Translations under genes and position numbers: made by a program
Shown here: one piece after another, positions 1 to 64,000 of the stretch
Layout: every line of letters begins with the position of its first letter
How positions within the stretch are numbered: position 1 is the stretch's first letter
DNA from: Clostridia bacterium
Lineage (GTDB): Bacteria > Bacillota > Clostridia > Oscillospirales > CAG-272
Direction of reading: 5' to 3'
Assembly: GCA_017463485.1 (NCBI GenBank)
Contig: JAFTPD010000007.1
Span: 1-64,000, forward strand
Length of the DNA stretch: 64,000 bases
Notes under the pieces: model-generated
Database searches by the model: none
Told to the model about the DNA's origin: nothing
What the model saw: only the letters and a program-made list of their open reading frames with translations

Positions 1-1
1 C

Positions 2-76
2 CGTATCGAGCACGTAATCAGCGACAAATCCTTCACGGCAGTAAAGAAGCACTATTTGGATTACAACAATCATTAA
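2..76 (+). CDS. C-terminal end of an unidentified protein (cut by window edge)
   Basis: Only the last 24 codons are visible, ending in TAA at 74-76; the tail reads SFTAVKKHYLDYNNH. It is followed at once by a hairpin, consistent with a true gene end. The neighbouring tnpV and DUF6809 genes make a mobile-element protein plausible, but the fragment is too short to name. Confidence 0.4.
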   Translation, partial: RIEHVISDKSFTAVKKHYLDYNNH

Positions 77-82
77 ATATTT

Positions 83-111
83 AGCGGCAAGGATTTTTCG
101 TCCTTGCCGCT
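83..111. terminator. Hairpin between convergent genes
   Basis: Perfect 11-bp inverted repeat AGCGGCAAGGA / TCCTTGCCGCT with a 7-nt loop, between the end of the partial + gene and the end of the - strand DUF6809 gene. It can serve both directions; there is no long T run after it on the + strand. Confidence 0.6.
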
Positions 112-116
112 ATGCT

Positions 117-389
117 TTATTCTGTATCCTTCTGCACCTCCATCGTGAGCCGCGCTCCGAGGCGGAAGGCATACTCGAAGATGGCTGCTTCGGCGAGGCT
201 CATATACTCACTCCAACAGTCGTGGAACTTCTCGAATGTTTCCTTCTGCTCGTCGGTGAAGCTTTTTTCGAGTTCCTCGTGATGCCTTGACATATAGCCG
301 AGGAGTTCCTTCATCTCTTTTGAGTTGGTTCTGCTGTCCTCTTGCGGTATTATGTTTCCGTGCCACAGTTCGTTGATAACTGACCTCAT
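117..389 (-). CDS. DUF6809 family protein
   Basis: Small soluble protein of 90 residues starting MRSVINELWHGNI, acidic and helical. It matches my memory of the DUF6809 family of Bacillota, whose members often lie on integrative elements beside tnpV; function unknown. The start is the ATG at 389 rather than further upstream, because the family begins with this MRSVI-type sequence and the upstream extension would run into tnpV. It overlaps the end of tnpV by 4 bp, so the two are translationally coupled. Confidence 0.7.
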   Translation of the reverse strand: MRSVINELWHGNIIPQEDSRTNSKEMKELLGYMSRHHEELEKSFTDEQKETFEKFHDCWSEYMSLAEAAIFEYAFRLGARLTMEVQKDTE

Positions 390-751
390 ACAAATACCAC
401 CTCTCGTAAAACGATTTCTTCCGCGCTTGCCTTGATATTGTTCATCTCTGCAACCCAACGGAGCATATCGTAATATTTTAAGTTCTCATCAATACCTCTT
501 TCGGTAGCAAGGCGAGAGATAATGCTTTCCACCATCGTTTTCGCTTCAACATTGATCTCATAAAGCCGCTGATTGAGTACGCCCTCCGAGAGAAGATTGG
601 TATAGCGACCTTTGCGATGATTTTTGAGATATTCGAGGTGCAATTTCCCATACTTGCCGATTTCCTTTTGCTCGGGAAGTTCAAACGAGGGGTAATATTG
701 CTCGCCTCTGAGTTCGTAGGTAATGCCGTTTTCTTTAATGTACTTTTCCAT
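386..751 (-). CDS. tnpV: TnpV transposon-encoded protein
   Basis: 121 residues starting MEKYIKENGITYELRGEQYY. This is the hallmark sequence of TnpV, a small protein carried by Tn4451-type and other integrative mobilizable elements of Clostridia; its role is unknown. The start at 751 gives the standard family N terminus and has an AAGGAAAGG ribosome site (- strand) just upstream. No large serine recombinase, excisionase or mobilization gene is seen beside it, so the element is either cut by the window edge or a relic. Confidence 0.85.
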   Translation of the reverse strand: MEKYIKENGITYELRGEQYYPSFELPEQKEIGKYGKLHLEYLKNHRKGRYTNLLSEGVLNQRLYEINVEAKTMVESIISRLATERGIDENLKYYDMLRWVAEMNNIKASAEEIVLREVVFV

Positions 752-948
752 AATATTGCACCTTCCTTTCCTTTGGTACTTTAAGTGTACTATAAAGACG
801 GAAAAACTGCAAATGTGCAAAAAAGAAAAATACGAGAAACACCGAAATGTTCTCGTATTTTTCTTCGCCTTCGCAATGCTCGTAATTCTTAATTCTCAAA
901 AACTGTCCTTAAGGGTACGAAGCATTTTGACTTGGTCTTTTTTCAACG

Positions 949-1125
949 AAATTCGCCTGCGGCGAGTGAAATTTGGCTCCGCCAAGTGAAATAGCTTTGC
1001 TGTGAAATATTTGCTTCGCAAATGTTAAGAGGCGAATTTCATTTCACATTGCGACCATAGGGAGCAATATTTCACAATTTAAGCAAGTAAATTATTTCAC
1101 ATTCGGCGCAAGCCGAATATTTCAC
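949..1125. repeat. Array of small hairpins separated by ATTTCAC / GTGAAAT
   Basis: This fills most of the 426-bp gap between tnpV and the next gene. At least six short stem-loops alternate with the constant heptamer GTGAAAT (left part) or its complement ATTTCAC (right part): for example TTGGC/GCCAA, ATTTGC/GCAAAT, ATTGC/GCAAT and ATTCGGC/GCCGAAT. Stems differ in sequence but remain self-complementary. The orientation flips near 1030, so the array is roughly two-fold symmetric. The last unit runs directly into the promoter at 1126. Confidence 0.7.
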
Positions 1126-1154
1126 TTGAAAAATCAACGATTTTATGCTATACT
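1126..1154 (+). promoter_or_regulatory. Sigma-A promoter fused to the hairpin array
   Basis: TTGAAA, 17-bp spacer, TATACT. The spacer contains the inverted repeat AAAATC-aac-GATTTT. The same layout recurs at 1800-1828 with stem AAAAGC/GCTTTT, also preceded by a CAC of the repeat, so promoter and repeat appear to travel as one module. Confidence 0.7.
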
Positions 1155-1177
1155 GATCTCAGAAAGGCGGTGGTGAT

Positions 1178-1603
1178 ATGAAAAAACATTGAAACTTCCG
1201 GCAATTTTGGGAATGATATTATCCCTTTTATGCATTTTTTTGTTTGTGTAAAGATTTTCTGTATTCATATTTCCCTTCTCTTTTTGACGACGGATCAACT
1301 AGTTACGATCCTGAAACCACTGCTTGGGGTGCGGGATTATTCAGTATTATTGTTTCGGTTTTCAGTTTGATATTTTATGGAATAGATGCTGTTTTTTCTG
1401 CAATTAAAGTTATTAAAAAAGATAACTCAAGATTAAACATTATAATTGTAGTGCTGTTTGTTATTTGTCTGATTTTAGGTATTTGGGTTGTTAGCTCCTA
1501 TCTTCGTAATTATAAAACGATCATTTGGTTTGTATCGTATTTTTCGCTGTTTATTGTAGAGATGATTTCAACCATAAGGCACTTCATCCCCCAAAAAGGA
1601 TGA
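1178..1603 (+). pseudogene. Small membrane protein, interrupted by two frameshifts near the start
   Basis: A good ribosome site (AAAGGCGGTGGTGAT) precedes ATG at 1178, but this frame stops after four codons (MKKH). One frame over, KLPAILGMILSLLCIFLFV continues as a typical first membrane helix and stops at about 1249. The rest (CKDFLYSYFPSLFDD..., from a possible TTG at 1244) returns to the first frame. Three pieces thus form one protein of about 140 residues with four likely membrane helices. Either two compensating indels broke the gene or the sequence has errors. If expressed, the longest open part is 1244-1603 (119 aa). Function not recognised. Confidence 0.5.
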
Positions 1604-1745
1604 AATATCCTATATGGATTGATGTCAGCTAAAACGGTCACAAAAACTCCATTTGAGTTCGAAGCTTAATAGTAAACTGAATTTTAACCAATCGCAAAAT
1701 ATATTTAACAATTTGTAAATATACGCATGGCAGGCAACAAACGTC

Positions 1746-1776
1746 TTGACTTTTACCCAACGTAAAAGTCTATAAT
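1746..1776 (+). promoter_or_regulatory. MerR-type operator/promoter without a MerR gene
   Basis: TTGACT and TATAAT separated by 19 bp instead of 17, with a perfect 9-bp inverted repeat GACTTTTAC / GTAAAAGTC around CCAAC lying across the spacer (1748-1770). An over-long spacer with a dyad between -35 and -10 is the signature of promoters activated by MerR-family regulators. No MerR-like gene lies nearby; the next gene starts at 1862. Confidence 0.55.
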
Positions 1777-1799
1777 TGAGTGAAATTTGAATATTCCAC

Positions 1800-1828
1800 T
1801 TGAAAAAGCAAAGCTTTTATACTATAAT
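1800..1828 (+). promoter_or_regulatory. Sigma-A promoter of the repeat-module type
   Basis: TTGAAA, 17-bp spacer, TATAAT, with AAAAGC-aaa-GCTTTT as an inverted repeat in the spacer; 34 bp upstream of the start codon of the next gene. Confidence 0.7.
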
Positions 1829-1861
1829 AAAACCAAGAAGGCTATTGGCGGAGGTAGTATA

Positions 1862-2443
1862 ATGCGAAAGAACAGAATATCTCTATCAAAATCACGCAAA
1901 GCGGCGTACAAGGACGCGAAACGTCGCACCGAGTACGACGCGGATGGGCGCGCCGTTATAAACATGACCGTCAGGGACGACAGCGACTTTCTCTCCGTTT
2001 ACTCCGAGCGGGAAACACCCTTTATAAGCTCGGACGTTGCCGAATTCATTGAAAGCAGCTCCCATTCCCTGCGCCCCGGTCAGTCGCTCACACTGCGAAT
2101 CCACAGCGACTGCATTGACGACGGCGAGCGGCAGGACTATAGGGAGGGAATACAAGAATACTATTCCGAAAAATATATTGCCGCCAAGCGAGAGCTGCGA
2201 TTCAACCTTTTCGCGGTGATAATGCTTGCGCTTGCGGGCATTGCCACGCTCATACTTGCGTTTGGAGTGGACAACAACATCTGGTCGGAGGTCATTGATA
2301 TCGCCGCTTGGGTATTTTTGTGGGAATCCGTTGATATCGGAGTATTCAAGCTGCGCGAGATAAATGCTAATCGCCGACGGTATTTATCGTACATATCCAT
2401 GAAGGTGGAATATTTGCCTCTGTCCGGTGAGAAAAAAACTTGA
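1862..2443 (+). CDS. Hypothetical membrane protein with cytoplasmic N-terminal domain
   Basis: 193 residues, start chosen at ATG 1862 because GGAGG lies 7 bp upstream. The first ~120 residues are polar and basic (MRKNRISLSKSRKAAYKDAK), then two hydrophobic segments at about 120-140 and 146-160, then a basic tail. No family recognised. Served by two candidate promoters, one with a MerR-type operator. It is one of several small membrane proteins in a row here, each with its own promoter. Confidence 0.65.
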   Translation: MRKNRISLSKSRKAAYKDAKRRTEYDADGRAVINMTVRDDSDFLSVYSERETPFISSDVAEFIESSSHSLRPGQSLTLRIHSDCIDDGERQDYREGIQEYYSEKYIAAKRELRFNLFAVIMLALAGIATLILAFGVDNNIWSEVIDIAAWVFLWESVDIGVFKLREINANRRRYLSYISMKVEYLPLSGEKKT

Positions 2444-2492
2444 CAAACGGGCGTATCTGTCTTATAATGTGAGTAATACGAGAGAGTATTAC
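2440..2492 (+). promoter_or_regulatory. Consensus promoter plus palindrome at the transcription start
   Basis: TTGACA (2440), 17 bp, TATAAT (2463). The -35 overlaps the stop codon of the upstream gene. Directly downstream, GTAATAC / GTATTAC (2473-2492, 6-nt spacing) is a perfect inverted repeat over the expected +1, placed as an operator would be. Confidence 0.75.
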
Positions 2493-2517
2493 CATTTTAC
2501 ATTTCGGAGGACATATT

Positions 2518-2943
2518 ATGTATTGCAGAAATTGCGGAGGGCAGCTTAACGACAACCAAGCCGTGTGCCTCAAATGCGGCGTTTCGGTAGGTGACGGCAA
2601 GGGCTTTTGCCACGTTTGCGGTCAGCCCGTGAATGAAAACGCCGAGTTTTGCATGGGCTGTGGCTGTGCTGTTCGGCCTGCGCCAAAGCCTACCGACAAT
2701 AAAAATGACGCACCCAACACGGGCTTTATGGTGCTTGGATTTTTCTTCCCTCTTATTGGTCTGATACTTTATCTGATCTATCACGACAACGCGCCTCTGA
2801 AGGCAAAATCTGCGGGCAAGGGCGCTTTGATCGGAGTCATCGCAAGCGTCGCTTTGACTGTCATCATTACGGTGCTCTACGCTATCATGTTAGGCGCGCT
2901 TATCGGCGGATTTGCTTTCTATGATGCGTCCATGTATTTTTGA
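2518..2943 (+). CDS. Double zinc-ribbon membrane protein
   Basis: 141 residues. Two zinc ribbons at the N terminus: CRNCGG...CLKCG (3-22) and CHVCGQ...CMGCGC (about 31-51), each with paired CxxC knuckles that should bind one zinc. A short polar linker (KPTDNKNDAP) leads to two strong membrane helices at about 68-86 and 100-130. Related zinc-ribbon membrane proteins are common in Clostridia and mostly uncharacterized. CGGAGG ribosome site before ATG. Its first ~20 residues are nearly identical to those of the next gene, suggesting duplication of the ribbon module. Confidence 0.75.
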   Translation: MYCRNCGGQLNDNQAVCLKCGVSVGDGKGFCHVCGQPVNENAEFCMGCGCAVRPAPKPTDNKNDAPNTGFMVLGFFFPLIGLILYLIYHDNAPLKAKSAGKGALIGVIASVALTVIITVLYAIMLGALIGGFAFYDASMYF

Positions 2944-2961
2944 CTTTCAGGGCAAAAAGCC

Positions 2962-2990
2962 TTGACAAAAGTACAAATTTTATTTATGAT
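2962..2990 (+). promoter_or_regulatory. Consensus sigma-A promoter
   Basis: TTGACA, 17 bp, TATGAT, 56 bp upstream of the second zinc-ribbon gene. Confidence 0.75.
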
Positions 2991-3045
2991 AGACACAATT
3001 CCTAATTGGAATCACTGACATTTACATAACACAAGGAGAACTTTC

Positions 3046-3582
3046 ATGTATTGTAGAAACTGCGGAGAACAATTGAACGATAATCAGGCTATCTGCCTCA
3101 AGTGCGGAGTTATGGTTGGAACGGGCAAGTCCTTTTGCCATAACTGCGGCAGTGCCGTTGCAGAGGAGGCTGTAATTTGCGTACATTGCGGCGTTTCTCT
3201 TAAAAAGGAAGGAACGGATGCAAATGCACCCAACCTTGAGGGCATCAAAAAGAGATCGATAGTAACTGCTGTCCTGCTTTCCCTCGTTACGTGCGGAATT
3301 TACGCAATATACTGGTTCATCAGCCTGACCAACGAAATGAACAAGGCTTCCGGCAAACCGAACGATACCAATGGCGGCATGGCATTCCTGCTCTCCCTTG
3401 TCACCTGCGGAATTTACGAATATTTCTGGGCTTACAAGCTTGGCGAAAAGAGAGATATCGTTGCCAAGGAAAACGGCTCGTCGAATATCATTTATCTCTT
3501 GCTCCTGTTCTTTGGCTTAGGTATCGTCGTTTACGGCTTGGCGCAGGATGCTCTTAACAAAGCCATTGACAACCAACAGTAA
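3046..3582 (+). CDS. Zinc-ribbon plus DUF4234-type membrane protein
   Basis: 178 residues. Two zinc ribbons (CRNCGE...CLKCG and CHNCGS...CVHCG) occupy the first ~50 residues. The rest is a three-to-four-helix membrane domain with the repeated phrase LLSLVTCGIY (twice) and ...YWFISLTNEMN, which I recognise as DUF4234. The function of this domain is unknown. Preceded by its own promoter and an AAGGAG site. Its last codons overlap the next gene by 35 bp in another frame. Confidence 0.8.
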   Translation: MYCRNCGEQLNDNQAICLKCGVMVGTGKSFCHNCGSAVAEEAVICVHCGVSLKKEGTDANAPNLEGIKKRSIVTAVLLSLVTCGIYAIYWFISLTNEMNKASGKPNDTNGGMAFLLSLVTCGIYEYFWAYKLGEKRDIVAKENGSSNIIYLLLLFFGLGIVVYGLAQDALNKAIDNQQ

Positions 3583-3964
3583 TCCCGAATTTAAAAAACG
3601 ATTGCGCGCAACCGTCATAAAATATTCCGTTATTTTATGCGTGGCGGCGGCTTATCTTGTGTTCGTGCTATGCACGGGCATGGGTATTCCCTGTCTGTTC
3701 CATGAGAGCACGGGACTCAAATGCCCCGGGTGCGGAATATCCAGAATGCTTGCCTCCCTCGTGCGGTTTGATGTTGTTTCCGCCTTTTGGTACAATCCGT
3801 TTTTATTCACAACGGGTCCCCTTATTATAGCGTACCTCGCGTGCTGTGAGGTAAAGTACGTGCGTTTTGGGGACAGACAAATGGGAAAATGGGAGATAAT
3901 TATGTGGGTAGAGCTCGCTTTGGCTATTGCTTACGGAATACTCAGAAACGTTTTTCCTATATAA
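3548..3964 (+). CDS. DUF2752 family membrane protein
   Basis: About 138 residues if started at ATG 3548; a TTG at 3566 is an alternative. The motif CLFHESTGLKCPGCGISRM is the conserved core of DUF2752 (small membrane proteins with a CPGCG-type motif), flanked by membrane helices at about 25-45, 80-100 and 115-132. Overlap with the upstream gene suggests translational coupling and a shared transcript ending at the hairpin at 3969. Function unknown. Confidence 0.75.
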   Translation: MLLTKPLTTNSNPEFKKRLRATVIKYSVILCVAAAYLVFVLCTGMGIPCLFHESTGLKCPGCGISRMLASLVRFDVVSAFWYNPFLFTTGPLIIAYLACCEVKYVRFGDRQMGKWEIIMWVELALAIAYGILRNVFPI

Positions 3965-3968
3965 AATT

Positions 3969-4007
3969 CAGCGCACCTGTCAATAGACGGATGTGCTGTT
4001 TTTTTCA
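3969..4007 (+). terminator. Rho-independent terminator
   Basis: Imperfect stem CAGCGCACCTGTC / GACGGATGTGCTG with a four-base loop followed by seven T residues, just after the DUF2752 stop codon. Confidence 0.75.
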
Positions 4008-4025
4008 TTATATTTTGTTTTGCTA

Positions 4026-4054
4026 TTTACAAATTTCTTGCGTTATGATACAAT
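4026..4054 (+). promoter_or_regulatory. Sigma-A promoter
   Basis: TTTACA, 17 bp, TACAAT, 32 bp upstream of the deacetylase start codon. Confidence 0.6.
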
Positions 4055-4085
4055 AAAGTCACGTTCAAAACTCATGGAGGATTTT

Positions 4086-4940
4086 ATGAGATCTATATTT
4101 TTAAGATACCCCGGCGGACGTGCCAAGGCAGTAACGTTCAGTTATGACGACGGAAACGAGGCAGACATTCGTCTTGCATCTATCTTCGACAAGTACGGTA
4201 TGAAGTGCACATTTAACTTCAACTGCGCTTATTGCCGTCCCTTCAATTTTACAAACGAGCAGATAAATGATATTTTTCTTTCCCGGGGACATGAGATCGC
4301 CGTTCACGGTGCTAATCACCGTCCCAACGGAAATCTGCGCCCCATTGAGGGAATTCGCGACGTGCTTGACTGCCGTCTTGAGCTGGAGGAAAGATGCGGC
4401 TGTATTATCCGCGGCATGGCTTACCCCGATACAGGCATCACTTTGCTTGGCAATTTCACTACCTACGAAAAGATCAAAAATTATCTTACCGAGCTGGATA
4501 TTGCTTATGCGAGAACACTTGGCGGCGACAACGACAGCTTTATGCTCCCCGCTGATTTTCACGCATGGATGCCGTCGGCTCACCATAACAATCCCAAAAT
4601 TTTTGAGTACGTTGACAAATTCTTGACGCTTGACATCTCCGCAAATACATATCACGCAAGACGAATTCCCCGTTTGCTCTACATCTGGGGACACAGCTAT
4701 GAATTTGACCGCGACAATAACTGGGACCGCATTGAGGCGATCTGCGAGAAGCTGGCGGGAAATCCTGATATTTGGTTTGCCACCAACATGGAAATATACG
4801 ACTACGTTGAAGGCTATAAGCGTTTGGTTTACAGCGCGGACGGTCACAAGGTTTATAATCCTTCCCTGTTTTCAATTTGGATCGATGTTGACTTCGTTCT
4901 GCACGAGATAAAGTCGGGAGAAACGGTACGGATAGGCTGA
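4086..4940 (+). CDS. Polysaccharide deacetylase family protein
   Basis: 284 residues; start at ATG 4086, which follows GGAGG. The N-terminal fold carries the NodB-homology motifs: AVTFSYDDGNEAD (metal-binding Asp pair) and HEIAVHGANHRPNG (metal-binding His pair HxxxH), then a C-terminal LLYIWGHSYEF stretch. The family removes N- or O-acetyl groups from polysaccharides using a divalent metal. There is no signal peptide, so it is probably cytoplasmic and may act on small sugar substrates. The next gene starts 4 bp after its stop, so the two are probably cotranscribed. Confidence 0.85.
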   Translation: MRSIFLRYPGGRAKAVTFSYDDGNEADIRLASIFDKYGMKCTFNFNCAYCRPFNFTNEQINDIFLSRGHEIAVHGANHRPNGNLRPIEGIRDVLDCRLELEERCGCIIRGMAYPDTGITLLGNFTTYEKIKNYLTELDIAYARTLGGDNDSFMLPADFHAWMPSAHHNNPKIFEYVDKFLTLDISANTYHARRIPRLLYIWGHSYEFDRDNNWDRIEAICEKLAGNPDIWFATNMEIYDYVEGYKRLVYSADGHKVYNPSLFSIWIDVDFVLHEIKSGETVRIG

Positions 4941-4944
4941 TCGC

Positions 4945-5457
4945 ATGGAGATAAGGAAAGCAACTATCGCCGAGCTTTGCGCGCTGATGGATATTTTTGA
5001 CGAGGCAAGAGGAACCATCCGCGCCCTCGAAATCAACCAATGGCAAAACGGATACCCGTCAGAATCGGTGGTTCTTGAGGATATCGCGCTCGGCAGGTCT
5101 TACGTCGTTGACGTTGACGGCGAGGTCGTTGGCACATTTGTTCTTGTGGATGACGGCGAGCCGACATACGGCAAAATATACGACGGACATTGGAAAACGG
5201 GCGACGAAAATCAAAATTATATTGCCATGCACCGCGTAGCGGTAGCGGTCAAAAAACGGGGCGGCGGCATATCCACCGCCATGGTAGGCTACGCCGAGTC
5301 TCACGCGCGGCGGCTTGGCTGTGAGTCCCTTCGCATTGACACCCATGATGGCAACGTCGTTATGCGTCGGATGCTGGAAAAGCACGGATTTGAATACTGC
5401 GGAATCATTTATTTGCAAAGCGGAGATCCCCGCGTGGCTTACGAAAAGAATTTATAA
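4945..5457 (+). CDS. GNAT family N-acetyltransferase
   Basis: 170 residues. Typical GNAT layout: beta strand EIRKATIAELCALMDIFDEAR, central MHRVAVAVKKRGGGISTAMVGYAE (acetyl-CoA pyrophosphate-binding region, R/Q-x-x-G-x-G/A-like) and the C-terminal LEKHGFEYCGIIYLQSGDPRVAYEK. This branch, annotated only as GNAT, is common in Clostridia; substrate unknown. A decayed relative of the C-terminal part occurs at about 26.12-26.23 kb. Confidence 0.85.
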   Translation: MEIRKATIAELCALMDIFDEARGTIRALEINQWQNGYPSESVVLEDIALGRSYVVDVDGEVVGTFVLVDDGEPTYGKIYDGHWKTGDENQNYIAMHRVAVAVKKRGGGISTAMVGYAESHARRLGCESLRIDTHDGNVVMRRMLEKHGFEYCGIIYLQSGDPRVAYEKNL

Positions 5458-5460
5458 GAT

Positions 5461-5497
5461 ACGGCTTGCGACATTTTCGCAAGCCGTTATATTTTTT
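5461..5497 (+). terminator. Rho-independent terminator
   Basis: Perfect 11-bp stem ACGGCTTGCGA / TCGCAAGCCGT followed after TATA by six T residues, immediately after the GNAT stop. Confidence 0.8.
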
Positions 5498-5537
5498 ACT
5501 TTTTCGGTGCATAATAACAAAAAATCGGAGGTGAAAA

Positions 5538-6998
5538 ATGGCTGATATTCTTATCATAGGCGGCGGTGTGGCAGGACTTTCGGCGGGCATTTACGCTCAG
5601 CTTTGCGGTCACAGTGCCGCCATTTACGAGGCACATGGAGTGGCGGGCGGAAATCTAACGGGGTGGCAGAGGGGAGATTACCACGTTGACAACTGCATCC
5701 ACTGGCTGACAGGGACGAATCCTGCCACCAAGACCTATGAAATGTGGGAGGAGCTTGGCGTTCTGGGCGGCGTGGAGGTATTCACACCCGAAAGTCTTTA
5801 CACCTGCCGACTTGACGGTCAGTCGCTCTCGCTTTACAGCGACATTAACAAATTTGAAGCAGAAATGCTGTCCTTGTCCTCTCTCGACGAAAAAGAGATA
5901 CGCTCCCTTTTCGGTGCTGTACGGCTATTGCAGAGCGCTATGGGAATAGCGGGTGACAAGCAAGACAAGGGCTTATCCGCAAAGGACATTTTGAAGCTTC
6001 CGCTTCTTGCCAGATACTACGGTCTGTCGGCAAAGCAGTTATCCATGCGGTTTTCTCACCCACTTTTACGCTCGTTTATATGCGCGTTCTGGGGGGATGA
6101 ATTCGGTGCTTTGGCAATGCTCTCGGTATTTGCTAACTTCTGCGGCGGCAACGGCGGCTTACCTCGCGGCGGCTCAAAGGCGGCGGCTGATCGCATGACG
6201 GCAAGATTTTTATCCCTTGGAGGCAGGTTGTACCTCGGAAAGAGGGCGGAAAAAATCGAGCTGTCGGGCGGACGGGCAACGTCGGTCAGCTTTTCGGACG
6301 GGACGCGGACAGAGGCGGATTATATTATCGTCACCGCCGATCCCGCCGTCGTTTTCGGAAAAATACTTGATCTGCCTATGCCAAAAGCTTTTCTCCGCCA
6401 ATACGAAAGCACGCGGGCGGTGCGCTTTTCCAGCTTTCAGTGCGCCATATCCTGCCGCGCCGGCTCCCTGCCCTTTGGCGGAGATTGCATTTTTGACACG
6501 GACGGCGGCGAGCGCGTTATCGTGCGCGAATTTTCGCACGAGCCAAGCTTTGCACCGACGGGCGAGATAATGCTGCAGACCATGACCTTTTGTTCCGAGC
6601 GTGCGGCGAAAAGCTCTATTCGCTTGCGACGGCTCAACCGCGCAGAATACGACGAAAAAAAGCAAAAGCTCGGGCTCTCGCAGATATGTGCGCTGGAAAA
6701 GGAATTTCCACAGCTCAAGGGCTGCTTTAAGCTTATCGACGTATGGACTCCCGCCACTTATCGGCGCTTCGTCGGCTCGGAAATCGGTTCGTATATGAGC
6801 TTTACCTTCCCCGCTCGCGCGCTCCCTCGCAAGCTTGACGGTCATGTGTCGGGCGCAGAAAATCTACTGCTTGCCACTCAATGGCAACAGTCCCCCGGAG
6901 GCTTGCCTATCGCCGCAGAGCGCGGCAGACAAGCCATCCTCGAGATCTGCAAAAAAGAACACGCATACGGCAGAATGCCCCTCGCTTTGGAGGTGTAA
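5538..6998 (+). CDS. FAD-dependent oxidoreductase of the phytoene desaturase (CrtI) type
   Basis: 486 residues. The N-terminal dinucleotide motif IIGGGVAGLSAGIYAQ with the acidic strand end at YEAH is a Rossmann FAD site. GGNLTGWQRGDYHVDNCIHWLTG resembles the conserved start of CrtI-like carotenoid desaturases/isomerases, and the C-terminal LLATQWQQSPGGLPIA matches their FAD-closing motif. No other carotenoid gene is nearby, and such proteins in Clostridia are usually orphan oxidoreductases, so the substrate is unknown. Good AATCGGAGG site. R1 copy 1 lies directly downstream. Confidence 0.8.
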   Translation: MADILIIGGGVAGLSAGIYAQLCGHSAAIYEAHGVAGGNLTGWQRGDYHVDNCIHWLTGTNPATKTYEMWEELGVLGGVEVFTPESLYTCRLDGQSLSLYSDINKFEAEMLSLSSLDEKEIRSLFGAVRLLQSAMGIAGDKQDKGLSAKDILKLPLLARYYGLSAKQLSMRFSHPLLRSFICAFWGDEFGALAMLSVFANFCGGNGGLPRGGSKAAADRMTARFLSLGGRLYLGKRAEKIELSGGRATSVSFSDGTRTEADYIIVTADPAVVFGKILDLPMPKAFLRQYESTRAVRFSSFQCAISCRAGSLPFGGDCIFDTDGGERVIVREFSHEPSFAPTGEIMLQTMTFCSERAAKSSIRLRRLNRAEYDEKKQKLGLSQICALEKEFPQLKGCFKLIDVWTPATYRRFVGSEIGSYMSFTFPARALPRKLDGHVSGAENLLLATQWQQSPGGLPIAAERGRQAILEICKKEHAYGRMPLALEV

Positions 6999-7028
6999 TT
7001 GAGCAAGTATGCCCCGATTTAATTATTT

Positions 7029-7221
7029 GTGGGGGTTCACCCCACACCCCACAAACCTTTCTTGAAAGAAAGGTTTGATCCAAAGAACTTTGCTAACAAA
7101 TTTTCTTGTTTAAATTTGTTTGGATGGTTACAACAAGAGCCATCTCTATAACCCCCGTGGGTCCCTTATCCACTGCGATATTTATTTATAAATAGACGCT
7201 TTTCGCAAAGCGAAAAGCATC
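7029..7221 (+). repeat. R1 repeat, copy 1
   Basis: Starts 30 bp after the CrtI-like gene. Order of elements: GTGGGG/CCCCAC hairpin, AAACCTTTC/GAAAGGTTT hairpin, conserved TTTGTTTGGATGGTTACAAC region with a GATGG/CCATC stem, GTGGG/CCCTTAT-CCAC region, and a final AAGCG-type hairpin GCTTTTCGC/GCGAAAAGC. Together with the short repeat at 7247 and the hairpin at 7281 this accounts for half of the 549-bp gap before rny; I see nothing recognisable in 7330-7547, the 3' side of rny. Confidence 0.8.
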
Positions 7222-7246
7222 CTTAAATTTTCAATTTTCGATTTAT

Positions 7247-7270
7247 TTGCACACGCGAAGCGTGGTGCGA
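7247..7270. repeat. Short palindromic repeat, copy 1
   Basis: TTGCACACGCGAAGCGTGG followed by TGCGA, with inverted halves CACGC/GCGTG. An identical 24-mer is at 18384-18407 and a diverged form at about 51961. Confidence 0.6.
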
Positions 7271-7280
7271 TTTTCAACTT

Positions 7281-7327
7281 AAAAAAAGCCGCGCCGCGGT
7301 GTCAAAACCGACACGTTGGCGTGGCTT
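7281..7327 (-). terminator. Possible terminator downstream of rny
   Basis: Stem AGCCGCGCC / GGCGTGGCT (one imperfect pair) with an inner GTGTC/GACAC hairpin. Read on the - strand it ends in a run of T (seven A on + at 7281-7287). It lies 220 bp beyond the rny stop codon. Confidence 0.45.
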
Positions 7328-7547
7328 TTGTCGTGTTTGGCGGCAAACCGCCTTGGCTTTATCTGAAATCCTCCTCTTTCGACGGGCTGTGGATTCCCGT
7401 GGTTCGGAGTAAATTGTGAACAGTTGGGTTTTATATTATCTATTTGAACCGCCTGCGGCGGATATGCAACCCTGCATTTCACAAGGATTTAGCAGCATCA
7501 GCTACTTTAAAACCGTTACCCCTCGGGGTACTTGCGACAGCCGTCAA

Positions 7548-9155
7548 TTACTTCGCGTAATCGGTTGCGCGGCTCTCGCGGATGATGTTGATCTTTATCT
7601 GACCGGGGTACTTAACCTCAGCCTGGATCTTTTCTGCCATTTGTCTTGCGATAATTTTCATATCGTCGTCGTTAACAGCTTCAGGTCTTACCATAACGCG
7701 AAGCTCGCGTCCCGCCTGAATTGCAAATGCTTTTTCAATGCCCTCAAAGCCTACTGCAATTTCCTCCAGCTTTTCAAGGCGTTTGATGTAGCTCTCCATA
7801 TCCTCACGGCGCGCGCCCGGTCTTGCCGCGGAAATAGCGTCCGCCGCCTGAACCAGAACCGCCACAATGGAATTGGGCTCTACGTCGTTATGATGCGCTT
7901 CGATGGCGTGAACCACCTCTTTGCTTTCCTTGTACTTCTTCGCGGCATTTACGCCGATCTGTACGTGTGAACCCTCAACGTCGTAGGGGAACGCCTTTCC
8001 GATATCGTGGAGAAGTCCTGCTCTGCGTGCCAGCGTGCTGTCAACGCCAAGCTCCTCTGCCATGATACCTGCAAGTATCGCAACCTCTATCGAGTGCTGG
8101 AGTACGTTTTGTCCGTAGCTCGTACGGTAACGAAGTCTACCCAGAAGTCTTACGAGATCGGGGTTGATTCCGTGAATGTTTACCTCAAATGTCGCTCTCT
8201 CGCCCGCCTGCTTAATAGCGGCGTCAACGTCCTTCTTTGCCTTTTCGACCATCTCCTCGATACGGGTGGGATGGATGCGTCCGTCTGCGATAAGCTTTTC
8301 AAGGGCAATACGTGCCACCTCGCGACGGATGGGATCAAATCCTGAAATGGTGATTACCTCGGGCGTATCGTCAATGATAAGCTCAACTCCCGTAAGAGTT
8401 TCCAGCTTCTGAATGTTACGTCCCTCTCGTCCGATAATACGGCCCTTCATTTCCTCACTGGGCAGAGCCACGGAGGATATGGTGGATTCCGCTACGAAAT
8501 CGCCCGCGCATCTCTGGATAGCAAGCGCCATAATGTTACGCGCCTTGTCGTCCGCTTCCTCGCGGTACTGCTGTTCGAGCTCGTCCATTCTCTGTGCCAA
8601 TTCGTGTTTTACCTCGGCCTCGACGCGGATAAGCAATTCTTCCTTCGCCTGCTCGCTGGTGTAGCCTGACATCTCTTCAAGCTTTACGATCTGCTGTGCA
8701 AGAGTTGCCTCAATCTGCTCCCTGACAAGGTCGTTGTCCTTGAGCTTCTTTTCAAGCTGCTCCATTCGGCGGTCAAGCTGCTCGCTCTTCTTGTCCAGAT
8801 TTTCCTCTTTTTTGGAAAGTCTTGACTCTGCTCTTGAAACCTCGGCGCGACGCTCCTTCATCTCCTGCTCCAGCTCGTTGCGCTGACGGAGGGTTTCCTC
8901 CTTTGCGGCGATCTGCGCTTCCTTCTTATAGGTCTGTGCCTGCTTTTCGCCTTCTTCAACCAGCTTTTTCGCACGTTCACGGCTGTCCGCGAGCATCTTT
9001 TCGGAGTCGGTCTTGGCGTCCTTAAGCATACGCTTTGCTTCAGTTTCAGCGGAACCTATACGAGCTTCGGCAATCATTTTACGGAACAGTATGCCGAGTC
9101 CTATGCCCACAACGGCTGCCGCCGCTATGAGCCCAATGGCTAACGGTAAAGTCAT
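7548..9155 (-). CDS. rny: Ribonuclease Y
   Basis: 535 residues, normal length for the family. N-terminal membrane anchor (about 3-24), a long charged coiled coil (about 30-190), KH domain with [12 protein letters not shown] (about 237-248), and an HD domain with LLHDIGKA and HNDVE that holds the metal-dependent catalytic centre. RNase Y is the membrane-bound endonuclease that starts mRNA decay in most Bacillota. It is monocistronic here, divergent from the HD-protein gene, with a good promoter at 9223-9251. Confidence 0.97.
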
Positions 9156-9222
9156 TCCTTAACACCTCCTTTATATATATTTATATATCCATTTAGTAAA
9201 AAACCAAATAGATATTCATCTT

Positions 9223-9251
9223 ATTATACACGAATTCCGCCAAATTGTCAA
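9223..9251 (-). promoter_or_regulatory. Promoter of rny
   Basis: On the - strand: TTGACA, 17 bp, TATAAT; the transcript would start about 60 bp before the rny ATG. Confidence 0.75.
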
Positions 9252-9419
9252 TAGATTTTGCTTTTCTTTGTCCGATTTTGCGCAAAAATCGAAGCCGTTT
9301 TTTCAAAAAACACTTCCCTTTGGCTATTTTTGAACATAAATTTACAAAATAGGGGTTTAGTATTTTGCAAAAATGAGGTACAATTATAATCAGAACAAAG
9401 AAAGGCGGTGATTTTTACG

Positions 9420-10076
9420 TTGAGCTACGAGCAACTGAAAAAGAACGAGAGCATCCGCACATATATCCGTCAGGCGGACAAGTCGCTGGAGTCACTCGGA
9501 TACACCGAGCACAGCTTTGCACACGTCACCCTTGTGGCAGAGAATGCGGGTAATCTCCTTTCAAAGCTGGGATATGATGAGCATACGGTGGAGCTTTGCA
9601 AAATAGCGGGATTTCTGCACGATATCGGCAACCTTGTAAACCGCGTGGACCACTCGCAGAGCGGCGCTATACTTGCGTTCCGAATTCTTGACGGCATAGG
9701 CGCGCCCGCCGAGGATATTGCTACCGTCGTCAGCGCTATCGGAAACCACGACGAGGGAAGCGGCGTTCCCGTGAGTGCTGTTGCGGCGGCTCTTATTATC
9801 GCGGACAAAAGCGACGTGCGCCGAAGCCGCGTGCGCAACTTCGATATGGCGACCTTCGACATTCACGACAGGGTGAATTATTCGGTTACCGACTCAAAAA
9901 TGTCGGTGTCGGAGGACGGCTCTGCCATCGAATTGCGGCTGGTGATCGATACTGATATAAGCCCCGTTATGAGCTACTTTGAGATCTTCCTTGGACGTAT
10001 GATAATGTGCAAAAAGGCGGCGGAGCATCTCGGACTTTCCTTCCGTCTGTTTATCAACGGTCAGCAGCTTTTCTGA
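9420..10076 (+). CDS. HD-domain phosphohydrolase-like protein
   Basis: 218 residues if started at TTG 9420, chosen because AAAGGCGGTG lies 8 bp upstream; a GTG at 9408 falls inside that ribosome site. HSFAHVTLVAENAG, GFLHDIGNL and the later DKSD give the H...HD...D metal ligands of the HD superfamily, which cleaves phosphoesters such as nucleotides or signalling phosphates. The exact substrate cannot be told. tatD starts 8 bp after its stop, so they form a small operon. Confidence 0.8.
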   Translation: MSYEQLKKNESIRTYIRQADKSLESLGYTEHSFAHVTLVAENAGNLLSKLGYDEHTVELCKIAGFLHDIGNLVNRVDHSQSGAILAFRILDGIGAPAEDIATVVSAIGNHDEGSGVPVSAVAAALIIADKSDVRRSRVRNFDMATFDIHDRVNYSVTDSKMSVSEDGSAIELRLVIDTDISPVMSYFEIFLGRMIMCKKAAEHLGLSFRLFINGQQLF

Positions 10077-10084
10077 GGTGTCTG

Positions 10085-10921
10085 ATGGTAAAATATTTTG
10101 ACACACACGCCCACTATTTTGACAAAAAATTCGAGGAATTTTCGCTTGACGGTGAGGCGGTTGGCGCTGACGCTCTGCTTGACAGCGAGCTTATGCACGA
10201 GACTGTCAGCGGCATCATCAACGTCGGCACGAATATTGAAAGCAGCCGTGCGGCAATAGATCAGGCGGCGGGACGCGATTTTATGTACGCCGCCGTCGGC
10301 ATCCACCCCGAGGACGCGCAGAATTTATCACTTGACGCGGGTGTCGAGCTTGAACGGCTGGAGGCGCTGATATCTTCACCCGAAGCTCTCGACAAACACA
10401 AGATCGTGGCGATCGGAGAGATCGGATTTGACTACTACTGGCAACCCGTAGACAAAGCAAAGCAGGCGGAATTTTTTGAGGGTCAGCTTGCACTTGCACA
10501 AAAATATTCCCTGCCCGTCATAGTCCACGACCGCGAGGCACACGGCGACAGCCTTGCCACAGTTTCAAAATTTCCCGACGTAAAAGGAGTATTTCACGCA
10601 TACAGCGGAAGCATCGAAACAGCGAGAGAGCTTATCCGCCGCGGCTGGTATATCGGTCTCGGAGGTGCTGTGACGTTTAAAAATGCAGAGCGGCTTCGCG
10701 CCGTGGCGGCGGCTTTACCGCTTGACCGCATATTGCTTGAAACGGATTGCCCGTATATGTCCCCCGTTCCCCACAGAGGAAAGGTCAATCATTCGGCACT
10801 TCTGCCCGACGTAGCCAACGTTCTGTCAAGGCTTCACGGTATCGACTGCACCGAGCTTGCCCGCATCACGGAGGAAAACGCCCATCGGCTGTTTGACAGA
10901 ATAGCCGTTCCCGAGCGGTAA
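10085..10921 (+). CDS. tatD: TatD family hydrolase
   Basis: 278 residues; ATG at 10085 follows GAGGTG. FDTHAHYFD supplies the first HxH metal site, GEIGFDYYW and VIVHDREA the later ligands, and LLETDCPYMSP the terminal Asp of the TatD amidohydrolase fold. TatD proteins are metal-dependent nucleases (3'-5' exonuclease or AP-type activities have been reported) acting in the cytoplasm. It follows the HD-domain gene closely. Confidence 0.92.
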   Translation: MVKYFDTHAHYFDKKFEEFSLDGEAVGADALLDSELMHETVSGIINVGTNIESSRAAIDQAAGRDFMYAAVGIHPEDAQNLSLDAGVELERLEALISSPEALDKHKIVAIGEIGFDYYWQPVDKAKQAEFFEGQLALAQKYSLPVIVHDREAHGDSLATVSKFPDVKGVFHAYSGSIETARELIRRGWYIGLGGAVTFKNAERLRAVAAALPLDRILLETDCPYMSPVPHRGKVNHSALLPDVANVLSRLHGIDCTELARITEENAHRLFDRIAVPER

Positions 10922-10966
10922 TTGCAAGAAAATTTCCAAAACATGCAGGAATTTTTGGAGAAGCTA

Positions 10967-10995
10967 TTGTAATTTTCGCGGTTTTGTTGTATAAT
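10967..10995 (+). promoter_or_regulatory. Sigma-A promoter
   Basis: TTGTAA, 17 bp, TATAAT, 34 bp upstream of the phosphoribosyltransferase start. Confidence 0.65.
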
Positions 10996-11029
10996 AGTCA
11001 CACGAAATATAAAAAACAAGGAGGACCTT

Positions 11030-11674
11030 ATGCCCACAACAAACGTTATAAAAATCAAAACCAAGGGCAACAACCTGCATCTGCGCGTTGCCAAGGGACA
11101 CTTTGCTACCAATCACTCTCACAGCAATTATTACATTGATGTTGCCGCGCAAAAATCCCGACTTTCGGAGGCGAAGGCGGTAGCTCAGGAGCTTTGCGGC
11201 GGACATAGATTCAGCACCAAAATCGTCGATACCATTCTCTGTCTCGACGGCATGGAGGTGGTAGGAACCTGCCTCGCAAACGAGCTGACAAAGAACGATT
11301 TCATTAACATTAACGCCCATCAGACGATATACGTTGTCACCCCCGAAATGACGTCGGGCTCGCAGATGCTGTTCCGCGACAATATCGTGCCTATGATAAA
11401 GGGCAAGCACGTGCTTGTTCTTGCGGTTTCCGTAGCTACGGGTGTTACCGCCAAGGCGGCTGTTGAGGCTGTCAAGTATTACGGCGGCGAGGTAGTGGGA
11501 GTTGCATCCATATTCGCAACTGCGCAGGAGTGCGCTGGATATCCCATCACGTCGGTGTTCAACCCCAATGACCTGCCTGATTATTTTTCCGCTCCTTCTC
11601 ACGATTGTCCCCTCTGCCGCGAGGGACATAAAATCGACGCGCTCATGAATTGCCACGGCTTCTCTAAGCTGTAA
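11030..11674 (+). CDS. Phosphoribosyltransferase-like protein (PyrE-related)
   Basis: 214 residues, preceded by AAGGAGG. The fold is that of type I phosphoribosyltransferases: GMEVVGTCLANEL mid-protein and, at the PRPP loop, VLVLAVSVATGVTAKAAVEAV where true enzymes have hydrophobic-DD-TGGT. The usual acidic pair is replaced by AVSVATG, so PRPP binding may be altered. A C-terminal CPLCREG pair of cysteines follows. Such proteins are often annotated as orotate phosphoribosyltransferase, but no other pyr gene is nearby; a regulatory or divergent role is possible. Confidence 0.65.
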   Translation: MPTTNVIKIKTKGNNLHLRVAKGHFATNHSHSNYYIDVAAQKSRLSEAKAVAQELCGGHRFSTKIVDTILCLDGMEVVGTCLANELTKNDFININAHQTIYVVTPEMTSGSQMLFRDNIVPMIKGKHVLVLAVSVATGVTAKAAVEAVKYYGGEVVGVASIFATAQECAGYPITSVFNPNDLPDYFSAPSHDCPLCREGHKIDALMNCHGFSKL

Positions 11675-11683
11675 TTGTCATAT

Positions 11684-11720
11684 AAAAAGAAACGCCAACC
11701 GACGGTTGGCGTTTCTTTTT
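11684..11720. terminator. Bidirectional terminator
   Basis: Long perfect stem AAAAAGAAACGCCAACC / GGTTGGCGTTTCTTTTT with a 3-base loop, between convergent genes (phosphoribosyltransferase on +, MFS transporter on -). Confidence 0.9.
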
Positions 11721-11795
11721 ATTGCTATACTTTTCGCCGTAGATGCATGCATTACGAATTGTGCGGGCCTTGGGGCAGCCTCCATGCATACACCC

Positions 11796-12983
11796 TCATT
11801 CCTTTCGTTTTCCCAAAGCCAGCGTACCGAGGGCGAGGATGATGGGAAATACAGTCGCGACGAGCATGCCGTATTGGAGCTGACCGCCGTTCAAATCAGC
11901 GACGACACCGATAACGGACGGGCCGAGCGAGCAACCTATGTCACCCGCGAAGGCGAGGAGGGCAAAGAGGGCCGTGCCACCGTAGCATTTTTGCGCCGCC
12001 ATGGTATAAGTACCCGGCCACATAGCGCCGACGGCGTAACCGCAGAGCCCACAGCCGACAAGTCCGAGCGCGGGGTGTGGGGAGAGCGCCGCCAAGAGAT
12101 AACCGACCACGCACAGTCCACAGCACAGGCACATGTAGCGAGTCGCGCCCAGCTTTTCGGATATTTTAGCATAAAGCACTCGTGCAGTTCCCATGAGTAT
12201 CGCAAACATGCAGGGTCCCATAAGGTCTCCGACGGTTTTAGAAACGCCGAGACCCGTTTCCGCAAATGCAGATGCCCACTGTGACATTGCAAGCTCGGAT
12301 GCGCCTGCGCAAAGCATAAGGAGCATAAATAGCCAGAATATGCGTGTCTTTAAAAATCCGCCCGCGCGCTTCGGCTCGCCGTCGGGAGCGCTTGAGTCCA
12401 GCTCGTGAATCGGCACGAGGGCAAAATATACTGCGTTAAGTAAGGGAATTGCCGCCCAAGCCATAGCAAGCCAGATCCACGAGTCGATTCCGACAAACAC
12501 GAAAAACGCCGTGCTTCCGAGAACTACGAACACGTGTCCCCAGCAGTAGAAGGAATGGAGAAAGCTCATCGCCGATCGCTTGTTTTTAAACGGGCAAGCC
12601 TCAATTATAGGGCTGATAATTACCTCCAGCAAGCCGCCGCCGATAGCGGAGCAAACGGTGGCAATTATTATTCCCACGTATGGGTTTTGCAGGGTGTTTG
12701 GCAAAATGCCAAGCATTATAAGTCCCACGCCGCTCATCAGGTGCGCGAATATCACGCAAGGACGATAGCCTATCTTGTCGATAACGGCAGCGCCAATGAG
12801 ATCCACCGCTATCTGCACGGCAAAATTCAGCGCGACTATTAAAGATATCTGCGACAGTGGGAGAGAATAATTGTTTGAAAAATATACGAAAAGCAGGGGC
12901 GGAAAATTGTTGATTATCGCCTGCGTAACGTAGCCTATATATGAGGCGTATTTCGTGTGCGTATAGGAATTTCGAATGCTCAT
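11796..12983 (-). CDS. MFS transporter
   Basis: 395 residues with about 12 membrane helices in two halves around the loop PIHELDSSAPDGEPKRAG (about 190-210). GYRPCVIFAHLMSGVGLIMLG resembles loop 2-3 of the major facilitator superfamily, and the overall look is close to fucose-permease/FucP-like or sugar-permease groups. Last gene of a four-gene - strand operon, 9 bp after the FGGY kinase gene, so it probably imports (or exports) the substrate of that kinase. Confidence 0.85.
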   Translation of the reverse strand: MSIRNSYTHTKYASYIGYVTQAIINNFPPLLFVYFSNNYSLPLSQISLIVALNFAVQIAVDLIGAAVIDKIGYRPCVIFAHLMSGVGLIMLGILPNTLQNPYVGIIIATVCSAIGGGLLEVIISPIIEACPFKNKRSAMSFLHSFYCWGHVFVVLGSTAFFVFVGIDSWIWLAMAWAAIPLLNAVYFALVPIHELDSSAPDGEPKRAGGFLKTRIFWLFMLLMLCAGASELAMSQWASAFAETGLGVSKTVGDLMGPCMFAILMGTARVLYAKISEKLGATRYMCLCCGLCVVGYLLAALSPHPALGLVGCGLCGYAVGAMWPGTYTMAAQKCYGGTALFALLAFAGDIGCSLGPSVIGVVADLNGGQLQYGMLVATVFPIILALGTLALGKRKE

Positions 12984-12992
12984 TTTTCTCCG

Positions 12993-14555
12993 TCAAAGCG
13001 CTCTTTGGGCGGCAAGACCCGCCACGTAGCGCTCAAAATATTTGTCAAAGCCGTTCATTCCGTCGACGGTGGGGACTCGCGTTTCGGTGCTTACCGCGCC
13101 GAACACCTTCTCGTCAAGCCAATCCTCAAGGGTCATACCGTCGGCAGTTGCGGAATAAGCCGCAAGCAGAGCCATACCCCACGCGCCGCCCTCGCCTGCA
13201 GATTCGGATACCGCAACGGGAACGCGCAAGGCGTCAGCCAAAATCTGCTGAGCAACGCCGCGAACCTTGAAAAGTCCGCCGTGAGCGTTGAAGGTGTCAG
13301 CCGTGATATTTTCTTTTTCCGACAAGATATTCATGCCTATGCGAAGCACCGCAACGGTAGCGTAAAGCTGTGCGCGGAAGAATCCGCCGAGAGTCAGTCT
13401 GCCACCTGTCGGGCAGAAATACATGGGCGCACCGCCCTCAACTCCCGCGACAGGCTCGCTTGCAAGATAATTATAAGCAACTACACCGCCGCAATCGGCG
13501 TCTGCAGTCAGTGCGTTGTTGTAAAGCATGTTGTAAAGCGCGGACTTGTCCACGGAATTGCCGAGCAGCTCCGAAAACTCTCCGAACACCTTTACCCATG
13601 CATCAAGCTCGGAGCAGCCGTTGTTACAATGTACCATAGCAACGGGATCGCCCGAGGGAGTGGAGATAACGTCAATTTCGGGGTATACGCCGCCAAGCGG
13701 CTTGTCAAGCACCAGCATGGAAAACACCGACGTTCCCGCAGATACGTTGCCCGTGCGTCTACGCACGCTGCCCGTGGCTGTCATGCCCGTGTCGCCGTCG
13801 CCCTCGGGAGGACAGACGCATATTCTCGCCGTCAGCTTGCCCGACTCGTCAAGGAATCTCGCACCCGCATCCGTCAGCCGCGCACCGTGATCTCCGCAAA
13901 GCTGAGCCTTTGGCAGAATATCGCGTATTTTCCACGGATATCCCTTGTCGGATATGAGATTATCGAATTTATCAAGCATCTCGCCGTTGTAGTCTGCGCC
14001 TATCGTTGGGAACATCCCCGAGGCATCACCCACGCCAAGCTCCCATCTGCCTGTGAGCAGATAGTGAACGTATCCCGCAAGAGTGGTGATATGCGCTATG
14101 CGTGGCAGATGCTCCTCTCCGTTCAGTATCGCCTGATACAGATGAGCAATACTCCACCTCTGCGGAATATTGAATCCGAACAGCTCGGTCAGAACGTCAG
14201 CCGCCTTGCCCGTGGTAGTATTTCTCCACGTGCGGAAGGGGGTGAGCAGATTATCGTCCTTGTCGAATGCAAGGTAGCCGTGCATCATGCCCGAAATTCC
14301 GATAGCGCCCAGAGTGGTAAGCTCTGCTCCGTACTGCTCCTTTACGTTTCGGCGCAGATCGGCAAACGCCGCGCGAAGTCCCGAATGTACGAGCGAGATG
14401 TCATAGGTCCAATACCCATTCTCCAGCTTGTTTTCCCACTCGTAGCCGCCTACGGCAATAGGGGTAAAGCTGTCGTCAACAAGACACGCCTTGATGCGCG
14501 TCGAGCCAAGCTCAATACCGAGATAAGTTTTTCCTGCCAATATCTTTTCCTTCAT
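12993..14555 (-). CDS. FGGY-family carbohydrate kinase
   Basis: 520 residues, normal for FGGY kinases. N-terminal phosphate loop TYLGIELGSTRIKACLVDD, GISGMMHGYLAFDKDDNLLTPFRTWRN (substrate side), and C-terminal FNAHGGLFKVRGVAQQILADAL and SAGEGGAWGMAL (adenosine side) mark a full actin-like sugar kinase. It would phosphorylate a keto-sugar with ATP. Ribulo/xylulo kinases look like this, but rhamnulokinase and fuculokinase belong to the same superfamily and would fit the aldolase of the microcompartment; the substrate cannot be fixed from sequence alone. Start at 14555, 19 bp after the ABC gene. Confidence 0.85.
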   Translation of the reverse strand: MKEKILAGKTYLGIELGSTRIKACLVDDSFTPIAVGGYEWENKLENGYWTYDISLVHSGLRAAFADLRRNVKEQYGAELTTLGAIGISGMMHGYLAFDKDDNLLTPFRTWRNTTTGKAADVLTELFGFNIPQRWSIAHLYQAILNGEEHLPRIAHITTLAGYVHYLLTGRWELGVGDASGMFPTIGADYNGEMLDKFDNLISDKGYPWKIRDILPKAQLCGDHGARLTDAGARFLDESGKLTARICVCPPEGDGDTGMTATGSVRRRTGNVSAGTSVFSMLVLDKPLGGVYPEIDVISTPSGDPVAMVHCNNGCSELDAWVKVFGEFSELLGNSVDKSALYNMLYNNALTADADCGGVVAYNYLASEPVAGVEGGAPMYFCPTGGRLTLGGFFRAQLYATVAVLRIGMNILSEKENITADTFNAHGGLFKVRGVAQQILADALRVPVAVSESAGEGGAWGMALLAAYSATADGMTLEDWLDEKVFGAVSTETRVPTVDGMNGFDKYFERYVAGLAAQRAL

Positions 14556-14574
14556 AGCGTACTCCGTTTTTCTG

Positions 14575-16494
14575 TTATTCAAGCTCAAATGCGCCCGTGT
14601 AGAGCTGGTAGTAAACGCCTTGCTTTTCAATAAGGGAATCATGGTCGCCGCGCTCGATTATCCGTCCCTTGTCCAGCACCATAATAACGTCGGAGTTGCG
14701 GACAGTGGATAGGCGGTGCGCGATAACGAATACCGTTCTGCCCTCCATCAGCTTGTCCATTCCGCGTTGAACGATAGCCTCGGTGCGGGTGTCGATAGAG
14801 GACGTTGCCTCATCAAGTATCATAACGGGCGGATCGGCAACAGCCGCGCGAGCGATAGCGATAAGCTGTCTTTGTCCCTGCGACAGATTTGCACCGTTAC
14901 CTGTGAGCATGGTGTTGTAGCCGTCGGGCAGACGGGTGATGAAATCATCAGCTCCCGTCAATCTTGCCGCGTCAATGCACATCTCATCGGTCGCGTCAAG
15001 GTTGCCGTATCGGATGTTGTCCATTACCGTTCCCGTAAAGAGATTGGTTTCCTGCAAAACTATACCCAACGAGCGGCGAAGGTCGCTCTTTTTTATCTTG
15101 TTGATATTGATTCCATCGTAGCGTATTTTGCCGTCGGCAATATCGTAATATCTGTTGATAAGATTGGTGATCGTGGTTTTGCCCGCACCCGTTGCGCCGA
15201 CGAATGCCACCTTTTGTCCCGGCTCGGCGTAGACGGATACGTCGTGGAGTATCTGCTTGTCTTCGTTGTAGCCAAAGTCAACGCCCACCATTCGCACGTC
15301 GCCGCGAAGGGGGGTGTAGGTCAGCGTGCCGTCGCCGTGAGGATGCTTCCACGCCCACTGTCCCGTATGCTCTGCTGTTTCGGTGACTGTTCCGTCATCC
15401 GAAATTATTGCATTTACAAGGGTAACGTAGCCGTCGTCTACCTCCACCTCCTCGTCCATAAGCTCAAAGACGCGGGATGCTCCCGCAAGAGCCATAACCA
15501 GCGAGTTTACCTGCTGTGACACCTGATTTACGTTGCCCGTAAACTGCTTGGTCATGTTAAGGAATGGAACGATTATGCTGACGCCAAGTGCCATACCCGA
15601 GAGACTGACGTTTGTGACGTTCATGGTCAGCAAAAGTCCGCCGAGAATGGCGACGAGAACGTAAAGAATGTTACCGATATTGAGAATAATGGGAAAGAGT
15701 GCATTGGCGCGAGCGTGAGCGCGATAGCTGTCCTCAAAGAGCGCGTCGTTTATCTCCTTAAACTGCGCCTCACTCTTTTCCTCGTGGCAGAAGACCTTGA
15801 TGACCTTCTGACCGTTCATGGATTCCTGGATAAAGCCCTCGGCGCGACCGATAGCCTTCTGCTGACGGATAAAGTATTTTGCCGAGCCGCCGCCCACCGT
15901 CTTGGAAACGATTATCATGCAGATAACACCGAATACTACAAGCAGCGTCATCCACAGACTGAAATACATCATAATGCTGAATACCACCAGCACGATAACG
16001 GAGGACTGCACCACCGTGGGGAGTGTCTGCGATACCAGTTGACGGAGAGTGTCGATATCATTCGTATAGATACTCATAATGTCGCCGTGCTTGTGGGTAT
16101 CAAAATAGCGCACGGGCAGCTTTTGCATCTTGTCAAACATAGCGCGGCGCATTTTGTAAAGATAGCCTTGAGTGATATACGCCATAAGCTGTGTGTATGC
16201 GAAAAGTGCGAGAATTGATACGACATACAAGCAGGCAAGCGTTATGACTGCGGGGATTATTTCCTTTGATGCGGAAGCCCAATCGCCCGAGACTACCCAC
16301 TTTTCAATGGAAGACGTAACCTTTTCGATAAATATTGCGGGGATGGAGGATACCGTCGCCGAAAACGCGATGCACACAAGAGCAACGGGGAGCAGTACGG
16401 GGTAAGCCTTAAAGACGGACTTTATGATGCGTCCGAGCGTGCCTTTTTTGGCGCGGGGGTGCTTGCTTGGCATATTATTCTGCTTTGCCATCAC
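14575..16494 (-). CDS. ABC exporter half-transporter (membrane plus ATPase), second subunit
   Basis: 639 residues. Six-helix exporter domain (about 35-330) then an ATPase domain: Walker [11 protein letters not shown]-loop [10 protein letters not shown], signature NLSQGQRQ, Walker [14 protein letters not shown]-loop IAHRLS. There is an insert of ~50 residues between the two domains (about 355-400, [20 protein letters not shown]). Its start overlaps the stop of the upstream ABC gene by 4 bp (ATGA), as usual for heterodimeric type IV exporters. Probably a drug, lipid or peptide exporter. Confidence 0.9.
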
Positions 16495-18230
16495 TTGTTA
16501 CCTCCCGTCTGCTGCTCGTATATTTCGCGGTAAACGTCGCTTTCGCGGAGCAGCTCGTCGTGCCGTCCCTCGGCGATTATCTTGCCGCCCTCAAGAATGA
16601 TTATCTTGTCGGCATCCATAACGGACGCCACGCGCTGAGCGATAATTATCTTTGTAGTGGACGGAATATACTTGGAAAATCCCATGCGGATAAGAGCGTC
16701 GGTCTTGGTATCCACCGCGCTCGTGCTGTCGTCAAGAATAAGAATTTTCGGTTTTTTGAGCAGGGCGCGCGCGATGCAAAGTCGCTGACGCTGACCGCCC
16801 GACACGTTAGTTCCGCCTTGCTCTATCATTGTATTGTAGCCGTCGGGAAAAGCAGAAATGAATTCGTGTGTCTGCGCAAGACGGCAAGCCTCCACAAGCT
16901 CCTCGTCAGTGGCGTTTTCGTTGCCCCAACGGAGGTTTTCTGCGATCGTTCCCGAGAAGAGCTGGTTTTTCTGCAGCACCACCGCGACCTGGTTGCGCAA
17001 AACATCAAGGTCGTATTCTCGCACGTCCACGCCGCCAACCGTCACCGAGCCGTCGGTAACGTCGTAAAGTCGGCAGATGAGCTGGATGAGTGAGGATTTG
17101 CTTGATCCCGTGCCGCCGAGAATACCCACCGTCGCGCCCGAGGGAATGTCAAGATCTATATCCGACAGAGTCGCGCGGCTTGCGGTCTTGGAGTAAGAAA
17201 AGCTGACGTTGTCAAATCTTATCGAGCCGTCCTTTACCTCGGTGACGGGATTGGCGGGCGCTTTGATAGAGGGCTCTTCGCTGAGCACCTCAACGATACG
17301 CTTTGCGGATTCGCCCGACATGGTAAGCATAACGTATACCATGGACAGCGACATCAGCGACATAAGTATCTGGAAGCCGTAAGTCAGAAGCGCGGAGAGC
17401 TGACCAACTCCAAGCTCCGCACCGTGGCTTGTAATAACAATATTCGAGCCTATGGACAGCACGCAGACCATGATAATGTAAAGGCAGGACTGCATGATGG
17501 GAGAGTTGAACGCCACTATGCGCTCTGCGCGGGTGAAGTCAGCGCGGATGTTGTCAGCCGCCGCGCCGAATTTTTGCTGCTCATACTCCTCGCGTGCAAA
17601 TCCCTTGACGGCGCGCATAGCCATAACGTTTTCCTCAATGGATTCATTGAGCTTGTCGTACTTGCGGAAAACACGGCGGAAGGAGGGCATGGCGAATTTT
17701 GCAATAAGCAAAAGTCCGATAATGAGTATGGGAGCAACGCAAACAAACAGCCACGCAAGCTTGCCGCCCGTATTGAACGCCATGGTTATGGCGAAGATGA
17801 ACATCATGGGCGCGCGAACAGCTACGCGGATTATTTGCAGGTACGCCATCTGCACGTACGCCACGTCGGTAGTGGTGCGCGTGACCAGAGAGGACGACGA
17901 AAATCTGTCAATATTCTCAAATGAAAATGTCTGCACCTTGTGGAAAAGGTCGGTGCGGAGATTTTTTGCAAATCCGCAGGACGCCTTTGCCGAGGTAAAG
18001 CCTGCTATCGCTCCGCAGGCGAGAGAAACGCAAGCCATCAAAAACAGCTTCAGTCCTTCGGTAAGGATAACGGACATATTTGCACCGCCCTCCGCGCTGA
18101 ACTGATTTACGAGGTTTGCGACGATATTCGGCATAAGACATTCCATTACCACCTCGCCTATAATGAGTATAGGCGTTATGATGGAAAGGAATTTGTATTC
18201 CCGAATACTTTTTGCCAGGGTCTTGATCAT
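16491..18230 (-). CDS. ABC exporter half-transporter, first subunit
   Basis: 579 residues from [13 protein letters not shown]; start at 18230 chosen because AGAAAGGAAA precedes it and upstream codons read as low-complexity leader. Exporter membrane domain then ATPase with Walker [11 protein letters not shown] (the usual glycine before Lys is replaced by Ser, GSSKSS, as in many heterodimer partners), signature NVSGGQRQR, Walker [13 protein letters not shown] where the catalytic Glu is Asp, and IAQRVAS in place of the H-loop His. These changes suggest the degenerate ATP site of the heterodimer. First gene of the operon. Confidence 0.9.
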
Positions 18231-18278
18231 TTTTTGCGGGTTTCCTTTCTTAAAAAAGCAAATAAATATACATTTTAG

Positions 18279-18307
18279 ATTATAGCACAAAAAAGTCGCC
18301 GCTTCAA
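18279..18307 (-). promoter_or_regulatory. Promoter of the ABC-kinase-MFS operon
   Basis: On the - strand: TTGAAG, 17 bp, TATAAT, about 50 bp before the first ABC start codon. Confidence 0.7.
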
Positions 18308-18383
18308 TAAATCGGCATATTTTTTCACAAATTGTTTTCATAATCATTTCGATCAAGAGCAACGGCAAGAAAATTTTCCGTTT

Positions 18384-18407
18384 TTGCACACGCGAAGCGT
18401 GGTGCGA
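18384..18407. repeat. Short palindromic repeat, copy 2
   Basis: Identical to the 24-mer at 7247-7270 (TTGCACACGCGAAGCG...), again followed by a TCAGCT/TTCAAC-type stretch and a terminator hairpin. Confidence 0.6.
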
Positions 18408-18417
18408 CTCTCAGCTA

Positions 18418-18450
18418 AACCAAAAGCCACCCCAAGGGTGGCTTTTGGTT
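18418..18450. terminator. Bidirectional terminator
   Basis: Perfect stem AACCAAAAGCCACCC / GGGTGGCTTTTGGTT with a 3-base loop, just past the stop of the - strand surface-protein gene and upstream of the ABC operon. Confidence 0.85.
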
Positions 18451-18465
18451 ATTTAAATTTAAGAA

Positions 18466-19377
18466 TTAGTCTTCTTTCTTCTTAAGAACAACTGCTGCGC
18501 CTGCGATAGCAATTACTGCTACTGCTACTGCAGATCCTACAACGGATCCGCATCCGCCTTCTGCTGCTGCAGTGGTATCTGCTGCAGTGGTATCGGGCTC
18601 GGTGGTCTCATCAGCTGGCTCGGTGGTCTCGTCAGCTGGCTCGGTGGTCTCGTCAGCGGGCTCGGTGGTGGTCTCGTCAGCGGGCTCGCTATCGGACTCG
18701 GACTCGGGCTCGGAGGACTCGGTCTCCACGGGAGGAACGTAGTCGGGGTCTGCAATTACGCCTACTACTGCACCGATAGAGTTACAGTAATAAGTGTTTC
18801 CGTCAGTGCCGGTACCCTGAGCTCCGTTGGTTACACCTGCACACGAAGCGTTGAGATTGCCGTTCATTACGTTGATAACGCCCTCAAGAGTTTCACTTGC
18901 AGCGAGAACGCGAGGAGTATTTCGAGTCTTGTTGCCGCACTCTACCTCCCAGAACAGCTCTCCGGAAAGCTCACTGTCAAAGGTGAACGTGGTGTACTTC
19001 ATATTTGCTGCGGTGAATTCCTCGGTGTAAAGAGGAGTTGCGCCGGTGGTGGTTGTGTAATCGGTATCCCACGCCCAAATTCTGAGCGTTCCAGCACCGC
19101 CCCATGATGCGTCGGGAACAGAGAAGCCGATGGTCAGGTTAACGGCAAGCTTACCTGCAGGCACGGTGAAGATCTGACCGTATGTAGACGCATTATTTCC
19201 GCTGACAAATGCCATATTGTTGGTAATAGCAACGCCACCGAAGAGGTTAAAGTCTTCTATGACAGGCTCGGTGGTCTCAGGCTCTGCCACAGATGTGTCC
19301 GTGGCGCTTGTAATTACGGTAAGCACGGACGTCATTACCATAACGATAGCGAGTAAAAAAGCTAATGTTTGTTTCAT
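18466..19377 (-). CDS. Secreted cell-surface protein with Thr/Glu-rich stalk and C-terminal membrane anchor
   Basis: 303 residues. Signal peptide MKQTLAFLLAIVMVMTSVLT, a beta-rich globular domain (about 40-215) with many Thr/Asn/Trp, a low-complexity stalk of repeated TTEPADE units (about 225-262) and the ending EGGCGSVVGSAVAVAVIAIA...VLKKKED. The GCGS-hydrophobic-KKKED tail recurs in surface proteins of Clostridia and probably anchors the protein in the membrane. The globular domain is unrecognised; it could bind a carbohydrate or another ligand. Single gene with its own terminator. Confidence 0.75.
   Translation of the reverse strand: MKQTLAFLLAIVMVMTSVLTVITSATDTSVAEPETTEPVIEDFNLFGGVAITNNMAFVSGNNASTYGQIFTVPAGKLAVNLTIGFSVPDASWGGAGTLRIWAWDTDYTTTTGATPLYTEEFTAANMKYTTFTFDSELSGELFWEVECGNKTRNTPRVLAASETLEGVINVMNGNLNASCAGVTNGAQGTGTDGNTYYCNSIGAVVGVIADPDYVPPVETESSEPESESDSEPADETTTEPADETTEPADETTEPADETTEPDTTAADTTAAAEGGCGSVVGSAVAVAVIAIAGAAVVLKKKED
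18597..18683. repeat. 21-bp coding tandem repeats
   Basis: Four near-identical 21-bp units (CTCGGTGGTCTCRTCAGCKGG type on +) encode TEPADET in the stalk of the surface protein. Such repeats can vary in number by slippage. Confidence 0.75.
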
Positions 19378-19550
19378 AACTTTTCTCCTTTTTAAAATAT
19401 TCGGTTCAATGACCTTACTTTAATTTTAAGTTAAAAAACGCCAAAACTCTATAACAGAATTGCCCAATTTATGTAATTACTATAACAGAATTGCTCACTT
19501 TACATAATTTGCGTAAATCGTGCTTTACAAAGACCTGTATTGATATAAAA

Positions 19551-19584
19551 CAAAAAAGTGGGCTGTCGCAAAATGCGACAGCCC
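19551..19584 (-). terminator. Terminator downstream of the lipoprotein gene
   Basis: Stem GGGCTGTCGCA / TGCGACAGCCC; on the - strand it is followed by six T. It lies beyond the tandem repeat, 256 bp after the lipoprotein stop codon. Confidence 0.7.
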
Positions 19585-19588
19585 CTTA

Positions 19589-19834
19589 GGTCTGCACTTC
19601 GTTTTGGAAATATTCCGTTTCCGCTTGCGGAACGCGGTTGTTCAGACCGCGAGGAATATTTCGGAACGGCGTAAATTAACCTTCAATTTTCCGCTGACTG
19701 TGTACGCCATACGGTCTGCGCTTCGTTTTGGAAATATTCCGTTTCCGCTTGCGGAACGCGGTTGTTCAGACCGCGAGGAATATTTCGGAACGGCGTAAAT
19801 TAACCTTCAATTTTCCGCTAACTGTATATACGCC
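19589..19834. repeat. Two tandem copies of a 124-bp unit
   Basis: The unit starting GGTCTGCACTTCGTTTTGG at 19589 recurs from 19713 with very few changes. Each unit contains GGTCTG/CAGACC and a larger AATATTCCG/CGGAATATT-like inverted repeat, so each can fold. It fills most of the gap between lipoprotein stop and terminator; the remaining 19378-19550 holds only AT-rich leader sequence of the surface-protein gene. Confidence 0.85.
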
Positions 19835-19839
19835 GTTTG

Positions 19840-21477
19840 TTATTTTGCCGTGGTCTTGATAACGTAATAAACCGCCTCGCCGTCTACCTCGCCTGCGAAG
19901 TAGATGCGGTCGTAGCTATTGTCGGTAGCGATACTAATGAGGGATACCTCTACGGTATCAATAAGATCTGCAGCGGTATTGTAGTATTCGATCTCGCCGC
20001 TCTCTTCGTCCGAAATGGTATAGCCGAAGCTATCGTTAAGCTCAAACTCGGGCTGATCCTTTTCGTCCTCGTCGTAAGTGTAAACCGTCTTTTCCTCGCC
20101 GCCGCGGAACATAACGATCTTATAGCCGTCCTCGGTCTCCTGCTCTACGAATACGGAGCCGCCTACTACACCCAGCACCTCTGCATCATTCTGCGCAAAG
20201 TTGTAAACGGAGTTCAGCTCGAGGTCGTAGATAGCAACATCACCTACGAAATACGCACCCACCTGAACAAGATTGGGGTTGTTGAGGGTCTTGGTAACCT
20301 TGCCGTCCTTGCCCAGCAGTACTGCGCCGTCAAGGGTTGCCATATAGTACAGATCCTCTGCGATCTTAGTGGGGGTATTGTAGCCCTGATTTTCAACGAA
20401 CTGTACACTCTCAAGCTTTCCGTCGTTGGAAAGAAGCGCCGTTCTGATAAGGCTTTCGTCAGCGCGGATGCTCTTATCAACGATAGGAAGCACTACCGCA
20501 AGGTTTTCAACGCTGTCGGCAAGCTGGGTGTCGCCAAGACGTCTGATCTCACTTCCGCCGAATGCATACGCTACGCACCAATCAAGGCTGAGCTCCTTGG
20601 TGCTTCCGTTTGCGGCATCAACCAGCAACGATACCATATCGTACTTCTTGTTAGCCTCAAGGCTTGCAAAGTCAGCACCGTCAGCTCCGCAGTAAACGTC
20701 GTAGTCGGTTGCGTCCTCGGGAAGCTCTACAAAGTACTGAACGAGCAGGTTTCCGTTATCCAGAACGCTGCACTCAGCTCCGCCCGTTGCATTTCCGGGG
20801 AAAGCATAAGAGGATACGTGGTTGAATTCGCGGTCAAGCACTACCACCTTTTCGTCCATATAAGTAAGAACAAAATACTTATCGGTGGACTGCGCGGTAT
20901 ATCCGCCGGCAGGCATCATGTATTCGGGAATGTCAAACGCATGGCTTGCGTTGCCGTTCTCGTCGATATTATACGCCGCGTGGTCGTAGATAAGCAGGTC
21001 GTTCGTGAACATCTCGGGAGATTCGGGCTCGTACCTGTCGTTGGTTGTCAGCTTGTCGCCGTTGATATTGTAGAGAGTATAGGTGGAATCAAGAAGATCT
21101 TCAATGCTATCACCTATCTCCGTCTTTACGACATGAAGCGCGGGGATGCCGTCCTCGGCGTGTACGGTATAAAGATAGTCCTCGTTTTCAAGGGTGATTA
21201 CTACCTCACCCTTAGCGAGATTCAATATCTTATATGTACTCGTACCGTTTTTGAGGTCAACGTCCGCAAAAACTCCGAGCCACTCGTTACCGCTAACGTA
21301 AGCGTAGCCCGAAAGCTCGTCAATCTCCTCCATTTTGGTATACAGCTCCTCGGTAAGGTCGTATTCGGTATTGACTAGCTTACCGATAGCAACACTGCTG
21401 CCCGAATTGCAAGCGCAAAGCAAGGTTGCAAGCACAAGCGCCATCACTGCGAGCAGTATAGCTCTGGTCTTTTTCAT
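19840..21477 (-). CDS. Lipoprotein, probably beta-propeller-like; unknown function
   Basis: 545 residues; start at 21477 (MKKTRAILLAVMALVLAT) gives a signal peptide with lipobox LCAC, lipidation at Cys23. The mature part is acidic and built of repeated beta-type stretches such as YLYTVHAEDG, YFVLTYMDEKVVVLDRE and LYYMATLDGAVLLGKDGKV, resembling repeats of a propeller that reports its own state in many Clostridia lipoproteins. No catalytic motif recognised. It diverges from the rhamnosidase gene across a 165-bp promoter region, so the two may be co-regulated and related to sugar handling at the surface. Confidence 0.7.
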   Translation of the reverse strand: MKKTRAILLAVMALVLATLLCACNSGSSVAIGKLVNTEYDLTEELYTKMEEIDELSGYAYVSGNEWLGVFADVDLKNGTSTYKILNLAKGEVVITLENEDYLYTVHAEDGIPALHVVKTEIGDSIEDLLDSTYTLYNINGDKLTTNDRYEPESPEMFTNDLLIYDHAAYNIDENGNASHAFDIPEYMMPAGGYTAQSTDKYFVLTYMDEKVVVLDREFNHVSSYAFPGNATGGAECSVLDNGNLLVQYFVELPEDATDYDVYCGADGADFASLEANKKYDMVSLLVDAANGSTKELSLDWCVAYAFGGSEIRRLGDTQLADSVENLAVVLPIVDKSIRADESLIRTALLSNDGKLESVQFVENQGYNTPTKIAEDLYYMATLDGAVLLGKDGKVTKTLNNPNLVQVGAYFVGDVAIYDLELNSVYNFAQNDAEVLGVVGGSVFVEQETEDGYKIVMFRGGEEKTVYTYDEDEKDQPEFELNDSFGYTISDEESGEIEYYNTAADLIDTVEVSLISIATDNSYDRIYFAGEVDGEAVYYVIKTTAK

Positions 21478-21520
21478 AATTTGCCTCCATTTTTTTATTT
21501 GAGCATTAGACTCTGTTTTC

Positions 21521-21548
21521 ATTATAGCACAGTTTTGAATTTTGTCAA
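21521..21548 (-). promoter_or_regulatory. Promoter of the lipoprotein gene
   Basis: On the - strand: TTGACA, 16 bp, TATAAT. Confidence 0.65.
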
Positions 21549-21580
21549 CAGAAAAGTACGCAAAAGTCCTCGAAAAATCC

Positions 21581-21609
21581 TTGACAACGAATACCCGATA
21601 TGGTATACT
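21581..21609 (+). promoter_or_regulatory. Promoter of the rhamnosidase gene
   Basis: TTGACA, 17 bp, TATACT, 34 bp upstream of ATG 21643. The intact consensus suggests the gene was recently functional. Confidence 0.75.
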
Positions 21610-21642
21610 GCAACTGACAAAAACCGAAAGCGAGGTTGTATT

Positions 21643-23568
21643 ATGACACAAGCGGAAATGTTCGGCGGCGCGAGATGGATAGGCGCTGACGCGGAGTCTT
21701 ACGGCGGAGTAATTGTCCGCAAAAGCTTTGAATACACGGGCGGCAACGCTACTCTGCGCCTTATCGGACTCGGAACGTTTGAGGCATTTATAAACGGCAA
21801 GGTCAGCAAAATAATCTCCGACGGCAGTGAGCGTTGGGCAAATTCCTTTGTCAAGGAGAGCGAACTTCATCACGGTGAGACCCACGACTAAGCCGAGTGG
21901 AATGACGGCTGTCTTGACTGCGACTTTGACGACAGCGCATGGCGCACCGTCGCGCTTGCAAAGCCGGTCGAGAGCGAATACTGTCTTACCGACTGCCCGC
22001 CCGACAGAGTGATGGAAAAAGCAGCTCCCACGGTGGTCAGCGAGGGTGACGGCTTCAAGATCTACGACGCAGGCAAGAATACGTCGGGATACCCTATAAT
22101 AAAGCTCGCAGACGGATATACGGGCGAGATAAAGATCACCTTCTCGGAGGCACTGGTAAACGGCGAATTGGACGCCGAGCATATCCATGAGCAGCATTTT
22201 AACGTCAAGGCTGACGGCAAAGCAAGAGCGGCATACCTCCGATTTACCTGGCTTGGATTCAGATATTTCAAGGTCGAGGGCGAGTGCGAGGTGGATAGCG
22301 TTTGCACGGTACATACCGACGTAAGGAAAACATCCTCTTTCCACTCCGACAACGAAATGCTCAACTGGATACACGACACCTTTATCCACACCCAGCTTAC
22401 AAATATGCACCGCGGTATTCCGAGCGACTGCCCGCATATTGAGCGTCTTGGCTACACGGGTGACGGTCAGCTTTTGTGCCGCAGTGTTATGGACGTGCTT
22501 GATGCAAAGGCATTTTACGCCAAGTGGATAGCCGATATTTCGGACTGTCAGGACGTGCTTTCGGGACGCGTGCAGTATACAGCTCCTTATTTCTACGCGG
22601 GCGGCGGCCCCGGCGGCTGGAGCTGTGCTATCGTTACCGTTCCTTACGAATTTTACAAGGCTTACGGCGACGACAGCTTTTTGCGCACGCTTTATCCGCA
22701 GATGCTCCGCTACTTCGATTTTCTTGACGAGCACAGCGAATTCGGTCTTGTTACAAGCTACAAGGAGGGCGTATGGTGTCTTGGTGACTGGGTAGCGCCC
22801 GTCGCATGGACGCTCCCTACCCCCTTTGTCAACACCTGCCTTTACGTTGACACCATGCAAAAGCTGATAGAAATCGCTCGCATTATCGGCAAGGAGGAGG
22901 ATATTCCCGCATTTGAGGAAAAGATCGCCCTCCGTAAAAAGGCGATAAACACTGCTTATTTTAACGATTTCTTTGCCGACGACACCTACTGCGCCAACAC
23001 GCAGGGCGCGGGCGCGTTTGCCCTCAATATCGGGCTTGGCACGGAGAATACGAAAGACAAATTCATAAAGTATTATGAAACCAACCCGATATACGACACG
23101 GGAATTTTCGGCACGGAGCTGGTTACCCGCAAGCTGTTTGAATACGGCAGAGGGGATATTGCCATCAAGCCGCTGACGCACAACGACGCGCACGGCTTTG
23201 CCCGTTGGAGAGACGAGGGATACACCACCTTCCGCGAATATTGGGGCAACGATTACTGCCGCTCTTACAATCACCCCATGTTCGGTGCGGTGGTCGCTTG
23301 CATTTACGAGTTTATTCTCGGAATCCGTCAGGAAAAGGATTCCGCAGGCTATGACCGCGTTATTATCTCCCCCGCCGTAATCGGCGGACTGAACTCTGCC
23401 AAGGGACACCTTACCACGCCCCACGGAATCATTTCGGTTGCCTACGCCACCGACGGAGGCGCGAGAAATTATAAGGTCAACATCCCCGACGGCATGTCCG
23501 CTCGCGTCTGCATAAGCGGACTCCCCGAAACCACCCTTGTCGGCGGCGAATACGAGTTTACTGTTTGA
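21643..23568 (+). pseudogene. Alpha-L-rhamnosidase (GH78-type) interrupted by one in-frame stop
   Basis: The reading frame from ATG 21643 to 23568 (642 codons) is open except for TAA at 21889-21891. The protein resumes in the same frame as AEWNDGCLDCDFDDSAWRTV, so a single base change explains it. The N-terminal part is a sandwich domain (ARWIGADAES...); the catalytic six-hairpin barrel carries SDCPHIERLGYTGDGQ (the family D-E acid region) and FREYWGN...YNHPMFG (general-base region). It would remove terminal L-rhamnose from pectic or other glycosides. No signal peptide, so intracellular. The C-terminal 500 residues could still be made only by reinitiation, which looks unlikely to give an active enzyme. 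Confidence 0.85.
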
Positions 23569-23585
23569 TTTATATATGTATTTAT

Positions 23586-23784
23586 TGTGGGGCTTCGCCC
23601 CACACCCCACAATCCCTTTCTTGGAAGAAAGGGATTGACCCCAAAGAACTTTACTGCAACTTTATTTTTGTTTAGATTTGTTTGTATGGTTACAACAAGA
23701 GCCATCTCTATAACCCACGTGGGTCTCTTACCCACTGCGATATTTATTAAAAAATGGAGGCTTTTCGCAAAGCGAAAAGCCTCC
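23586..23784 (+). repeat. R1 repeat, copy 2
   Basis: Starts 18 bp after the rhamnosidase stop. Hairpins GTGGGG/CCCCAC, ATCCCTTTC/GAAAGGGAT, then ATGG/CCAT within the TGGTTACAAC block, GTGGGT/ACCCAC, and the closing GGAGGCTTTTCGC stem. Confidence 0.85.
23754..23784 (-). terminator. Terminator of the LysR gene formed by the end of R1
   Basis: Stem GGAGGCTTTTCGC / GCGAAAAGCCTCC; on the - strand it is followed by ATTTTTTAA, 5 bp past the LysR stop codon region. The repeat thus doubles as a terminator for the convergent gene. Confidence 0.7.
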
Positions 23785-23788
23785 TCAA

Positions 23789-24679
23789 TTATTCATTAAG
23801 ATGCCCAAGCATTTTAATGAACTCCATCGCTGCGGCGGTAAGCGGCGTTTTTTTGTTGGTCACAAGTGCCATCGCGCGCGGCGGCAACGTGGGGAGTGAA
23901 TCTATCTCCGCCAGTTCCCCCGATTCCAACACGTGCCGCGAATATTCCCGAACCACTGCCGCAACGCCGATACCACTCATAGCAAAGGACAAAAGCAGGT
24001 CGTGACTTCCAAGCTCTATTTGCGGCGAGAGGGTGATCCCTCTCTTTTTATACTCACTTTCCACATACGTTCTCGTTGCCGCTTCCTTTTCCAGCATCAT
24101 CAGCGTTACGCGGGAAAGGTCCGCCTTGCCCGCCGTCATCGGCAGCTCAATCAGCTTCGGATTATATACGAATATGTCGTGCAACGGTAAAAGCTCCCGT
24201 ACCTCAATAGCTCCGTCAGGCGCGCAGGGCGTATTAACAAAGCCAATATCTACCTTGCCGTTGCGCAAAAGCTCCACCGTTTCCCGTGACGTTCTGTTCG
24301 TAACACGCAATTTGACGTGCGGATATTTTTCCTGAAATTGCTTTAAATAAGGCAACAAATAATGGTTGCACAGAGTGTCCGACGCGCCGATACGCAAAAG
24401 TCCGTGGTGCAGCGTTTTGAGCTGATTTATATGATTTTCTCCGTTTTCAAGCAGGCGAATAGCCTCGCTGACGTAGGCGTAAAGATCCTGCCCCGCCTCC
24501 GTGAGCGTTGCACCTCTCTGTCCTCGCACGAACAGCTTTGTTTCAAGCCGTCCCTCCAGCAGCTTTATCGACTGGCTGACTGCGGGTTGTGTAACGAATA
24601 GCTCCTCCGCCGCCGCAGAAAAGCTGCCGAGGCGCGCTACTGCCTCGAAGATTTTAAACTGTTCAAGCTGAATATCCAT
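23789..24679 (-). CDS. LysR family transcriptional regulator
   Basis: 296 residues. Winged helix-turn-helix at 4-63 (FKIFEAVARLGSFSAAAEELFVTQPAVSQSIKLLE), then a periplasmic-binding-like effector domain (LRIGASDTLCNHYLLPYLKQF...). It diverges from the CofE-like gene across 128 bp, the classic LysR arrangement, so it probably controls that gene in response to a small ligand. It shows similarity in style to CysB/CbbR-type regulators; ligand unknown. Confidence 0.92.
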   Translation of the reverse strand: MDIQLEQFKIFEAVARLGSFSAAAEELFVTQPAVSQSIKLLEGRLETKLFVRGQRGATLTEAGQDLYAYVSEAIRLLENGENHINQLKTLHHGLLRIGASDTLCNHYLLPYLKQFQEKYPHVKLRVTNRTSRETVELLRNGKVDIGFVNTPCAPDGAIEVRELLPLHDIFVYNPKLIELPMTAGKADLSRVTLMMLEKEAATRTYVESEYKKRGITLSPQIELGSHDLLLSFAMSGIGVAAVVREYSRHVLESGELAEIDSLPTLPPRAMALVTNKKTPLTAAAMEFIKMLGHLNE

Positions 24680-24684
24680 AATTT

Positions 24685-24743
24685 TAACTTATCTCCGATA
24701 TAAAAAATATCAATTTGACTTATAGCTCCGAATATATTATAAT
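24685..24743 (+). promoter_or_regulatory. Promoter of the CofE-like gene with probable LysR site
   Basis: TTGACT (24715), 17 bp, TATAAT (24738). Two similar blocks, ACTTATCTCCGATATA (from 24687) and ACTTATAGCTCCGAATATA (from 24718), lie about 31 bp apart, one upstream and one overlapping the promoter, as expected for LysR recognition and activation sites. Confidence 0.6.
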
Positions 24744-24807
24744 AGATACGGCAAAGGTTGTCAAGAATAATTTTGAAATTCATCTTTTAACAAAAAGGAG
24801 AAGAAAT

Positions 24808-25992
24808 ATGCGTTACACAGGCGTTACCGCTCGCGGAGTTATCATGCCCATTTTTAAGGAAGGCGACAACGTAGTCGAGCTTATCAGTGAAAATATTGTA
24901 AATGCGTCGGAAAAGGAAGGCTTTGCCCTCAACGACGGCGATATCGTCGGCGTTACCGAGGCGGTAGTTGCAAGAACTCAGGGCAACTACGCAACCTGCG
25001 ACCAGATGGCAGAGGATATTCGCGCAAAGCTTGGCGGCGAGGATATGGGTATTGTTTTCCCCATCCTGTCCCGCAACCGTTTTTCAATTCTGCTCAAGGC
25101 TATTGCCATGAGCTGCAAGAAGCTGTACGTTCAGCTCTCCTACCCCTCTGACGAGGTTGGAAATCTGCTGGTCGAGCGCGACATCTTCGACGAGGCAGGC
25201 GTCAACCCCTACACCGACAGCTTCACCGAGGAGGAGTTCCGCGCGATATTCCCGAAGGATACCACCGTTCACCGCTTTACGGGCGTTGACTATATCGAGT
25301 ATTATAAGTCCTTCAACTCCAATATCGAGATACTGTTCTCCAACGACCCCACCTATATTCTCAAATACACCAAAAACGTGCTGGGCTGTGACATTCACAC
25401 CCGCAAGCGCACCAAAAAGCTGCTGGCGGCGGCGGGCGCTGAGCGCGTTTATAACCTTGAGGACATTCTTTCCTCTCCCGTAAACGGCAGTGGCTACAAC
25501 CGCGAATACGGTCTGCTCGGCTCTAATAAGGCGACGGATGACAAGGTCAAGCTGTTCCCCCGCGACACCGAGGATTTCGTTGCGCGTCTGTACGCTTCCC
25601 TCAAGGAAAAGACGGGTAAGAATATCGAGGTCATGGTATACGGCGACGGCGGCTTCAAGGATCCCGTCGGCGGTATCTGGGAACTTGCCGATCCCGTGGT
25701 TTCCCCCGCGCATACGTCAAAACTTTCTGGAACGCCTAACGAGCTTAAAATGAAGTACTTTGCAGATAACGACTTTAAGGATCTTTCCGGCGACGCGCTG
25801 GCAGAGGCTATGAGAGAGCAGATTCGCAAAAAGGACGGCGACCTCAAAGGAAATATGCAGTCGCAGGGCACGACTCCCCGCCGACTGTCCGACCTCGTCG
25901 GCTCGCTTTGCGACCTCGTCAGCGGAAGCGGCGACAGAGGAACGCCAGTTGTTCTGGTTCAGGGATATTTCACAAACTTTGCAACCGAATAA
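24808..25992 (+). CDS. Coenzyme F420-0:L-glutamate ligase-like protein (CofE family)
   Basis: 394 residues; start at ATG 24808 after AAAGGAGAAG. The opening RYTGVTARGVIMPIFKEGDN and NDGDIVGVTEAVVARTQGNY match the F420_ligase domain, whose founding member CofE adds glutamate to F420-0 in archaea and actinobacteria. Clostridia generally do not make F420, and no cof or fbi gene is present here, so this family member probably attaches an amino acid to something else. C-terminal half (VMVYGDGGFKDPVGGIWELADP) is conserved-looking but unassigned. Controlled probably by the divergent LysR. Confidence 0.8.
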   Translation: MRYTGVTARGVIMPIFKEGDNVVELISENIVNASEKEGFALNDGDIVGVTEAVVARTQGNYATCDQMAEDIRAKLGGEDMGIVFPILSRNRFSILLKAIAMSCKKLYVQLSYPSDEVGNLLVERDIFDEAGVNPYTDSFTEEEFRAIFPKDTTVHRFTGVDYIEYYKSFNSNIEILFSNDPTYILKYTKNVLGCDIHTRKRTKKLLAAAGAERVYNLEDILSSPVNGSGYNREYGLLGSNKATDDKVKLFPRDTEDFVARLYASLKEKTGKNIEVMVYGDGGFKDPVGGIWELADPVVSPAHTSKLSGTPNELKMKYFADNDFKDLSGDALAEAMREQIRKKDGDLKGNMQSQGTTPRRLSDLVGSLCDLVSGSGDRGTPVVLVQGYFTNFATE

Positions 25993-26003
25993 TTGCAAAT
26001 TCA

Positions 26004-26045
26004 CACGGCGACCTTGCCCTATCGGTACGGTCGCCGTGCTTTTTA
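26004..26045 (+). terminator. Rho-independent terminator
   Basis: Stem CACGGCGACC / GGTCGCCGTG followed by CTTTTT, right after the CofE-like gene. Confidence 0.8.
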
Positions 26046-26120
26046 TTGTCGTGGCTGACTCTTACCGAGGTGAGCGACCGCCGTGAATGGAAAATGGAAA
26101 ATTATTGGGTAACAGAAAAG

Positions 26121-26226
26121 CGTATTGATATTTTGGACGGTATTTCGAGATGTCGTGCTCTCGCTTGGGACGGCCACGCTGCAGGGGTCTACTTTATTCA
26201 AAATTGGAGATCCCCGCGTAGCTCAT
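26121..26226 (+). pseudogene. Decayed C-terminal fragment of a GNAT acetyltransferase
   Basis: This is the only trace of coding sequence in the 409-bp gap between the CofE-like gene and rlmB. The frame reads RIDILDGISRC...GVYFIQN and, after skipping one base at about 26205, GDPRVAH. The intact GNAT protein at 4945-5457 has RIDTHDG...GIIYLQSGDPRVAY at the corresponding place. The match is short and frameshifted, so I treat it as a relic. Confidence 0.4.
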
Positions 26227-26289
26227 AGCACTTGTCATGTCTTGCGTATAGTTCTCCCCTTTCAGGATATTAAAATATTAAAAAATATA

Positions 26290-26318
26290 CTGTACAAAAC
26301 CGAAAAAGTGTGCTATAA
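26290..26318 (+). promoter_or_regulatory. Promoter of the rlmB operon
   Basis: TGTACA, 17 bp, TATAAT, 83 bp upstream of rlmB. Confidence 0.6.
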
Positions 26319-26401
26319 TTAGAGTAGGTTAGTGTATCTTTCGGCAAAATACGCCGAAAATCGCTGAAAATCAACAAAATGCAACGGCAAAGAGGACAAA
26401 A

Positions 26402-27289
26402 ATGAGCCAATACGAGAAAAATAACAAGGGATACGGTAAAAATTCCAATCGCGGCAAGAGCCGCGGAGTTACCAAGCACGCCATAGACAACAACCGCAAA
26501 CAGCTGTACGACGACAGATACGCGACTTTCAACACGACTGACGCAGAGATCGAGGACAACGGTCTTGTCGTAGGACGCAATGCAGTGCGCGAGCTTCTTC
26601 GCTCGGGGCGCACCGTTGACAAAATTCTTGTGCGCAGAGGCGATCGAGAGGGATCTATCGTCGTTATCGTTGCCGAGGCTGTGGAAATGGGCATTCCCGT
26701 TGTCGAGGTGGACAAGCTGAAGCTTGATGAGATGTCGGGCGGTGCCGTGCATCAGGGCGTTATAGCCATGGCGGCGCAAAAGGAATACTGTGAGGTCGAG
26801 GACATTCTGAAAATTGCCGAGGAGCGCGGCGAGCCGCCTCTTATCGCTATCGCGGACGGCATAACAGACCCGCACAATCTCGGCGCACTCATCCGTTGCG
26901 CGGAGGGTGTCGGTGCTCACGGACTTATCATTCCCCGTCGCCGCGCCGTCGGGCTTACCTATCAGGTAGCAAAGGCGTCGGCAGGCGCTATCGAGCATCT
27001 TGCCATCGCCAAGGTTTCAAACATCGCCGCCACCGTTACAAAGCTTCAGGAGGCAGGCGTTTGGGTATACGCGGCTGAAGCGGGCGGCACACCCTACTAC
27101 AAGACCAACTTCAAGGGCGCGTGCGCGCTTGTATTCGGAAGCGAGGGAGACGGAGTTTCTCGCATAGTCAAGGAAAAATGCGACGGTATCGTTTCCATTC
27201 CCATGTACGGCAAGGTCAATTCCTTCAACGTATCCACAGCCGCGGCGGTCATACTTGCAGAAGCAAGCAAGCAGCATAAAGAGGTTTAA
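26402..27289 (+). CDS. rlmB: 23S rRNA (guanosine-2'-O-)-methyltransferase RlmB
   Basis: 295 residues. A basic, disordered N-terminal extension of about 50 residues precedes the substrate-binding domain (LVVGRNAVRELLRSGRTVDKILV) and the SpoU/TrmH knot domain with its three motifs: DPHNLGALIRCAEGVG, ALVFGSEGDGVS and IPMYGKVNSFNVSTAAAVIL. RlmB-type enzymes methylate the ribose of G2251 in 23S rRNA with SAM. The next gene starts 45 bp downstream with its own AAAGGAGG, probably the same transcript. Confidence 0.92.
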   Translation: MSQYEKNNKGYGKNSNRGKSRGVTKHAIDNNRKQLYDDRYATFNTTDAEIEDNGLVVGRNAVRELLRSGRTVDKILVRRGDREGSIVVIVAEAVEMGIPVVEVDKLKLDEMSGGAVHQGVIAMAAQKEYCEVEDILKIAEERGEPPLIAIADGITDPHNLGALIRCAEGVGAHGLIIPRRRAVGLTYQVAKASAGAIEHLAIAKVSNIAATVTKLQEAGVWVYAAEAGGTPYYKTNFKGACALVFGSEGDGVSRIVKEKCDGIVSIPMYGKVNSFNVSTAAAVILAEASKQHKEV

Positions 27290-27334
27290 TTCCCGTTAAA
27301 TTTTCCCATAGTAAGAAAAAAGGAGGAAAACACG

Positions 27335-30300
27335 GTGCAGGACAATAAAAATAACGTAGGCGGAGAATCCATGGACGAGCTTATCGCGCGACTTCGCGAG
27401 CAAGCCGCCGCTCCTGCTGAGGACACCGCTCCCACCGCTGACAACGGCGACGACGAGCTGAGACGGCTGTTGCTCGGTCAGCTTGAAAACAAAGGAAATT
27501 ACGAGCGCTCTGCCGAGTCCGAAATAACGGAGTCGGCGTTCTCCCTTGATGAATTTGAGGACGAGGAGGACGAGCCTGAATCGGTAGATGCCGAACCCGA
27601 GAACGAGGTTGAGGCAGAGGGCGAGAGCGAGATAGAGGACGAGATAGAGGACGAGTCGGAGTTGGCTGACGAAATAGAGGAGATTGCCGATTTGGCGGAC
27701 ATTTCCGGCGCCGCCGCAGAAATATACGACGATATCAACGGTCTGGACGTCATAGACGAGGATTTTGACGAGGATACTGACGAGGCTATTTACGAGGACG
27801 AGGAGATCGAAGAAGACTTTGACGAGAAACTCGACGAAATAGTCGACATTGAAGTTGAAAACGACGTTGACGAGGATATAAACGAGGATATTCAGGACGA
27901 AGACGTCGAGAACGAAGCCTTCGACGAGGACGAGCAGGTGGAGGACTACGTTCCCCTTGCGGCGTATGAGCCCGCGAACGAGGAAATCGCCCCCGATATA
28001 AACGACGAGGACGAGATGCCCGACGAAGCGCAGATAGCCATTGATATATCTGCGGCAGAGGTGGAGGAAGACGAGTCGGAGAACGCAGAGGCTGTGTTAC
28101 ACACACCGCCGAGCATTACGTCCGACGGTATTGCCGCGTCTACTGACTCCGCTATCAACGGTATCACTCCCGACGAGGTGCTTATCAACGTTATCGCAAA
28201 TCAGGTGGACGAAAAAACTCGCGCAAGGCTTTTGGGTATTGAGCTGCCTGCGGCGGCCGATGCTGTTGCTGTCGACGAGGATGATGCGTACGAGCAGGCG
28301 GATGACACCGCTGACAGTCTTGACGAGGGCGACGAATACGACGAGCTGCTTCCCGAGGATCAGCAAGAGGACGACGGCTTGCTCTTTGACTGCGAGGACG
28401 AGGAGATCGACTCCGAAATTCCCGTCAGCGATCCCTTACAGATGGGATTTGATAACGAGAGCGTCAGCTCCGCCTCCAATCAAGCGACAGACGGTGACGG
28501 CAATCTTCCCGACACCGACGTTGAAATGCTTTTGCGGTTAGGATACGAGCATCCCCTCCGACAGATGATAGGTGACCGCAAAATTGAGGAGATAAAGCAA
28601 GAAAGGTTAGACTACGAATCGGTACAGGAGAGCGACAAAAAGCCCTTTGGCTACCGAGGTCGTGAATACAGCGGCAGAGATATGACAGCGGACACGCAGA
28701 GGGCGTACGAGCGCGACCGCTCGTTTATCCTTGCGCGTCTGTTAACCACCGCCGTTTTTGCACTGCTTTTGCTTCTGTTTGCAGAGCTTCCCCTGATTGC
28801 CGACGCTGATGCAGGTCTTTGGAGCAAGATATCCGGCTTTGTCGGCTCGTTTGCTTATCCGCTGACGGAGATGCTTCTCCTGCTTGCGGCAGCAGCACCC
28901 TCTATGCTTCATTTGTTCTACGGAATCAAGGGTGCTTTGCGCCTTGAGCCAAACCTCTATTCCGTTCCCGCGATCTCCGTGATCATAGCGCTTGCAAACG
29001 GTGCGGGCTATTTGTTCCGTCGTGGAGGCGACATCCCCGCATTCTTCGGCGGCGCGGCTCTTATCATACTGCTAATGGCAACGGTAGCCGATCTGTGCGC
29101 TCACAACGCAGAGGAGCTTGCCTTCTCCGTTGTTTCCTCGGGAAAGGAAAAATTTCTTTTGGCTGACGGAACGTATTCCGAGTCCGAGACTGGAGCAGAC
29201 GTGCAGAGCTGCTACAACGTGCGCCGCGCGCGGGACATCAGCAGTTATTTTGCACGCACCGCAAAGCACGCGCGTGTGCGCTCCTTCCTGAACTATATCA
29301 CACCCATATCCATAGCGCTTTCGCTGATACTCGGAGGCGTGTGGCTTATTGTGGGCGGCGGCGGACTCACCTCTGCCCTTCGTGCCGCGACAACCACGTA
29401 TTTCCTTATCACACCCGGATTTTTCGCACTCGGAGCGACTCTCCCTTTGTGGCTGTCGAACAGAATGATCAACCGCCGAGGATGCGCCGTTATCGGCTCT
29501 GCAGCGCCCGACGATTATACCGCGAACACCCGCTTTGGCAAGGAAAAGAAGATATTTTTCGCTGACGGTGACGTACTGTCTGCCGCTTACATCAAGCGCA
29601 TCAGCCTGCGCGGCGACCGCGACTCGGAGCATTACGTAAGACTTGCAAACAAGCTCTTCTACACGCTCGGCGGGGTTTTGGCATCAGAAAGTCAAGGCAT
29701 GGACGAGCCGCTCTCTGACGGTGACATTCATATCGAGATTGCCGAATCCCGCGAGCATTATCTCAAGCTTTACATGATAGACGGCGACGAGACCGTCGAG
29801 GTCGTTATGGGTAGCTACGACAAGCTCACTCGAAGCGGCATAAAGCTCCCCAACGAAAACATGGAGCGCATATATAACGACGACAAGCGCGACAGGCTGG
29901 TGGTCTACCTTGCGTTTGACGGACAGTTCCGCTTGGCTTACTCCATTCAGTACAAGCTGTCGTCCAAATTCCGCCGCGCGGCGAAGCGACTTGTCGAGCT
30001 TGGCTTTGTGCCCTCCATTGAAACCTTTGATCCCATGATAACTCCTCAAATGCTTGCCGAGCTGAGAGTATCTGATACTATTGGCGGCGAGCTTGCCATC
30101 TGCCGCGCCGATCACTTCGACAGCGCGCGCCCCAAGCGCAGCTGCGGAGTTGTGGCTACGGGCAACAGCTTTAACCTTTACTATCCCCTCGTTTCCTGCG
30201 AGCGCATGCGCCAAGCTTACAGGCAGTCAAGGCTGCTGTCCGTCATTCTGCTGGCTGCGGGCATCGGAGCTATGGTAACAGTGATCGCAACGGGCGTGCT

Positions 30301-30535
30301 TATATTCCTGCGCCCTTGGATGACTACTTTGTGGCAGATAATATTCGGCGGAATATTCACAGCACTTGCCGTCTACGGCATCAACAGACTTACTCTGTCT
30401 ATGACATCCGGCGCTACAAAGGTTAAGCGTGAAAGCTCACCTTTTCAAAAACAGGAAAAGCCAAAAAAAGCAAAAACAAAGAAAGCGCCCTCAATAAAAG
30501 CAAAGGACGCAAAGGAAAACGCAAATGAACAGTAA
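27335..30535 (+). CDS. Large acidic membrane protein resembling an inactive P-type ATPase
   Basis: 1066 residues from GTG 27335 (AAGGAGG 8 bp upstream); ATG 27371 is an alternative. Residues about 60-430 are extremely Asp/Glu-rich and probably disordered. The rest has three pairs of membrane helices (about 465-520, 540-600, 650-705) and a last pair near 960-1030, with a soluble domain of ~240 residues between. This topology and order match a P1B-type ATPase. NRMINRRGCAVIGSAAPDD then KKIFFADGDVLSAAYIK sits where a P-type enzyme has its DKTGT phosphorylation motif, which is absent. The C-terminal tail is Lys-rich. I infer a degenerate, non-catalytic relative. It overlaps the next gene by 11 bp. 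Confidence 0.6.
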   Translation: MQDNKNNVGGESMDELIARLREQAAAPAEDTAPTADNGDDELRRLLLGQLENKGNYERSAESEITESAFSLDEFEDEEDEPESVDAEPENEVEAEGESEIEDEIEDESELADEIEEIADLADISGAAAEIYDDINGLDVIDEDFDEDTDEAIYEDEEIEEDFDEKLDEIVDIEVENDVDEDINEDIQDEDVENEAFDEDEQVEDYVPLAAYEPANEEIAPDINDEDEMPDEAQIAIDISAAEVEEDESENAEAVLHTPPSITSDGIAASTDSAINGITPDEVLINVIANQVDEKTRARLLGIELPAAADAVAVDEDDAYEQADDTADSLDEGDEYDELLPEDQQEDDGLLFDCEDEEIDSEIPVSDPLQMGFDNESVSSASNQATDGDGNLPDTDVEMLLRLGYEHPLRQMIGDRKIEEIKQERLDYESVQESDKKPFGYRGREYSGRDMTADTQRAYERDRSFILARLLTTAVFALLLLLFAELPLIADADAGLWSKISGFVGSFAYPLTEMLLLLAAAAPSMLHLFYGIKGALRLEPNLYSVPAISVIIALANGAGYLFRRGGDIPAFFGGAALIILLMATVADLCAHNAEELAFSVVSSGKEKFLLADGTYSESETGADVQSCYNVRRARDISSYFARTAKHARVRSFLNYITPISIALSLILGGVWLIVGGGGLTSALRAATTTYFLITPGFFALGATLPLWLSNRMINRRGCAVIGSAAPDDYTANTRFGKEKKIFFADGDVLSAAYIKRISLRGDRDSEHYVRLANKLFYTLGGVLASESQGMDEPLSDGDIHIEIAESREHYLKLYMIDGDETVEVVMGSYDKLTRSGIKLPNENMERIYNDDKRDRLVVYLAFDGQFRLAYSIQYKLSSKFRRAAKRLVELGFVPSIETFDPMITPQMLAELRVSDTIGGELAICRADHFDSARPKRSCGVVATGNSFNLYYPLVSCERMRQAYRQSRLLSVILLAAGIGAMVTVIATGVLIFLRPWMTTLWQIIFGGIFTALAVYGINRLTLSMTSGATKVKRESSPFQKQEKPKKAKTKKAPSIKAKDAKENANEQ

Positions 30536-32381
30536 CCAGAAAAGAATGCTTCTTACCTCCGTTTCAAAGCCGGGCAGATACGCAGGCGGCGAATACGGAC
30601 AGATAATAAAGGACAAGGACGACGTGAAGGCTCGCTTTGCCTTCTGCTTTCCCGATTCCTATGAGATAGGCATGTCCAATCTCGGCATCCGCATACTTTA
30701 CCACTGCCTCAACCTCCACCCCGACATCTGGTGCGAGCGTGTGTACGCGCCGTGGGTGGACATGCAGGATAAGATGCGCGAGCTTGACATTCCCCTCTCT
30801 GCGCTTGAGAGCGGCGACGCGCTCGGAGAATTTGATTTCGTCGGTTTCTCTCTGCAGTACGAAATGTGCTACACCACCGTACTGAATATGCTTGATCTTG
30901 CAAAGCTCCCCTTGCTCTCAAAGGACAGGGACGAGGACTGCCCGCTTGTTATCGGCGGCGGACCTTGCGTTTACAATCCAGAGCCTGTTGCCGATTTCTT
31001 TGACCTTTTCAATATCGGAGAGGGCGAGGAGATGCTACCTGAGATCGTCCGACTGTATATAAAAATGAAAGACGAAGGCACTTACACCCGATCTGCATTT
31101 TTGCACGAGGCGGCAAGGACTATCCCCGGCGTATACGTCCCCTCTCTGTTTGACGTGAACTACAACGCCGACGGCACTATCGCAGCTTACACCCCCGTGT
31201 ATGACGACATTCCCACCCGCGTTGTCAAGCGTATAGTTACGGATCTGGATAAGGCACCCTTTCCCGACAAAGTGGTTATGCCTTATATCGAAACGGTGCA
31301 GGACCGCATAACCGTAGAAACGGCTCGCGGCTGTATACGCGGCTGTCGCTTCTGTCAAGCGGGTATCGTATACCGCCCCGTCCGTGAAAAATCGGCTGAC
31401 GTTATCGACTGTCAGGCAAGAAATATTTTCGAGTCGTCGGGATACGAGGAGCTTTCTCTTTCCTCTCTTTCCATCAGCGACTACACGGATATTGACAATC
31501 TGACCGACAAGCTTTTGTCCTGGACTGACCGAAATATGGTAAGCCTCAATCTCCCCTCTCTGCGAGCGGACAGCTTTACCAAGGAGCTGATGGACAAGGT
31601 TGCATCTGTGCGCTCCTCCTCGCTGACCTTTGCACCCGAGGCGGGCACGCAGAGAATGCGTGACGTCATCAACAAAAATCTCTACGAGGACGACCTTATG
31701 CGCGCCGTCAACGTAGCGTTTTCTGCAGGCAAAAATCAGGTCAAGCTCTACTTTATGCAGGGACTTCCCACCGAAACCGACGAGGACCTGCGCGGCATTC
31801 CCGAGCTTGCCCACCGCGTAGTCAGTGCTTACTATCAAAACCCCAACCGCAACAAGGCAAAACCGCCGCAGGTAACCATCAGCGTATCCCCCTTCATTCC
31901 CAAGCCCTTTACCCCTTTCCAGTGGGAGCGTCAGGACACAATGGAGGAAATGCGGCGCAAGCAGGAGTTCGTTGGCGAGTGCAACACCGACCGCAAGGTG
32001 CGTTACACCCACCACGACCCCGAGGTCTGCCATATTGAGGGCGTACTTGCGCGAGGAGACAGACGTCTTGGCGCGGCGCTGCTCGAGGCTTGCCATCGCG
32101 GCTTTAAGTTTGATGCTTGGACGGAGTTTTTCGACTATTCCAAATGGATGGCTCTGTTTGCAGATACGGGAATCGACCCCGCGTTTTACGCAAACCGCGA
32201 ATGGGGACTTGACGAGGTGTTACCGTGGGACGTTATTGACTGCGGTGTAAGCAAAGAGTTCCTCAAGCGCGAGCGTGCGCGTGCTTACGAATCCACTACC
32301 ACGCCCAACTGCCGCGAAAAATGCTCCGGCTGTGGCGCAAATAAGCTTGGAGGTAAACGGTCATGCTGTCCGAAAAAGTAA
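30525..32381 (+). CDS. TIGR03960-type B12-binding radical SAM protein
   Basis: 618 residues. An N-terminal cobalamin-type fold (FCFPDSYEIGMSNLGIRILY) precedes the radical SAM core with ETARGCIRGCRFCQAG (CxxxCxxC, 4Fe-4S ligands) and PEAGTQRMRDVINKN. The C-terminal end CREKCSGCGANKLGG...CC is a small cysteine cluster. This is the TIGR03960 family, always found beside a DUF2344 protein; together they are thought to modify RNA or a ribosome-associated target, but the reaction is unknown. The DUF2344 gene overlaps its end by 19 bp. Confidence 0.9.
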   Translation: MNSNQKRMLLTSVSKPGRYAGGEYGQIIKDKDDVKARFAFCFPDSYEIGMSNLGIRILYHCLNLHPDIWCERVYAPWVDMQDKMRELDIPLSALESGDALGEFDFVGFSLQYEMCYTTVLNMLDLAKLPLLSKDRDEDCPLVIGGGPCVYNPEPVADFFDLFNIGEGEEMLPEIVRLYIKMKDEGTYTRSAFLHEAARTIPGVYVPSLFDVNYNADGTIAAYTPVYDDIPTRVVKRIVTDLDKAPFPDKVVMPYIETVQDRITVETARGCIRGCRFCQAGIVYRPVREKSADVIDCQARNIFESSGYEELSLSSLSISDYTDIDNLTDKLLSWTDRNMVSLNLPSLRADSFTKELMDKVASVRSSSLTFAPEAGTQRMRDVINKNLYEDDLMRAVNVAFSAGKNQVKLYFMQGLPTETDEDLRGIPELAHRVVSAYYQNPNRNKAKPPQVTISVSPFIPKPFTPFQWERQDTMEEMRRKQEFVGECNTDRKVRYTHHDPEVCHIEGVLARGDRRLGAALLEACHRGFKFDAWTEFFDYSKWMALFADTGIDPAFYANREWGLDEVLPWDVIDCGVSKEFLKRERARAYESTTTPNCREKCSGCGANKLGGKRSCCPKK

Positions 32382-33130
32382 TGAAGCGCGGTCGCATTTC
32401 AAAGTTTGACCGCCCACTGCTATCCGAGCCTGTCACCGTCCGCGTGGTGTTTGAAAAGCGGGGGAATTTACAATTTTTCTCCCACCTCGATCTTCAGCGC
32501 ACGTGGCAGAAGGTGCTTGTCCGCGCATCCATTCCCATGTGGTATACCAAGGGATTTAACCCCCACAGCAAGATAGTTTTCGGTATTCCCCTGCCCGTCG
32601 GCTCGGAAAGCGTTTGCGAGATGGTGGATTTGAGGATAGACCGTCTTATCCGCACCGACGAGATAAAGGATCAGCTAAACGCCGAGCTTACCGACGAAAT
32701 GCAGGTCAAGGAGGTCTATGTCCCCACCACAAAATACTCCGACGTCGCCTTTGCGGAATATGAAATAATGCTTGGTACGCAAGCGGCAGAGAGTGCCGAG
32801 GGAGCTTTGGAGCTTACCGACAGAATAAACGATATGTTCGGGCATGGCGCCGAGCCTATCATCATGACCAAACGGTCAAAATCGGGTGATAAGGAAATTG
32901 ATATTCTGACTCTCGTGCGCAGTGTAAGCGCGTCGGTTGCGGACAAGGGCGTAATAAAAATACGCGCCGTTATTGCCGCGGGAAGCAGTGAAAATCTCAA
33001 TCCCGAATATATTATTTCCGCTTTGCGCCAAAAGCTTGGCATCCTCCCCGAGGGTGCGCCATTTGATCGCGAGTGGTACACCGTCCTCCGCCTTGGCTAC
33101 TTCAAGGCAGACGGAAGCGTTTTCAAATAA
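32363..33130 (+). CDS. DUF2344 / TIGR03936 radical-SAM-associated protein
   Basis: 255 residues if started at ATG 32363; MKRGRISKF at 32381 is an alternative. VRVVFEKRGNLQFFSHLDLQRTWQKVLVRASIPMWYTKGFNPHSKIVFG is the family signature. It is the obligate partner of the preceding radical SAM protein and in many Clostridia lies just upstream of ribonuclease G and the L21/L27 ribosomal genes; those are absent here, where element E follows instead. Confidence 0.9.
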   Translation: MLSEKVMKRGRISKFDRPLLSEPVTVRVVFEKRGNLQFFSHLDLQRTWQKVLVRASIPMWYTKGFNPHSKIVFGIPLPVGSESVCEMVDLRIDRLIRTDEIKDQLNAELTDEMQVKEVYVPTTKYSDVAFAEYEIMLGTQAAESAEGALELTDRINDMFGHGAEPIIMTKRSKSGDKEIDILTLVRSVSASVADKGVIKIRAVIAAGSSENLNPEYIISALRQKLGILPEGAPFDREWYTVLRLGYFKADGSVFK

Positions 33131-33193
33131 TTGAAGTCGGGCTGTCTTACTGTCTTGATGCAACATTTTATTCTTTTTTAGATATTATTTTAT

Positions 33194-33717
33194 GTTACTT
33201 CTGTATCGACAGAAGTAACCAAGATCGAATTAAGGGAGAAAACCCACGGTTTTCTCCCTTAATAAACCCTCATTCCTAAACGCGCCGCCTTGCCGCAAGT
33301 GTGCGGACAAGGCGTGATCGCGCGCCAAGGTTGCTTCATACCCATCTTGCCAAGTTCCCGTCGGAGCGACGGGAACTTGGTCAGTAAGAATGCGCCTTGG
33401 ACGGAAAGTATTTTTGTAGCCTTTTAAAAATCAAAAATTAAATTTATCGAGAAAATTTCAAAGCTCTTTCGGCGTTGATCTCCTAATCCCCCCACATCAG
33501 TCGTGTCTGATTCCTCCTTGCGACCTATTGGTAATGATTTATAAGAGCGTTTGTGTGATGGCTTGCTACCCACGAACCAAACCCCAAGGTGGGTGGGATT
33601 CCAAATGGAGGGAGGAATTGAGGAGTGAAATTTCAATTTTGTAAAAATTGAAATCACGACTCATCCTCCCAACTGTTGGTCTCCTTTTGGTTACTTTTCG
33701 GAGAAGCGAAAAGTAAC
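33194..33717 (-). ncRNA. Element E, copy A: ~524-bp hairpin-rich element, candidate large structured RNA
   Basis: No credible gene in 33131-33738. The element is bounded by the hairpins GTTACTTCTG/CAGAAGTAAC (33194-33219) and GTTACTTTTC/GAAAAGTAAC (33690-33717). Inside are TTAAGGGAGAAAAC/GTTTTCTCCCTTAA (33230-33262), CGCCTTG-CCGCA/TGCGG-A-CAAGGCG (33286-33314), CCAAGTTCCCGTC/GACGGGAACTTGG (33350-33380), a long stem GGGAGGA...CTCATCCTCCC enclosing an A/T hairpin near 33630, and conserved single-stranded blocks such as GAGCGTTTGTGTGATGGC. Copy B at 37041 repeats all of this in inverse orientation. Strand is assigned only from one G-U pair seen in copy B and is uncertain. Confidence 0.55.
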
Positions 33718-33738
33718 ACAATACTACATTAATTTTTA

Positions 33739-35655
33739 TCACGACGCCGTGGCTGTTCCGAGGGTGCTGTAATTTTTATAGCTTCCTCCCGTCAGCACGC
33801 CGTCAACGTCATCTCCGTCGTATTCCCCGCCGTAGACCACGGTATAGGTGTCGCCCTTCTTTACGTCGGGCGAGCTGAATACCACGGAGGATATTGCCTT
33901 GGGCAATTTATACGCCGCCAGCACCTTGCCGTCGCTATCAAGCACGCCGATAATATTACCTGCGGCAAGGGCTGAGCGCATATTGCCGAATATTACCCCC
34001 TGCCCGTCACCTGTGGCTGACTGAGCCATTCCGCTACTGCCCACAGCAAGCAACGTGCCGCCCGATATCACGAAGGTATCCGTCCGCGCGTCGCCGTAGT
34101 CGATAGCGCCGTTTCCGCCGTTTGTCGGGCCGTATACTATCACGACGCCGCCCGTCATATAAACGCATCCGTTGGAATCGAGTCCGTCGCCCTCTGCGTT
34201 GAGAACGGTATATCCGCCGTTGATATAAAGGGTGGGCGAGATCTCACTCTCGGATGGACCGTAGCTGTCGGAATATCCCCAGCCGCCCATCTGCGTGCCG
34301 CCGTTGGCATTGGTTCCGTCGTCGGAGGCGGTCACGCGCAAAACTCCGTCGTTTACAGTTATGACCTGTGCCTCAACGCCCTCATAGCTTTTAGCTATTT
34401 CTATAATTCCGTTGTTTACCGTCAAGCGGTTGTCCGCATGAACGCCGTCGTCTGCGGCAGAAATATATATTTCGCCGCCGTTTATTTTTACCTCGTCATC
34501 CGAGTGTATTCCGTCATCTGCGGACTCAATACTGATATTGCCGCCGCTGACGGTAAGCGTTGACACCGCCTTGAGCCCCTTTGCGCTAATGGTAGACTTG
34601 TTGGAGTTCCCTTCTTCCATTCCACCTCCAAAGCCACCGCCCATTCCGCCGCCGAAGCCACCGGGAGGCATACCGCCCATCCCGCACAAGTCTTCAAAGG
34701 TAGCACCGCTACCGTCCGTCAGCGCGGCATTTTCGGTGGAGCTGTCGGCATCACGGGTTTGAATGACCAGCTTTCCCGCCTGCACGTCAAGAGTTGACGA
34801 ACTACTGATACCGTCACCCGCACAGCTTATATAAAAGTCAGTCCCGACAAGGGAAACAATGCCCTTGCCCGAATCCGTATTGGCGCTTTTTACGCCGTCA
34901 GCACCCGCGCTGACGTACACCTCGCCGCCCTCGGCGGTGATGGAATCGTTGCCGCGAACACCCACTCCGACGCTCTCCACTATCACCCTGCCGTCGCATA
35001 TTTCAAGATCGTCCTTTGTGTTGATTCCCTTGTCGGCGTTGCCGTAGACATAAAGCGTGCCCTCGCCGTCCAAGGTCAGATCCTCGCAGGAATATATGCA
35101 GGCGTTGGGGTATATTTCGCCCTCCGTCTGCTCCTCGTCGGGAACGACGTAATCATCCCCGTCAGACAGTATATTTACCGAGTCCTGCGCCGTGAATATA
35201 ACCAGCTTTTTTGGCAGACTCTTTACGAATATCGCGGGAGAATCGGACGAGCGGACATCCGCGCCGTTCAGCACCAGCAGTATTTTTGATTCGTCCGTCG
35301 TATCGACGGTTACTTTGCCGTCGAGGCTGCCCGTAAGGATATACGTCCCTGACGCCGCGAGCCGCAGCTCGCCATCTGCAAAGGACGCGCCGTCGCCGTC
35401 AATTTCGGCGCTGTTGCCCGACAATGTTATCATTGTTTCTCTGCCCGTGGGCGTATAACTTCCGACAGTGGCGCTTTGCGTTTCGGGAACCGTTGGCATA
35501 TCCGCCGCAGTAAGGTTGTCCCGAACATCGCCGCTCTCAATCACTGCCTCACCGCCCGCTATTGTGGTTTCGTCACCGTCACCACCGCCGCAGGAAGCAA
35601 GCAGTGCCGTCGCGAGCAGGGCGCACGCGGCTTTTATCGCTATGGAATACTTCAT
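33739..35655 (-). CDS. Carbohydrate-binding lipoprotein of the Cthe_2159 type
   Basis: 638 residues. Signal peptide with lipobox LLASC, lipidation at Cys22. The mature protein is a long right-handed beta-helix: repeated units such as GTYILTGSLDGKV, LTLDGEGTLYVYGNADKGI, DDGIHSDDEVKINGGEIYIS and SADDGVHADNRLTVNNG. A Gly/Met-rich loop (GGMPPGGFGGGMGGGFGGGM, about 325-345) interrupts it. The founding member Cthe_2159 binds cellulose and polygalacturonic acid, so this is probably a cell-surface pectin-binding protein. It fits the nearby rhamnosidase, since pectin side chains are rhamnose-rich. It sits between the two E copies. Confidence 0.85.
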   Translation of the reverse strand: MKYSIAIKAACALLATALLASCGGGDGDETTIAGGEAVIESGDVRDNLTAADMPTVPETQSATVGSYTPTGRETMITLSGNSAEIDGDGASFADGELRLAASGTYILTGSLDGKVTVDTTDESKILLVLNGADVRSSDSPAIFVKSLPKKLVIFTAQDSVNILSDGDDYVVPDEEQTEGEIYPNACIYSCEDLTLDGEGTLYVYGNADKGINTKDDLEICDGRVIVESVGVGVRGNDSITAEGGEVYVSAGADGVKSANTDSGKGIVSLVGTDFYISCAGDGISSSSTLDVQAGKLVIQTRDADSSTENAALTDGSGATFEDLCGMGGMPPGGFGGGMGGGFGGGMEEGNSNKSTISAKGLKAVSTLTVSGGNISIESADDGIHSDDEVKINGGEIYISAADDGVHADNRLTVNNGIIEIAKSYEGVEAQVITVNDGVLRVTASDDGTNANGGTQMGGWGYSDSYGPSESEISPTLYINGGYTVLNAEGDGLDSNGCVYMTGGVVIVYGPTNGGNGAIDYGDARTDTFVISGGTLLAVGSSGMAQSATGDGQGVIFGNMRSALAAGNIIGVLDSDGKVLAAYKLPKAISSVVFSSPDVKKGDTYTVVYGGEYDGDDVDGVLTGGSYKNYSTLGTATAS

Positions 35656-35796
35656 TTCAACTCCTTAGGTTCGTCGTTCAATTCAGTTTACTTATAAAAT
35701 TATACCCCTAAAATGTGTCAGAACCGTACCCTCTCGCTGTCGTTTTTGTGAAAAATATTTGAACAAATATAAATTTATGTTAACTCGGAGATCACT

Positions 35797-36942
35797 ATGG
35801 AAAAAAATCTTGTTCTCGTTGCCACCTGTATGTTCGGACTTGAAAAGCTGCTTGGAGAGGAGATCGACGCCCTCGGACTCCGGCGCATCGAAACCATTGA
35901 CGGACGTGTAAGCTTTTTCGGCGACGAGTCGGACATCGCTCGCGCCAACATAAATTTGCGCCTTGCAGAAAGAGTTTTCGTAAGTCTTGGAAGCTTTGAA
36001 GCCAAGAGCTTTGCACAGCTTTTCGACGGTACTCGCGACCTGCCTTGGGAGGATTGGATAGGAGATGTGGACGCTTTTCCCGTCAAGGGACATTCTATCA
36101 AAAGCGGACTCACCTCTATTCCCGACTGCCAGAGCATTGTCAAAAAAGCGGTGGTAGAGCGGCTTCGCTCAAAATACGGCGTGTCGTGGTTTGAGGAAAG
36201 CGGCGCGAAGTATCAGATAGAATTTTTCATTTTCAAGGACGTGGCAACTCTGATGATAGACACGTCGGGAACGGCGCTCCACAAGCGCGGATACCGCCCC
36301 GTCGCGGGCGCTGCGCCCTTGCGTGAGACGCTCGCCGCGGCTCTTGTGCTGACCTCCCGCCCACGCGAGGACGTGCTTTTATGGGATCCCTTCTGCGGCA
36401 CGGCAACTATCCCCATTGAGGCGGCAATGATCGCCTCGGGACGCGCACCCGGACTCAACCGTTCCTTTGCGGGCGAGCATTTTGCTCGACTGCCTCTCGC
36501 TATGTGGGCAGACGCGAAGGCAGAAGCGGAGGCGAAGATCCGCCGCGACTGTAAATTTGAAGCTTTTGCGTCCGACATTGACGGCGGAGTGATCGAGCTT
36601 GCAAAAGAAAACGCCCGACGTGCGGGCGTTGCAAATTACATTAAAATATTCCGCGCCGACGCGCTTTCTATCAACAAAAAGGCATCGGGCGACGAGAGCC
36701 GCCGCGGCACCGTTGTCTGCAATCCCCCCTACGGCGAGCGCATGGGCGAGAGAAGCGAGGCAGAAGCGCTCTACCGCAAAATGGGCGCGCCCTTCCGCGC
36801 TCTTACGCCGTGGCAGATATATATTCTGACCTCGTGTGAGAATTTCCAACGGCTGTACGGCGCTCGCGCCGACAAGACAAAACGGCTATACAACGGCATG
36901 ATACCGTGTACGCTGTATCAATATTTCAAGCCGCAGAGGTGA
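35797..36942 (+). CDS. Class I SAM-dependent RNA methyltransferase, RlmL-like (THUMP + UPF0020)
   Basis: 381 residues. N-terminal ferredoxin-like/THUMP region (VATCMFGLEKLLGEEIDALGL...VFVSLGSFEAKSFAQLFDGT) for RNA binding, then a Rossmann methyltransferase domain with DPFCGTATIPIEAAMIA (SAM loop), ASDIDGGVIELAKENA and the catalytic NPPYGERMGE. The family (YpsC/RlmL N-terminal half) makes N2-methylguanosine in 23S rRNA. Single gene, with no clear promoter seen. Confidence 0.9.
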   Translation: MEKNLVLVATCMFGLEKLLGEEIDALGLRRIETIDGRVSFFGDESDIARANINLRLAERVFVSLGSFEAKSFAQLFDGTRDLPWEDWIGDVDAFPVKGHSIKSGLTSIPDCQSIVKKAVVERLRSKYGVSWFEESGAKYQIEFFIFKDVATLMIDTSGTALHKRGYRPVAGAAPLRETLAAALVLTSRPREDVLLWDPFCGTATIPIEAAMIASGRAPGLNRSFAGEHFARLPLAMWADAKAEAEAKIRRDCKFEAFASDIDGGVIELAKENARRAGVANYIKIFRADALSINKKASGDESRRGTVVCNPPYGERMGERSEAEALYRKMGAPFRALTPWQIYILTSCENFQRLYGARADKTKRLYNGMIPCTLYQYFKPQR

Positions 36943-36945
36943 TCA

Positions 36946-37068
36946 TGTTCAAAGGCTGCGTCAATGTCAAAAGACGTTGGCTCGGCTTTTTTGCAGGATT
37001 TTATGTTTGTCCGGAATATTATGTCCAGCGGATTTTTTATGCTACTTTCTGCATCAACGGAAAGTAGC
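36946..37068 (+). CDS. Short ORF ending inside element E copy B, possible truncated gene
   Basis: 40 codons (MFKGCVNVKRRWLGFFAGFY...) with an AGAGGTGATC ribosome site that overlaps the stop of the methyltransferase gene, i.e. the position of a coupled downstream gene. Its stop codon lies in the first hairpin of element E. The true C-terminal part may have been lost when E entered, or the ORF may be chance. Confidence 0.3.
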
Positions 37069-37568
37069 CAAAGATTGACCAAAGGTTGGGAGGATGAGTT
37101 GTTGACCTCAAATTTTCAGCAAGCTCAAATTTGAGGTCTGCCGCCTCAATTCCTCCCTCCCTTTGGAATCCCACCCACCTTGGGGTTTGGTTGGTGCGCG
37201 GATAGCCATCACACAAACGCTCTTACAAATTATACCGAAAGGTCGCAAATTGGAAATCAAACACACCCGATGTAGCGGTGATTTATTAGGGGAACAACGT
37301 CGAAAAAGATTTGAAATTTGTTTAGGATTATTCTAAAGGGAATTATGCACCATTGTCCCCGCCAAAGGCGTACTCTTACCGACCAAGTTTCCGTCGCTCC
37401 GACGGAAACTTGGCGTTATTGGTGTTGGCGACTTGGGCGCGTGATCACGCCTTGCCCGCACACTTGCGGCAAGGCGGCGCGTTTAGGATGGTGAGATTCT
37501 TAAGAGAGGAAACAATGGGTTTCTTCTCTTAAGTCGTTCTTGGTTACTTCTGTCGATACAGAAGTAAC
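37041..37568 (+). ncRNA. Element E, copy B: ~528-bp hairpin-rich element, inverted relative to copy A
   Basis: Same order of hairpins as copy A read on the other strand: GCTACTTTC/GAAAGTAGC (37041-37068), CTCATCCTCCC/GGGAGGAATTGAG, CCAAGTTTCCGTC/GACGGAAACTTGG (37383-37413), CGCCTTGCCCGCA/TGCGGCAAGGCG (from 37449), CTTAAGAGAGGAAAC/GTTTCTTCTCTTAAG (37499-37533, one G-U pair) and GTTACTTCTG/CAGAAGTAAC. Relative to copy A, paired positions change together (TCCC/GGGA to TTCC/GGAA in one stem; GTTACTTTTC to GCTACTTTC with matching partner in another). No reading frame is conserved between the copies. No T run follows either end. Confidence 0.55.
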
Positions 37569-38026
37569 ATAAAAATAAATACTCGTATCTTCCCAACACT
37601 TTTAATAATTTACAACTCAAATTCATGTAAAACAACCTCTCTTTTCTCAAAAAAACAAAAGAAATTAAAATATTTTCCCGTTTTTAGCGTTGCGGAAGCA
37701 CTCGTTTCGTCAAAATGCACAAAGCCATTAAAAACGGCTTTTTTTCTTATTTGTATGATATATTTTTATCAAGCGCCATATATAGAAAACAGTCATTGAC
37801 TTTTCCAAAAACGTCAATTTCCTGTTTTTTTAAGCGCAACAGGCGTTTTTTGTTTGCGGCAACAAATCCGGCCTGTCTGCATTTTGGTTTTGCTACAAGG
37901 TTTTTTGTTATTTTTTTATCATAAATTTTGATAAATTTTTATCAGTTTTAAGCATTTTGAAAAAAGCAGCTCAAAAGGCGATCAAAAGTTTGTAAGGTTT
38001 TTCGGGCAAAATTTTTTTGTAACCTC
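37569..38026 (+). other. AT-rich leader region before the microcompartment operon
   Basis: About 460 bp with no supported gene. A small hairpin AAAGCC/GGCTTT followed by T residues (37723-37747) could end transcription coming from element E. The rest is very T-rich; a 69-codon frame at 37715 is rich in Phe and Ser codons expected from T-rich DNA and is not believed. Confidence 0.6.
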
Positions 38027-38077
38027 TTGAAAAATATTCGTCATTTTGTTATAATACAAGGTGAATAGATTTACCTT
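38027..38077 (+). promoter_or_regulatory. Promoter and operator of the microcompartment operon
   Basis: TTGAAA (38027), 17 bp, TATAAT (38050), followed at the expected transcription start by the near-perfect palindrome AAGGTGAA-taga-TTTACCTT (38058-38077). A repressor dimer binding there would block initiation. No regulator gene lies in or next to the operon. Confidence 0.75.
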
Positions 38078-38111
38078 CTATTAAAAATATCTTCGGGAGG
38101 TTAAAAACTCA

Positions 38112-39305
38112 ATGAAAATACTGGTTGTAAACGCCGGTAGCTCGTCCCTCAAATATCAGCTCTTTGATATGGACACGAACACAGTGCTGGCAAAAGGTCT
38201 GTGCGAGAAGATCGGTCTGTCGGGTGCTATCACTCACAAGCGCCCCGGTAAGCCCAACTATTCCACCGACTACGCAATGCCCACCCACAACGAGGCTATC
38301 GCCCTCGTTCTCAAGCTCCTCACCGACGCAGAGCTTGGCGTCATCGAAAGCGTTGACGAGATCACCGCAGTCGGACACCGCTTTGCACACGGCGGAAAGT
38401 TCACAGGTCCGCAGATGCTGGGCGAGGAGGAGATGAACTACATCGAATCCATCATTCCCATCAACCCCCTGCACGGCCCGCCCGCTATCAAGGGCGTATG
38501 CGCTTGCCGCGCATCTATGCCGAACACCCCTCAGGTCGGTGTGTTTGACACCTCCTTCTACGCAACTCTCGGCGAGGAGGCGTACATGTACGCTACTCCC
38601 TATGAGTGGTACGAAAAGTACGGTGTTCGCCGTTACGGCTTCCACGGCACGTCTCACAGATACGTTTCCCAAAAGGCGGCTGAGCTTGTAGGCAAGCCCT
38701 ACGATCAGCTCAAGATCGTTTCCTGCCATATCGGAAGCGGCTCCTCCATTACCGCTATCGACAGCGGCAAGGCAGTTGATACCTCCATGGGCTTTACTCC
38801 CCTTGAGGGTCTGCCTATGGGTACTCGCTGCGGTTGCATCGACCCCTCTATCGTTACATACGTTATGAAGCAGACGGGCATGACTCCCGACGAGATGGAC
38901 AACGAGATGAACAAGAAGTCAGGTCTTCTCGGCGTCAGCGGCGTTTCCAACGACGCGCGTGACGTCTGGGCGGCTGCAAAGGAAGGCAACAAGCGTGCTC
39001 GCCTTGCTATCGACCTTATGTGCCGCTCCGCAAAGAAGATCATCGGCTCTTACGTTGCAGAGATGAACGGCATGGATGTGCTCATCTTCACCGCAGGTCT
39101 TGGCGAGAACGACCGCGCGGCACGTCAGCTTATCGCTGAGAACATGGAATATCTCGGCGTAACCTTCGACAACGAAAAGAACCTCTCCATTCCCTCGGGC
39201 GTGGCAGGCGAGATCTCGGCTGACGGCTCCAAGGTAAAGGTTCTCGTAATTCCCACCGACGAGGAATTTATGATCGCTTGCGACACCGCGTCGCTTCTTA
39301 AATGA
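38112..39305 (+). CDS. ackA: Acetate/propionate kinase
   Basis: 397 residues, normal for the family. VVNAGSSSLKYQLFD (N-terminal Asn/Arg site), GHRFAHGG, FHGTSHRYVS and FTAGLGENDRAAR are the ASKHA acetate-kinase motifs. As first gene of the microcompartment operon it should make ATP from the acyl-phosphate produced by PduL, i.e. act as propionate kinase (PduW role) or acetate kinase. No encapsulation helix is apparent, so it probably works outside the shell. Ribosome site GGGAGG. Confidence 0.97.
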   Translation: MKILVVNAGSSSLKYQLFDMDTNTVLAKGLCEKIGLSGAITHKRPGKPNYSTDYAMPTHNEAIALVLKLLTDAELGVIESVDEITAVGHRFAHGGKFTGPQMLGEEEMNYIESIIPINPLHGPPAIKGVCACRASMPNTPQVGVFDTSFYATLGEEAYMYATPYEWYEKYGVRRYGFHGTSHRYVSQKAAELVGKPYDQLKIVSCHIGSGSSITAIDSGKAVDTSMGFTPLEGLPMGTRCGCIDPSIVTYVMKQTGMTPDEMDNEMNKKSGLLGVSGVSNDARDVWAAAKEGNKRARLAIDLMCRSAKKIIGSYVAEMNGMDVLIFTAGLGENDRAARQLIAENMEYLGVTFDNEKNLSIPSGVAGEISADGSKVKVLVIPTDEEFMIACDTASLLK

Positions 39306-39363
39306 TTTCCTGCCTGCGGGCTTGAAATAAAGAAAGAAATAAAATTGAAAGGAAATAAAGATT

Positions 39364-40194
39364 ATGGCACAGTCACCGTACGAAATCAAAAAAGAGATCT
39401 GTGAGATCGGTAAGAGAATCTACGATCACGGTTTCGTTGCCGCTAACGACGGTAACATCTCCGTTAAGGTCGGACCTAACGAATTCTACTGCACTCCCAC
39501 AGGCGTATCCAAGGGCTTTATGACCCCTGACATGATCATCAAGATCGACGCAAACGGAAACAAGATTGAGGGTAGACTTAACCCCTCCTCCGAGATCAAG
39601 ATGCACATGAGAGTTTATCAGGAGCGTCCCGACGCAGGCGCTGTCGTTCACGCTCATCCCCCTGTTGCTACCGCTTTCACCGTTGCAGGTGTTGAGATGG
39701 ATCAGTACATCCTCCCCGAGGCTATTCTGACTATCGGTAACGTTCCTACCTGTGATTACGGTACTCCCTCCACCATGGAGATTCCGGACTCTCTCATGCC
39801 CTACATTCAGAAGCATGACGCTTTCCTTCTTAAGAACCACGGCGCGCTGACCGTAGGTAACACCCTGCTCCGCGCTTGCTTCACTATGGAGGAAGTTGAA
39901 TTCAACGCAAAGATCAACCTCTACGCACGTCAGATCGGTGCAGGCCTCAACAGCCGTATCGACGAGATCCCCTGCGCGGAGCTTGAGAAGCTGATGGACC
40001 TCCGCAAGAGAATGGGACTTCCCGGCAAGCATCCCGGATGCAAGACCTGCCCCAATCTCGGTACGTCCAACTGCCGTTGCAAGGACAACGCTCCCGCAGG
40101 TCACACCTGCAACTGCGGCAACCATGCAGCATCTGCTGACAACGACCTGGTAGCTGAAATTACCAAGAAGGTCCTTGCAGCTCTCGGCAAGTAA
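39364..40194 (+). CDS. Class II aldolase with C-terminal encapsulation helix (fuculose/rhamnulose-1-phosphate type)
   Basis: 276 residues. The aldolase domain has GFVAANDGNISVKVG (phosphate loop), HAHPPVATAF (two His zinc ligands) and LLKNHGALTVG (third His). It would split L-fuculose- or L-rhamnulose-1-phosphate into dihydroxyacetone phosphate and lactaldehyde, the precursor of 1,2-propanediol. A cysteine-rich linker follows (about 226-255: CKTCPN...CRC...CNC, six Cys), then DNDLVAEITKKVLAALGK, an amphipathic helix typical of encapsulation peptides. This pairing of aldolase and tail is known from GRM5-type and planctomycete microcompartments. Confidence 0.88.
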   Translation: MAQSPYEIKKEICEIGKRIYDHGFVAANDGNISVKVGPNEFYCTPTGVSKGFMTPDMIIKIDANGNKIEGRLNPSSEIKMHMRVYQERPDAGAVVHAHPPVATAFTVAGVEMDQYILPEAILTIGNVPTCDYGTPSTMEIPDSLMPYIQKHDAFLLKNHGALTVGNTLLRACFTMEEVEFNAKINLYARQIGAGLNSRIDEIPCAELEKLMDLRKRMGLPGKHPGCKTCPNLGTSNCRCKDNAPAGHTCNCGNHAASADNDLVAEITKKVLAALGK

Positions 40195-40227
40195 TCCCCT
40201 GCCACTTAAATTCAGGTAGGTGATAAC

Positions 40228-41685
40228 ATGGCTGTTAATCTGACCGAAGCGCAGGTCGCAGAGGTAGTGGCAAAGGTCGTAAAAGAGCTTGTCACCTCCG
40301 CGCCCGTCGCAAAGACAGGCTGGGACTCTACCCAGTACAACGGTCGCCGTCTTGTTGGTATCTACGATAAGATGGAGGACGCCATCGCCGCCGCCGAAAA
40401 AGGATATAAGGCTATCCGCTCAATGACAGTCGCCGAGCGGGAAAAGCTGATCACCTCCATTCGCGAATACTGTCGCGCGGAGGCTGACGTAATGGCGGCT
40501 CTGGGCGTCGCTGAAACCAAAATGGGACGCGTCGACCACAAAATCGCAAAGCACAAGCTGGTTGCGGATAAAACACCCGGAACGGAGGATATCGTTGCCG
40601 AGGCAAAGACCGGTGACTGCGGTCTTACCCTCACCGAGCGCGCACCCTTCGGCGTGGTTGGAGCTATCACTCCCTCCACCAACCCCTCCGAGACTGTTAT
40701 CTGTAACAGCATGGGCATGATAGCGGCAGGAAACGGTGTTGTTTTCAACCCTCACCCCGGTGCTATCGCTACATCTAACTACGCCGTTGACCTTGTCAAC
40801 CGCGCAGTACACGCAGTAGGCGGACCTGAGGTCCTTGTGGCTTCGGTAGCAAAGCCTACGCTTGAAAGTGCTGATATCATGTATAAGCATCCTTCCATCA
40901 AGCTGCTCGTTTGCACGGGCGGACCCGGAGTTGTAAGAGCCGTTCTCTCCTCCGGAAAGAAGGCTATCGGCGCGGGCGCGGGAAATCCTCCCGTTATCGT
41001 TGACGATACTGCCGATATTGAGAAGGCGGCGAAGGATATCATTGACGGCTGTACCTTCGACAACAACCTCCCCTGCATCGCTGAAAAAGAGGTGTTCGTA
41101 TTCAACGGCGTTGCCGACAGACTTATCTCCGGCATGCTGAAAAACGGATGCATCCTGCTGACAAGAGAGCAGGCTGACGCACTTGCAAAGGTGGTGCTTG
41201 TTGAAAAGACTGATCCCAAGACGGGCAAGGTAAAGCATATCGTCAACCGCGATTGCGTTGGACGTGACTGCCGTGTCATTCTTGAAAAGATCGGTATCAA
41301 GGTCGGCCCCGAGATCAGATGCGCTATCGCGGAGGTTCCGTTTGAGCATCTGTTCGTTCAGGAGGAGCTGATGATGCCTATTCTCGGTATCGTCCGCGTG
41401 CGCGACATTGACGAGGCTATCGAGCTTGCCTGCAAGGCAGAGCACGGCAACCGTCACACGGCGCACATGCACTCCAAAAACATTGACAATCTTTCAAGAT
41501 TCGCAAAGGCTGTCGAAACCACCATTTTCGTAAAGAACGCTCCCTCTTATGCGGGAATCGGCTTTGGCGGAGAGGGTCACACCACCTTCACCATCGCAGG
41601 TCCCACGGGCGAGGGCATTACCTCTGCAAAGAGCTTTACAAGACTTCGCAGATGCGTTATGGCTGACAGCTTCAGAATCATTTAA
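40228..41685 (+). CDS. pduP: CoA-acylating propionaldehyde dehydrogenase with N-terminal encapsulation peptide
   Basis: 485 residues. The first ~22 residues (LTEAQVAEVVAKVVKELV) form an amphipathic helix of the kind that targets PduP to the shell interior. The ALDH domain follows, with GAITPSTNPSE and the catalytic Cys283 in NNLPCIAEKEVF. It converts propionaldehyde, CoA and NAD+ to propionyl-CoA and NADH. Directly downstream of the aldolase and upstream of the alcohol dehydrogenase, so that oxidation and reduction of the aldehyde are encoded together. Confidence 0.95.
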   Translation: MAVNLTEAQVAEVVAKVVKELVTSAPVAKTGWDSTQYNGRRLVGIYDKMEDAIAAAEKGYKAIRSMTVAEREKLITSIREYCRAEADVMAALGVAETKMGRVDHKIAKHKLVADKTPGTEDIVAEAKTGDCGLTLTERAPFGVVGAITPSTNPSETVICNSMGMIAAGNGVVFNPHPGAIATSNYAVDLVNRAVHAVGGPEVLVASVAKPTLESADIMYKHPSIKLLVCTGGPGVVRAVLSSGKKAIGAGAGNPPVIVDDTADIEKAAKDIIDGCTFDNNLPCIAEKEVFVFNGVADRLISGMLKNGCILLTREQADALAKVVLVEKTDPKTGKVKHIVNRDCVGRDCRVILEKIGIKVGPEIRCAIAEVPFEHLFVQEELMMPILGIVRVRDIDEAIELACKAEHGNRHTAHMHSKNIDNLSRFAKAVETTIFVKNAPSYAGIGFGGEGHTTFTIAGPTGEGITSAKSFTRLRRCVMADSFRII

Positions 41686-41711
41686 CCACTTTTACAGAAA
41701 GGAAGATCACA

Positions 41712-42926
41712 ATGGATATTACCTCTACACAGATCGAGGATATCGTCCGTCAGGTGCTGGGTTCTATGGGCAGAACCGCTCCCGCATCCTCTGCGGCTAT
41801 TCCGAGCAAGGTCCGCGCGGCTATGCTGGTTGGAAGCAAGAAGATCGAGGTACAGGAAATTCCCCTACCTCAGCTTGGCGACAACGATATTCTTGTTAAG
41901 GTCGAGGGCGCAGGTATCTGCGGAACGGACGTTCATGAGTGGAAGTCCGACCCCTTCGGTCTTATTCCCGTAATCCTCGGACACGAGGGAACGGGTGAGG
42001 TCGTTTACGTTGGTAAGAATATCAAGACCGATACCGCGGGCAAGCCCCTCAGAGTCGGCGACAAGATCGTTACCTCCGTAATCTCCTGCGGCGAGTGCTA
42101 CGCTTGCCGTATGACTCCCGGTAGAACCAACCTCTGCGACAAGCAGGGCGTGTTCGGTCTTATCGGCGAAGCCAGAGGAAAGGCCGAGGGCAACCGAGCT
42201 AACGGCTGGTTTGCTGACTACATGGTCATTCCCGGAGAAGGTACGACCTACTTCCAGGTCAACGACCTTAATCTTAATCAGAGAATGCTCCTTGAGCTGG
42301 CTTGCGTTTGCGTTCACGCGCTTGAGCGCGGTCAGTCCACAGGACTTATCAACTTCGGCTCGAAGGTACTCGTTCAGGGCTGCGGTCCCGTAGGATTGGT
42401 TATGATCACCGTCCTCCGCGCGGCAGGTATCAACCACATTATTGCGGTTGACGGAAACGAGGACAGACTGAAAGTGGCACAGCGCATGGGCGCGAAGACC
42501 ACTGTCTGCTTCAAGCGTCCCACCGAGGATACTCTTGACAAGCGCGTTGCAAAGGTCAAGGAGATCGCAAACGGCGTTGGAGTTGATTTTGCATTCCAGT
42601 GCACCGGCGCACCCGTTGCTGCCGCCGACATTTACAGCTACATCCGCCGCGGCGGCGGTATGTGCGAGATGGGCTTCTTCGTTAACAACGGAGAGTATTC
42701 CATCAATCCTCACTTCGCTATGTGTAACAAGGAGATCGACATTGTCGGCTCTTGGGACTACAGCGCAGAGGATTACCCCAAGACCGTTGCTTTCCTCCAC
42801 CAGTGCGAGGAAATGAACATTCCGATCGAAGAGCTGATCACCCACTCCTTCTCTCTTGACGAGATGAACGAGGCTATGGAAACAAACGTAGCTCAAAAGG
42901 GTATCAAGATCTGCTACAAGGCATAA
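41712..42926 (+). CDS. Zinc-dependent alcohol dehydrogenase (MDR family) with N-terminal encapsulation peptide
   Basis: 404 residues. Residues 1-20 (MDITSTQIEDIVRQVLGSM) are an amphipathic helix joined by an Ala/Ser/Pro linker, as in encapsulated enzymes. The core is a medium-chain dehydrogenase: catalytic zinc ligands in GAGICGTDVHEW and LGHEGTGE, structural zinc CGECYACRMTPGRTNLC, and a Rossmann motif VQGCGPVGLVMI. In the propanediol pathway this role (propionaldehyde to propanol, recycling NAD+) is usually taken by the iron enzyme PduQ, so a zinc MDR enzyme here is a substitution. It might also reduce lactaldehyde to propanediol. Confidence 0.9.
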   Translation: MDITSTQIEDIVRQVLGSMGRTAPASSAAIPSKVRAAMLVGSKKIEVQEIPLPQLGDNDILVKVEGAGICGTDVHEWKSDPFGLIPVILGHEGTGEVVYVGKNIKTDTAGKPLRVGDKIVTSVISCGECYACRMTPGRTNLCDKQGVFGLIGEARGKAEGNRANGWFADYMVIPGEGTTYFQVNDLNLNQRMLLELACVCVHALERGQSTGLINFGSKVLVQGCGPVGLVMITVLRAAGINHIIAVDGNEDRLKVAQRMGAKTTVCFKRPTEDTLDKRVAKVKEIANGVGVDFAFQCTGAPVAAADIYSYIRRGGGMCEMGFFVNNGEYSINPHFAMCNKEIDIVGSWDYSAEDYPKTVAFLHQCEEMNIPIEELITHSFSLDEMNEAMETNVAQKGIKICYKA

Positions 42927-42938
42927 GAGGTTACCGTT

Positions 42939-43271
42939 ATGGCAGCTCTCGGAATGATCGAAGTTTACGGATTCGCAACCTCTATCGTGGTTGCGGACGC
43001 GGTTGCAAAGGCCGCAGACGTTAAGGTAGTGGCTATCGACAGAAACAAGCCCGCAAATGCCGACCAGTGTGAAGTCCCCCTCGTTATGATAGTAAAATTC
43101 GAGGGCGATCCCGCCGCAGTTGAAGCGGCGCACGACGCAGGCGTTGCGGTTGCCAAGGAGAGAAACCTCTACATCACGTCAAAGATCAACTCTGGACTTG
43201 ATCCCTCGGTTGAATGGTTCGCACATCTCACCGCCACGGGCAGAGATAAGCTGCGCAACCCAAAGAAATAA
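42939..43271 (+). CDS. Microcompartment shell protein (BMC-H, divergent)
   Basis: 110 residues. ALGMIEVYGFATSIVVADAVAKAADVKVVAID is the BMC fold start. The pore-loop region reads NKPANADQCEVPLVMIVKFEGDP, a few residues longer than and unlike the [11 protein letters not shown] pore of its neighbours, and there is a C-terminal extension (SVEWFAHLTATGRDKLRNPKK). It likely forms a hexamer with a different pore or a special partner. First of four consecutive shell genes. Confidence 0.9.
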   Translation: MAALGMIEVYGFATSIVVADAVAKAADVKVVAIDRNKPANADQCEVPLVMIVKFEGDPAAVEAAHDAGVAVAKERNLYITSKINSGLDPSVEWFAHLTATGRDKLRNPKK

Positions 43272-43343
43272 AGTCTACATTATTAATTAAAAAACAAAAT
43301 CTAAAAATTAAAAAGTCGCAAAGCGACGAACAGGAGGATTATT

Positions 43344-43619
43344 ATGAGTGAAGCATTGGGAATGGTTGAGACCCGAGGTCTTGTAGCTGCTATCGAGGCA
43401 GCTGATGCTATGGTAAAGGCAGCAAACGTAACTCTTATCGGCTCCGAGAAGATCGGTAGCGGTCTCGTAAGCGTTATGGTTCGCGGTGACGTTGGAGCTG
43501 TTAAGGCTGCTGTTGAGGCAGGCGGCGCAGCTGCTTCCAGACTGGGCGAGGTTATCGCTACTCACGTTATCCCCAGACCCCACACCGACGTTAACAAGCT
43601 GCTCCCCACTCTCGGCTGA
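43344..43619 (+). CDS. Major hexameric shell protein (PduA/J type)
   Basis: 91 residues, canonical [35 protein letters not shown], pore-loop [25 protein letters not shown] and [18 protein letters not shown]. It tiles the facets of the shell and its central pore passes small polar metabolites such as propanediol. Nearly identical to the gene at 44040. Confidence 0.97.
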
Positions 43620-43658
43620 TAAAGTCAGATACTTAAACAAAGCAATCGGAGCATCACT

Positions 43659-43940
43659 ATGGAAAAGGCAATAGCTCTGCTCGAGGTTCAGGCAATGGTA
43701 ACTGCCATAGCAGGACTCGATGCAATGGTAAAAGCCGCCGACGTCAAGCTCATTCACGTTGAAAAAAGACTTGGCGGTAGGCTTGTAACCCTGGTGGTGG
43801 AGGGCTCGGTTTCGTCTGTTACTGCAGCGGCAGAAGCAGGTCGCGCCGCCGCCGCAGAGGTTGGAAACGTCAAGCTCTGCGAGGTAATCGCCCGCCCTCA
43901 CGAGGAGATCATGAAATTCTTAAAGACCGACGCCGTATAA
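43659..43940 (+). CDS. Hexameric shell protein (BMC-H)
   Basis: 93 residues. EKAIALLEVQAMVTAIAGLDAMVKAADVKLIHVEKRLGGRLVTLVVEG: same fold but different pore loop (KRLGGR) from the two PduA/J-type proteins on either side. The ending HEEIMKFLKTDAV is distinct. It would add a second pore chemistry to the shell. Confidence 0.95.
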   Translation: MEKAIALLEVQAMVTAIAGLDAMVKAADVKLIHVEKRLGGRLVTLVVEGSVSSVTAAAEAGRAAAAEVGNVKLCEVIARPHEEIMKFLKTDAV

Positions 43941-44039
43941 ATTCGGCTCGGCTCGCCCGCGGGGCGACAAAAGCACACAGTGTCATTGCCGACGGTCGGC
44001 TTTGATATAAATTGAAAAATTTTTTAGGAGGAAAATACA

Positions 44040-44312
44040 ATGAACGAAGCTCTTGGAATGGTTGAAACCAGAGGTCTTGTAGCTGCTATCGAGGCAGCTG
44101 ATGCTATGGTTAAGGCTGCAAACGTAACTCTTATCGGCTCCGAGAAGATCGGTAGCGGTCTCGTAAGCGTTATGGTTCGCGGCGACGTTGGCGCTGTTAA
44201 GGCTGCCGTTGAGGCAGGCGGCGCAGCTGCTTCCAGACTGGGTGAGGTTATCGCTACTCACGTTATTCCCAGACCTCACACCGACGTTGACAAGCTCCTT
44301 CCCACTATCTGA
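44040..44312 (+). CDS. Major hexameric shell protein (PduA/J type), second copy
   Basis: 90 residues, differing from the product of 43344-43619 at only about four positions (N for S at residue 2 and the C-terminal DKLLPTI). The DNA is also nearly identical, pointing to a recent duplication or gene conversion across the intervening shell gene. Strong ribosome site AGGAGG. Confidence 0.97.
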
Positions 44313-44333
44313 TAGGCTTGTCTTAACCTGTAT

Positions 44334-44420
44334 CGACGGATCTTTCCGTCGCAAGAGTACGGTTGCCGCGCCTTTGCGGCAACCGTACACCCCACAAATT
44401 TACGCCCGCAAGTGGGCGTA
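44334..44420 (+). promoter_or_regulatory. Three intercistronic hairpins between shell genes and pduL
   Basis: CGACGGA/CCGTCG (44334-44351), GTACGGTTGCCGC/GCGGCAACCGTAC (44357-44388, 13 perfect pairs) and TACGCCC/GGGCGTA (44401-44420). None is followed by a T run. They may stabilise the upstream mRNA or mark a processing point, allowing more shell protein than enzyme. Confidence 0.55.
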
Positions 44421-44503
44421 CCAAGGAATTTCTGCTTTTAACTTACAAGAAATCTCTCGGTTTGCTCATTTGTAAAGCTTTGTATAAAGGAAGGAATACG
44501 TTT

Positions 44504-45160
44504 ATGGAACTGTGCTCTAAAACAGTAGAAGAAATAGTAAAGCGCGTGCTTTCGGAATATTCGGAAGGTACGGACGGCGGCTCGCTTGAAATCCCCGTGG
44601 GAATCTCCAACCGCCACATCCATCTCAACCGCGAGGGCCTTGAAACCCTTTTCGGAAAAGGCTACGAGCTGACTCCCATCAAGGATCTCTCCCAGCCCGG
44701 TCAGTACGCCTGCAAGGAGCAGTTGACTCTCGTCGGACCATCTATGCGCGCCATTGAGGGCGTGCGCGTGCTTGGCCCTCTGCGCTCCAAAAATCAGGTG
44801 GAGATATCCGTTACCGACTCCTACGTGCTGAAGGTCAAGCCCCCCGTGCGCGAGTCGGGCAAGACCGAGGGCTCTGCTCCCATTACCATTATCGGTCCGA
44901 AGGGAACACTCGTTCTGAACGAGGGCTGCATTATCGCAAACCGCCACATTCACATGAGCCCCTCCGACGCGGCTAAATTCCATGTCACCGACGGTGAATA
45001 TATCGACGTTGACGCATTCAGCGGCACCAAGCGTACCCGCTGGTTTGACGTTCAGGTGCGCGTCCACGAGCAGTTCCGCCTCGAAATGCACGTGGATACC
45101 GACGACGCTAACGCAGTCGGCTTCAAAAACGGAAGCAAAGTCGTACCGGTTAAGAAGTGA
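44504..45160 (+). CDS. pduL: Phosphate propanoyltransferase PduL with N-terminal encapsulation peptide
   Basis: 218 residues; start at ATG 44504 after AAAGGAAGG. MELCSKTVEEIVKRVLSEY is an amphipathic targeting helix. The two beta-barrel domains each carry a zinc-binding motif: SNRHIHLN and ANRHIHMSPSDA. PduL exchanges CoA for phosphate on propionyl-CoA, releasing CoA inside the shell and propionyl-phosphate for AckA. R1 copy 3 follows its stop codon. Confidence 0.95.
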   Translation: MELCSKTVEEIVKRVLSEYSEGTDGGSLEIPVGISNRHIHLNREGLETLFGKGYELTPIKDLSQPGQYACKEQLTLVGPSMRAIEGVRVLGPLRSKNQVEISVTDSYVLKVKPPVRESGKTEGSAPITIIGPKGTLVLNEGCIIANRHIHMSPSDAAKFHVTDGEYIDVDAFSGTKRTRWFDVQVRVHEQFRLEMHVDTDDANAVGFKNGSKVVPVKK

Positions 45161-45170
45161 TTTGAACTGA

Positions 45171-45327
45171 TGTGGGGTTTCACCCCACACCCCACCAAAC
45201 TTTCTTGAAAGAAAGTTTGGATCAAAGAACTTTACTGCAAAAATTTCTTGTTTAGATTTGTTTACAATGGTGGCAACCGTAAACATCTCGATAACCCCCG
45301 TGGGCCCCTTACCCACTGCGGTATTAA
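45171..45327 (+). repeat. R1 repeat, copy 3, inside the microcompartment operon
   Basis: Begins 10 bp after the pduL stop. GTGGGG/CCCCAC, CAAACTTTC/GAAAGTTTG, TTGTTTAGATTTGTTTA block, and GTGGGC...ACCCAC. The rest of the 341-bp gap to the vertex gene is an AT-rich stretch with ATTCATT repeats and a CGCTTTTCGC/GCGAAAAGC hairpin at about 45413-45437, the usual end piece of R1 separated by an insertion. Confidence 0.85.
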
Positions 45328-45501
45328 TTCTTTATTATTTATTCATCATTCTTTGTTCTTTTGACCGCGGCGGGAGGAGCAAGCCCCCCCTACGGTAAGA
45401 AAATTAAAATGACGCTTTTCGCTTCGCGAAAAGCCTCCTCAATTATTCATTATTCATCATTCATTATTCACTATTCATTTATACTGAAAGGATGTACTTC
45501 C

Positions 45502-45765
45502 ATGCTCAAAGGAAAGGTAGTTGGAAACATTGTTTCCACCAACAAATTCGATTCTCTCAAGGGTTACAAGTTCCTTGAGATCCAGCTTATTGAGAACAAG
45601 ACTCTCACGGACGAGTTTATTATTGCCGTTGACCGCTCCATCAGCGCGGGAATCGGCGAGGAGGTTCTGGTCGCTACAGGCAGTGCGGCTCGCGTCGGAC
45701 TTGACGACGTGAACTCCCCTGTTGACGCGCTTGTAGTAGGAATTATCGATAAGATTCAGAATTAA
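45502..45765 (+). CDS. Pentameric vertex protein (BMC-P, EutN/CcmL/PduN type)
   Basis: 87 residues from ATG 45502. MLKGKVVGNIVSTNKFDSLKGYKFLEIQ, DRSISAGIGEEVLVATGSAAR and NSPVDALVVGIIDKI are the full EutN/CcmL fold. Five copies cap each of the twelve vertices and close the shell. A small protein is needed in few copies, consistent with its position behind R1 copy 3. Confidence 0.95.
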   Translation: MLKGKVVGNIVSTNKFDSLKGYKFLEIQLIENKTLTDEFIIAVDRSISAGIGEEVLVATGSAARVGLDDVNSPVDALVVGIIDKIQN

Positions 45766-45780
45766 CGGAGATTTATACCC

Positions 45781-47109
45781 ATGTTGAATACCAATGTAAA
45801 GCAGGCTCTGCAGACCCAGGGAGTCGTAGGTGCGGGTGGCGCAGGCTTCCCTACATACGCAAAGCTGGCTGACGGCGCGGAGATACTTCTCATCAACGCC
45901 GTCGAATGTGAGCCCCTGATGTATACCGACTTCACCCTCACCCGCGAAAAGCTGAGTGAAATAGTCGAGGGTATGCGTCTTATTATGGAGTACGCAAAAA
46001 TACCCACGGGACTGTTCGCCATAAAGGACTATCGCGCTCTGAAGCTTGGACTTGAGGACGGCGCGGCACTCGCCGATGGCATCACCGTCAAGCATATCCC
46101 CAACGTCTACCCTATGGGCGACGAAATAAATCTTATATATCAGGCAACGGGACGGCTTGTGCCCCCCGGAAATCTGCCTATCACCAAGGGCGTTATCGTA
46201 ATGAACGCCGAGACCGTTTATAACGCGCGCGAGGCTATTCTTTTCGGCACTCCCGTGACCGAGAAATGGCTGACCGTGGGCGGCGACGTCAAGGAGGCAT
46301 TCACTCTCCGCGCGCCCGTTGGAATGAGAATACGCGACGTGCTGAATTTTGTCGGTGTTGACGTACCCGAAACTCACGTAGTTATCGACGGTGGTCCTTC
46401 GATGGGTGCTATAAAGAATCCCGACGTTGACGTAGTTACGAAAACTACCAAGGCGTTGCTTATTCTGCCCAAGACCATTCCCGCTGTGCTGAACAAGCTC
46501 CGCACGCCCGAGGACAATCTCCGCCGCGCGGCATCCGTTTGCTGTCAGTGCACACGCTGTACGGATATGTGCCCGCGACATCTTCTCGGCTATCCTATTG
46601 AGCCGCACAAGATGGTTCGCTCCACCCTTTCGGCGGCGCAAATGACACCCGAGCTTGTAAAGACCGCCAGCCTGTGCTGCGGATGCGACATCTGCGAGAC
46701 CTTCGCTTGCTGTCAGGACATCTCGCCTATGGCTATTATGAAGGAATACAAGGCAATTCTTGCTAAAAATAAAATGCGCTACGTTGCCGGCGCGGACGAG
46801 GTATTCACCCCCAATCCCGACAGAGATTACCGCATGCTCTCCGCACAAAAGTGGAAGGAAGTCATGGGCGTTGCTAAATTTGACAAGCACACCACGCTCA
46901 TACCCGACCTGCTCCCCGCTCGCCGCGTGGAAATACGCACGTCCCAGCATATCGGCGCCCCCTCCATCCCCGTTGTCAAAGCGGGCGACACCGTCACCGC
47001 AGGTCAGCTTGTGGCTGAGGCGGCAAACGGTCTTTCCCTTCCCCAGTACGCATCCATTGCGGGCAAGGTCACTTACGTTGATGCAACCAAGATAATTATT
47101 GAAGTATAA
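45781..47109 (+). CDS. pduS: PduS-type flavin/Fe-S electron-transfer protein (RnfC-like)
   Basis: 442 residues. The N-terminal GVVGAGGAGFPTYAKL and ILLINAVECEPLMYTD are the NADH/FMN-binding part shared with RnfC and Nqo1. Two cysteine clusters follow: CCQCTRCTDMCPR and CCGCDICETFACC (two 4Fe-4S sites). The C-terminal barrel-like domain (IGAPSIPVVKAGDTV...GKVTYVDA) is also RnfC-like. PduS is thought to move electrons across the shell with PduT, or to recycle cofactors inside. Sits directly before pduT, as in Pdu operons. Confidence 0.95.
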   Translation: MLNTNVKQALQTQGVVGAGGAGFPTYAKLADGAEILLINAVECEPLMYTDFTLTREKLSEIVEGMRLIMEYAKIPTGLFAIKDYRALKLGLEDGAALADGITVKHIPNVYPMGDEINLIYQATGRLVPPGNLPITKGVIVMNAETVYNAREAILFGTPVTEKWLTVGGDVKEAFTLRAPVGMRIRDVLNFVGVDVPETHVVIDGGPSMGAIKNPDVDVVTKTTKALLILPKTIPAVLNKLRTPEDNLRRAASVCCQCTRCTDMCPRHLLGYPIEPHKMVRSTLSAAQMTPELVKTASLCCGCDICETFACCQDISPMAIMKEYKAILAKNKMRYVAGADEVFTPNPDRDYRMLSAQKWKEVMGVAKFDKHTTLIPDLLPARRVEIRTSQHIGAPSIPVVKAGDTVTAGQLVAEAANGLSLPQYASIAGKVTYVDATKIIIEV

Positions 47110-47119
47110 GAGGTAGAAA

Positions 47120-47665
47120 ATGTATCAGTCAGTTGGTGTAATTGAAATAAAGAGCATTGCAAAGGGCATTGAGGCTACCGACGACGCGCTCAAAAGCGCA
47201 GGCATCCGCCTCATTTCCGCTCACACGTCCTGCCCCGGAAAGTATGAGATAATTCTGACGGGCGCAGTTGCGGACGTTACAGCCGCAGTTGAGCACGTTA
47301 AGAGCCGCTTTGACGAAAAGCTTATCGACTCCTGCATTATCGGACGAATCGACAATCAGGTGATCGAAGCACTTTTCGGCACGCAGGCAACCGCAAAGCA
47401 CGGCTCACTCGGAATTATCGAGGCGTACTCCGCCGCATCCACCATCAAGGCGGCAGATATCGCCGTCAAGACCGCCAAGGTCGCCATTGTCGAGCTTCGC
47501 ATTTCGCGCGGCATGGGCGGCAAGGGCATGGTGCTGGTAGTCGGCGACGTTGGCGACGTTACTGCTGCTGTTGAAGCAGGCGCACGCCACGCACAGGATC
47601 AGGGACTTTTCTGCAACAGCGCAGTTATTCCCGCGCCCCACGAGGAGCTTTGGGCACAAATCTGA
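47120..47665 (+). CDS. pduT: Trimeric shell protein PduT with Fe-S pore cysteine
   Basis: 181 residues, two BMC domains in tandem (QSVGVIEIKSIAKGIEATDDALKSAG... and GSLGIIEAYSAASTIKAADIAVKTA...). Cys38 in HTSCPGKYEI is at the place where three cysteines of the PduT trimer hold a 4Fe-4S cluster in the pore, making it the likely electron conduit for PduS. Length and motif match PduT closely. Confidence 0.95.
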   Translation: MYQSVGVIEIKSIAKGIEATDDALKSAGIRLISAHTSCPGKYEIILTGAVADVTAAVEHVKSRFDEKLIDSCIIGRIDNQVIEALFGTQATAKHGSLGIIEAYSAASTIKAADIAVKTAKVAIVELRISRGMGGKGMVLVVGDVGDVTAAVEAGARHAQDQGLFCNSAVIPAPHEELWAQI

Positions 47666-47713
47666 TCGTGTCTTGGTATGGCACAAAAATCCTTATTTGA
47701 CAAGGAGTAATAT

Positions 47714-50245
47714 ATGTCGGAAATTAAATTTAACATACAAAAAAGTCCTCGAATTGACAGGCTCGTGCATCATTTGTACGAGAACATGCCGGTCATTGAA
47801 GCTGACCGCGCCGAGCTTGTCACCGAGAGCTACAAGCAGACGGAGCATTTGCCGATAGTCAGACGCCGCTCTGCCGCGCTGATGCACATTCTTAAAAATA
47901 TTCCTATCGTCATTCGTCCCGACGAGCTTATCGTTGGCTCTAACTCCATAGCTCCCCGCGGATGTCAGACCTTCCCCGAATATTCTTACGAATGGCTGGC
48001 AAAGGAATACGACACTATAGCAACTCGCGAGGCTGACCCCTTCTACATTTCACCCGAAACGGTAAGACGTCTTGAGGCTGTCCACCCCTATTGGAAGGGC
48101 AAGACCACATCCGAGCTGGCGGCTTCCTCCATGGACGAAAAGGTGCTTGACGTATTCCTGCATCACGGCATATTCACGGTCGGCAACTATTTCTACAATG
48201 CGGTAGGCCACGTTTGTGTAAATTACGAGAAGATCATCAAGTACGGCTTTGAGCAAATAATCGAAGAGGCAAAGGAGACGCGTGAGGCGCTCCAAAGCGG
48301 ACAGGGCGACTACATCAACCGCCGTAATTTCCTTGATGCTGTTATAGAAAGCTGTGAGGCTGTCTGCGTTTACGCACGCCGTTATTCCGAGCTTGCACGC
48401 AAGGAAGCGGCGGCTGCCACCGACCCTCAGCGCCGAGCTGAATTGCTCAAAATTGCCGACGTTTGCGCTCGCGTCCCCGAAAAGGGCGCGCGCAGCTTCC
48501 ACGAGGCTTGCCAGTCCTTCTGGTTCGTTCAGCAGCTTCTTCAGATGGAGTCCAGCGGACATTCCATCTCTCCCGGTCGCTTCGACCAATATATGTATCC
48601 CTTCTTCAAGGCTGACCTTGACCGCGGCATCGTGACTTACGAATCCGCGCAGGAGCTTATCGACTGCATCTGGGTAAAGCTCAACGACCTCAACAAGGTA
48701 CGTGACGCGGCTTCTGCCGAGGGCTTTGCAGGCTACGGTCTGTTCCAAAACCTTATCGTAGGCGGTCAGAACGAGCACGGACTTGACGTTACAAACGACC
48801 TGTCCTACATGTGCATGGAGGCACAGCTCCACGTCCGTCTGCCTCAGCCTTCACTTTCCATCCGCGTGTGGAACTGCACGCCTCACTCTCTGCTCATCAA
48901 GGCGGCTTCGGTCACCAGAGAGGGACTTGGCGTACCCGCATTCTACAACGACGAGGTTATTATTCCTTCAATGCTGTCCAGAGGATATACCATTGAGGAC
49001 GCAAGGAACTACTGCATTATCGGTTGCGTTGAGCCTCAGGCTCCCGCAAAGACGGACGGCTGGCACGACGCGGCGTTCTTCAATATGCTCCGCCCTCTCG
49101 AGCTTGTATTTTCAAGCGGTGTTGACAAGGGCGAGCAGATAGGTCCGCGCACGCCCAACGTGCTGTCTATGACCAAGTTTGAGGAATTCTACGACGCTTA
49201 CCGCACACAGCAGGAAGCAATGATCGCTATGATGGTTCAGGCGAACAACGCAATTGATATCGCTCACGCTACCCGCTCCCCCCTGCCCCTCGAATCCTGC
49301 CTTATCGACGATTGCATCAAGAACGGCAAGAGCGTTCAGGAGGGTGGCGCACACTACAACTTCACTGGCCCTCAGGGCTTTGGTATTGCAAACGTAGCAG
49401 ACGGTCTTGCGGCTGTCCGCAAGCTGGTATTTGAGGATCGCTCCGTGTCCATGGCAGAGCTGAAGGAAGCGCTTGAAAACAACTTCGGCAAGGGACGCAC
49501 CGAAAAGAAATCCACCGAGCTTACCGTTCTCGCCGCGCAGATGCTTGACAAGCAGGGCGTGGAGGTCAACGAGAGCCACATTGTAAATATCTATAACGGA
49601 TTCCGCAACGCCTCCTCTGTTTCGGACGAGAAAAAGGCGCAGTATCAAAGAATTCTCGACCTTATCGATTCCGTTCCTAAATACGGAAACGACCTCTACG
49701 AAACGGATATGTTCGCCCGCGAGATAGGTCAGACGTACACCAAGCCCTTGCTTCAGTACACCAATCCCAGAGGCGGTATCTTCCATGCGGGACTTTATCC
49801 CGTTTCGGCAAACGTGCCGCTTGGCTATGACACGGGCGCAACTCCAGACGGTCGACTTGCAAACACTCCCATCGCCGACGGCGTAGGTCCTATGTCGGGC
49901 AGGGACGTAAAGGGTCCGACTGCGACGGCGAACTCTGTTTCCCGTCTTGACCTTGGCGACGCGTCCAACGGAACTCTGCTCAATCAGAAATTCCACCCCT
50001 CTGCTCTTGCAGGCGAGCAGGGACTTGAAAAATTCGTAGCTTATCTGCGCGGATTCTTCGACAGAAAGGGTATGCACGTTCAGTACAACGTCGTATCGAA
50101 AGAGACCCTCCTTGATGCGCAAAAGCATCCCGAAAACTACAAAACGCTGGTCGTCCGCGTGGCAGGTTACAGCGCGCTGTTCACTACCCTCAGCCGCTCG
50201 CTTCAGGATGACATCATCAACCGCACCGAGCAGGGCGGACTGTAA
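47714..50245 (+). CDS. Glycyl radical diol dehydratase (B12-independent propanediol dehydratase type)
   Basis: 843 residues. The radical loop VRVAGYSALFTTLSRSLQDDI places the glycyl radical at Gly818; the active-site loop CIIGCVEPQ gives Cys438 and Glu440. SSGHSISPGRFDQYMYPF is shared with glycerol/propanediol dehydratases and choline lyase. The aldolase, PduP and absence of any choline-specific partner favour 1,2-propanediol (to propionaldehyde) over choline. Active only anaerobically after radical generation by the next gene product. No clear targeting peptide, although the N terminus differs from soluble pyruvate formate-lyase. Confidence 0.9.
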   Translation: MSEIKFNIQKSPRIDRLVHHLYENMPVIEADRAELVTESYKQTEHLPIVRRRSAALMHILKNIPIVIRPDELIVGSNSIAPRGCQTFPEYSYEWLAKEYDTIATREADPFYISPETVRRLEAVHPYWKGKTTSELAASSMDEKVLDVFLHHGIFTVGNYFYNAVGHVCVNYEKIIKYGFEQIIEEAKETREALQSGQGDYINRRNFLDAVIESCEAVCVYARRYSELARKEAAAATDPQRRAELLKIADVCARVPEKGARSFHEACQSFWFVQQLLQMESSGHSISPGRFDQYMYPFFKADLDRGIVTYESAQELIDCIWVKLNDLNKVRDAASAEGFAGYGLFQNLIVGGQNEHGLDVTNDLSYMCMEAQLHVRLPQPSLSIRVWNCTPHSLLIKAASVTREGLGVPAFYNDEVIIPSMLSRGYTIEDARNYCIIGCVEPQAPAKTDGWHDAAFFNMLRPLELVFSSGVDKGEQIGPRTPNVLSMTKFEEFYDAYRTQQEAMIAMMVQANNAIDIAHATRSPLPLESCLIDDCIKNGKSVQEGGAHYNFTGPQGFGIANVADGLAAVRKLVFEDRSVSMAELKEALENNFGKGRTEKKSTELTVLAAQMLDKQGVEVNESHIVNIYNGFRNASSVSDEKKAQYQRILDLIDSVPKYGNDLYETDMFAREIGQTYTKPLLQYTNPRGGIFHAGLYPVSANVPLGYDTGATPDGRLANTPIADGVGPMSGRDVKGPTATANSVSRLDLGDASNGTLLNQKFHPSALAGEQGLEKFVAYLRGFFDRKGMHVQYNVVSKETLLDAQKHPENYKTLVVRVAGYSALFTTLSRSLQDDIINRTEQGGL

Positions 50246-50255
50246 TTCAAGGCAT

Positions 50256-50286
50256 CATACAAGGCGGACATCCTCCGCCTTGTATG
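50256..50286 (+). promoter_or_regulatory. Hairpin between dehydratase and activase genes
   Basis: Perfect 13-bp stem CATACAAGGCGGA / TCCGCCTTGTATG, followed by GAAAAATTT rather than a T run. Suited to protecting the dehydratase mRNA end or lowering readthrough, so that a little activase is made per dehydratase, as in pfl operons. Confidence 0.65.
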
Positions 50287-50369
50287 AAAAATTTGACGGC
50301 GAAGGAGCTTGCACGGCAGGCCGCGAAAGTTCCTTTGCCATCAAGCAAATTTTAGGAAAAGGAGTACCT

Positions 50370-51179
50370 ATGGCAACCGACAGCATTTACGACGTTACGG
50401 GCAGAATATTCGATATTCAGCGGTTTTCCATGCATGACGGTCCGGGAATACGGTCTATCGTATTTTTCAAGGGCTGTTACCTGCGTTGCCGCTGGTGCTG
50501 CAATCCCGAATCGCAGGAATACGGTATTCAACAGCTCACCTTGGGCGGCAAGACCAAAGCTGTCGGCCGCGACGTGACTGTCCGCGAGGTGCTTGAAGAG
50601 CTGGAGCAGGACAGAATGTACTACATTCGCTCGGGTGGCGGCGTGACTCTTTCGGGCGGCGAGGCTATGGCTCAGCCCGACTTTGCTTACGCTCTGCTCA
50701 AAGCGTGCCGCTCGGCAGGACTTGATACTGCTATTGAAACCACCGCTTATGCTGACCGCGACGTGGTGGAGAGGCTGATTCCTTACATTGACCATATTCT
50801 TATGGACATCAAGCATATAAATTCGCAAAAGCATATCGAATTTACCTCCCGTCCCAACGAAAAGATCCTTGCAAACGCGCAGTATATCGCGCGCTATTGC
50901 GCACAGCACTCAAACGATCTTACCATCCGCGTGCCCGTAGTTCCCACGTTCAACGACACGGCGGCGGAGATCGCGGATATTACGAGATTTGCAAACGAAT
51001 TACCCGGTGTTCGTCAGCTTCATTTGCTGCCGTATCACCGCCTTGGACAGGACAAATACGCGGGGATCGGACGCGAGTATTCGCTCTCCGAGATAACTCC
51101 CCCCTCAAATGAAAAGATGCACGAGCTTGCCGAGGCGGCTCGCGCGGTCAGCTCCCTGCACGTTCAGGTTGGCGGCTGA
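50370..51179 (+). CDS. Glycyl radical enzyme activase (radical SAM), short form
   Basis: 269 residues from ATG 50370 (GGAAAAGGAG upstream). FFKGCYLRCRWCCNP holds the CxxxCxxC motif (Cys36, 40, 43). The dehydratase and choline-lyase activases usually carry a ferredoxin-like insert with two further 4Fe-4S clusters; here only TLGGKTKAVGRDVTVRE separates the motif from the GGGVTLSGGEAMAQ core, so the protein is of the pyruvate formate-lyase activase size. It installs the glycyl radical using SAM. Confidence 0.92.
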   Translation: MATDSIYDVTGRIFDIQRFSMHDGPGIRSIVFFKGCYLRCRWCCNPESQEYGIQQLTLGGKTKAVGRDVTVREVLEELEQDRMYYIRSGGGVTLSGGEAMAQPDFAYALLKACRSAGLDTAIETTAYADRDVVERLIPYIDHILMDIKHINSQKHIEFTSRPNEKILANAQYIARYCAQHSNDLTIRVPVVPTFNDTAAEIADITRFANELPGVRQLHLLPYHRLGQDKYAGIGREYSLSEITPPSNEKMHELAEAARAVSSLHVQVGG

Positions 51180-51193
51180 CGAAAGGAGTCTTT

Positions 51194-51559
51194 ATGGATT
51201 TTGAAATGAAAGATAAAATGCGAATAGTTCAGGAGCTTGTGCCGGGTCGGCAGATAACCCTGCTCCATATTATCGCAAACCCTGATCCCATGCTTTATCA
51301 GAAGCTCGGACTTGACCCCAAGCTGGATTACAGCCACGCGGCTATCGGTATCCTTACCGTCAGCCCCGCAGAAACTGCTGTAATCACTGCCGATATTGCT
51401 ATGAAAACATCCGGCGCTGACCTCGGTTTCGTGGACAGATTCTCGGGTACTCTCATCATCACAGGCAAGGTCGCCGAGGTCGAATCCGCCTTTAACGCCA
51501 TCGCCGAATATTTCAAAAACACCCTCAAGTTCACCGTGTGTGACGTGACAAGAACTTGA
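51194..51559 (+). CDS. pduU: Shell protein PduU/EutS type (circularly permuted BMC)
   Basis: 121 residues. RIVQELVPGRQITLLHIIANP is the N-terminal strand extension that makes a beta-barrel cap over the pore in PduU/EutS; HAAIGILTVSPAETAVITADIAMKTSG follows the permuted BMC order. It is often paired with the PduV/EutP GTPase, which is the next gene here. Confidence 0.95.
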   Translation: MDFEMKDKMRIVQELVPGRQITLLHIIANPDPMLYQKLGLDPKLDYSHAAIGILTVSPAETAVITADIAMKTSGADLGFVDRFSGTLIITGKVAEVESAFNAIAEYFKNTLKFTVCDVTRT

Positions 51560-51564
51560 TTATA

Positions 51565-51842
51565 CGCGGGACTCTGTCCCGCACCCTGCAAGCCCTTTCT
51601 TGAAAGAAAGGGCTTGACCCCAAAGAACTTTTCTGACAAATTTTCTTGTTTAGATTTGTTTAGATGGTTACAGCCAAAAACATCTCTATAATTTTTGCGG
51701 CGTTTCGGGCGAACACAGTTCGCCCCTACGTGGTGAATTAGATGCTTTCGGTTGTTTTCAGGCAAAGATTTTTTACCGTAGGGGCGACCTGCGGTCGCCC
51801 GTTTCAATGAAATGAAGCCTTTTGCTAAGCGAAAAGAATCAT
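51565..51842 (+). repeat. R1 repeat, copy 4, interrupted by a MITE
   Basis: Starts just after the pduU stop. Hairpin GCGGGAC/GTCCCGC replaces GTGGGG/CCCCAC of other copies (pairing kept). AGCCCTTTC/GAAAGGGCT and the AGATG/CATCT block follow. Past CATCTCTATAA the copy is broken by the small element at 51707-51801. The final piece reappears as CCTTTTGCTAAGCGAAAAG (51829-51839 region). The 456-bp gap between pduU and eutP is thus entirely repeat sequence. Confidence 0.75.
51707..51801. mobile_element. MITE-like insertion (~95 bp) with 25-bp inverted ends
   Basis: Left end GGGCGAACACAGTTCGCCCC and right end GGGGCGACCTGCGGTCGCCC are inverted and themselves palindromic; both carry the CTACG flank inside. 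CGTTTC occurs directly at both borders (51701-51706 and 51800-51805), consistent with a target duplication. No coding capacity. It sits inside R1 copy 4. Confidence 0.6.
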
Positions 51843-51849
51843 CAATTAT

Positions 51850-51992
51850 TCTCGCGCCGTGCCTCGACGACATTTGGGCAACGCCCAAATGGGTCATTCT
51901 GAGCGAGCGCAGCGAGTCGAACCCGTACGGCGCGAAGCGGAATCTCGGAGAGGCAAATATCATTCCGCAAAGCGTGGTGTGACTCTCAACTC
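51850..51992. repeat. REP-like palindromes upstream of eutP
   Basis: Contains ATTTGGGC/GCCCAAAT, GAGCGAGCGCAGCGAGTC, which belongs to a widespread bacterial palindrome (GGTCATTCTGAGCG...), an outer CGCGCCGT/ACGGCGCG pair, and a diverged third copy of the short repeat seen at 7247 and 18384 (GCAAAGCGTGGTGTGACTC). Confidence 0.55.
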
Positions 51993-52015
51993 TCAACTAT
52001 TTTCGGGAGTAATAT

Positions 52016-52471
52016 ATGAAAAAGTTAATGCTTATCGGTCGCGTTGCCGCTGGCAAGACAACCCTTACCCAGGCGCTTCGCGGCGAGCAAATACACTACT
52101 GCAAAACGCAGTATATCAATTATTCAAACACCATAATCGACACCCCGGGTGAGTACACCGAGGTCAACAAGCTGGGAGCGGCGCTTGCGATATACGCATA
52201 CGAAGCGGATATCGTGGGTATCGTCATCAGCGCGGACGAGCCTTTTTGCGTGTTCCCCCCGAACATCACCTGCATGGTCAACCGCGAGGTGATCGGCATT
52301 GTGTCGGGAATAGACAAGCCCTCTGCAAACGTCGAGCAAGCCACGCGGTGGCTGAAGCTGTGCGGTTGCACAAAGATATTTTACATCAGCTCTTACACGG
52401 GCGAGGGCCTTTCGGACATTATTGAATATCTGCGCGAGGATGGCGACGCCCCCGACGCTCTTCCCGTATAA
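52016..52471 (+). CDS. EutP/PduV family small GTPase-like protein
   Basis: 151 residues. P-loop GRVAAGKTTL at 8-17 and switch-like IIDTPGEYTE at about 41-50; the guanine-specificity motif is not the standard NKxD (VSGIDKPSANV instead), as usual for EutP/PduV. PduV is associated with the outside of the shell, through PduU, and with filament-like movement of microcompartments, while EutP has been reported as an acetate kinase-like enzyme. Its neighbours, pduU before and parA after, favour a positioning role. Confidence 0.92.
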   Translation: MKKLMLIGRVAAGKTTLTQALRGEQIHYCKTQYINYSNTIIDTPGEYTEVNKLGAALAIYAYEADIVGIVISADEPFCVFPPNITCMVNREVIGIVSGIDKPSANVEQATRWLKLCGCTKIFYISSYTGEGLSDIIEYLREDGDAPDALPV

Positions 52472-52495
52472 CAAATAAGGTAAGGAGTTTTATTT

Positions 52496-53287
52496 ATGAG
52501 TAAAACACGGGTCATTTGCTTTGCAAACAACAAGGGAGGAAGCGGAAAATCCACTACCTGCTCCAATATCGGTTACAGCTTGACTACGCTCGGATACCGA
52601 GTTCTTTTGATCGACGGAGATATGCAGATGAACCTTACTCTGTCCTTCTTTGACGACGAGAAATCGTTGGAATACGCTAAGAACGGCAAGAATCTTTACA
52701 CTGCCGTCAAGGAACAGCGCGACCTTACCCCATACATTCTTAACACCGACTACGAAAATCTCGACATCATTCCCTCCTCCACGCTGATGAGCGGAATTGA
52801 ATTCGACCTGTTCACCAAGTGGCAGCGCGAGTTTATCCTCAAAAGCGGACTTGCATCCGTCAAGGAGAGCGGAGTGTATGACTACATACTTATCGACGCG
52901 CCGCCCACGCTCGGCTGTTGGGTGATAAATATTATGTGCGCCTCCGACTTTATCGTTATTCCCGTTGAGGCATCTCCTTGGGGACTTTTCGGACTTGCAA
53001 ATATGTTTGAATTCTACGAGCAGGTAAAGCGCATAGCTCCCTCTCTTGAATTGATGGGAATTGCCGTCACCAAGGCAAACGAACGCAAGAACTACTTCAA
53101 GCAAACGCTGGAAAACCTCGGCGGACTTGACAACGTGCGCCTGTTCAAGTCCTACATTCGCACCGACAGCTCTATCGAATGGGCGCAGGACAACAGCAAG
53201 CCCGTTATGGTCTACAAACGGTCCAGCCGTTCAGCACAAGAATATCTTGAAATGACGAAGGAGGTCATTGAATATGCCAATAGGTAA
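52496..53287 (+). CDS. ParA/MinD-family ATPase, candidate microcompartment-positioning protein (McdA-like)
   Basis: 263 residues. Deviant Walker A NNKGGSGKST with the signature Lys13, Walker A' LLIDGDMQMNLT and Walker B YILIDAPPTLG give a dimerising, DNA-gliding ATPase. PVEASPWGLFGLANMFEF is typical of chromosomal ParA-type partition ATPases. It lies 24 bp after eutP, in the same operon, and overlaps the next gene by 14 bp. No parB-like gene or origin is present. The McdA proteins that space carboxysomes on the nucleoid have the same design, so I infer the same job for this catabolic shell. Confidence 0.85.
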   Translation: MSKTRVICFANNKGGSGKSTTCSNIGYSLTTLGYRVLLIDGDMQMNLTLSFFDDEKSLEYAKNGKNLYTAVKEQRDLTPYILNTDYENLDIIPSSTLMSGIEFDLFTKWQREFILKSGLASVKESGVYDYILIDAPPTLGCWVINIMCASDFIVIPVEASPWGLFGLANMFEFYEQVKRIAPSLELMGIAVTKANERKNYFKQTLENLGGLDNVRLFKSYIRTDSSIEWAQDNSKPVMVYKRSSRSAQEYLEMTKEVIEYANR

Positions 53288-53627
53288 GGACAGCATCCAG
53301 AAGCGCGTGGCAAAGACCGCGCCCGAAGCAAAGACCGAGGTCGTGACCGAGAAGGTCACTCCCCCCGCAGAGACAAAGCCCGCCACTGCAAAAAAGACTT
53401 CCGCAACAACGAAAAAGACGACAACCTCCACCGCGAAGAAATCTACGTCGTCTGCGGCTAAAAAGCCTGCGGCAAAGAAGCCCGCGACCGCGAAAAAGGT
53501 AGTCGAGAGCACCGCCGTTATCGCAAACATCTCCCCCGAGGTAGTAGAAAAGGTAACGGGACACAAGGAAGGCGCACAGCCCACCGTTATCGGCATCGGC
53601 AAAAAGCTCCCCGTGCATCTTCTTTAA
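53274..53627 (+). CDS. Small basic low-complexity protein, candidate McdB-like partner
   Basis: 117 residues from ATG 53274, overlapping parA. Three parts are visible: a short conserved-looking head MPIGKDSIQKRVAK, a disordered Lys/Ala/Thr/Ser tract (about 12-76, with AAKKPAAKKPATAKK) and a tail ANISPEVVEKVTGHKEG...GIGKKLPVHLL. McdB proteins are small, mostly disordered, charged adaptor proteins that link McdA to the shell. They are poorly conserved, so similarity here rests on layout and gene order, not on sequence. An alternative is a nucleic-acid-binding histone-like tail protein. A terminator follows at once. Confidence 0.6.
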   Translation: MPIGKDSIQKRVAKTAPEAKTEVVTEKVTPPAETKPATAKKTSATTKKTTTSTAKKSTSSAAKKPAAKKPATAKKVVESTAVIANISPEVVEKVTGHKEGAQPTVIGIGKKLPVHLL

Positions 53628-53631
53628 TATT

Positions 53632-53664
53632 AAAAGGAACGGATCGAAAAATCCGTTCCTTTTT
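53632..53664 (+). terminator. Terminator of the microcompartment operon
   Basis: Stem AAAAGGAACGGAT / ATCCGTTCCTTTT with a 6-nt loop followed by T residues, 5 bp after the McdB-like stop. It places parA and its partner firmly inside the operon. Confidence 0.9.
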
Positions 53665-53744
53665 GTATATTCTCCGACGTTTGTGGGAAAACTCGCTCTC
53701 AGGGCGGTTCTTACTCCTTACATAAAAATTTGGAGGATATTATA

Positions 53745-54353
53745 ATGAAAAAACTTTTGCCCGCGTTTATTGTTTTTATGTCGCTGATACTTATTTTAGT
53801 ATATTTTCCCGTCCACGGCGAGGAAAAAATATACGACACCGTTCTGCGACTTCACGTTATCGCCAACTCGGACAGCGATGAGGATCAGGCGCTCAAGCTT
53901 AAGGTACGCGATGCCGTTGTTCGTCAAAGCGAGGTTCTGCTCGACGGCTGCACCACTCGCGACCAAGCCGCAGAGCGCATCCAAAAGCACCGCGACTCTA
54001 TTCTTTTCGCGGCGGAAAGCGTTATTCGAAACGAAGGGTACAACTACCCCGTTACCGTAACTCTCGGACTTGAGGATTACCCCGAAAAGACTTATGATAG
54101 CTGCTGTTTTCCGTCGGGCGAATATCTGTCCCTGCGCGTATGCATTGGCGAAGCGGCAGGCGAGAATTGGTGGTGCGTGCTCTTCCCGCCACTTTGTCTG
54201 TCAGCCGCAAAAGCAGAGCGAAAAAGTAACGAGGACGCTTTCGTCGCCGTAGGACTCAACAAGGACCAGTACGGCATCATCACCCAAACCGAGAAAACCA
54301 CCTACAAGGTCAGATTCAAGATCCTTGAGGTCTTTCAAGGCACATTTGGGTAA
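53745..54353 (+). CDS. spoIIR: Stage II sporulation protein R
   Basis: 202 residues from ATG 53745 (TGGAGGATATTA upstream). A signal/anchor helix (LLPAFIVFMSLILILVYF) then IYDTVLRLHVIANSDSDEDQALKLKVRDAVV, the SpoIIR signature. SpoIIR is secreted from the forespore and triggers SpoIIGA-dependent activation of sigma-E in the mother cell; normally expressed from a sigma-F promoter. I could not see a clear sigma-F promoter in the 115 bp upstream. The gene marks the organism as a spore former. Confidence 0.95.
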   Translation: MKKLLPAFIVFMSLILILVYFPVHGEEKIYDTVLRLHVIANSDSDEDQALKLKVRDAVVRQSEVLLDGCTTRDQAAERIQKHRDSILFAAESVIRNEGYNYPVTVTLGLEDYPEKTYDSCCFPSGEYLSLRVCIGEAAGENWWCVLFPPLCLSAAKAERKSNEDAFVAVGLNKDQYGIITQTEKTTYKVRFKILEVFQGTFG

Positions 54354-54432
54354 GAAGTAGCGGTATGCGTGACGTCGCGAGCATTCTCCGCCTGCGCAAT
54401 TCCCATTTTCACCTTTCAATTTAAAAAACCGG

Positions 54433-54461
54433 TTGACAATCCGCCTCAAAAATGTTATACT
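54433..54461 (+). promoter_or_regulatory. Consensus sigma-A promoter
   Basis: TTGACA, 17 bp, TATACT, 29 bp before the reductase start. Confidence 0.75.
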
Positions 54462-54490
54462 CAAACCATAACGAATATGAGGTGTCATTT

Positions 54491-55207
54491 ATGAAAAAGG
54501 TTCTTATCAGCGGCGGCTCACGCGGTATTGGCGCGGCTTGCGTAACGGCTTTTTGCCGCGCAGGCTTTGATGTCGCATTTATATACAACACGAGCGACGA
54601 ATGTGCGAAGGCACTCGAAGCCACCACGGGCGCACACGTGATCAAAGCGGATATTTCACTCCCCGAGCAGGCGGCTCGCGCTATTGGCGAAGCCGAAAAA
54701 CTTCTTGGAGGCATTGACGTTCTCGTAAACAACGCAGGCGTTTCACACATTGGCTTGTTTACGGAAATGACAAGCGAGGAATGGCGGCGAATTATCGACA
54801 CCAATCTGTCGGGTGCGTTCTATTTATGCCGCGGCGCGGCGGGCGGAATGATACGCCGCAAATGGGGGCGCATCATAAATATCGGCTCTATGTGGGGCAA
54901 GGTCGGCGCATCCTGCGAGGTTGCGTATTCCGCATCAAAGGCAGGGCTTCGCGGACTCACGCAGGCAATGGCGAAGGAGCTTGCACCGTCGGGGATAACC
55001 GTCAACTGCATTGAACCGGGCGTTATCGACACCCAAATGAACGCCGCACTCCCCGATGACGTAAAGCGAGCTTTGGCAGAGGAAACTCCCGTCGGGCGCT
55101 TTGGAACGCCGGAGGAGGTCGCAGCGGCGGTGATGTTTTTAGCATCCGACTCTGCCGCCTTCATCACAGGACAGTGCCTCGGTGTGGACGGCGGTATGGC
55201 AATATAA
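54491..55207 (+). CDS. ymfI: Short-chain dehydrogenase, YmfI-like (EF-P 5-aminopentanone reductase type)
   Basis: 238 residues from ATG 54491. GGSRGIGAA (NAD(P) loop), NNAGVS, catalytic YSASK with Ser in NIGSMWG, and the C-terminal ITGQCLGVDGGM. The stretch SMWGKVGASCEVAYSASKAGL is the characteristic signature of YmfI, which reduces the 5-aminopentanone group on translation factor EF-P in Bacillota; plain FabG proteins lack the WGxVGASCEV phrase. No efp gene is in the window. R1 copy 5 follows. Confidence 0.75.
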   Translation: MKKVLISGGSRGIGAACVTAFCRAGFDVAFIYNTSDECAKALEATTGAHVIKADISLPEQAARAIGEAEKLLGGIDVLVNNAGVSHIGLFTEMTSEEWRRIIDTNLSGAFYLCRGAAGGMIRRKWGRIINIGSMWGKVGASCEVAYSASKAGLRGLTQAMAKELAPSGITVNCIEPGVIDTQMNAALPDDVKRALAEETPVGRFGTPEEVAAAVMFLASDSAAFITGQCLGVDGGMAI

Positions 55208-55228
55208 AAGGCTTGATTTATTATTATA

Positions 55229-55393
55229 TGTGGGGTTTCACCCCACACCCCACAAGCCCTTTCTTGGAAGAAAGGGCTTGACCCCAAAGAACTTTACTAC
55301 AAAAATTTCTTGTTTAGATTTGTTAAGATGGTTACAACCAAAAACATCTCTATAACCCTCGCGAGGTCCTTACCCACCGCGATATTTAATTAC
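55229..55393 (+). repeat. R1 repeat, copy 5
   Basis: Starts 22 bp after the reductase stop. GTGGGG/CCCCAC, AGCCCTTTC/GAAAGGGCT, AGATG/CATCT, and CCTCGCGAGG-type region in place of CCCCGTGGG, then CCCACCGCGATATTTAAT. Confidence 0.85.
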
Positions 55394-55399
55394 AAAACG

Positions 55400-55443
55400 A
55401 AGAAGGCGCTGTGTTCACACCGTGGCACAGCTCCTTCTTTTTC
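55400..55443. terminator. Bidirectional terminator
   Basis: AAGAAGGCGCTGTG / CACAGCTCCTTCTT (one mismatch) followed by T residues on +, and located directly after the - strand Xre gene. Confidence 0.75.
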
Positions 55444-55686
55444 TTATCTGATCTCCTGCTCAAGTTGTTCAAACTCGGGAGTATTGAAAAATTCCGTCAA
55501 AGTTATTCCAAAACCGTCGCACATCATTTTTATGGTTACGATACCCGGATTTACACTTTTTCCGTACAAGATGTTCTTAACTGACGATGGCGGAACGGCA
55601 GACTCCATAGCTAACTTGTGGATCGACATTCTCTTTTCGCCAAGCAACTGTAATATTCTGTTTTTTACCACTGTATAGGTGTCCAT
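55444..55686 (-). CDS. Xre-family helix-turn-helix regulator
   Basis: 80 residues, a bare HTH domain: RILQLLGEKRMSIHKLAMESAVPPSSVKNILYGKSVNPGIVTIKMMCDGFGITLTEFF. It likely represses its own divergent neighbourhood, since the intergenic region has three GGCTATA-type half-sites around the promoter of the membrane protein gene. Confidence 0.9.
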   Translation of the reverse strand: MDTYTVVKNRILQLLGEKRMSIHKLAMESAVPPSSVKNILYGKSVNPGIVTIKMMCDGFGITLTEFFNTPEFEQLEQEIR

Positions 55687-55717
55687 TCTATCCCTCCTTA
55701 AAAATATTTGGTCTAAT

Positions 55718-55771
55718 TATAGCCCAAAACTCTTGACAATGCGGGCTATATATGATACAATATAGGCTATA
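55718..55771 (+). promoter_or_regulatory. Promoter with three repeated half-sites (Xre operator candidate)
   Basis: TTGACA (55733), 17 bp, TACAAT (55756). Half-sites TATAGCCC (55718-55725, inverted), GGGCTATA (55743-55750) and GGCTATA (55765-55771) flank and overlap the promoter; the two direct ones are about 21 bp apart, i.e. on the same face of the helix. Confidence 0.65.
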
Positions 55772-55801
55772 AATAGACTTTTTATTAAGAAGGACAAAAA
55801 C

Positions 55802-56842
55802 ATGAAAAGAACCAAGCTTCAAACCATAGGCTATATTTTTCTTCATACCGTCGTTATGCAGTTGCTTGTAATAGCAATTTTTGCTTTTGTGGCATACATT
55901 GCATATTTTGGCGTTGCAAAATATAATGACGGCATTCTTTCAATCGTTGGCGTGCTCGCTTTTCTCGCAATGATGTTTTCTTATTTGTGCATATCAATAT
56001 TGAAAAAAAGCTACGGCGTTTCAGTATTTGCCAAAACCCGCGGCACGTTCAACGGCACTGCTTTTAAGAGCGATCCTATAAAAACTGTCGAATATTCCGT
56101 AGGTAGACGGGATTCGTTTACGGGAAGACGCAAGATTTACGTGCGCGAGCGCGAGGAAAAAGGCGGAGGCTGCGCGATAGTGTTTCTTGGTATTCCAGCC
56201 ATTGTGACGGGGGTGACAGGAATATTTAAATTTGTTTTGGAGAGCGTCCGCGTGCTTTTGTCCGACGACAGACAGGAGGCGTGGGAGGAAAGCCGCGAAT
56301 ATTATTTTGAAAAAATGGAGGCAGAAGGAAAGAGGTCTTTCTTCAAGGTGCCGATAATATGCGCTGTGGTTCTCGTTATAGCTATGGTTATATCCTTCCC
56401 CGTAGTAGCAATATACGAATACAAATACAGCACCGACAGAATTGATTTCAGCATCATGAGCAAGGAGAACGTAACGGATCAGTACGGAAGGGAATTCGTG
56501 GTGTTCGGCGGCAAGCTGAAAAACACGGGTGATGCCGAAATAGAAATGATAGAAGGATACATGGTCTTTCTGGATGAAAGCGGCGAGGAGCTTTACAGAG
56601 GGAAGCTTAAATTCAAGGCACTTTTTTCAACCTCGGCAGATTACGATGAATTTTTAAGCAAGGACGAGGAATGGGAAACCGAGGTGTCCCTATCCGTGGC
56701 AGAGAGCGATATTATTGACCAAATGAAGTATATGGATCTTTCGGATATAAAGATCGTTTTTGAGATAACAGAGATACATTACGCGGGAGATATGTTTATC
56801 GATTTTCCCAACACTCCCGTTACAGTCAAGCCGCTCGGCTGA
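55802..56842 (+). CDS. Hypothetical membrane protein
   Basis: 346 residues. Two helices near the N terminus (about 10-37 and 44-66), a polar domain, a hydrophobic segment near 120-140, and a strong helix at about 180-205 followed by an outside domain (DRIDFSIMSKENVTDQYGREFVVFGGKLKNTGDAEIEMIEGYMVFLDESG) that resembles immunoglobulin-like FxxxGxLKN folds found in Bacillota lipoproteins. Function unknown. Probably controlled by the divergent Xre regulator. Confidence 0.7.
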   Translation: MKRTKLQTIGYIFLHTVVMQLLVIAIFAFVAYIAYFGVAKYNDGILSIVGVLAFLAMMFSYLCISILKKSYGVSVFAKTRGTFNGTAFKSDPIKTVEYSVGRRDSFTGRRKIYVREREEKGGGCAIVFLGIPAIVTGVTGIFKFVLESVRVLLSDDRQEAWEESREYYFEKMEAEGKRSFFKVPIICAVVLVIAMVISFPVVAIYEYKYSTDRIDFSIMSKENVTDQYGREFVVFGGKLKNTGDAEIEMIEGYMVFLDESGEELYRGKLKFKALFSTSADYDEFLSKDEEWETEVSLSVAESDIIDQMKYMDLSDIKIVFEITEIHYAGDMFIDFPNTPVTVKPLG

Positions 56843-56887
56843 TAACACGCCCCCAAATATCAAATATATACAACAAAGGAGAAAAAC

Positions 56888-57265
56888 ATGGGAATCAAGG
56901 AATTTTTCAAAAGACTCAAGGAAGACAACGCAGGCTTTGCTCAGGCTATGAAGCGCATTAACGCTCCCGGATTTTGCGGCAACGTAAATCGCGGTATCAA
57001 GAACGGCGACTTTTGGGAGGGCTCTTACCTTAGCTTGGAGGGAGTGGGCGGCGTAATTTACGGTTCAAGCCAACCCGATTACTTCTTTACAGGCGATGAC
57101 GTTGAATCTTTTGAACCGGTCGAAGGCGCAAAATGCACCGTTTCCAAGGGCAACGAGCAAATACCCGCCGTGCGGTGTCTTATCACATTCAATGACGGCA
57201 AGCGCGCACAGGTAGATTTCCTGCCTGCTAAGCTCACCGAATTTCAACTCAACCTCAAGCTTTGA
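56888..57265 (+). CDS. Hypothetical small cytoplasmic protein
   Basis: 125 residues with AAAGGAG site: MGIKEFFKRLKEDNAGFAQAMKRINAPGFCG...; a beta-rich C-terminal part ending VDFLPAKLTEFQLNLKL. No family recognised. It lies 45 bp after the membrane protein gene, likely in the same operon, and is followed by a hairpin. Confidence 0.65.
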   Translation: MGIKEFFKRLKEDNAGFAQAMKRINAPGFCGNVNRGIKNGDFWEGSYLSLEGVGGVIYGSSQPDYFFTGDDVESFEPVEGAKCTVSKGNEQIPAVRCLITFNDGKRAQVDFLPAKLTEFQLNLKL

Positions 57266-57290
57266 TATCGGACTTATAATACTTATCGGC

Positions 57291-57322
57291 GCGAGAGTCG
57301 GGGAATTTCCCGACTCTCGCTT
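57291..57322 (+). terminator. Hairpin terminator
   Basis: Perfect 12-bp stem GCGAGAGTCGGG / CCCGACTCTCGC with a 6-nt loop and a weak TTCTT tail. Confidence 0.65.
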
Positions 57323-57499
57323 CTTAGCATGCGCGCGATTTTGATAAAAATCACACAAATTCATTAAAAAAACATAAGGATATGCGGATAGTTCACGAAA
57401 TGGTTACAAAATTATGTTATACTATAAGGTGAGTAATTATATTTTCAGCCCATTTTGCGGCTTATGCGGTATGCAAAAACTTCTCGTTTGGAGGTTACT

Positions 57500-58591
57500 A
57501 TGATAAAGATCGAGCATCTTGTAAAAAATTACGGTACTAACTGCGCTGTTGACGACATCAGCCTGGAGATCGGCGCGGGTGAGATCGTCGGCTTTCTCGG
57601 CCCTAACGGAGCGGGAAAGAGCACGACTATGAATATTCTGACGGGATATCTGTCGAGCACGGCGGGCCGTGTGTCCGTAGGCGGCATTGACGTTATGGCA
57701 TCCCCTCTTGAAGCCAAAAAGCAGATAGGCTATCTGCCCGAGCAGCCGCCTCTCTATCTTGACATGACGGTGGACGAGTACCTCAAATTCAACTATGACG
57801 TCAAGGGCTGTACCTTCAACCGCGAGGCTCATATTGCGGAGATATGCGAGGTCGTAAAGATCGGTGACGTGCGCCGCCGCGTTATCCGCAATCTCTCCAA
57901 GGGATACCGCCAGCGCGTGGGCATTGCAGGGGCTTTGGTCGGCAAGCCGAAGGTGCTGATATTCGACGAGCCCACCGTCGGACTTGACCCCAAGCAAATA
58001 ATTGAAATACGCAATCTTATCCGCAACCTCGGACGGGAGCATACCGTTATCCTCTCCACCCACATTCTGCAAGAGGTTCAGGCTGTTTGCGATAGGATCG
58101 TTATCATAAACAAGGGACGTATCGTTGCAGACGAGCAGACGGGAAATATCGCTCGCGTTATCGAAAACAACCGTCGCTTTAACGTCAAAATATGCGGCCC
58201 GCAAGCGCAGGTGCTTCAGACCCTCAAAAATACGCAAGGTATAACCTACGCAGAGGTGCTTGCCGAGCGCGACAGCGACTCATACACCTACACCATCGAA
58301 AGCGCGCCCGGCGTTGACATTCGCAAAAAGCTGTTCTTTACCCTTGCGGAGCGCGGCTGGGCTATGATAGGACTTGAAGCCCTCGGCCTCAGCCTTGAGG
58401 ACATTTTCATCACGGTAGTAAACAAATCCGACGAAAAGGATTCTCCCTCCGCCCGCTACTCCCGCAGAGCGTCCAAGGCGCGCGCAAAGGGCGCTATTGA
58501 ATCCCAGCTTGCCGAGAGCATGGTCAACGAAGCGGACAAGCGCCGCGAGGCGGCGTCGGCACTCGGACTTACCGACACTGACGACGAATAA
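57500..58591 (+). CDS. ABC transporter ATPase, GldA-like
   Basis: 363 residues from ATG 57500 (GGAGG upstream). Walker A GPNGAGKST, Q-loop GYLPEQPPLY, signature NLSKGYRQRVG, Walker B VLIFDEPTVGLDP, switch His in STHILQE. C-terminal extension (FNVKICGPQAQVLQTL...) and a charged tail of ~50 residues (SARYSRRASKARAKGA...). With the next genes it forms a Gld-type ABC system, known from gliding Bacteroidetes but widespread in Clostridia, where the function is unknown. A weak extended -10 (TGTTATACT) lies at 57415-57423. Confidence 0.9.
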   Translation: MIKIEHLVKNYGTNCAVDDISLEIGAGEIVGFLGPNGAGKSTTMNILTGYLSSTAGRVSVGGIDVMASPLEAKKQIGYLPEQPPLYLDMTVDEYLKFNYDVKGCTFNREAHIAEICEVVKIGDVRRRVIRNLSKGYRQRVGIAGALVGKPKVLIFDEPTVGLDPKQIIEIRNLIRNLGREHTVILSTHILQEVQAVCDRIVIINKGRIVADEQTGNIARVIENNRRFNVKICGPQAQVLQTLKNTQGITYAEVLAERDSDSYTYTIESAPGVDIRKKLFFTLAERGWAMIGLEALGLSLEDIFITVVNKSDEKDSPSARYSRRASKARAKGAIESQLAESMVNEADKRREAASALGLTDTDDE

Positions 58592-58624
58592 TACCACTCA
58601 AAAATCAAAAGGAACGGTAAAAAT

Positions 58625-59371
58625 ATGCTTGCTATATACAAAAAAGAGCTTCGCTCTTATTTCATCAATCCCATAGGATACGTTTTTCTGGGTATATTCC
58701 TTGCGGTGTCCGCGCTCTTGTGCTGCTACACCACTATTGTCAGCGGAACTTACGACGCATCAAACTACTTTTTCTTTCTGATGCTGACCTTCGTTATACT
58801 TATTCCCCTGCTCACCATGCGCCTCTTTGCCGAGGAGAGAAAGCTGCGTACCGAGCAGCTTCTGCTCACCGCGCCCGTTTCCATCACGGGCATGGTGATG
58901 GGAAAATTCTTTGCGGCGTTCACTATTTTCGGCGGCGCTATGCTGTTCTCTTGCATCAACTTTATCCCTCTTTACGTTACCGCCGCCATTGAGCGTCCCA
59001 ACGCGGCATACGAGTTTTACAGAATCGGTCCCGTTACGGGCGAGATAGTCGGCTGCACCGTCTGCCTTATACTTATCGGCGCGGCGTTTATCGCGATAGG
59101 AACCTTTATTTCCTCTCTTACCGAAAACCAGCTTGCCTCTGCTGTTATTACCATTTCGGTCATAGCCGCTATGCTCGGAATCAGCTTGCTCAACAGCTAC
59201 ATCGAGATCTATTGGCTGCGCGTCGTGCTTGACTGGATCTCTGTTTACGGCAGATTTGCAAACTTTGCAAACGGAATATTTGACTTTGCCGCCATTCTCT
59301 ATTACGTTTCCATTTCCTTCGTGTTCCTTTTCCTCACTGTGCGCGTTTACGAAAAGCGCAGATGGGGCTGA
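58625..59371 (+). CDS. ABC-2 type permease, GldF-like
   Basis: 248 residues, six helices. YKKELRSYFINPIGYVFLGIFLAVSALL is the standard opening of GldF-type permeases and LTMRLFAEERKLRTEQLLLTAPVS the conserved coupling region. It partners the ATPase 34 bp upstream. Confidence 0.9.
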   Translation: MLAIYKKELRSYFINPIGYVFLGIFLAVSALLCCYTTIVSGTYDASNYFFFLMLTFVILIPLLTMRLFAEERKLRTEQLLLTAPVSITGMVMGKFFAAFTIFGGAMLFSCINFIPLYVTAAIERPNAAYEFYRIGPVTGEIVGCTVCLILIGAAFIAIGTFISSLTENQLASAVITISVIAAMLGISLLNSYIEIYWLRVVLDWISVYGRFANFANGIFDFAAILYYVSISFVFLFLTVRVYEKRRWG

Positions 59372-59421
59372 TACACGCCAATACGGTCAAGACTCAAAGT
59401 TTTTGAAAGGAAAGATTTTAA

Positions 59422-60927
59422 ATGGCTAACGGATATTCCCGAAAAAAGCTGTGGCGTCACGGCAGTGTATCCGCAGGACTGACTGTTGCCCTTATTGCGG
59501 TTCTTATCCTCGTAAATACCGTTTTCTCCACCCTCGCGTTGAGATATTCATGGTATATCAATATGAATCGCGTGTTGGCATTCCCCGTCAGCGACTCCTG
59601 CTACGACTACCTTGACAAGGAAGTCATGTCCGCCACGGACGAAAAGATAACCGTCATGTTCTGCATGACCAAGGAGGAAGCAAAAGCCTCCGACACTCAA
59701 AAATTCATTTACGCCACCGCCTGCGAGCTGGCGGACAAGTACCCCGACAAAATCAGGATAACTCATACTAATATATACGAAAACCCCTCATACGCAAAGC
59801 AATTTGGCGTTAACGCAACCTCCGACGTGGTGGTTATCTGCGGTGAGGAAAGTCGCGTTTGCAACTCCACAGACTTCTTTGCTTTCTCCGCGGCTGATGA
59901 CACTACCCCCACGGCGTATCTCGGCGACCGCCGCTTTGCTGTGGCTATGAAGGCTGTTACAGAGGACAGCACCCCTATGTGCTATTTTACCCTCAACCAC
60001 GGAGAATCCTTGCTTGACAACGAGATACTGCACACCGTCGTAGACGCGGGATATAACGTCAGCTACATGGATCTGCTGTCTTACGACGTCCCAGACGACT
60101 GCGACCTTATCGTTATCTATAATCCTACCCGCGACCTAACAGTGGAGGACGGCACTTCGGGCATTTCGGAGGTCGACAAGCTGGACAGCTTTATGTCGAG
60201 CGGCGGAAAGCTTGCCGTTTTCACCTCGGCTGACACCTTCCGCGCAGGCGGATTTGAAAATCTTGAAGGATTCCTTGCAAAATGGGGCGTGGAATACCGC
60301 CACAAGTCAACCGAATCCGGAGTTGAGGAATGTGCCGCTGTGCGCGACCTTTCCAATTCCCTGACGTCTGACGGCTACACCTTCCTTGCCGATACGGCAA
60401 GAGTTGGCGAGGGCAAAAAGATATTTGAAAATATCGACGGCACTATACGTCTGTCCAACGCTGGCATTATCGACGTGGCAGACGGCTTTGCAAGGACCGC
60501 TGACGGAAGCTTTACAAGTGCCGATTCCAAGCGCACCCTCTCTACTCTCCTGCTTTCAAAATCGGGAGCGGAGGCTTGGGCGGCAGGCAGAGCCACCGAG
60601 CGCACTGAGGACGGATTCGCCCTTATGACTCTTACCAAATCCACCGATGGCGGCAGACTGCTTGCCTGCTCGTCTATTGACTTTGCCTCCGAGGACTCCA
60701 TGCAAAACGGCGTTTACGCAAACAAGGACGTTCTGCTCTCTACGATAGGTGCTATGGGCAAAGACTCTATTCCGCTCGGCATACCCGCCCAGCCCATCAC
60801 AGACCTTTCTATCCGCACAATGACAACCAAGACCGCCACCACCGTCACGGTAATAATGACAGCTGTTCCCGCGATCATCATATTCGCTATCGGTGCGGTA
60901 GTACTCATAAGGAGGAAATACGCATGA
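59422..60927 (+). CDS. GldG-like ABC auxiliary membrane protein, copy 1
   Basis: 501 residues. One membrane helix near the N terminus (SVSAGLTVALIAVLILVNTVFS, about 12-35) and one at the C-terminal end (VTVIMTAVPAIIIFAIGAVVLI), with a large outside domain between: a sugar-isomerase-like fold in two similar halves (EKITVMFCMTKEEAKA..., DCDLIVIYNPTRDLTV). This is the GldG/ABC_transp_aux family. The following paralogue overlaps it by 4 bp (ATGA). Confidence 0.85.
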   Translation: MANGYSRKKLWRHGSVSAGLTVALIAVLILVNTVFSTLALRYSWYINMNRVLAFPVSDSCYDYLDKEVMSATDEKITVMFCMTKEEAKASDTQKFIYATACELADKYPDKIRITHTNIYENPSYAKQFGVNATSDVVVICGEESRVCNSTDFFAFSAADDTTPTAYLGDRRFAVAMKAVTEDSTPMCYFTLNHGESLLDNEILHTVVDAGYNVSYMDLLSYDVPDDCDLIVIYNPTRDLTVEDGTSGISEVDKLDSFMSSGGKLAVFTSADTFRAGGFENLEGFLAKWGVEYRHKSTESGVEECAAVRDLSNSLTSDGYTFLADTARVGEGKKIFENIDGTIRLSNAGIIDVADGFARTADGSFTSADSKRTLSTLLLSKSGAEAWAAGRATERTEDGFALMTLTKSTDGGRLLACSSIDFASEDSMQNGVYANKDVLLSTIGAMGKDSIPLGIPAQPITDLSIRTMTTKTATTVTVIMTAVPAIIIFAIGAVVLIRRKYA

Positions 60928-62594
60928 TGAAAGACAAGAAAAAAGCTATTTTCTCCGCCGTCACGGCAGGTATTATCCTCGCCGTAATTCTCCTGAACGT
61001 TGCCGCAAGCGCGCTAACGGGGATAAACCTGTGGTTTGTAGACAACACAGCCACAAAATATATTGATAGCTTTTACACTGACGACGGTCTGACTCCCCCA
61101 TCCTTTTACACCTTGCAGGCTTCAACCGCCGAGCTGCTGGAGAGCCACGCAATCCCCATGGTTGAGTCCGTCAACAGCGACAGAGCGGCGCGAGGTGAAG
61201 AGCCTATCAAGATAAATCTTATCTTTTGCAACGACCGCGACGTTTGGAATTCGACGGATTCCTCCCGTTATATTCTTTACACCGCGCTGCATCTGCAGAA
61301 AAAATTCCCCGACGCTATCTCCGTTTCCTTTATAAACGTGGAGCTTGACCCCTCGCTGGCTCAGCCATATAAGGTGACGTCATCCTCCAATATCTATTCC
61401 ACAAACGTTATCGTGGAATTCGGAACGGAGTTCCGCGTGCTCACCAAAAACGCCTTCTTTACCTTTAACGACGACAACACGATATGGGCATACTCGGGCG
61501 AAAAAGCCTTTTGCTCCAACATTCTTTCCGTAACGCAGGCAGAGTCGCCGATATGCTGTGTCACAACAAACCACGGCGAGCGGACGGACAAGATCCCCGA
61601 ATTTCTCAACCTCATTGAGAAGGCGGGATATATCGTGCAGTTTATTGACTTTGAAAAGGACGAGATCCCCGCGGATTGCCGTATCATCATCACCTACGAC
61701 CCGCAGGAGGATTTCAAGGGCTTTGGTAACCAGGGCGACACCGGAATATCCGAAATAGACAAGCTGGACAAATATCTTGACGGCGCGTTCTCTTATATGT
61801 TGTTCGTGGACAACGAAACCCCGAAACTTGCAAACCTTGAGGAATACCTTGAGGAGTGGGGCGTTTCTATTGACCGCGCAGAGGGCGAAAACTACACCGT
61901 CAGGGACACCGCCCGCCATATCGACAAGGACGGCTACGCCGTTATCGCGGATTACGCTACCCGCGGCACGGGCGCAAATCTTACCTCGGCTATGCGAAAC
62001 GCCCTCTATCCCGCCAAGGTAGTATTCCCCAACGCGACCTCCATCAGCTACTCCAAGAGCTATGATGAAACCGTCAAGGAGGCTGACGAAACTGAGGGCT
62101 TGCCCGCTTACACCTACGGCTCTTACTTCAAAAACGCCGTGTCGAGAAGCATGTACGACATCTTTACTGCGTCCCCCTCGGCTGTCGCGGAGGTTGGCGG
62201 CGAGCAGTACGAGATATCTACGTCACAAAATATATTCAAGCTTATGACGATCACCTCGGAGACGCGCATAGTTCAGGAGGGTAGCAGTGACACGCAGGGA
62301 CTCAATATTCCCTCCTACGTTGCAGTCTGTGCATCTACCGAGATCGTGTCCGACGAGCTTCTTTCATCCGCATCCTACGGCAACACCGACCTTATGCTCG
62401 CTTGCCTGCGAGGGATCGGCAGAGAGATAATTCCCGTGGATATTCCCTTTAAGGCTATGGTCGTTACCGAGATCGATTCGGAGGCATACACCCCCGACGG
62501 TGCGGTTGCCACCGCCATCTGCCTTGCGGTAATTCCTACGGCTGTTTGCTTCGGCGTGGGAATTTACGTCAACGTAAAGAGAAAGTACCTGTAA
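60924..62594 (+). CDS. GldG-like ABC auxiliary membrane protein, copy 2
   Basis: 556 residues. Same architecture as copy 1: N-terminal helix (ITAGIILAVILLNVAASALTG), outside domain with IKINLIFCNDRDVWNSTD and DCRIIITYDPQEDFKGFGNQGDTGISEIDKLDKYLDG, C-terminal helix. The phrase GTSGISEVDKLD of copy 1 recurs as GDTGISEIDKLD, so the two derive from one gene but have diverged widely. Two consecutive copies suggest a heteromeric surface complex. Confidence 0.85.
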   Translation: MMKDKKKAIFSAVTAGIILAVILLNVAASALTGINLWFVDNTATKYIDSFYTDDGLTPPSFYTLQASTAELLESHAIPMVESVNSDRAARGEEPIKINLIFCNDRDVWNSTDSSRYILYTALHLQKKFPDAISVSFINVELDPSLAQPYKVTSSSNIYSTNVIVEFGTEFRVLTKNAFFTFNDDNTIWAYSGEKAFCSNILSVTQAESPICCVTTNHGERTDKIPEFLNLIEKAGYIVQFIDFEKDEIPADCRIIITYDPQEDFKGFGNQGDTGISEIDKLDKYLDGAFSYMLFVDNETPKLANLEEYLEEWGVSIDRAEGENYTVRDTARHIDKDGYAVIADYATRGTGANLTSAMRNALYPAKVVFPNATSISYSKSYDETVKEADETEGLPAYTYGSYFKNAVSRSMYDIFTASPSAVAEVGGEQYEISTSQNIFKLMTITSETRIVQEGSSDTQGLNIPSYVAVCASTEIVSDELLSSASYGNTDLMLACLRGIGREIIPVDIPFKAMVVTEIDSEAYTPDGAVATAICLAVIPTAVCFGVGIYVNVKRKYL

Positions 62595-62652
62595 ATCAAA
62601 ACGTAATCACAGTGCGGCGCACGTTGCCGCCTGAAAGGAATGGAAGCATTTG

Positions 62653-64000
62653 ATGCAAAACGAAATTCACCTTATATTCAACCCCGGGCGGGGAGAGGTC
62701 GCTATCCGCTCCGTGACCGCAGTGCGCGGCGACAGAGTAGGCGCTCTGCCCGCTCCCGCCCGCAAGGGATACAGCTTTGAGGGCTGGTTTACCTTCCCCG
62801 AGGGCGCGGATATTCCCGCCGACGGCTTTGGCGGACGTGTGTTGCCCGAGCATATTGTGGACGACAGGCTGAGCGATGATACCGTGCTCTTTGCCCACTG
62901 GAAAAAGCTGACCCGCAAGGTCGGTCGTAAGACCTCTCTGCGCAACCAGAAGCGCGCTCTTATCGCTCTGGCGGCGGCTGTGGTCCTGCTTGTCGGCGCG
63001 TTGATATTTGTAAATTATATCGTTGATATATATACCTATACCGACGTCGACGGCGTGGAGTATACTCTCAAAAAGAGGGACGGAAAGTACGCCCTGTTCC
63101 TTGACGGAGAGCTTTGCGACATAAACCACGAAGGCTTTTATCAGACCAAAAGCGGCACGCTTCTTGACGTGGACGAGTCCACGGGCGATTACGAGATCTA
63201 CGCCGTAGTCCACACCGCACAGACAGAGGAGCTTGGTCACAATCGCCGCGTGCTTATGTTCAAGCAGCTTACCTACGATATGTCCTCCACCAAGGACGAA
63301 AGCAAGGTAATAAAAGAGATACGACTCAAAAACGAGTACGGCGAGATGACTCTTGTCCGCGGCGACAGCAACAGATTTTTTGTCGAGGGCCACGAAGGAC
63401 TTTTGCTTGACGACGAGCTGTTTGCTACCCTTGCATCCGCCTGCGGCTACACTATTTCCACTCACCGCTTGGCTGATCCCGTGAAAAATTCCGACGGCTC
63501 TGTTGACCTGTCTGAATACGGTCTTGTCAGCGAGCTTCGCACGAAAACCGAATATCCCGAAGGCACTGATGCCGAAACGGACGGCTCTCTTTCGGATATG
63601 GCAGGCGAGGGCGTGACGGTGGAATACATGTACGAGCCCACCAAATACACTATTACCACCATGACAGGTGATGAGTATACCGTCACCGTTGGCGACATGA
63701 CGCTGACGGGTAGCGGTTACTACGCTATGTACGAGGGCAGAGATACCGTTTACGTACTCAACGCCACCAACATTACCGCAGGAATGATGATCCCCGTCGA
63801 AGCACTTGTAGTGCCTACGATAGTGTATACTTCGTCCAATCAATATTATGACGTATCCGATTTCACCTATCGCTCGCATATTGACTACGACGAGATGTAC
63901 CTCGGACTTCTCTCCGAGCTTCTTGATGTGCCGCGCGAAGATCTGACCAACGCTACCGACGAGGAGCTTGCGCAGTACGAGAAGCAATACGACGAGATAA
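62653..64000 (+). CDS. DUF4340-type membrane protein with N-terminal InlB-repeat-like domain (cut by window edge)
   Basis: Open from ATG 62653 to the window end (449 codons visible). Residues about 3-80 read IHLIFNPGRGEVAIRS...LPAPARKGYSFEGWFTFPEG...DDTVLFAHWKK, which has the RKGYxFxGW...LxAHW pattern of an InlB/listeria-type repeat. A membrane helix at about 95-118 (ALIALAAAVVLLVGALIFVNYI) follows, then YTDVDGVEYTLKKRDGKYALFLDGE..., which I take as DUF4340, the usual last gene of Gld-type clusters. No signal peptide precedes the repeat, so it seems to lie inside the cell. Confidence 0.75.
   Translation, partial: MQNEIHLIFNPGRGEVAIRSVTAVRGDRVGALPAPARKGYSFEGWFTFPEGADIPADGFGGRVLPEHIVDDRLSDDTVLFAHWKKLTRKVGRKTSLRNQKRALIALAAAVVLLVGALIFVNYIVDIYTYTDVDGVEYTLKKRDGKYALFLDGELCDINHEGFYQTKSGTLLDVDESTGDYEIYAVVHTAQTEELGHNRRVLMFKQLTYDMSSTKDESKVIKEIRLKNEYGEMTLVRGDSNRFFVEGHEGLLLDDELFATLASACGYTISTHRLADPVKNSDGSVDLSEYGLVSELRTKTEYPEGTDAETDGSLSDMAGEGVTVEYMYEPTKYTITTMTGDEYTVTVGDMTLTGSGYYAMYEGRDTVYVLNATNITAGMMIPVEALVVPTIVYTSSNQYYDVSDFTYRSHIDYDEMYLGLLSELLDVPREDLTNATDEELAQYEKQYDEI

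Follow-up and report, generated by a model that had tools for sequence, protein, structure and literature searches.

A ParA-type ATPase and its small overlapping partner as a probable positioning module of a GRM5-type fucose/rhamnose microcompartment

Introduction

The McdAB systems of alpha and beta carboxysomes are among the closest described counterparts of the gene pair discussed here; they combine a ParA-type ATPase with a small partner of low complexity that has a charged N-terminus and an invariant C-terminal Trp. McdAB-like genes have also been reported in the loci of other bacterial microcompartments (BMC), PDU and GRM among them (PMC8262871, section 10; PMC11321042), and ParA or McdAB-like genes are mentioned for some BMC operons in PMC13052382. 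McdAB-like pairs in GRM loci are thus already in print, and the pair described below is not the first. The McdB-like proteins of GRM and PDU loci have a C-terminal Tyr or Phe (PMC11321042), and for both ParB and McdB the contact with the ATPase is reported to run through a short basic/aliphatic motif at the N-terminus (PMC12462528, PMC12204374). In addition, the occurrence of ParA and PduV in some BMC operons was noted in PMC4207490, and a role in PDU positioning had been proposed for PduV (PMC8262871). ParA-type positioning is not general, because the Pdu compartments of Salmonella are unaffected by McdAB, ParA and MinD (PMC12866334). A literature search by titles and abstract openings, with supplements and most subscription journals excluded, returned no ParB-derived compartment adaptor, no ParA in rhamnose operons and no genome-wide tie between ParA and GRM5.

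The operon and its terminal gene pair

The window, a stretch of 64,000 nucleotides from the 1.74 Mb, 90.76% complete genome of a Clostridia bacterium (Oscillospirales, CAG-272), harbors on its forward strand an operon that spans about 38.1 to 53.66 kb and that begins with acetate kinase and ends with ParA and a small partner. Its first genes (38112-42926, +) encode acetate kinase, class II aldolase, aldehyde dehydrogenase and alcohol dehydrogenase (PF00871, PF00596, PF00171, PF08240 with PF00107), and are followed by four BMC-H shell genes (42939-44312, +; PF00936 matches at 42945, 43353, 43668 and 44049). PTAC/PduL, EutN and an RnfC-like PduS protein (45781-47109, +; Complex1_51K and RnfC_N domains) are also present. 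The later part is constructed from a PduT-type shell protein with two BMC domains (47120-47665, +; PF00936 twice), a glycyl radical enzyme (GRE; 47714-50245, +; PF02901, PF01228, TIGR01774), its activating enzyme (50325-51179, +; PF04055, TIGR02494), a PduU/EutS-type BMC-H protein (51194-51559, +; PF00936 1.5e-12), an EutP/PduV GTPase (52016-52471, +; PF10662 1.3e-49), ParA and the partner. A terminator-like hairpin with a 13-pair stem (53632-53663, +) ends the operon, and a promoter-like site at 38027-38055 before ackA is one of the two best of the region, both taken from consensus scans that found 26 terminator-like sites against 20.7 in shuffled sequence and 22 promoter-like sites against 14.2.

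The window therefore holds the class II aldolase, the alcohol dehydrogenase, the GRE with its activase and the PduS and PduT homologues by which a GRM5 locus is defined. Since aldolase, GRE, PduS and PduT together match the published GRM5 type, which is devoted to fucose and rhamnose breakdown (PMC4207490, PMC6325248), the operon is, judged by its gene content, of the GRM5 type, i.e. for fuculose/rhamnulose-phosphate degradation, and not the plain propanediol compartment that an earlier note on this DNA had taken it for.

Several further observations were made around the operon. Two of the BMC-H genes (43344-43619 and 44040-44312) encode near-identical proteins with equal PF00936 scores and are separated by a different BMC-H gene, which looks like the outcome of a recent duplication or gene conversion. 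The 456 bp gap between pduU and eutP (51560-52015) contains a 25-nt inverted repeat (51706-51730 / 51777-51801), and the segment TCATTCTGAGCGAGCGCAGCGAGTCGAA within this gap resembles a dispersed element, present as a single copy in the window. No Rfam match was obtained in 36000-56000. Upstream in the window lie a bacterial alpha-L-rhamnosidase (22009-23568, +; PF17389 2.1e-65) and an FGGY-family sugar kinase (12993-14642, -; PF02782 2.2e-31), which fit a rhamnose or fucose diet.

The ParA-type ATPase (52496-53287, +), 263 aa in length, starts 24 bp downstream of the EutP/PduV ORF, carries the deviant Walker A motif NNKGGSGKST with its Lys13, and matches Pfam AAA_31 at 2.8e-50. The partner, a putative ParA-to-shell adaptor of 117 aa with a net charge of +14 (53274-53627, +), opens with the ATG at 53274 and overlaps parA by 14 bp (53274-53287). 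These positions bear out the earlier description of a Lys13 ATPase that overlaps a basic low-complexity ORF between eutP, which ends at 52471, and the operon terminator. The same holds for the statement that no parB is visible at the locus: the sole PF02195 (ParB_N) match of the genome (G000:C6:118786-119076) lies in the ORF after the only second ParA detected at E <= 0.001 (G000:C6:117901-118644), which is 33% identical to the window ParA. A general repeat scan of 51500-54500, made independently of the known parS consensus, detected no repeat array and only two two-copy families inside genes. In database comparisons, PHROGs labels the window ParA a 'ParA-like partition protein', the PADLOC matches are weak ATPase matches, and among solved structures McdA is matched at 3.3e-12, more weakly than another ParA (2.4e-31).

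Conserved ends of the partner

The window partner begins with the head MPIGKDSIQKRV and ends with the tail GIGKKLPVHLL. Its head MPIGKDSIQKRVAK (53274-53315, +) is a putative ParA-binding motif, which is followed by a low-complexity Lys/Ala/Thr/Pro tract delimited by composition (linker; 53370-53498, +), a short conserved segment VIANISPEVVEKVTG (53517-53561, +; with similar ones in L025, L026, L028, L029, L031 and L033 among other near relatives), and the tail itself (53592-53624, +), a putative shell-binding peptide. The VIANISPEVVEKVTG segment resembles a short helix and is possibly akin to encapsulation peptides; a similar segment, VIANPDPQVVEKL, is found elsewhere in the partner of a second subclade. 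With 22 Lys, 18 Thr, 17 Ala, no Trp, Tyr or Phe and a GRAVY of -0.46, the Lys/Ala/Thr/Pro-rich protein may, judged by its composition, be disordered as McdB is, and Pfam gives nothing for it at E up to 0.1.

Used as a query against 291 genomes of the class, the partner found only itself, and ParA was for this reason adopted as the survey query. Species genomes scanned with three ParAs gave at least 416 relatives, the best 80 of the 416 (63-76% identity) were kept, and weaker relatives accordingly lie outside the view taken here. A partner ORF overlaps parA in 59 of these 80 loci, by 10-26 bp and by exactly 14 bp in 46. Since such an ORF, with both ends retained, recurs so regularly after ParA, the partner is a conserved gene and not a chance ORF. 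Its length varies from 67 to 202 aa in the 59 loci, and the partner of G543 (L199) has 176 aa; the head follows the consensus M-x-[IVL]-G-K-x-[SA]-[IL] and the tail P-x-[YHFW]-L-[LM]. Part of this conservation exists by construction, since the partners were picked with a head-and-tail pattern: G4 of the head, and Pro at -5 and Leu at -2 of the tail, are selected positions and occur in all 59. The free positions are K5, found in 56 of 59, and the tail residue at -3, which is Tyr in 41, His in 9, Trp in 5 and Phe in 4. A separate, pattern-free listing of ORFs near the parA stop revealed no missed parA-overlapping small ORF of partner type.

The first 14 residues of 60 partners, the window included, contain on average 3.05 Lys/Arg and 0.58 Asp/Glu. 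Of the 59 partners, 50 have an aromatic residue (Trp, Tyr or Phe) within their final five positions, among them 37 of the 42 that are BMC-adjacent and 13 of the remaining 17, and Asp or Glu occupies -7 or -8 in 47 of 59. The window tail instead has KK there and His at -3, and its near relatives L030, L033 and L035 are likewise devoid of any aromatic residue. Overall, head and tail are conserved around variable linkers, and the Lys tract is not the conserved part.

The ParA clade and its tie to microcompartments

The 80 ParAs, those of G077 and G256 and the window protein constitute one clade of 83 rows (100/96), in which K13, K18, D40, D134 and R245 are at least 97% conserved. In the tree, whose rows include no carboxysome McdA and several of whose deeper forks are weak (30-84), this clade is separate from seven Soj-like ParAs, from ParA L014 and from two Peptostreptococcales ParAs of a plasmid collection; the latter two are the nearest outgroups, and the annotated one is followed by a ParB-family gene. 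All of 5000 plasmid records counted are below 60% identity to ParA (best among the matches listed, 41.6%), which, together with the position outside the Soj clade, speaks against a grouping of the ATPase with Soj or plasmid ParAs. A mobile or viral origin of ParA was considered and rejected, as 161 matching phage records are all below 60% identity (best among the matches listed, 36.4%) and none of the 131 viral-contig sequences that match the pattern is a relative. In a class survey of 391 genomes, 10 match ParA at E <= 1e-40, three of them above 60% identity, the source genome included.

The earlier note had proposed a search of other microcompartment loci for ParA with a small overlapping gene. 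At least two BMC genes were found upstream of ParA by tblastn with the window operon proteins in 43 of the 80 loci; by a distance rule, EutP lies directly upstream of parA in 36 and the order pduU-eutP-parA occurs in 34, each with the partner (34/34). The other 37 loci lack BMC genes within up to 10 kb on each side, eight of them having less than 5 kb of upstream sequence. An overlapping partner is present in 42 of 43 BMC-adjacent loci versus 17 of 37 others.

The tie of the ParA clade to microcompartments is strong, and it extends to genomes in which the two are not seen side by side. PF00936 was detected in 49 of 49 genomes searched (37 non-adjacent, G077, G256 and 10 BMC-adjacent, with 33 other BMC-adjacent genomes left out of this search), and the class background is 114 of 391 genomes. 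A sample of 200 genomes from the family of G404 contained ParA at E <= 1e-70 in 23 and PF00936 in 58; BMC shell genes were present in 23 of 23 ParA-bearing versus 35 of 177 ParA-free genomes (Fisher 1.0e-14, a value that overstates independence because the genomes are related). Among the BMC places listed, ParA and BMC genes lie within about 30 kb in 11 of the 23; in another 11 they are apart, either on different contigs, which in drafts may be neighbors, or about 467 kb away in G577, and G476, which has a single BMC match, is placed in neither group. These latter 11 genomes, all with BMC genes, still differ from the 35 of 177 (Fisher 6.9e-08). Moreover, BMC adjacency changes at least six times, by gain or loss, on the ParA tree, the starred branches alone forcing three changes. 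As a control, no ORF above 150 aa with KGGxGK was found in 34 control BMC regions.

The type of compartment was assessed by a GRM5-like test that includes aldolase, alcohol dehydrogenase, PduS and BMC-H, with GRE not required. Among 49 BMC regions from 48 ParA-bearing genomes (L187 is the second locus of G609), 42 regions pass, corresponding to 43 genomes when the second contig of G398 is included; the regions of G418, G426, G077 and G459 end at contig ends but agree with the GRM5-like type, and G514 fails as judged from its regions L180 and L190. A GRE with 50% identity or more accompanies 21 of the 42 passing regions, and a GRE is found in the available sequence of 28 of the 43 BMC-adjacent loci, so that the name GRM5 is certain for part of them only and the remaining passing regions are better called GRM5-like. 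Within the sampled family, the test is passed by 18 of 23 ParA-bearing genomes and failed by G514, three are truncated at contig borders and G476 is left unclassed; 16 of 34 ParA-free, BMC-bearing genomes (35 minus G464, which was left out) also pass, 10 of them with GRE, and about half of the GRM5-like genomes in this sample thus have no ParA. As 43 of 48 ParA-bearing genomes and also 16 of 34 ParA-free ones pass, ParA nearly implies a GRM5-like compartment, while the reverse does not hold.

ParB_N-bearing relatives and the origin of the partner

In four partners of 150-207 aa (G256, L063, L081 and L102), a ParB_N domain above the Pfam cut-off is situated between the same head and tail, and a profile of these four matches Noc, ParB and Spo0J structures, the best at 3.5e-12. 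Owing to this arrangement, the adaptor probably descends from ParB. Pfam shows no DNA-binding domain in these four partners or in that of the window. On the ParA tree the four rows stand apart: L063 is sister of L041 (100/99) and L102 of L088 (98/99), L041 and L088 both having plain partners free of ParB_N, with G256 standing outermost in the clade. Repeated loss of ParB_N after descent from ParB is the simplest reading, and independent gain is possible; the weak deeper forks (30-84) keep repeated loss at the level of an inference. The idea that 'TGHK' in the window partner is a remnant of the G256 ParB_N motif TGHKR was rejected, because near relatives vary at that position.

The pair can now be set against the known systems. 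It is like McdAB in having a ParA-type ATPase with a deviant Walker A motif adjoining a small low-complexity partner and a BMC operon, and in the charged N-terminus, here MPIGKDSIQKRVAK. The differences, drawn from described features, are the tail, where the window partner ends LPVHLL with His and the family has mostly Tyr in contrast with the C-terminal Trp of carboxysome McdB (Trp at -3 in 5 of 59), and the existence of relatives with ParB_N. The McdB-like proteins of PDU and GRM loci (PMC8262871, PMC11321042) share the setting and carry Tyr or Phe among their final five residues, where Trp, Tyr or Phe stands in most partners here; they differ from the window member, which lacks any aromatic residue, and neither ParB descent nor a genome-wide tie appears in the available parts of the published account. 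Compared by description, they and the window partner are very possibly the same family. With Soj-Spo0J ParABS the pair has in common the ParA fold, the N-terminal aliphatic/basic head, which resembles the published ParB/McdB motif, and ParB_N in some partners, but the ParA clade is separate, the partners examined have no DNA-binding domain of the kind a ParB partner carries, and it is the other ParA of the genome that precedes a ParB_N protein. PduV/EutP and PduU are direct cassette neighbors of ParA but belong to different protein families.

The earlier idea of an McdAB-like system agrees with the ATPase and the charged N-terminus, and is modified by the window partner's tail and by the 21 of 80 ParAs that have no adjacent partner. 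As to its proposal of a new McdB type, such pairs are already in print for GRM and PDU loci, and the partner looks ParB-derived.

Partner-less ParAs and extended shell proteins

No partner was found in the available sequence around 21 of the 80 ParAs, and 20 of these directly precede a similar, AraC-like ORF of about 320-340 aa (L061:10001-14624; L052, L056, L058, L060, L064, L068, L070, L073, L074, L076, L077, L080, L082, L083, L087, L090, L094, L096, L104); the 20 ParAs constitute one clade (99/93). In L061 (G404, Mediterraneibacter glycyrrhizinilyticus), which L080 resembles at its start, the ORF after ParA has AraC domains by Pfam and is followed by an FGGY kinase and L-rhamnose isomerase, which is the pathway feeding GRM5. 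A search of the 22 partner-less genomes (the 21 and G077) with a weak low-complexity model, which recovered three positive controls, revealed no partner.

The BMC regions of partner-less ParA genomes (L113, L110, L115, L136 and others) encode BMC-H proteins with a basic, Lys/Ala/Thr-rich N-terminal extension of 48-94 aa, most of which carry a block like TTAKAPAKTVQRVK; other GRM5-like loci also encode extended BMC-H proteins, there lacking such a block. When the comparison is restricted to genomes with a BMC-H extended at its N-terminus by 30 aa or more, the strict motif K[AS]P[AGS]KTxxRV is present in 20 of the 24 that have a partner-less ParA and in none of the 12 ParA-free or the 9 partner-bearing ones, with near variants in G403 and G407 and none in G077 and G433. 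This distribution may reflect one event, because the carriers placed on the tree share one ParA clade. The motif offers a lead for a possible direct contact between ParA and the shell. Transplantation of the partner head onto the shell protein was rejected: the head position matrix does not pick out the shell motif (-6.6, p 0.69 in G404), its lowest shuffle p values being 0.013 in G403 (at another place), 0.020 in G256 and 0.050 in the ParA-free control G560, and kinship of head and motif is consequently unsupported.

Proposed function and alternatives

It is probable, in our judgment, that ParA and its partner form a module that positions the fucose/rhamnose microcompartment of GRM5 type. Gene order, conservation and the genome-level tie are observed, and from them we infer every physical contact and movement as follows. 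ParA, of the active type by its Walker A motif, would sit on the nucleoid as an ATP-bound dimer, as is known of ParA biology. The basic/aliphatic head of the partner would dock on this dimer and trigger ATP hydrolysis, as suggested by work on ParB and McdB N-termini, and its C-terminal P-x-[YHFW]-L-[LM] would bind the shell, as conservation and the C-terminal aromatic rule of McdB suggest. By analogy with the diffusion ratchet of McdAB, many adaptors on each shell would ride the ParA gradient, and the shells would be spaced and inherited. The adaptor probably arose from a ParB-like ancestor by loss of the DNA-binding part and, in most lineages, of ParB_N, with the ParA-binding head retained.

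The pair might serve the same compartment otherwise, by tethering the shell or operon to the nucleoid or tuning expression or assembly, with the partner as a histone H1-type DNA binder; weak, below-cut-off HC2 histone-like matches of two partners (L038, L042) and the 20 ParAs directly before an AraC-like ORF speak for this reading, which we nevertheless hold to be unlikely, as conservation resides in the head and tail and not in the Lys tract, the ParB_N partners keep both ends and differ in the middle, and the ATPase residues of ParA are conserved. Much less probability attaches to a genomic hitchhiker, a cassette that travels with the operon and has an unrelated job. Neighbors within an operon need no common function, and about half of the sampled GRM5-like genomes do without ParA, but the 11 genomes in which ParA is not seen linked to the listed BMC places all possess BMC genes, and adjacency changed repeatedly on the ParA tree.

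Ordinary ParAB-parS partition, serving either the chromosome or what was once a mobile element and now sits inside the operon, is very improbable. The nearest outgroups come from a plasmid collection, one with a ParB-family gene behind it, and some partners of the clade still bear ParB_N; set against this are the Pfam-negative result for DNA-binding domains in the window partner and the four ParB_N partners, the locus free of a repeat array, the lack of a viral relative or of any plasmid record above 60% identity among the 5000 counted, and the tie of ParA to BMC genomes.

Within the positioning module that we favor, a more tentative scenario, which we consider possible but rather doubtful, is that a ParB became an organelle adaptor with a ParA-docking head and a shell-binding tail, its ParB_N-bearing intermediates being extant, and that in the AraC/rhamnose clade the adaptor is gone and an orphan ParA acts directly on the basic N-terminal motif K-[AS]-P-x-K-T-x-x-R-V of BMC-H. 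If this is true, one ParA clade holds three stages on the way from DNA segregation to organelle positioning.

Significance

The clade offers a testable system, with the cultured members Blautia caecimuris, Diplocloster agilis and Faecalicatena orotica among its loci, a defined adaptor head and tail, and natural partner-less variants. Meanwhile, its relatives suggest how a DNA-segregation machine may have turned to organelle cargo in gut bacteria.
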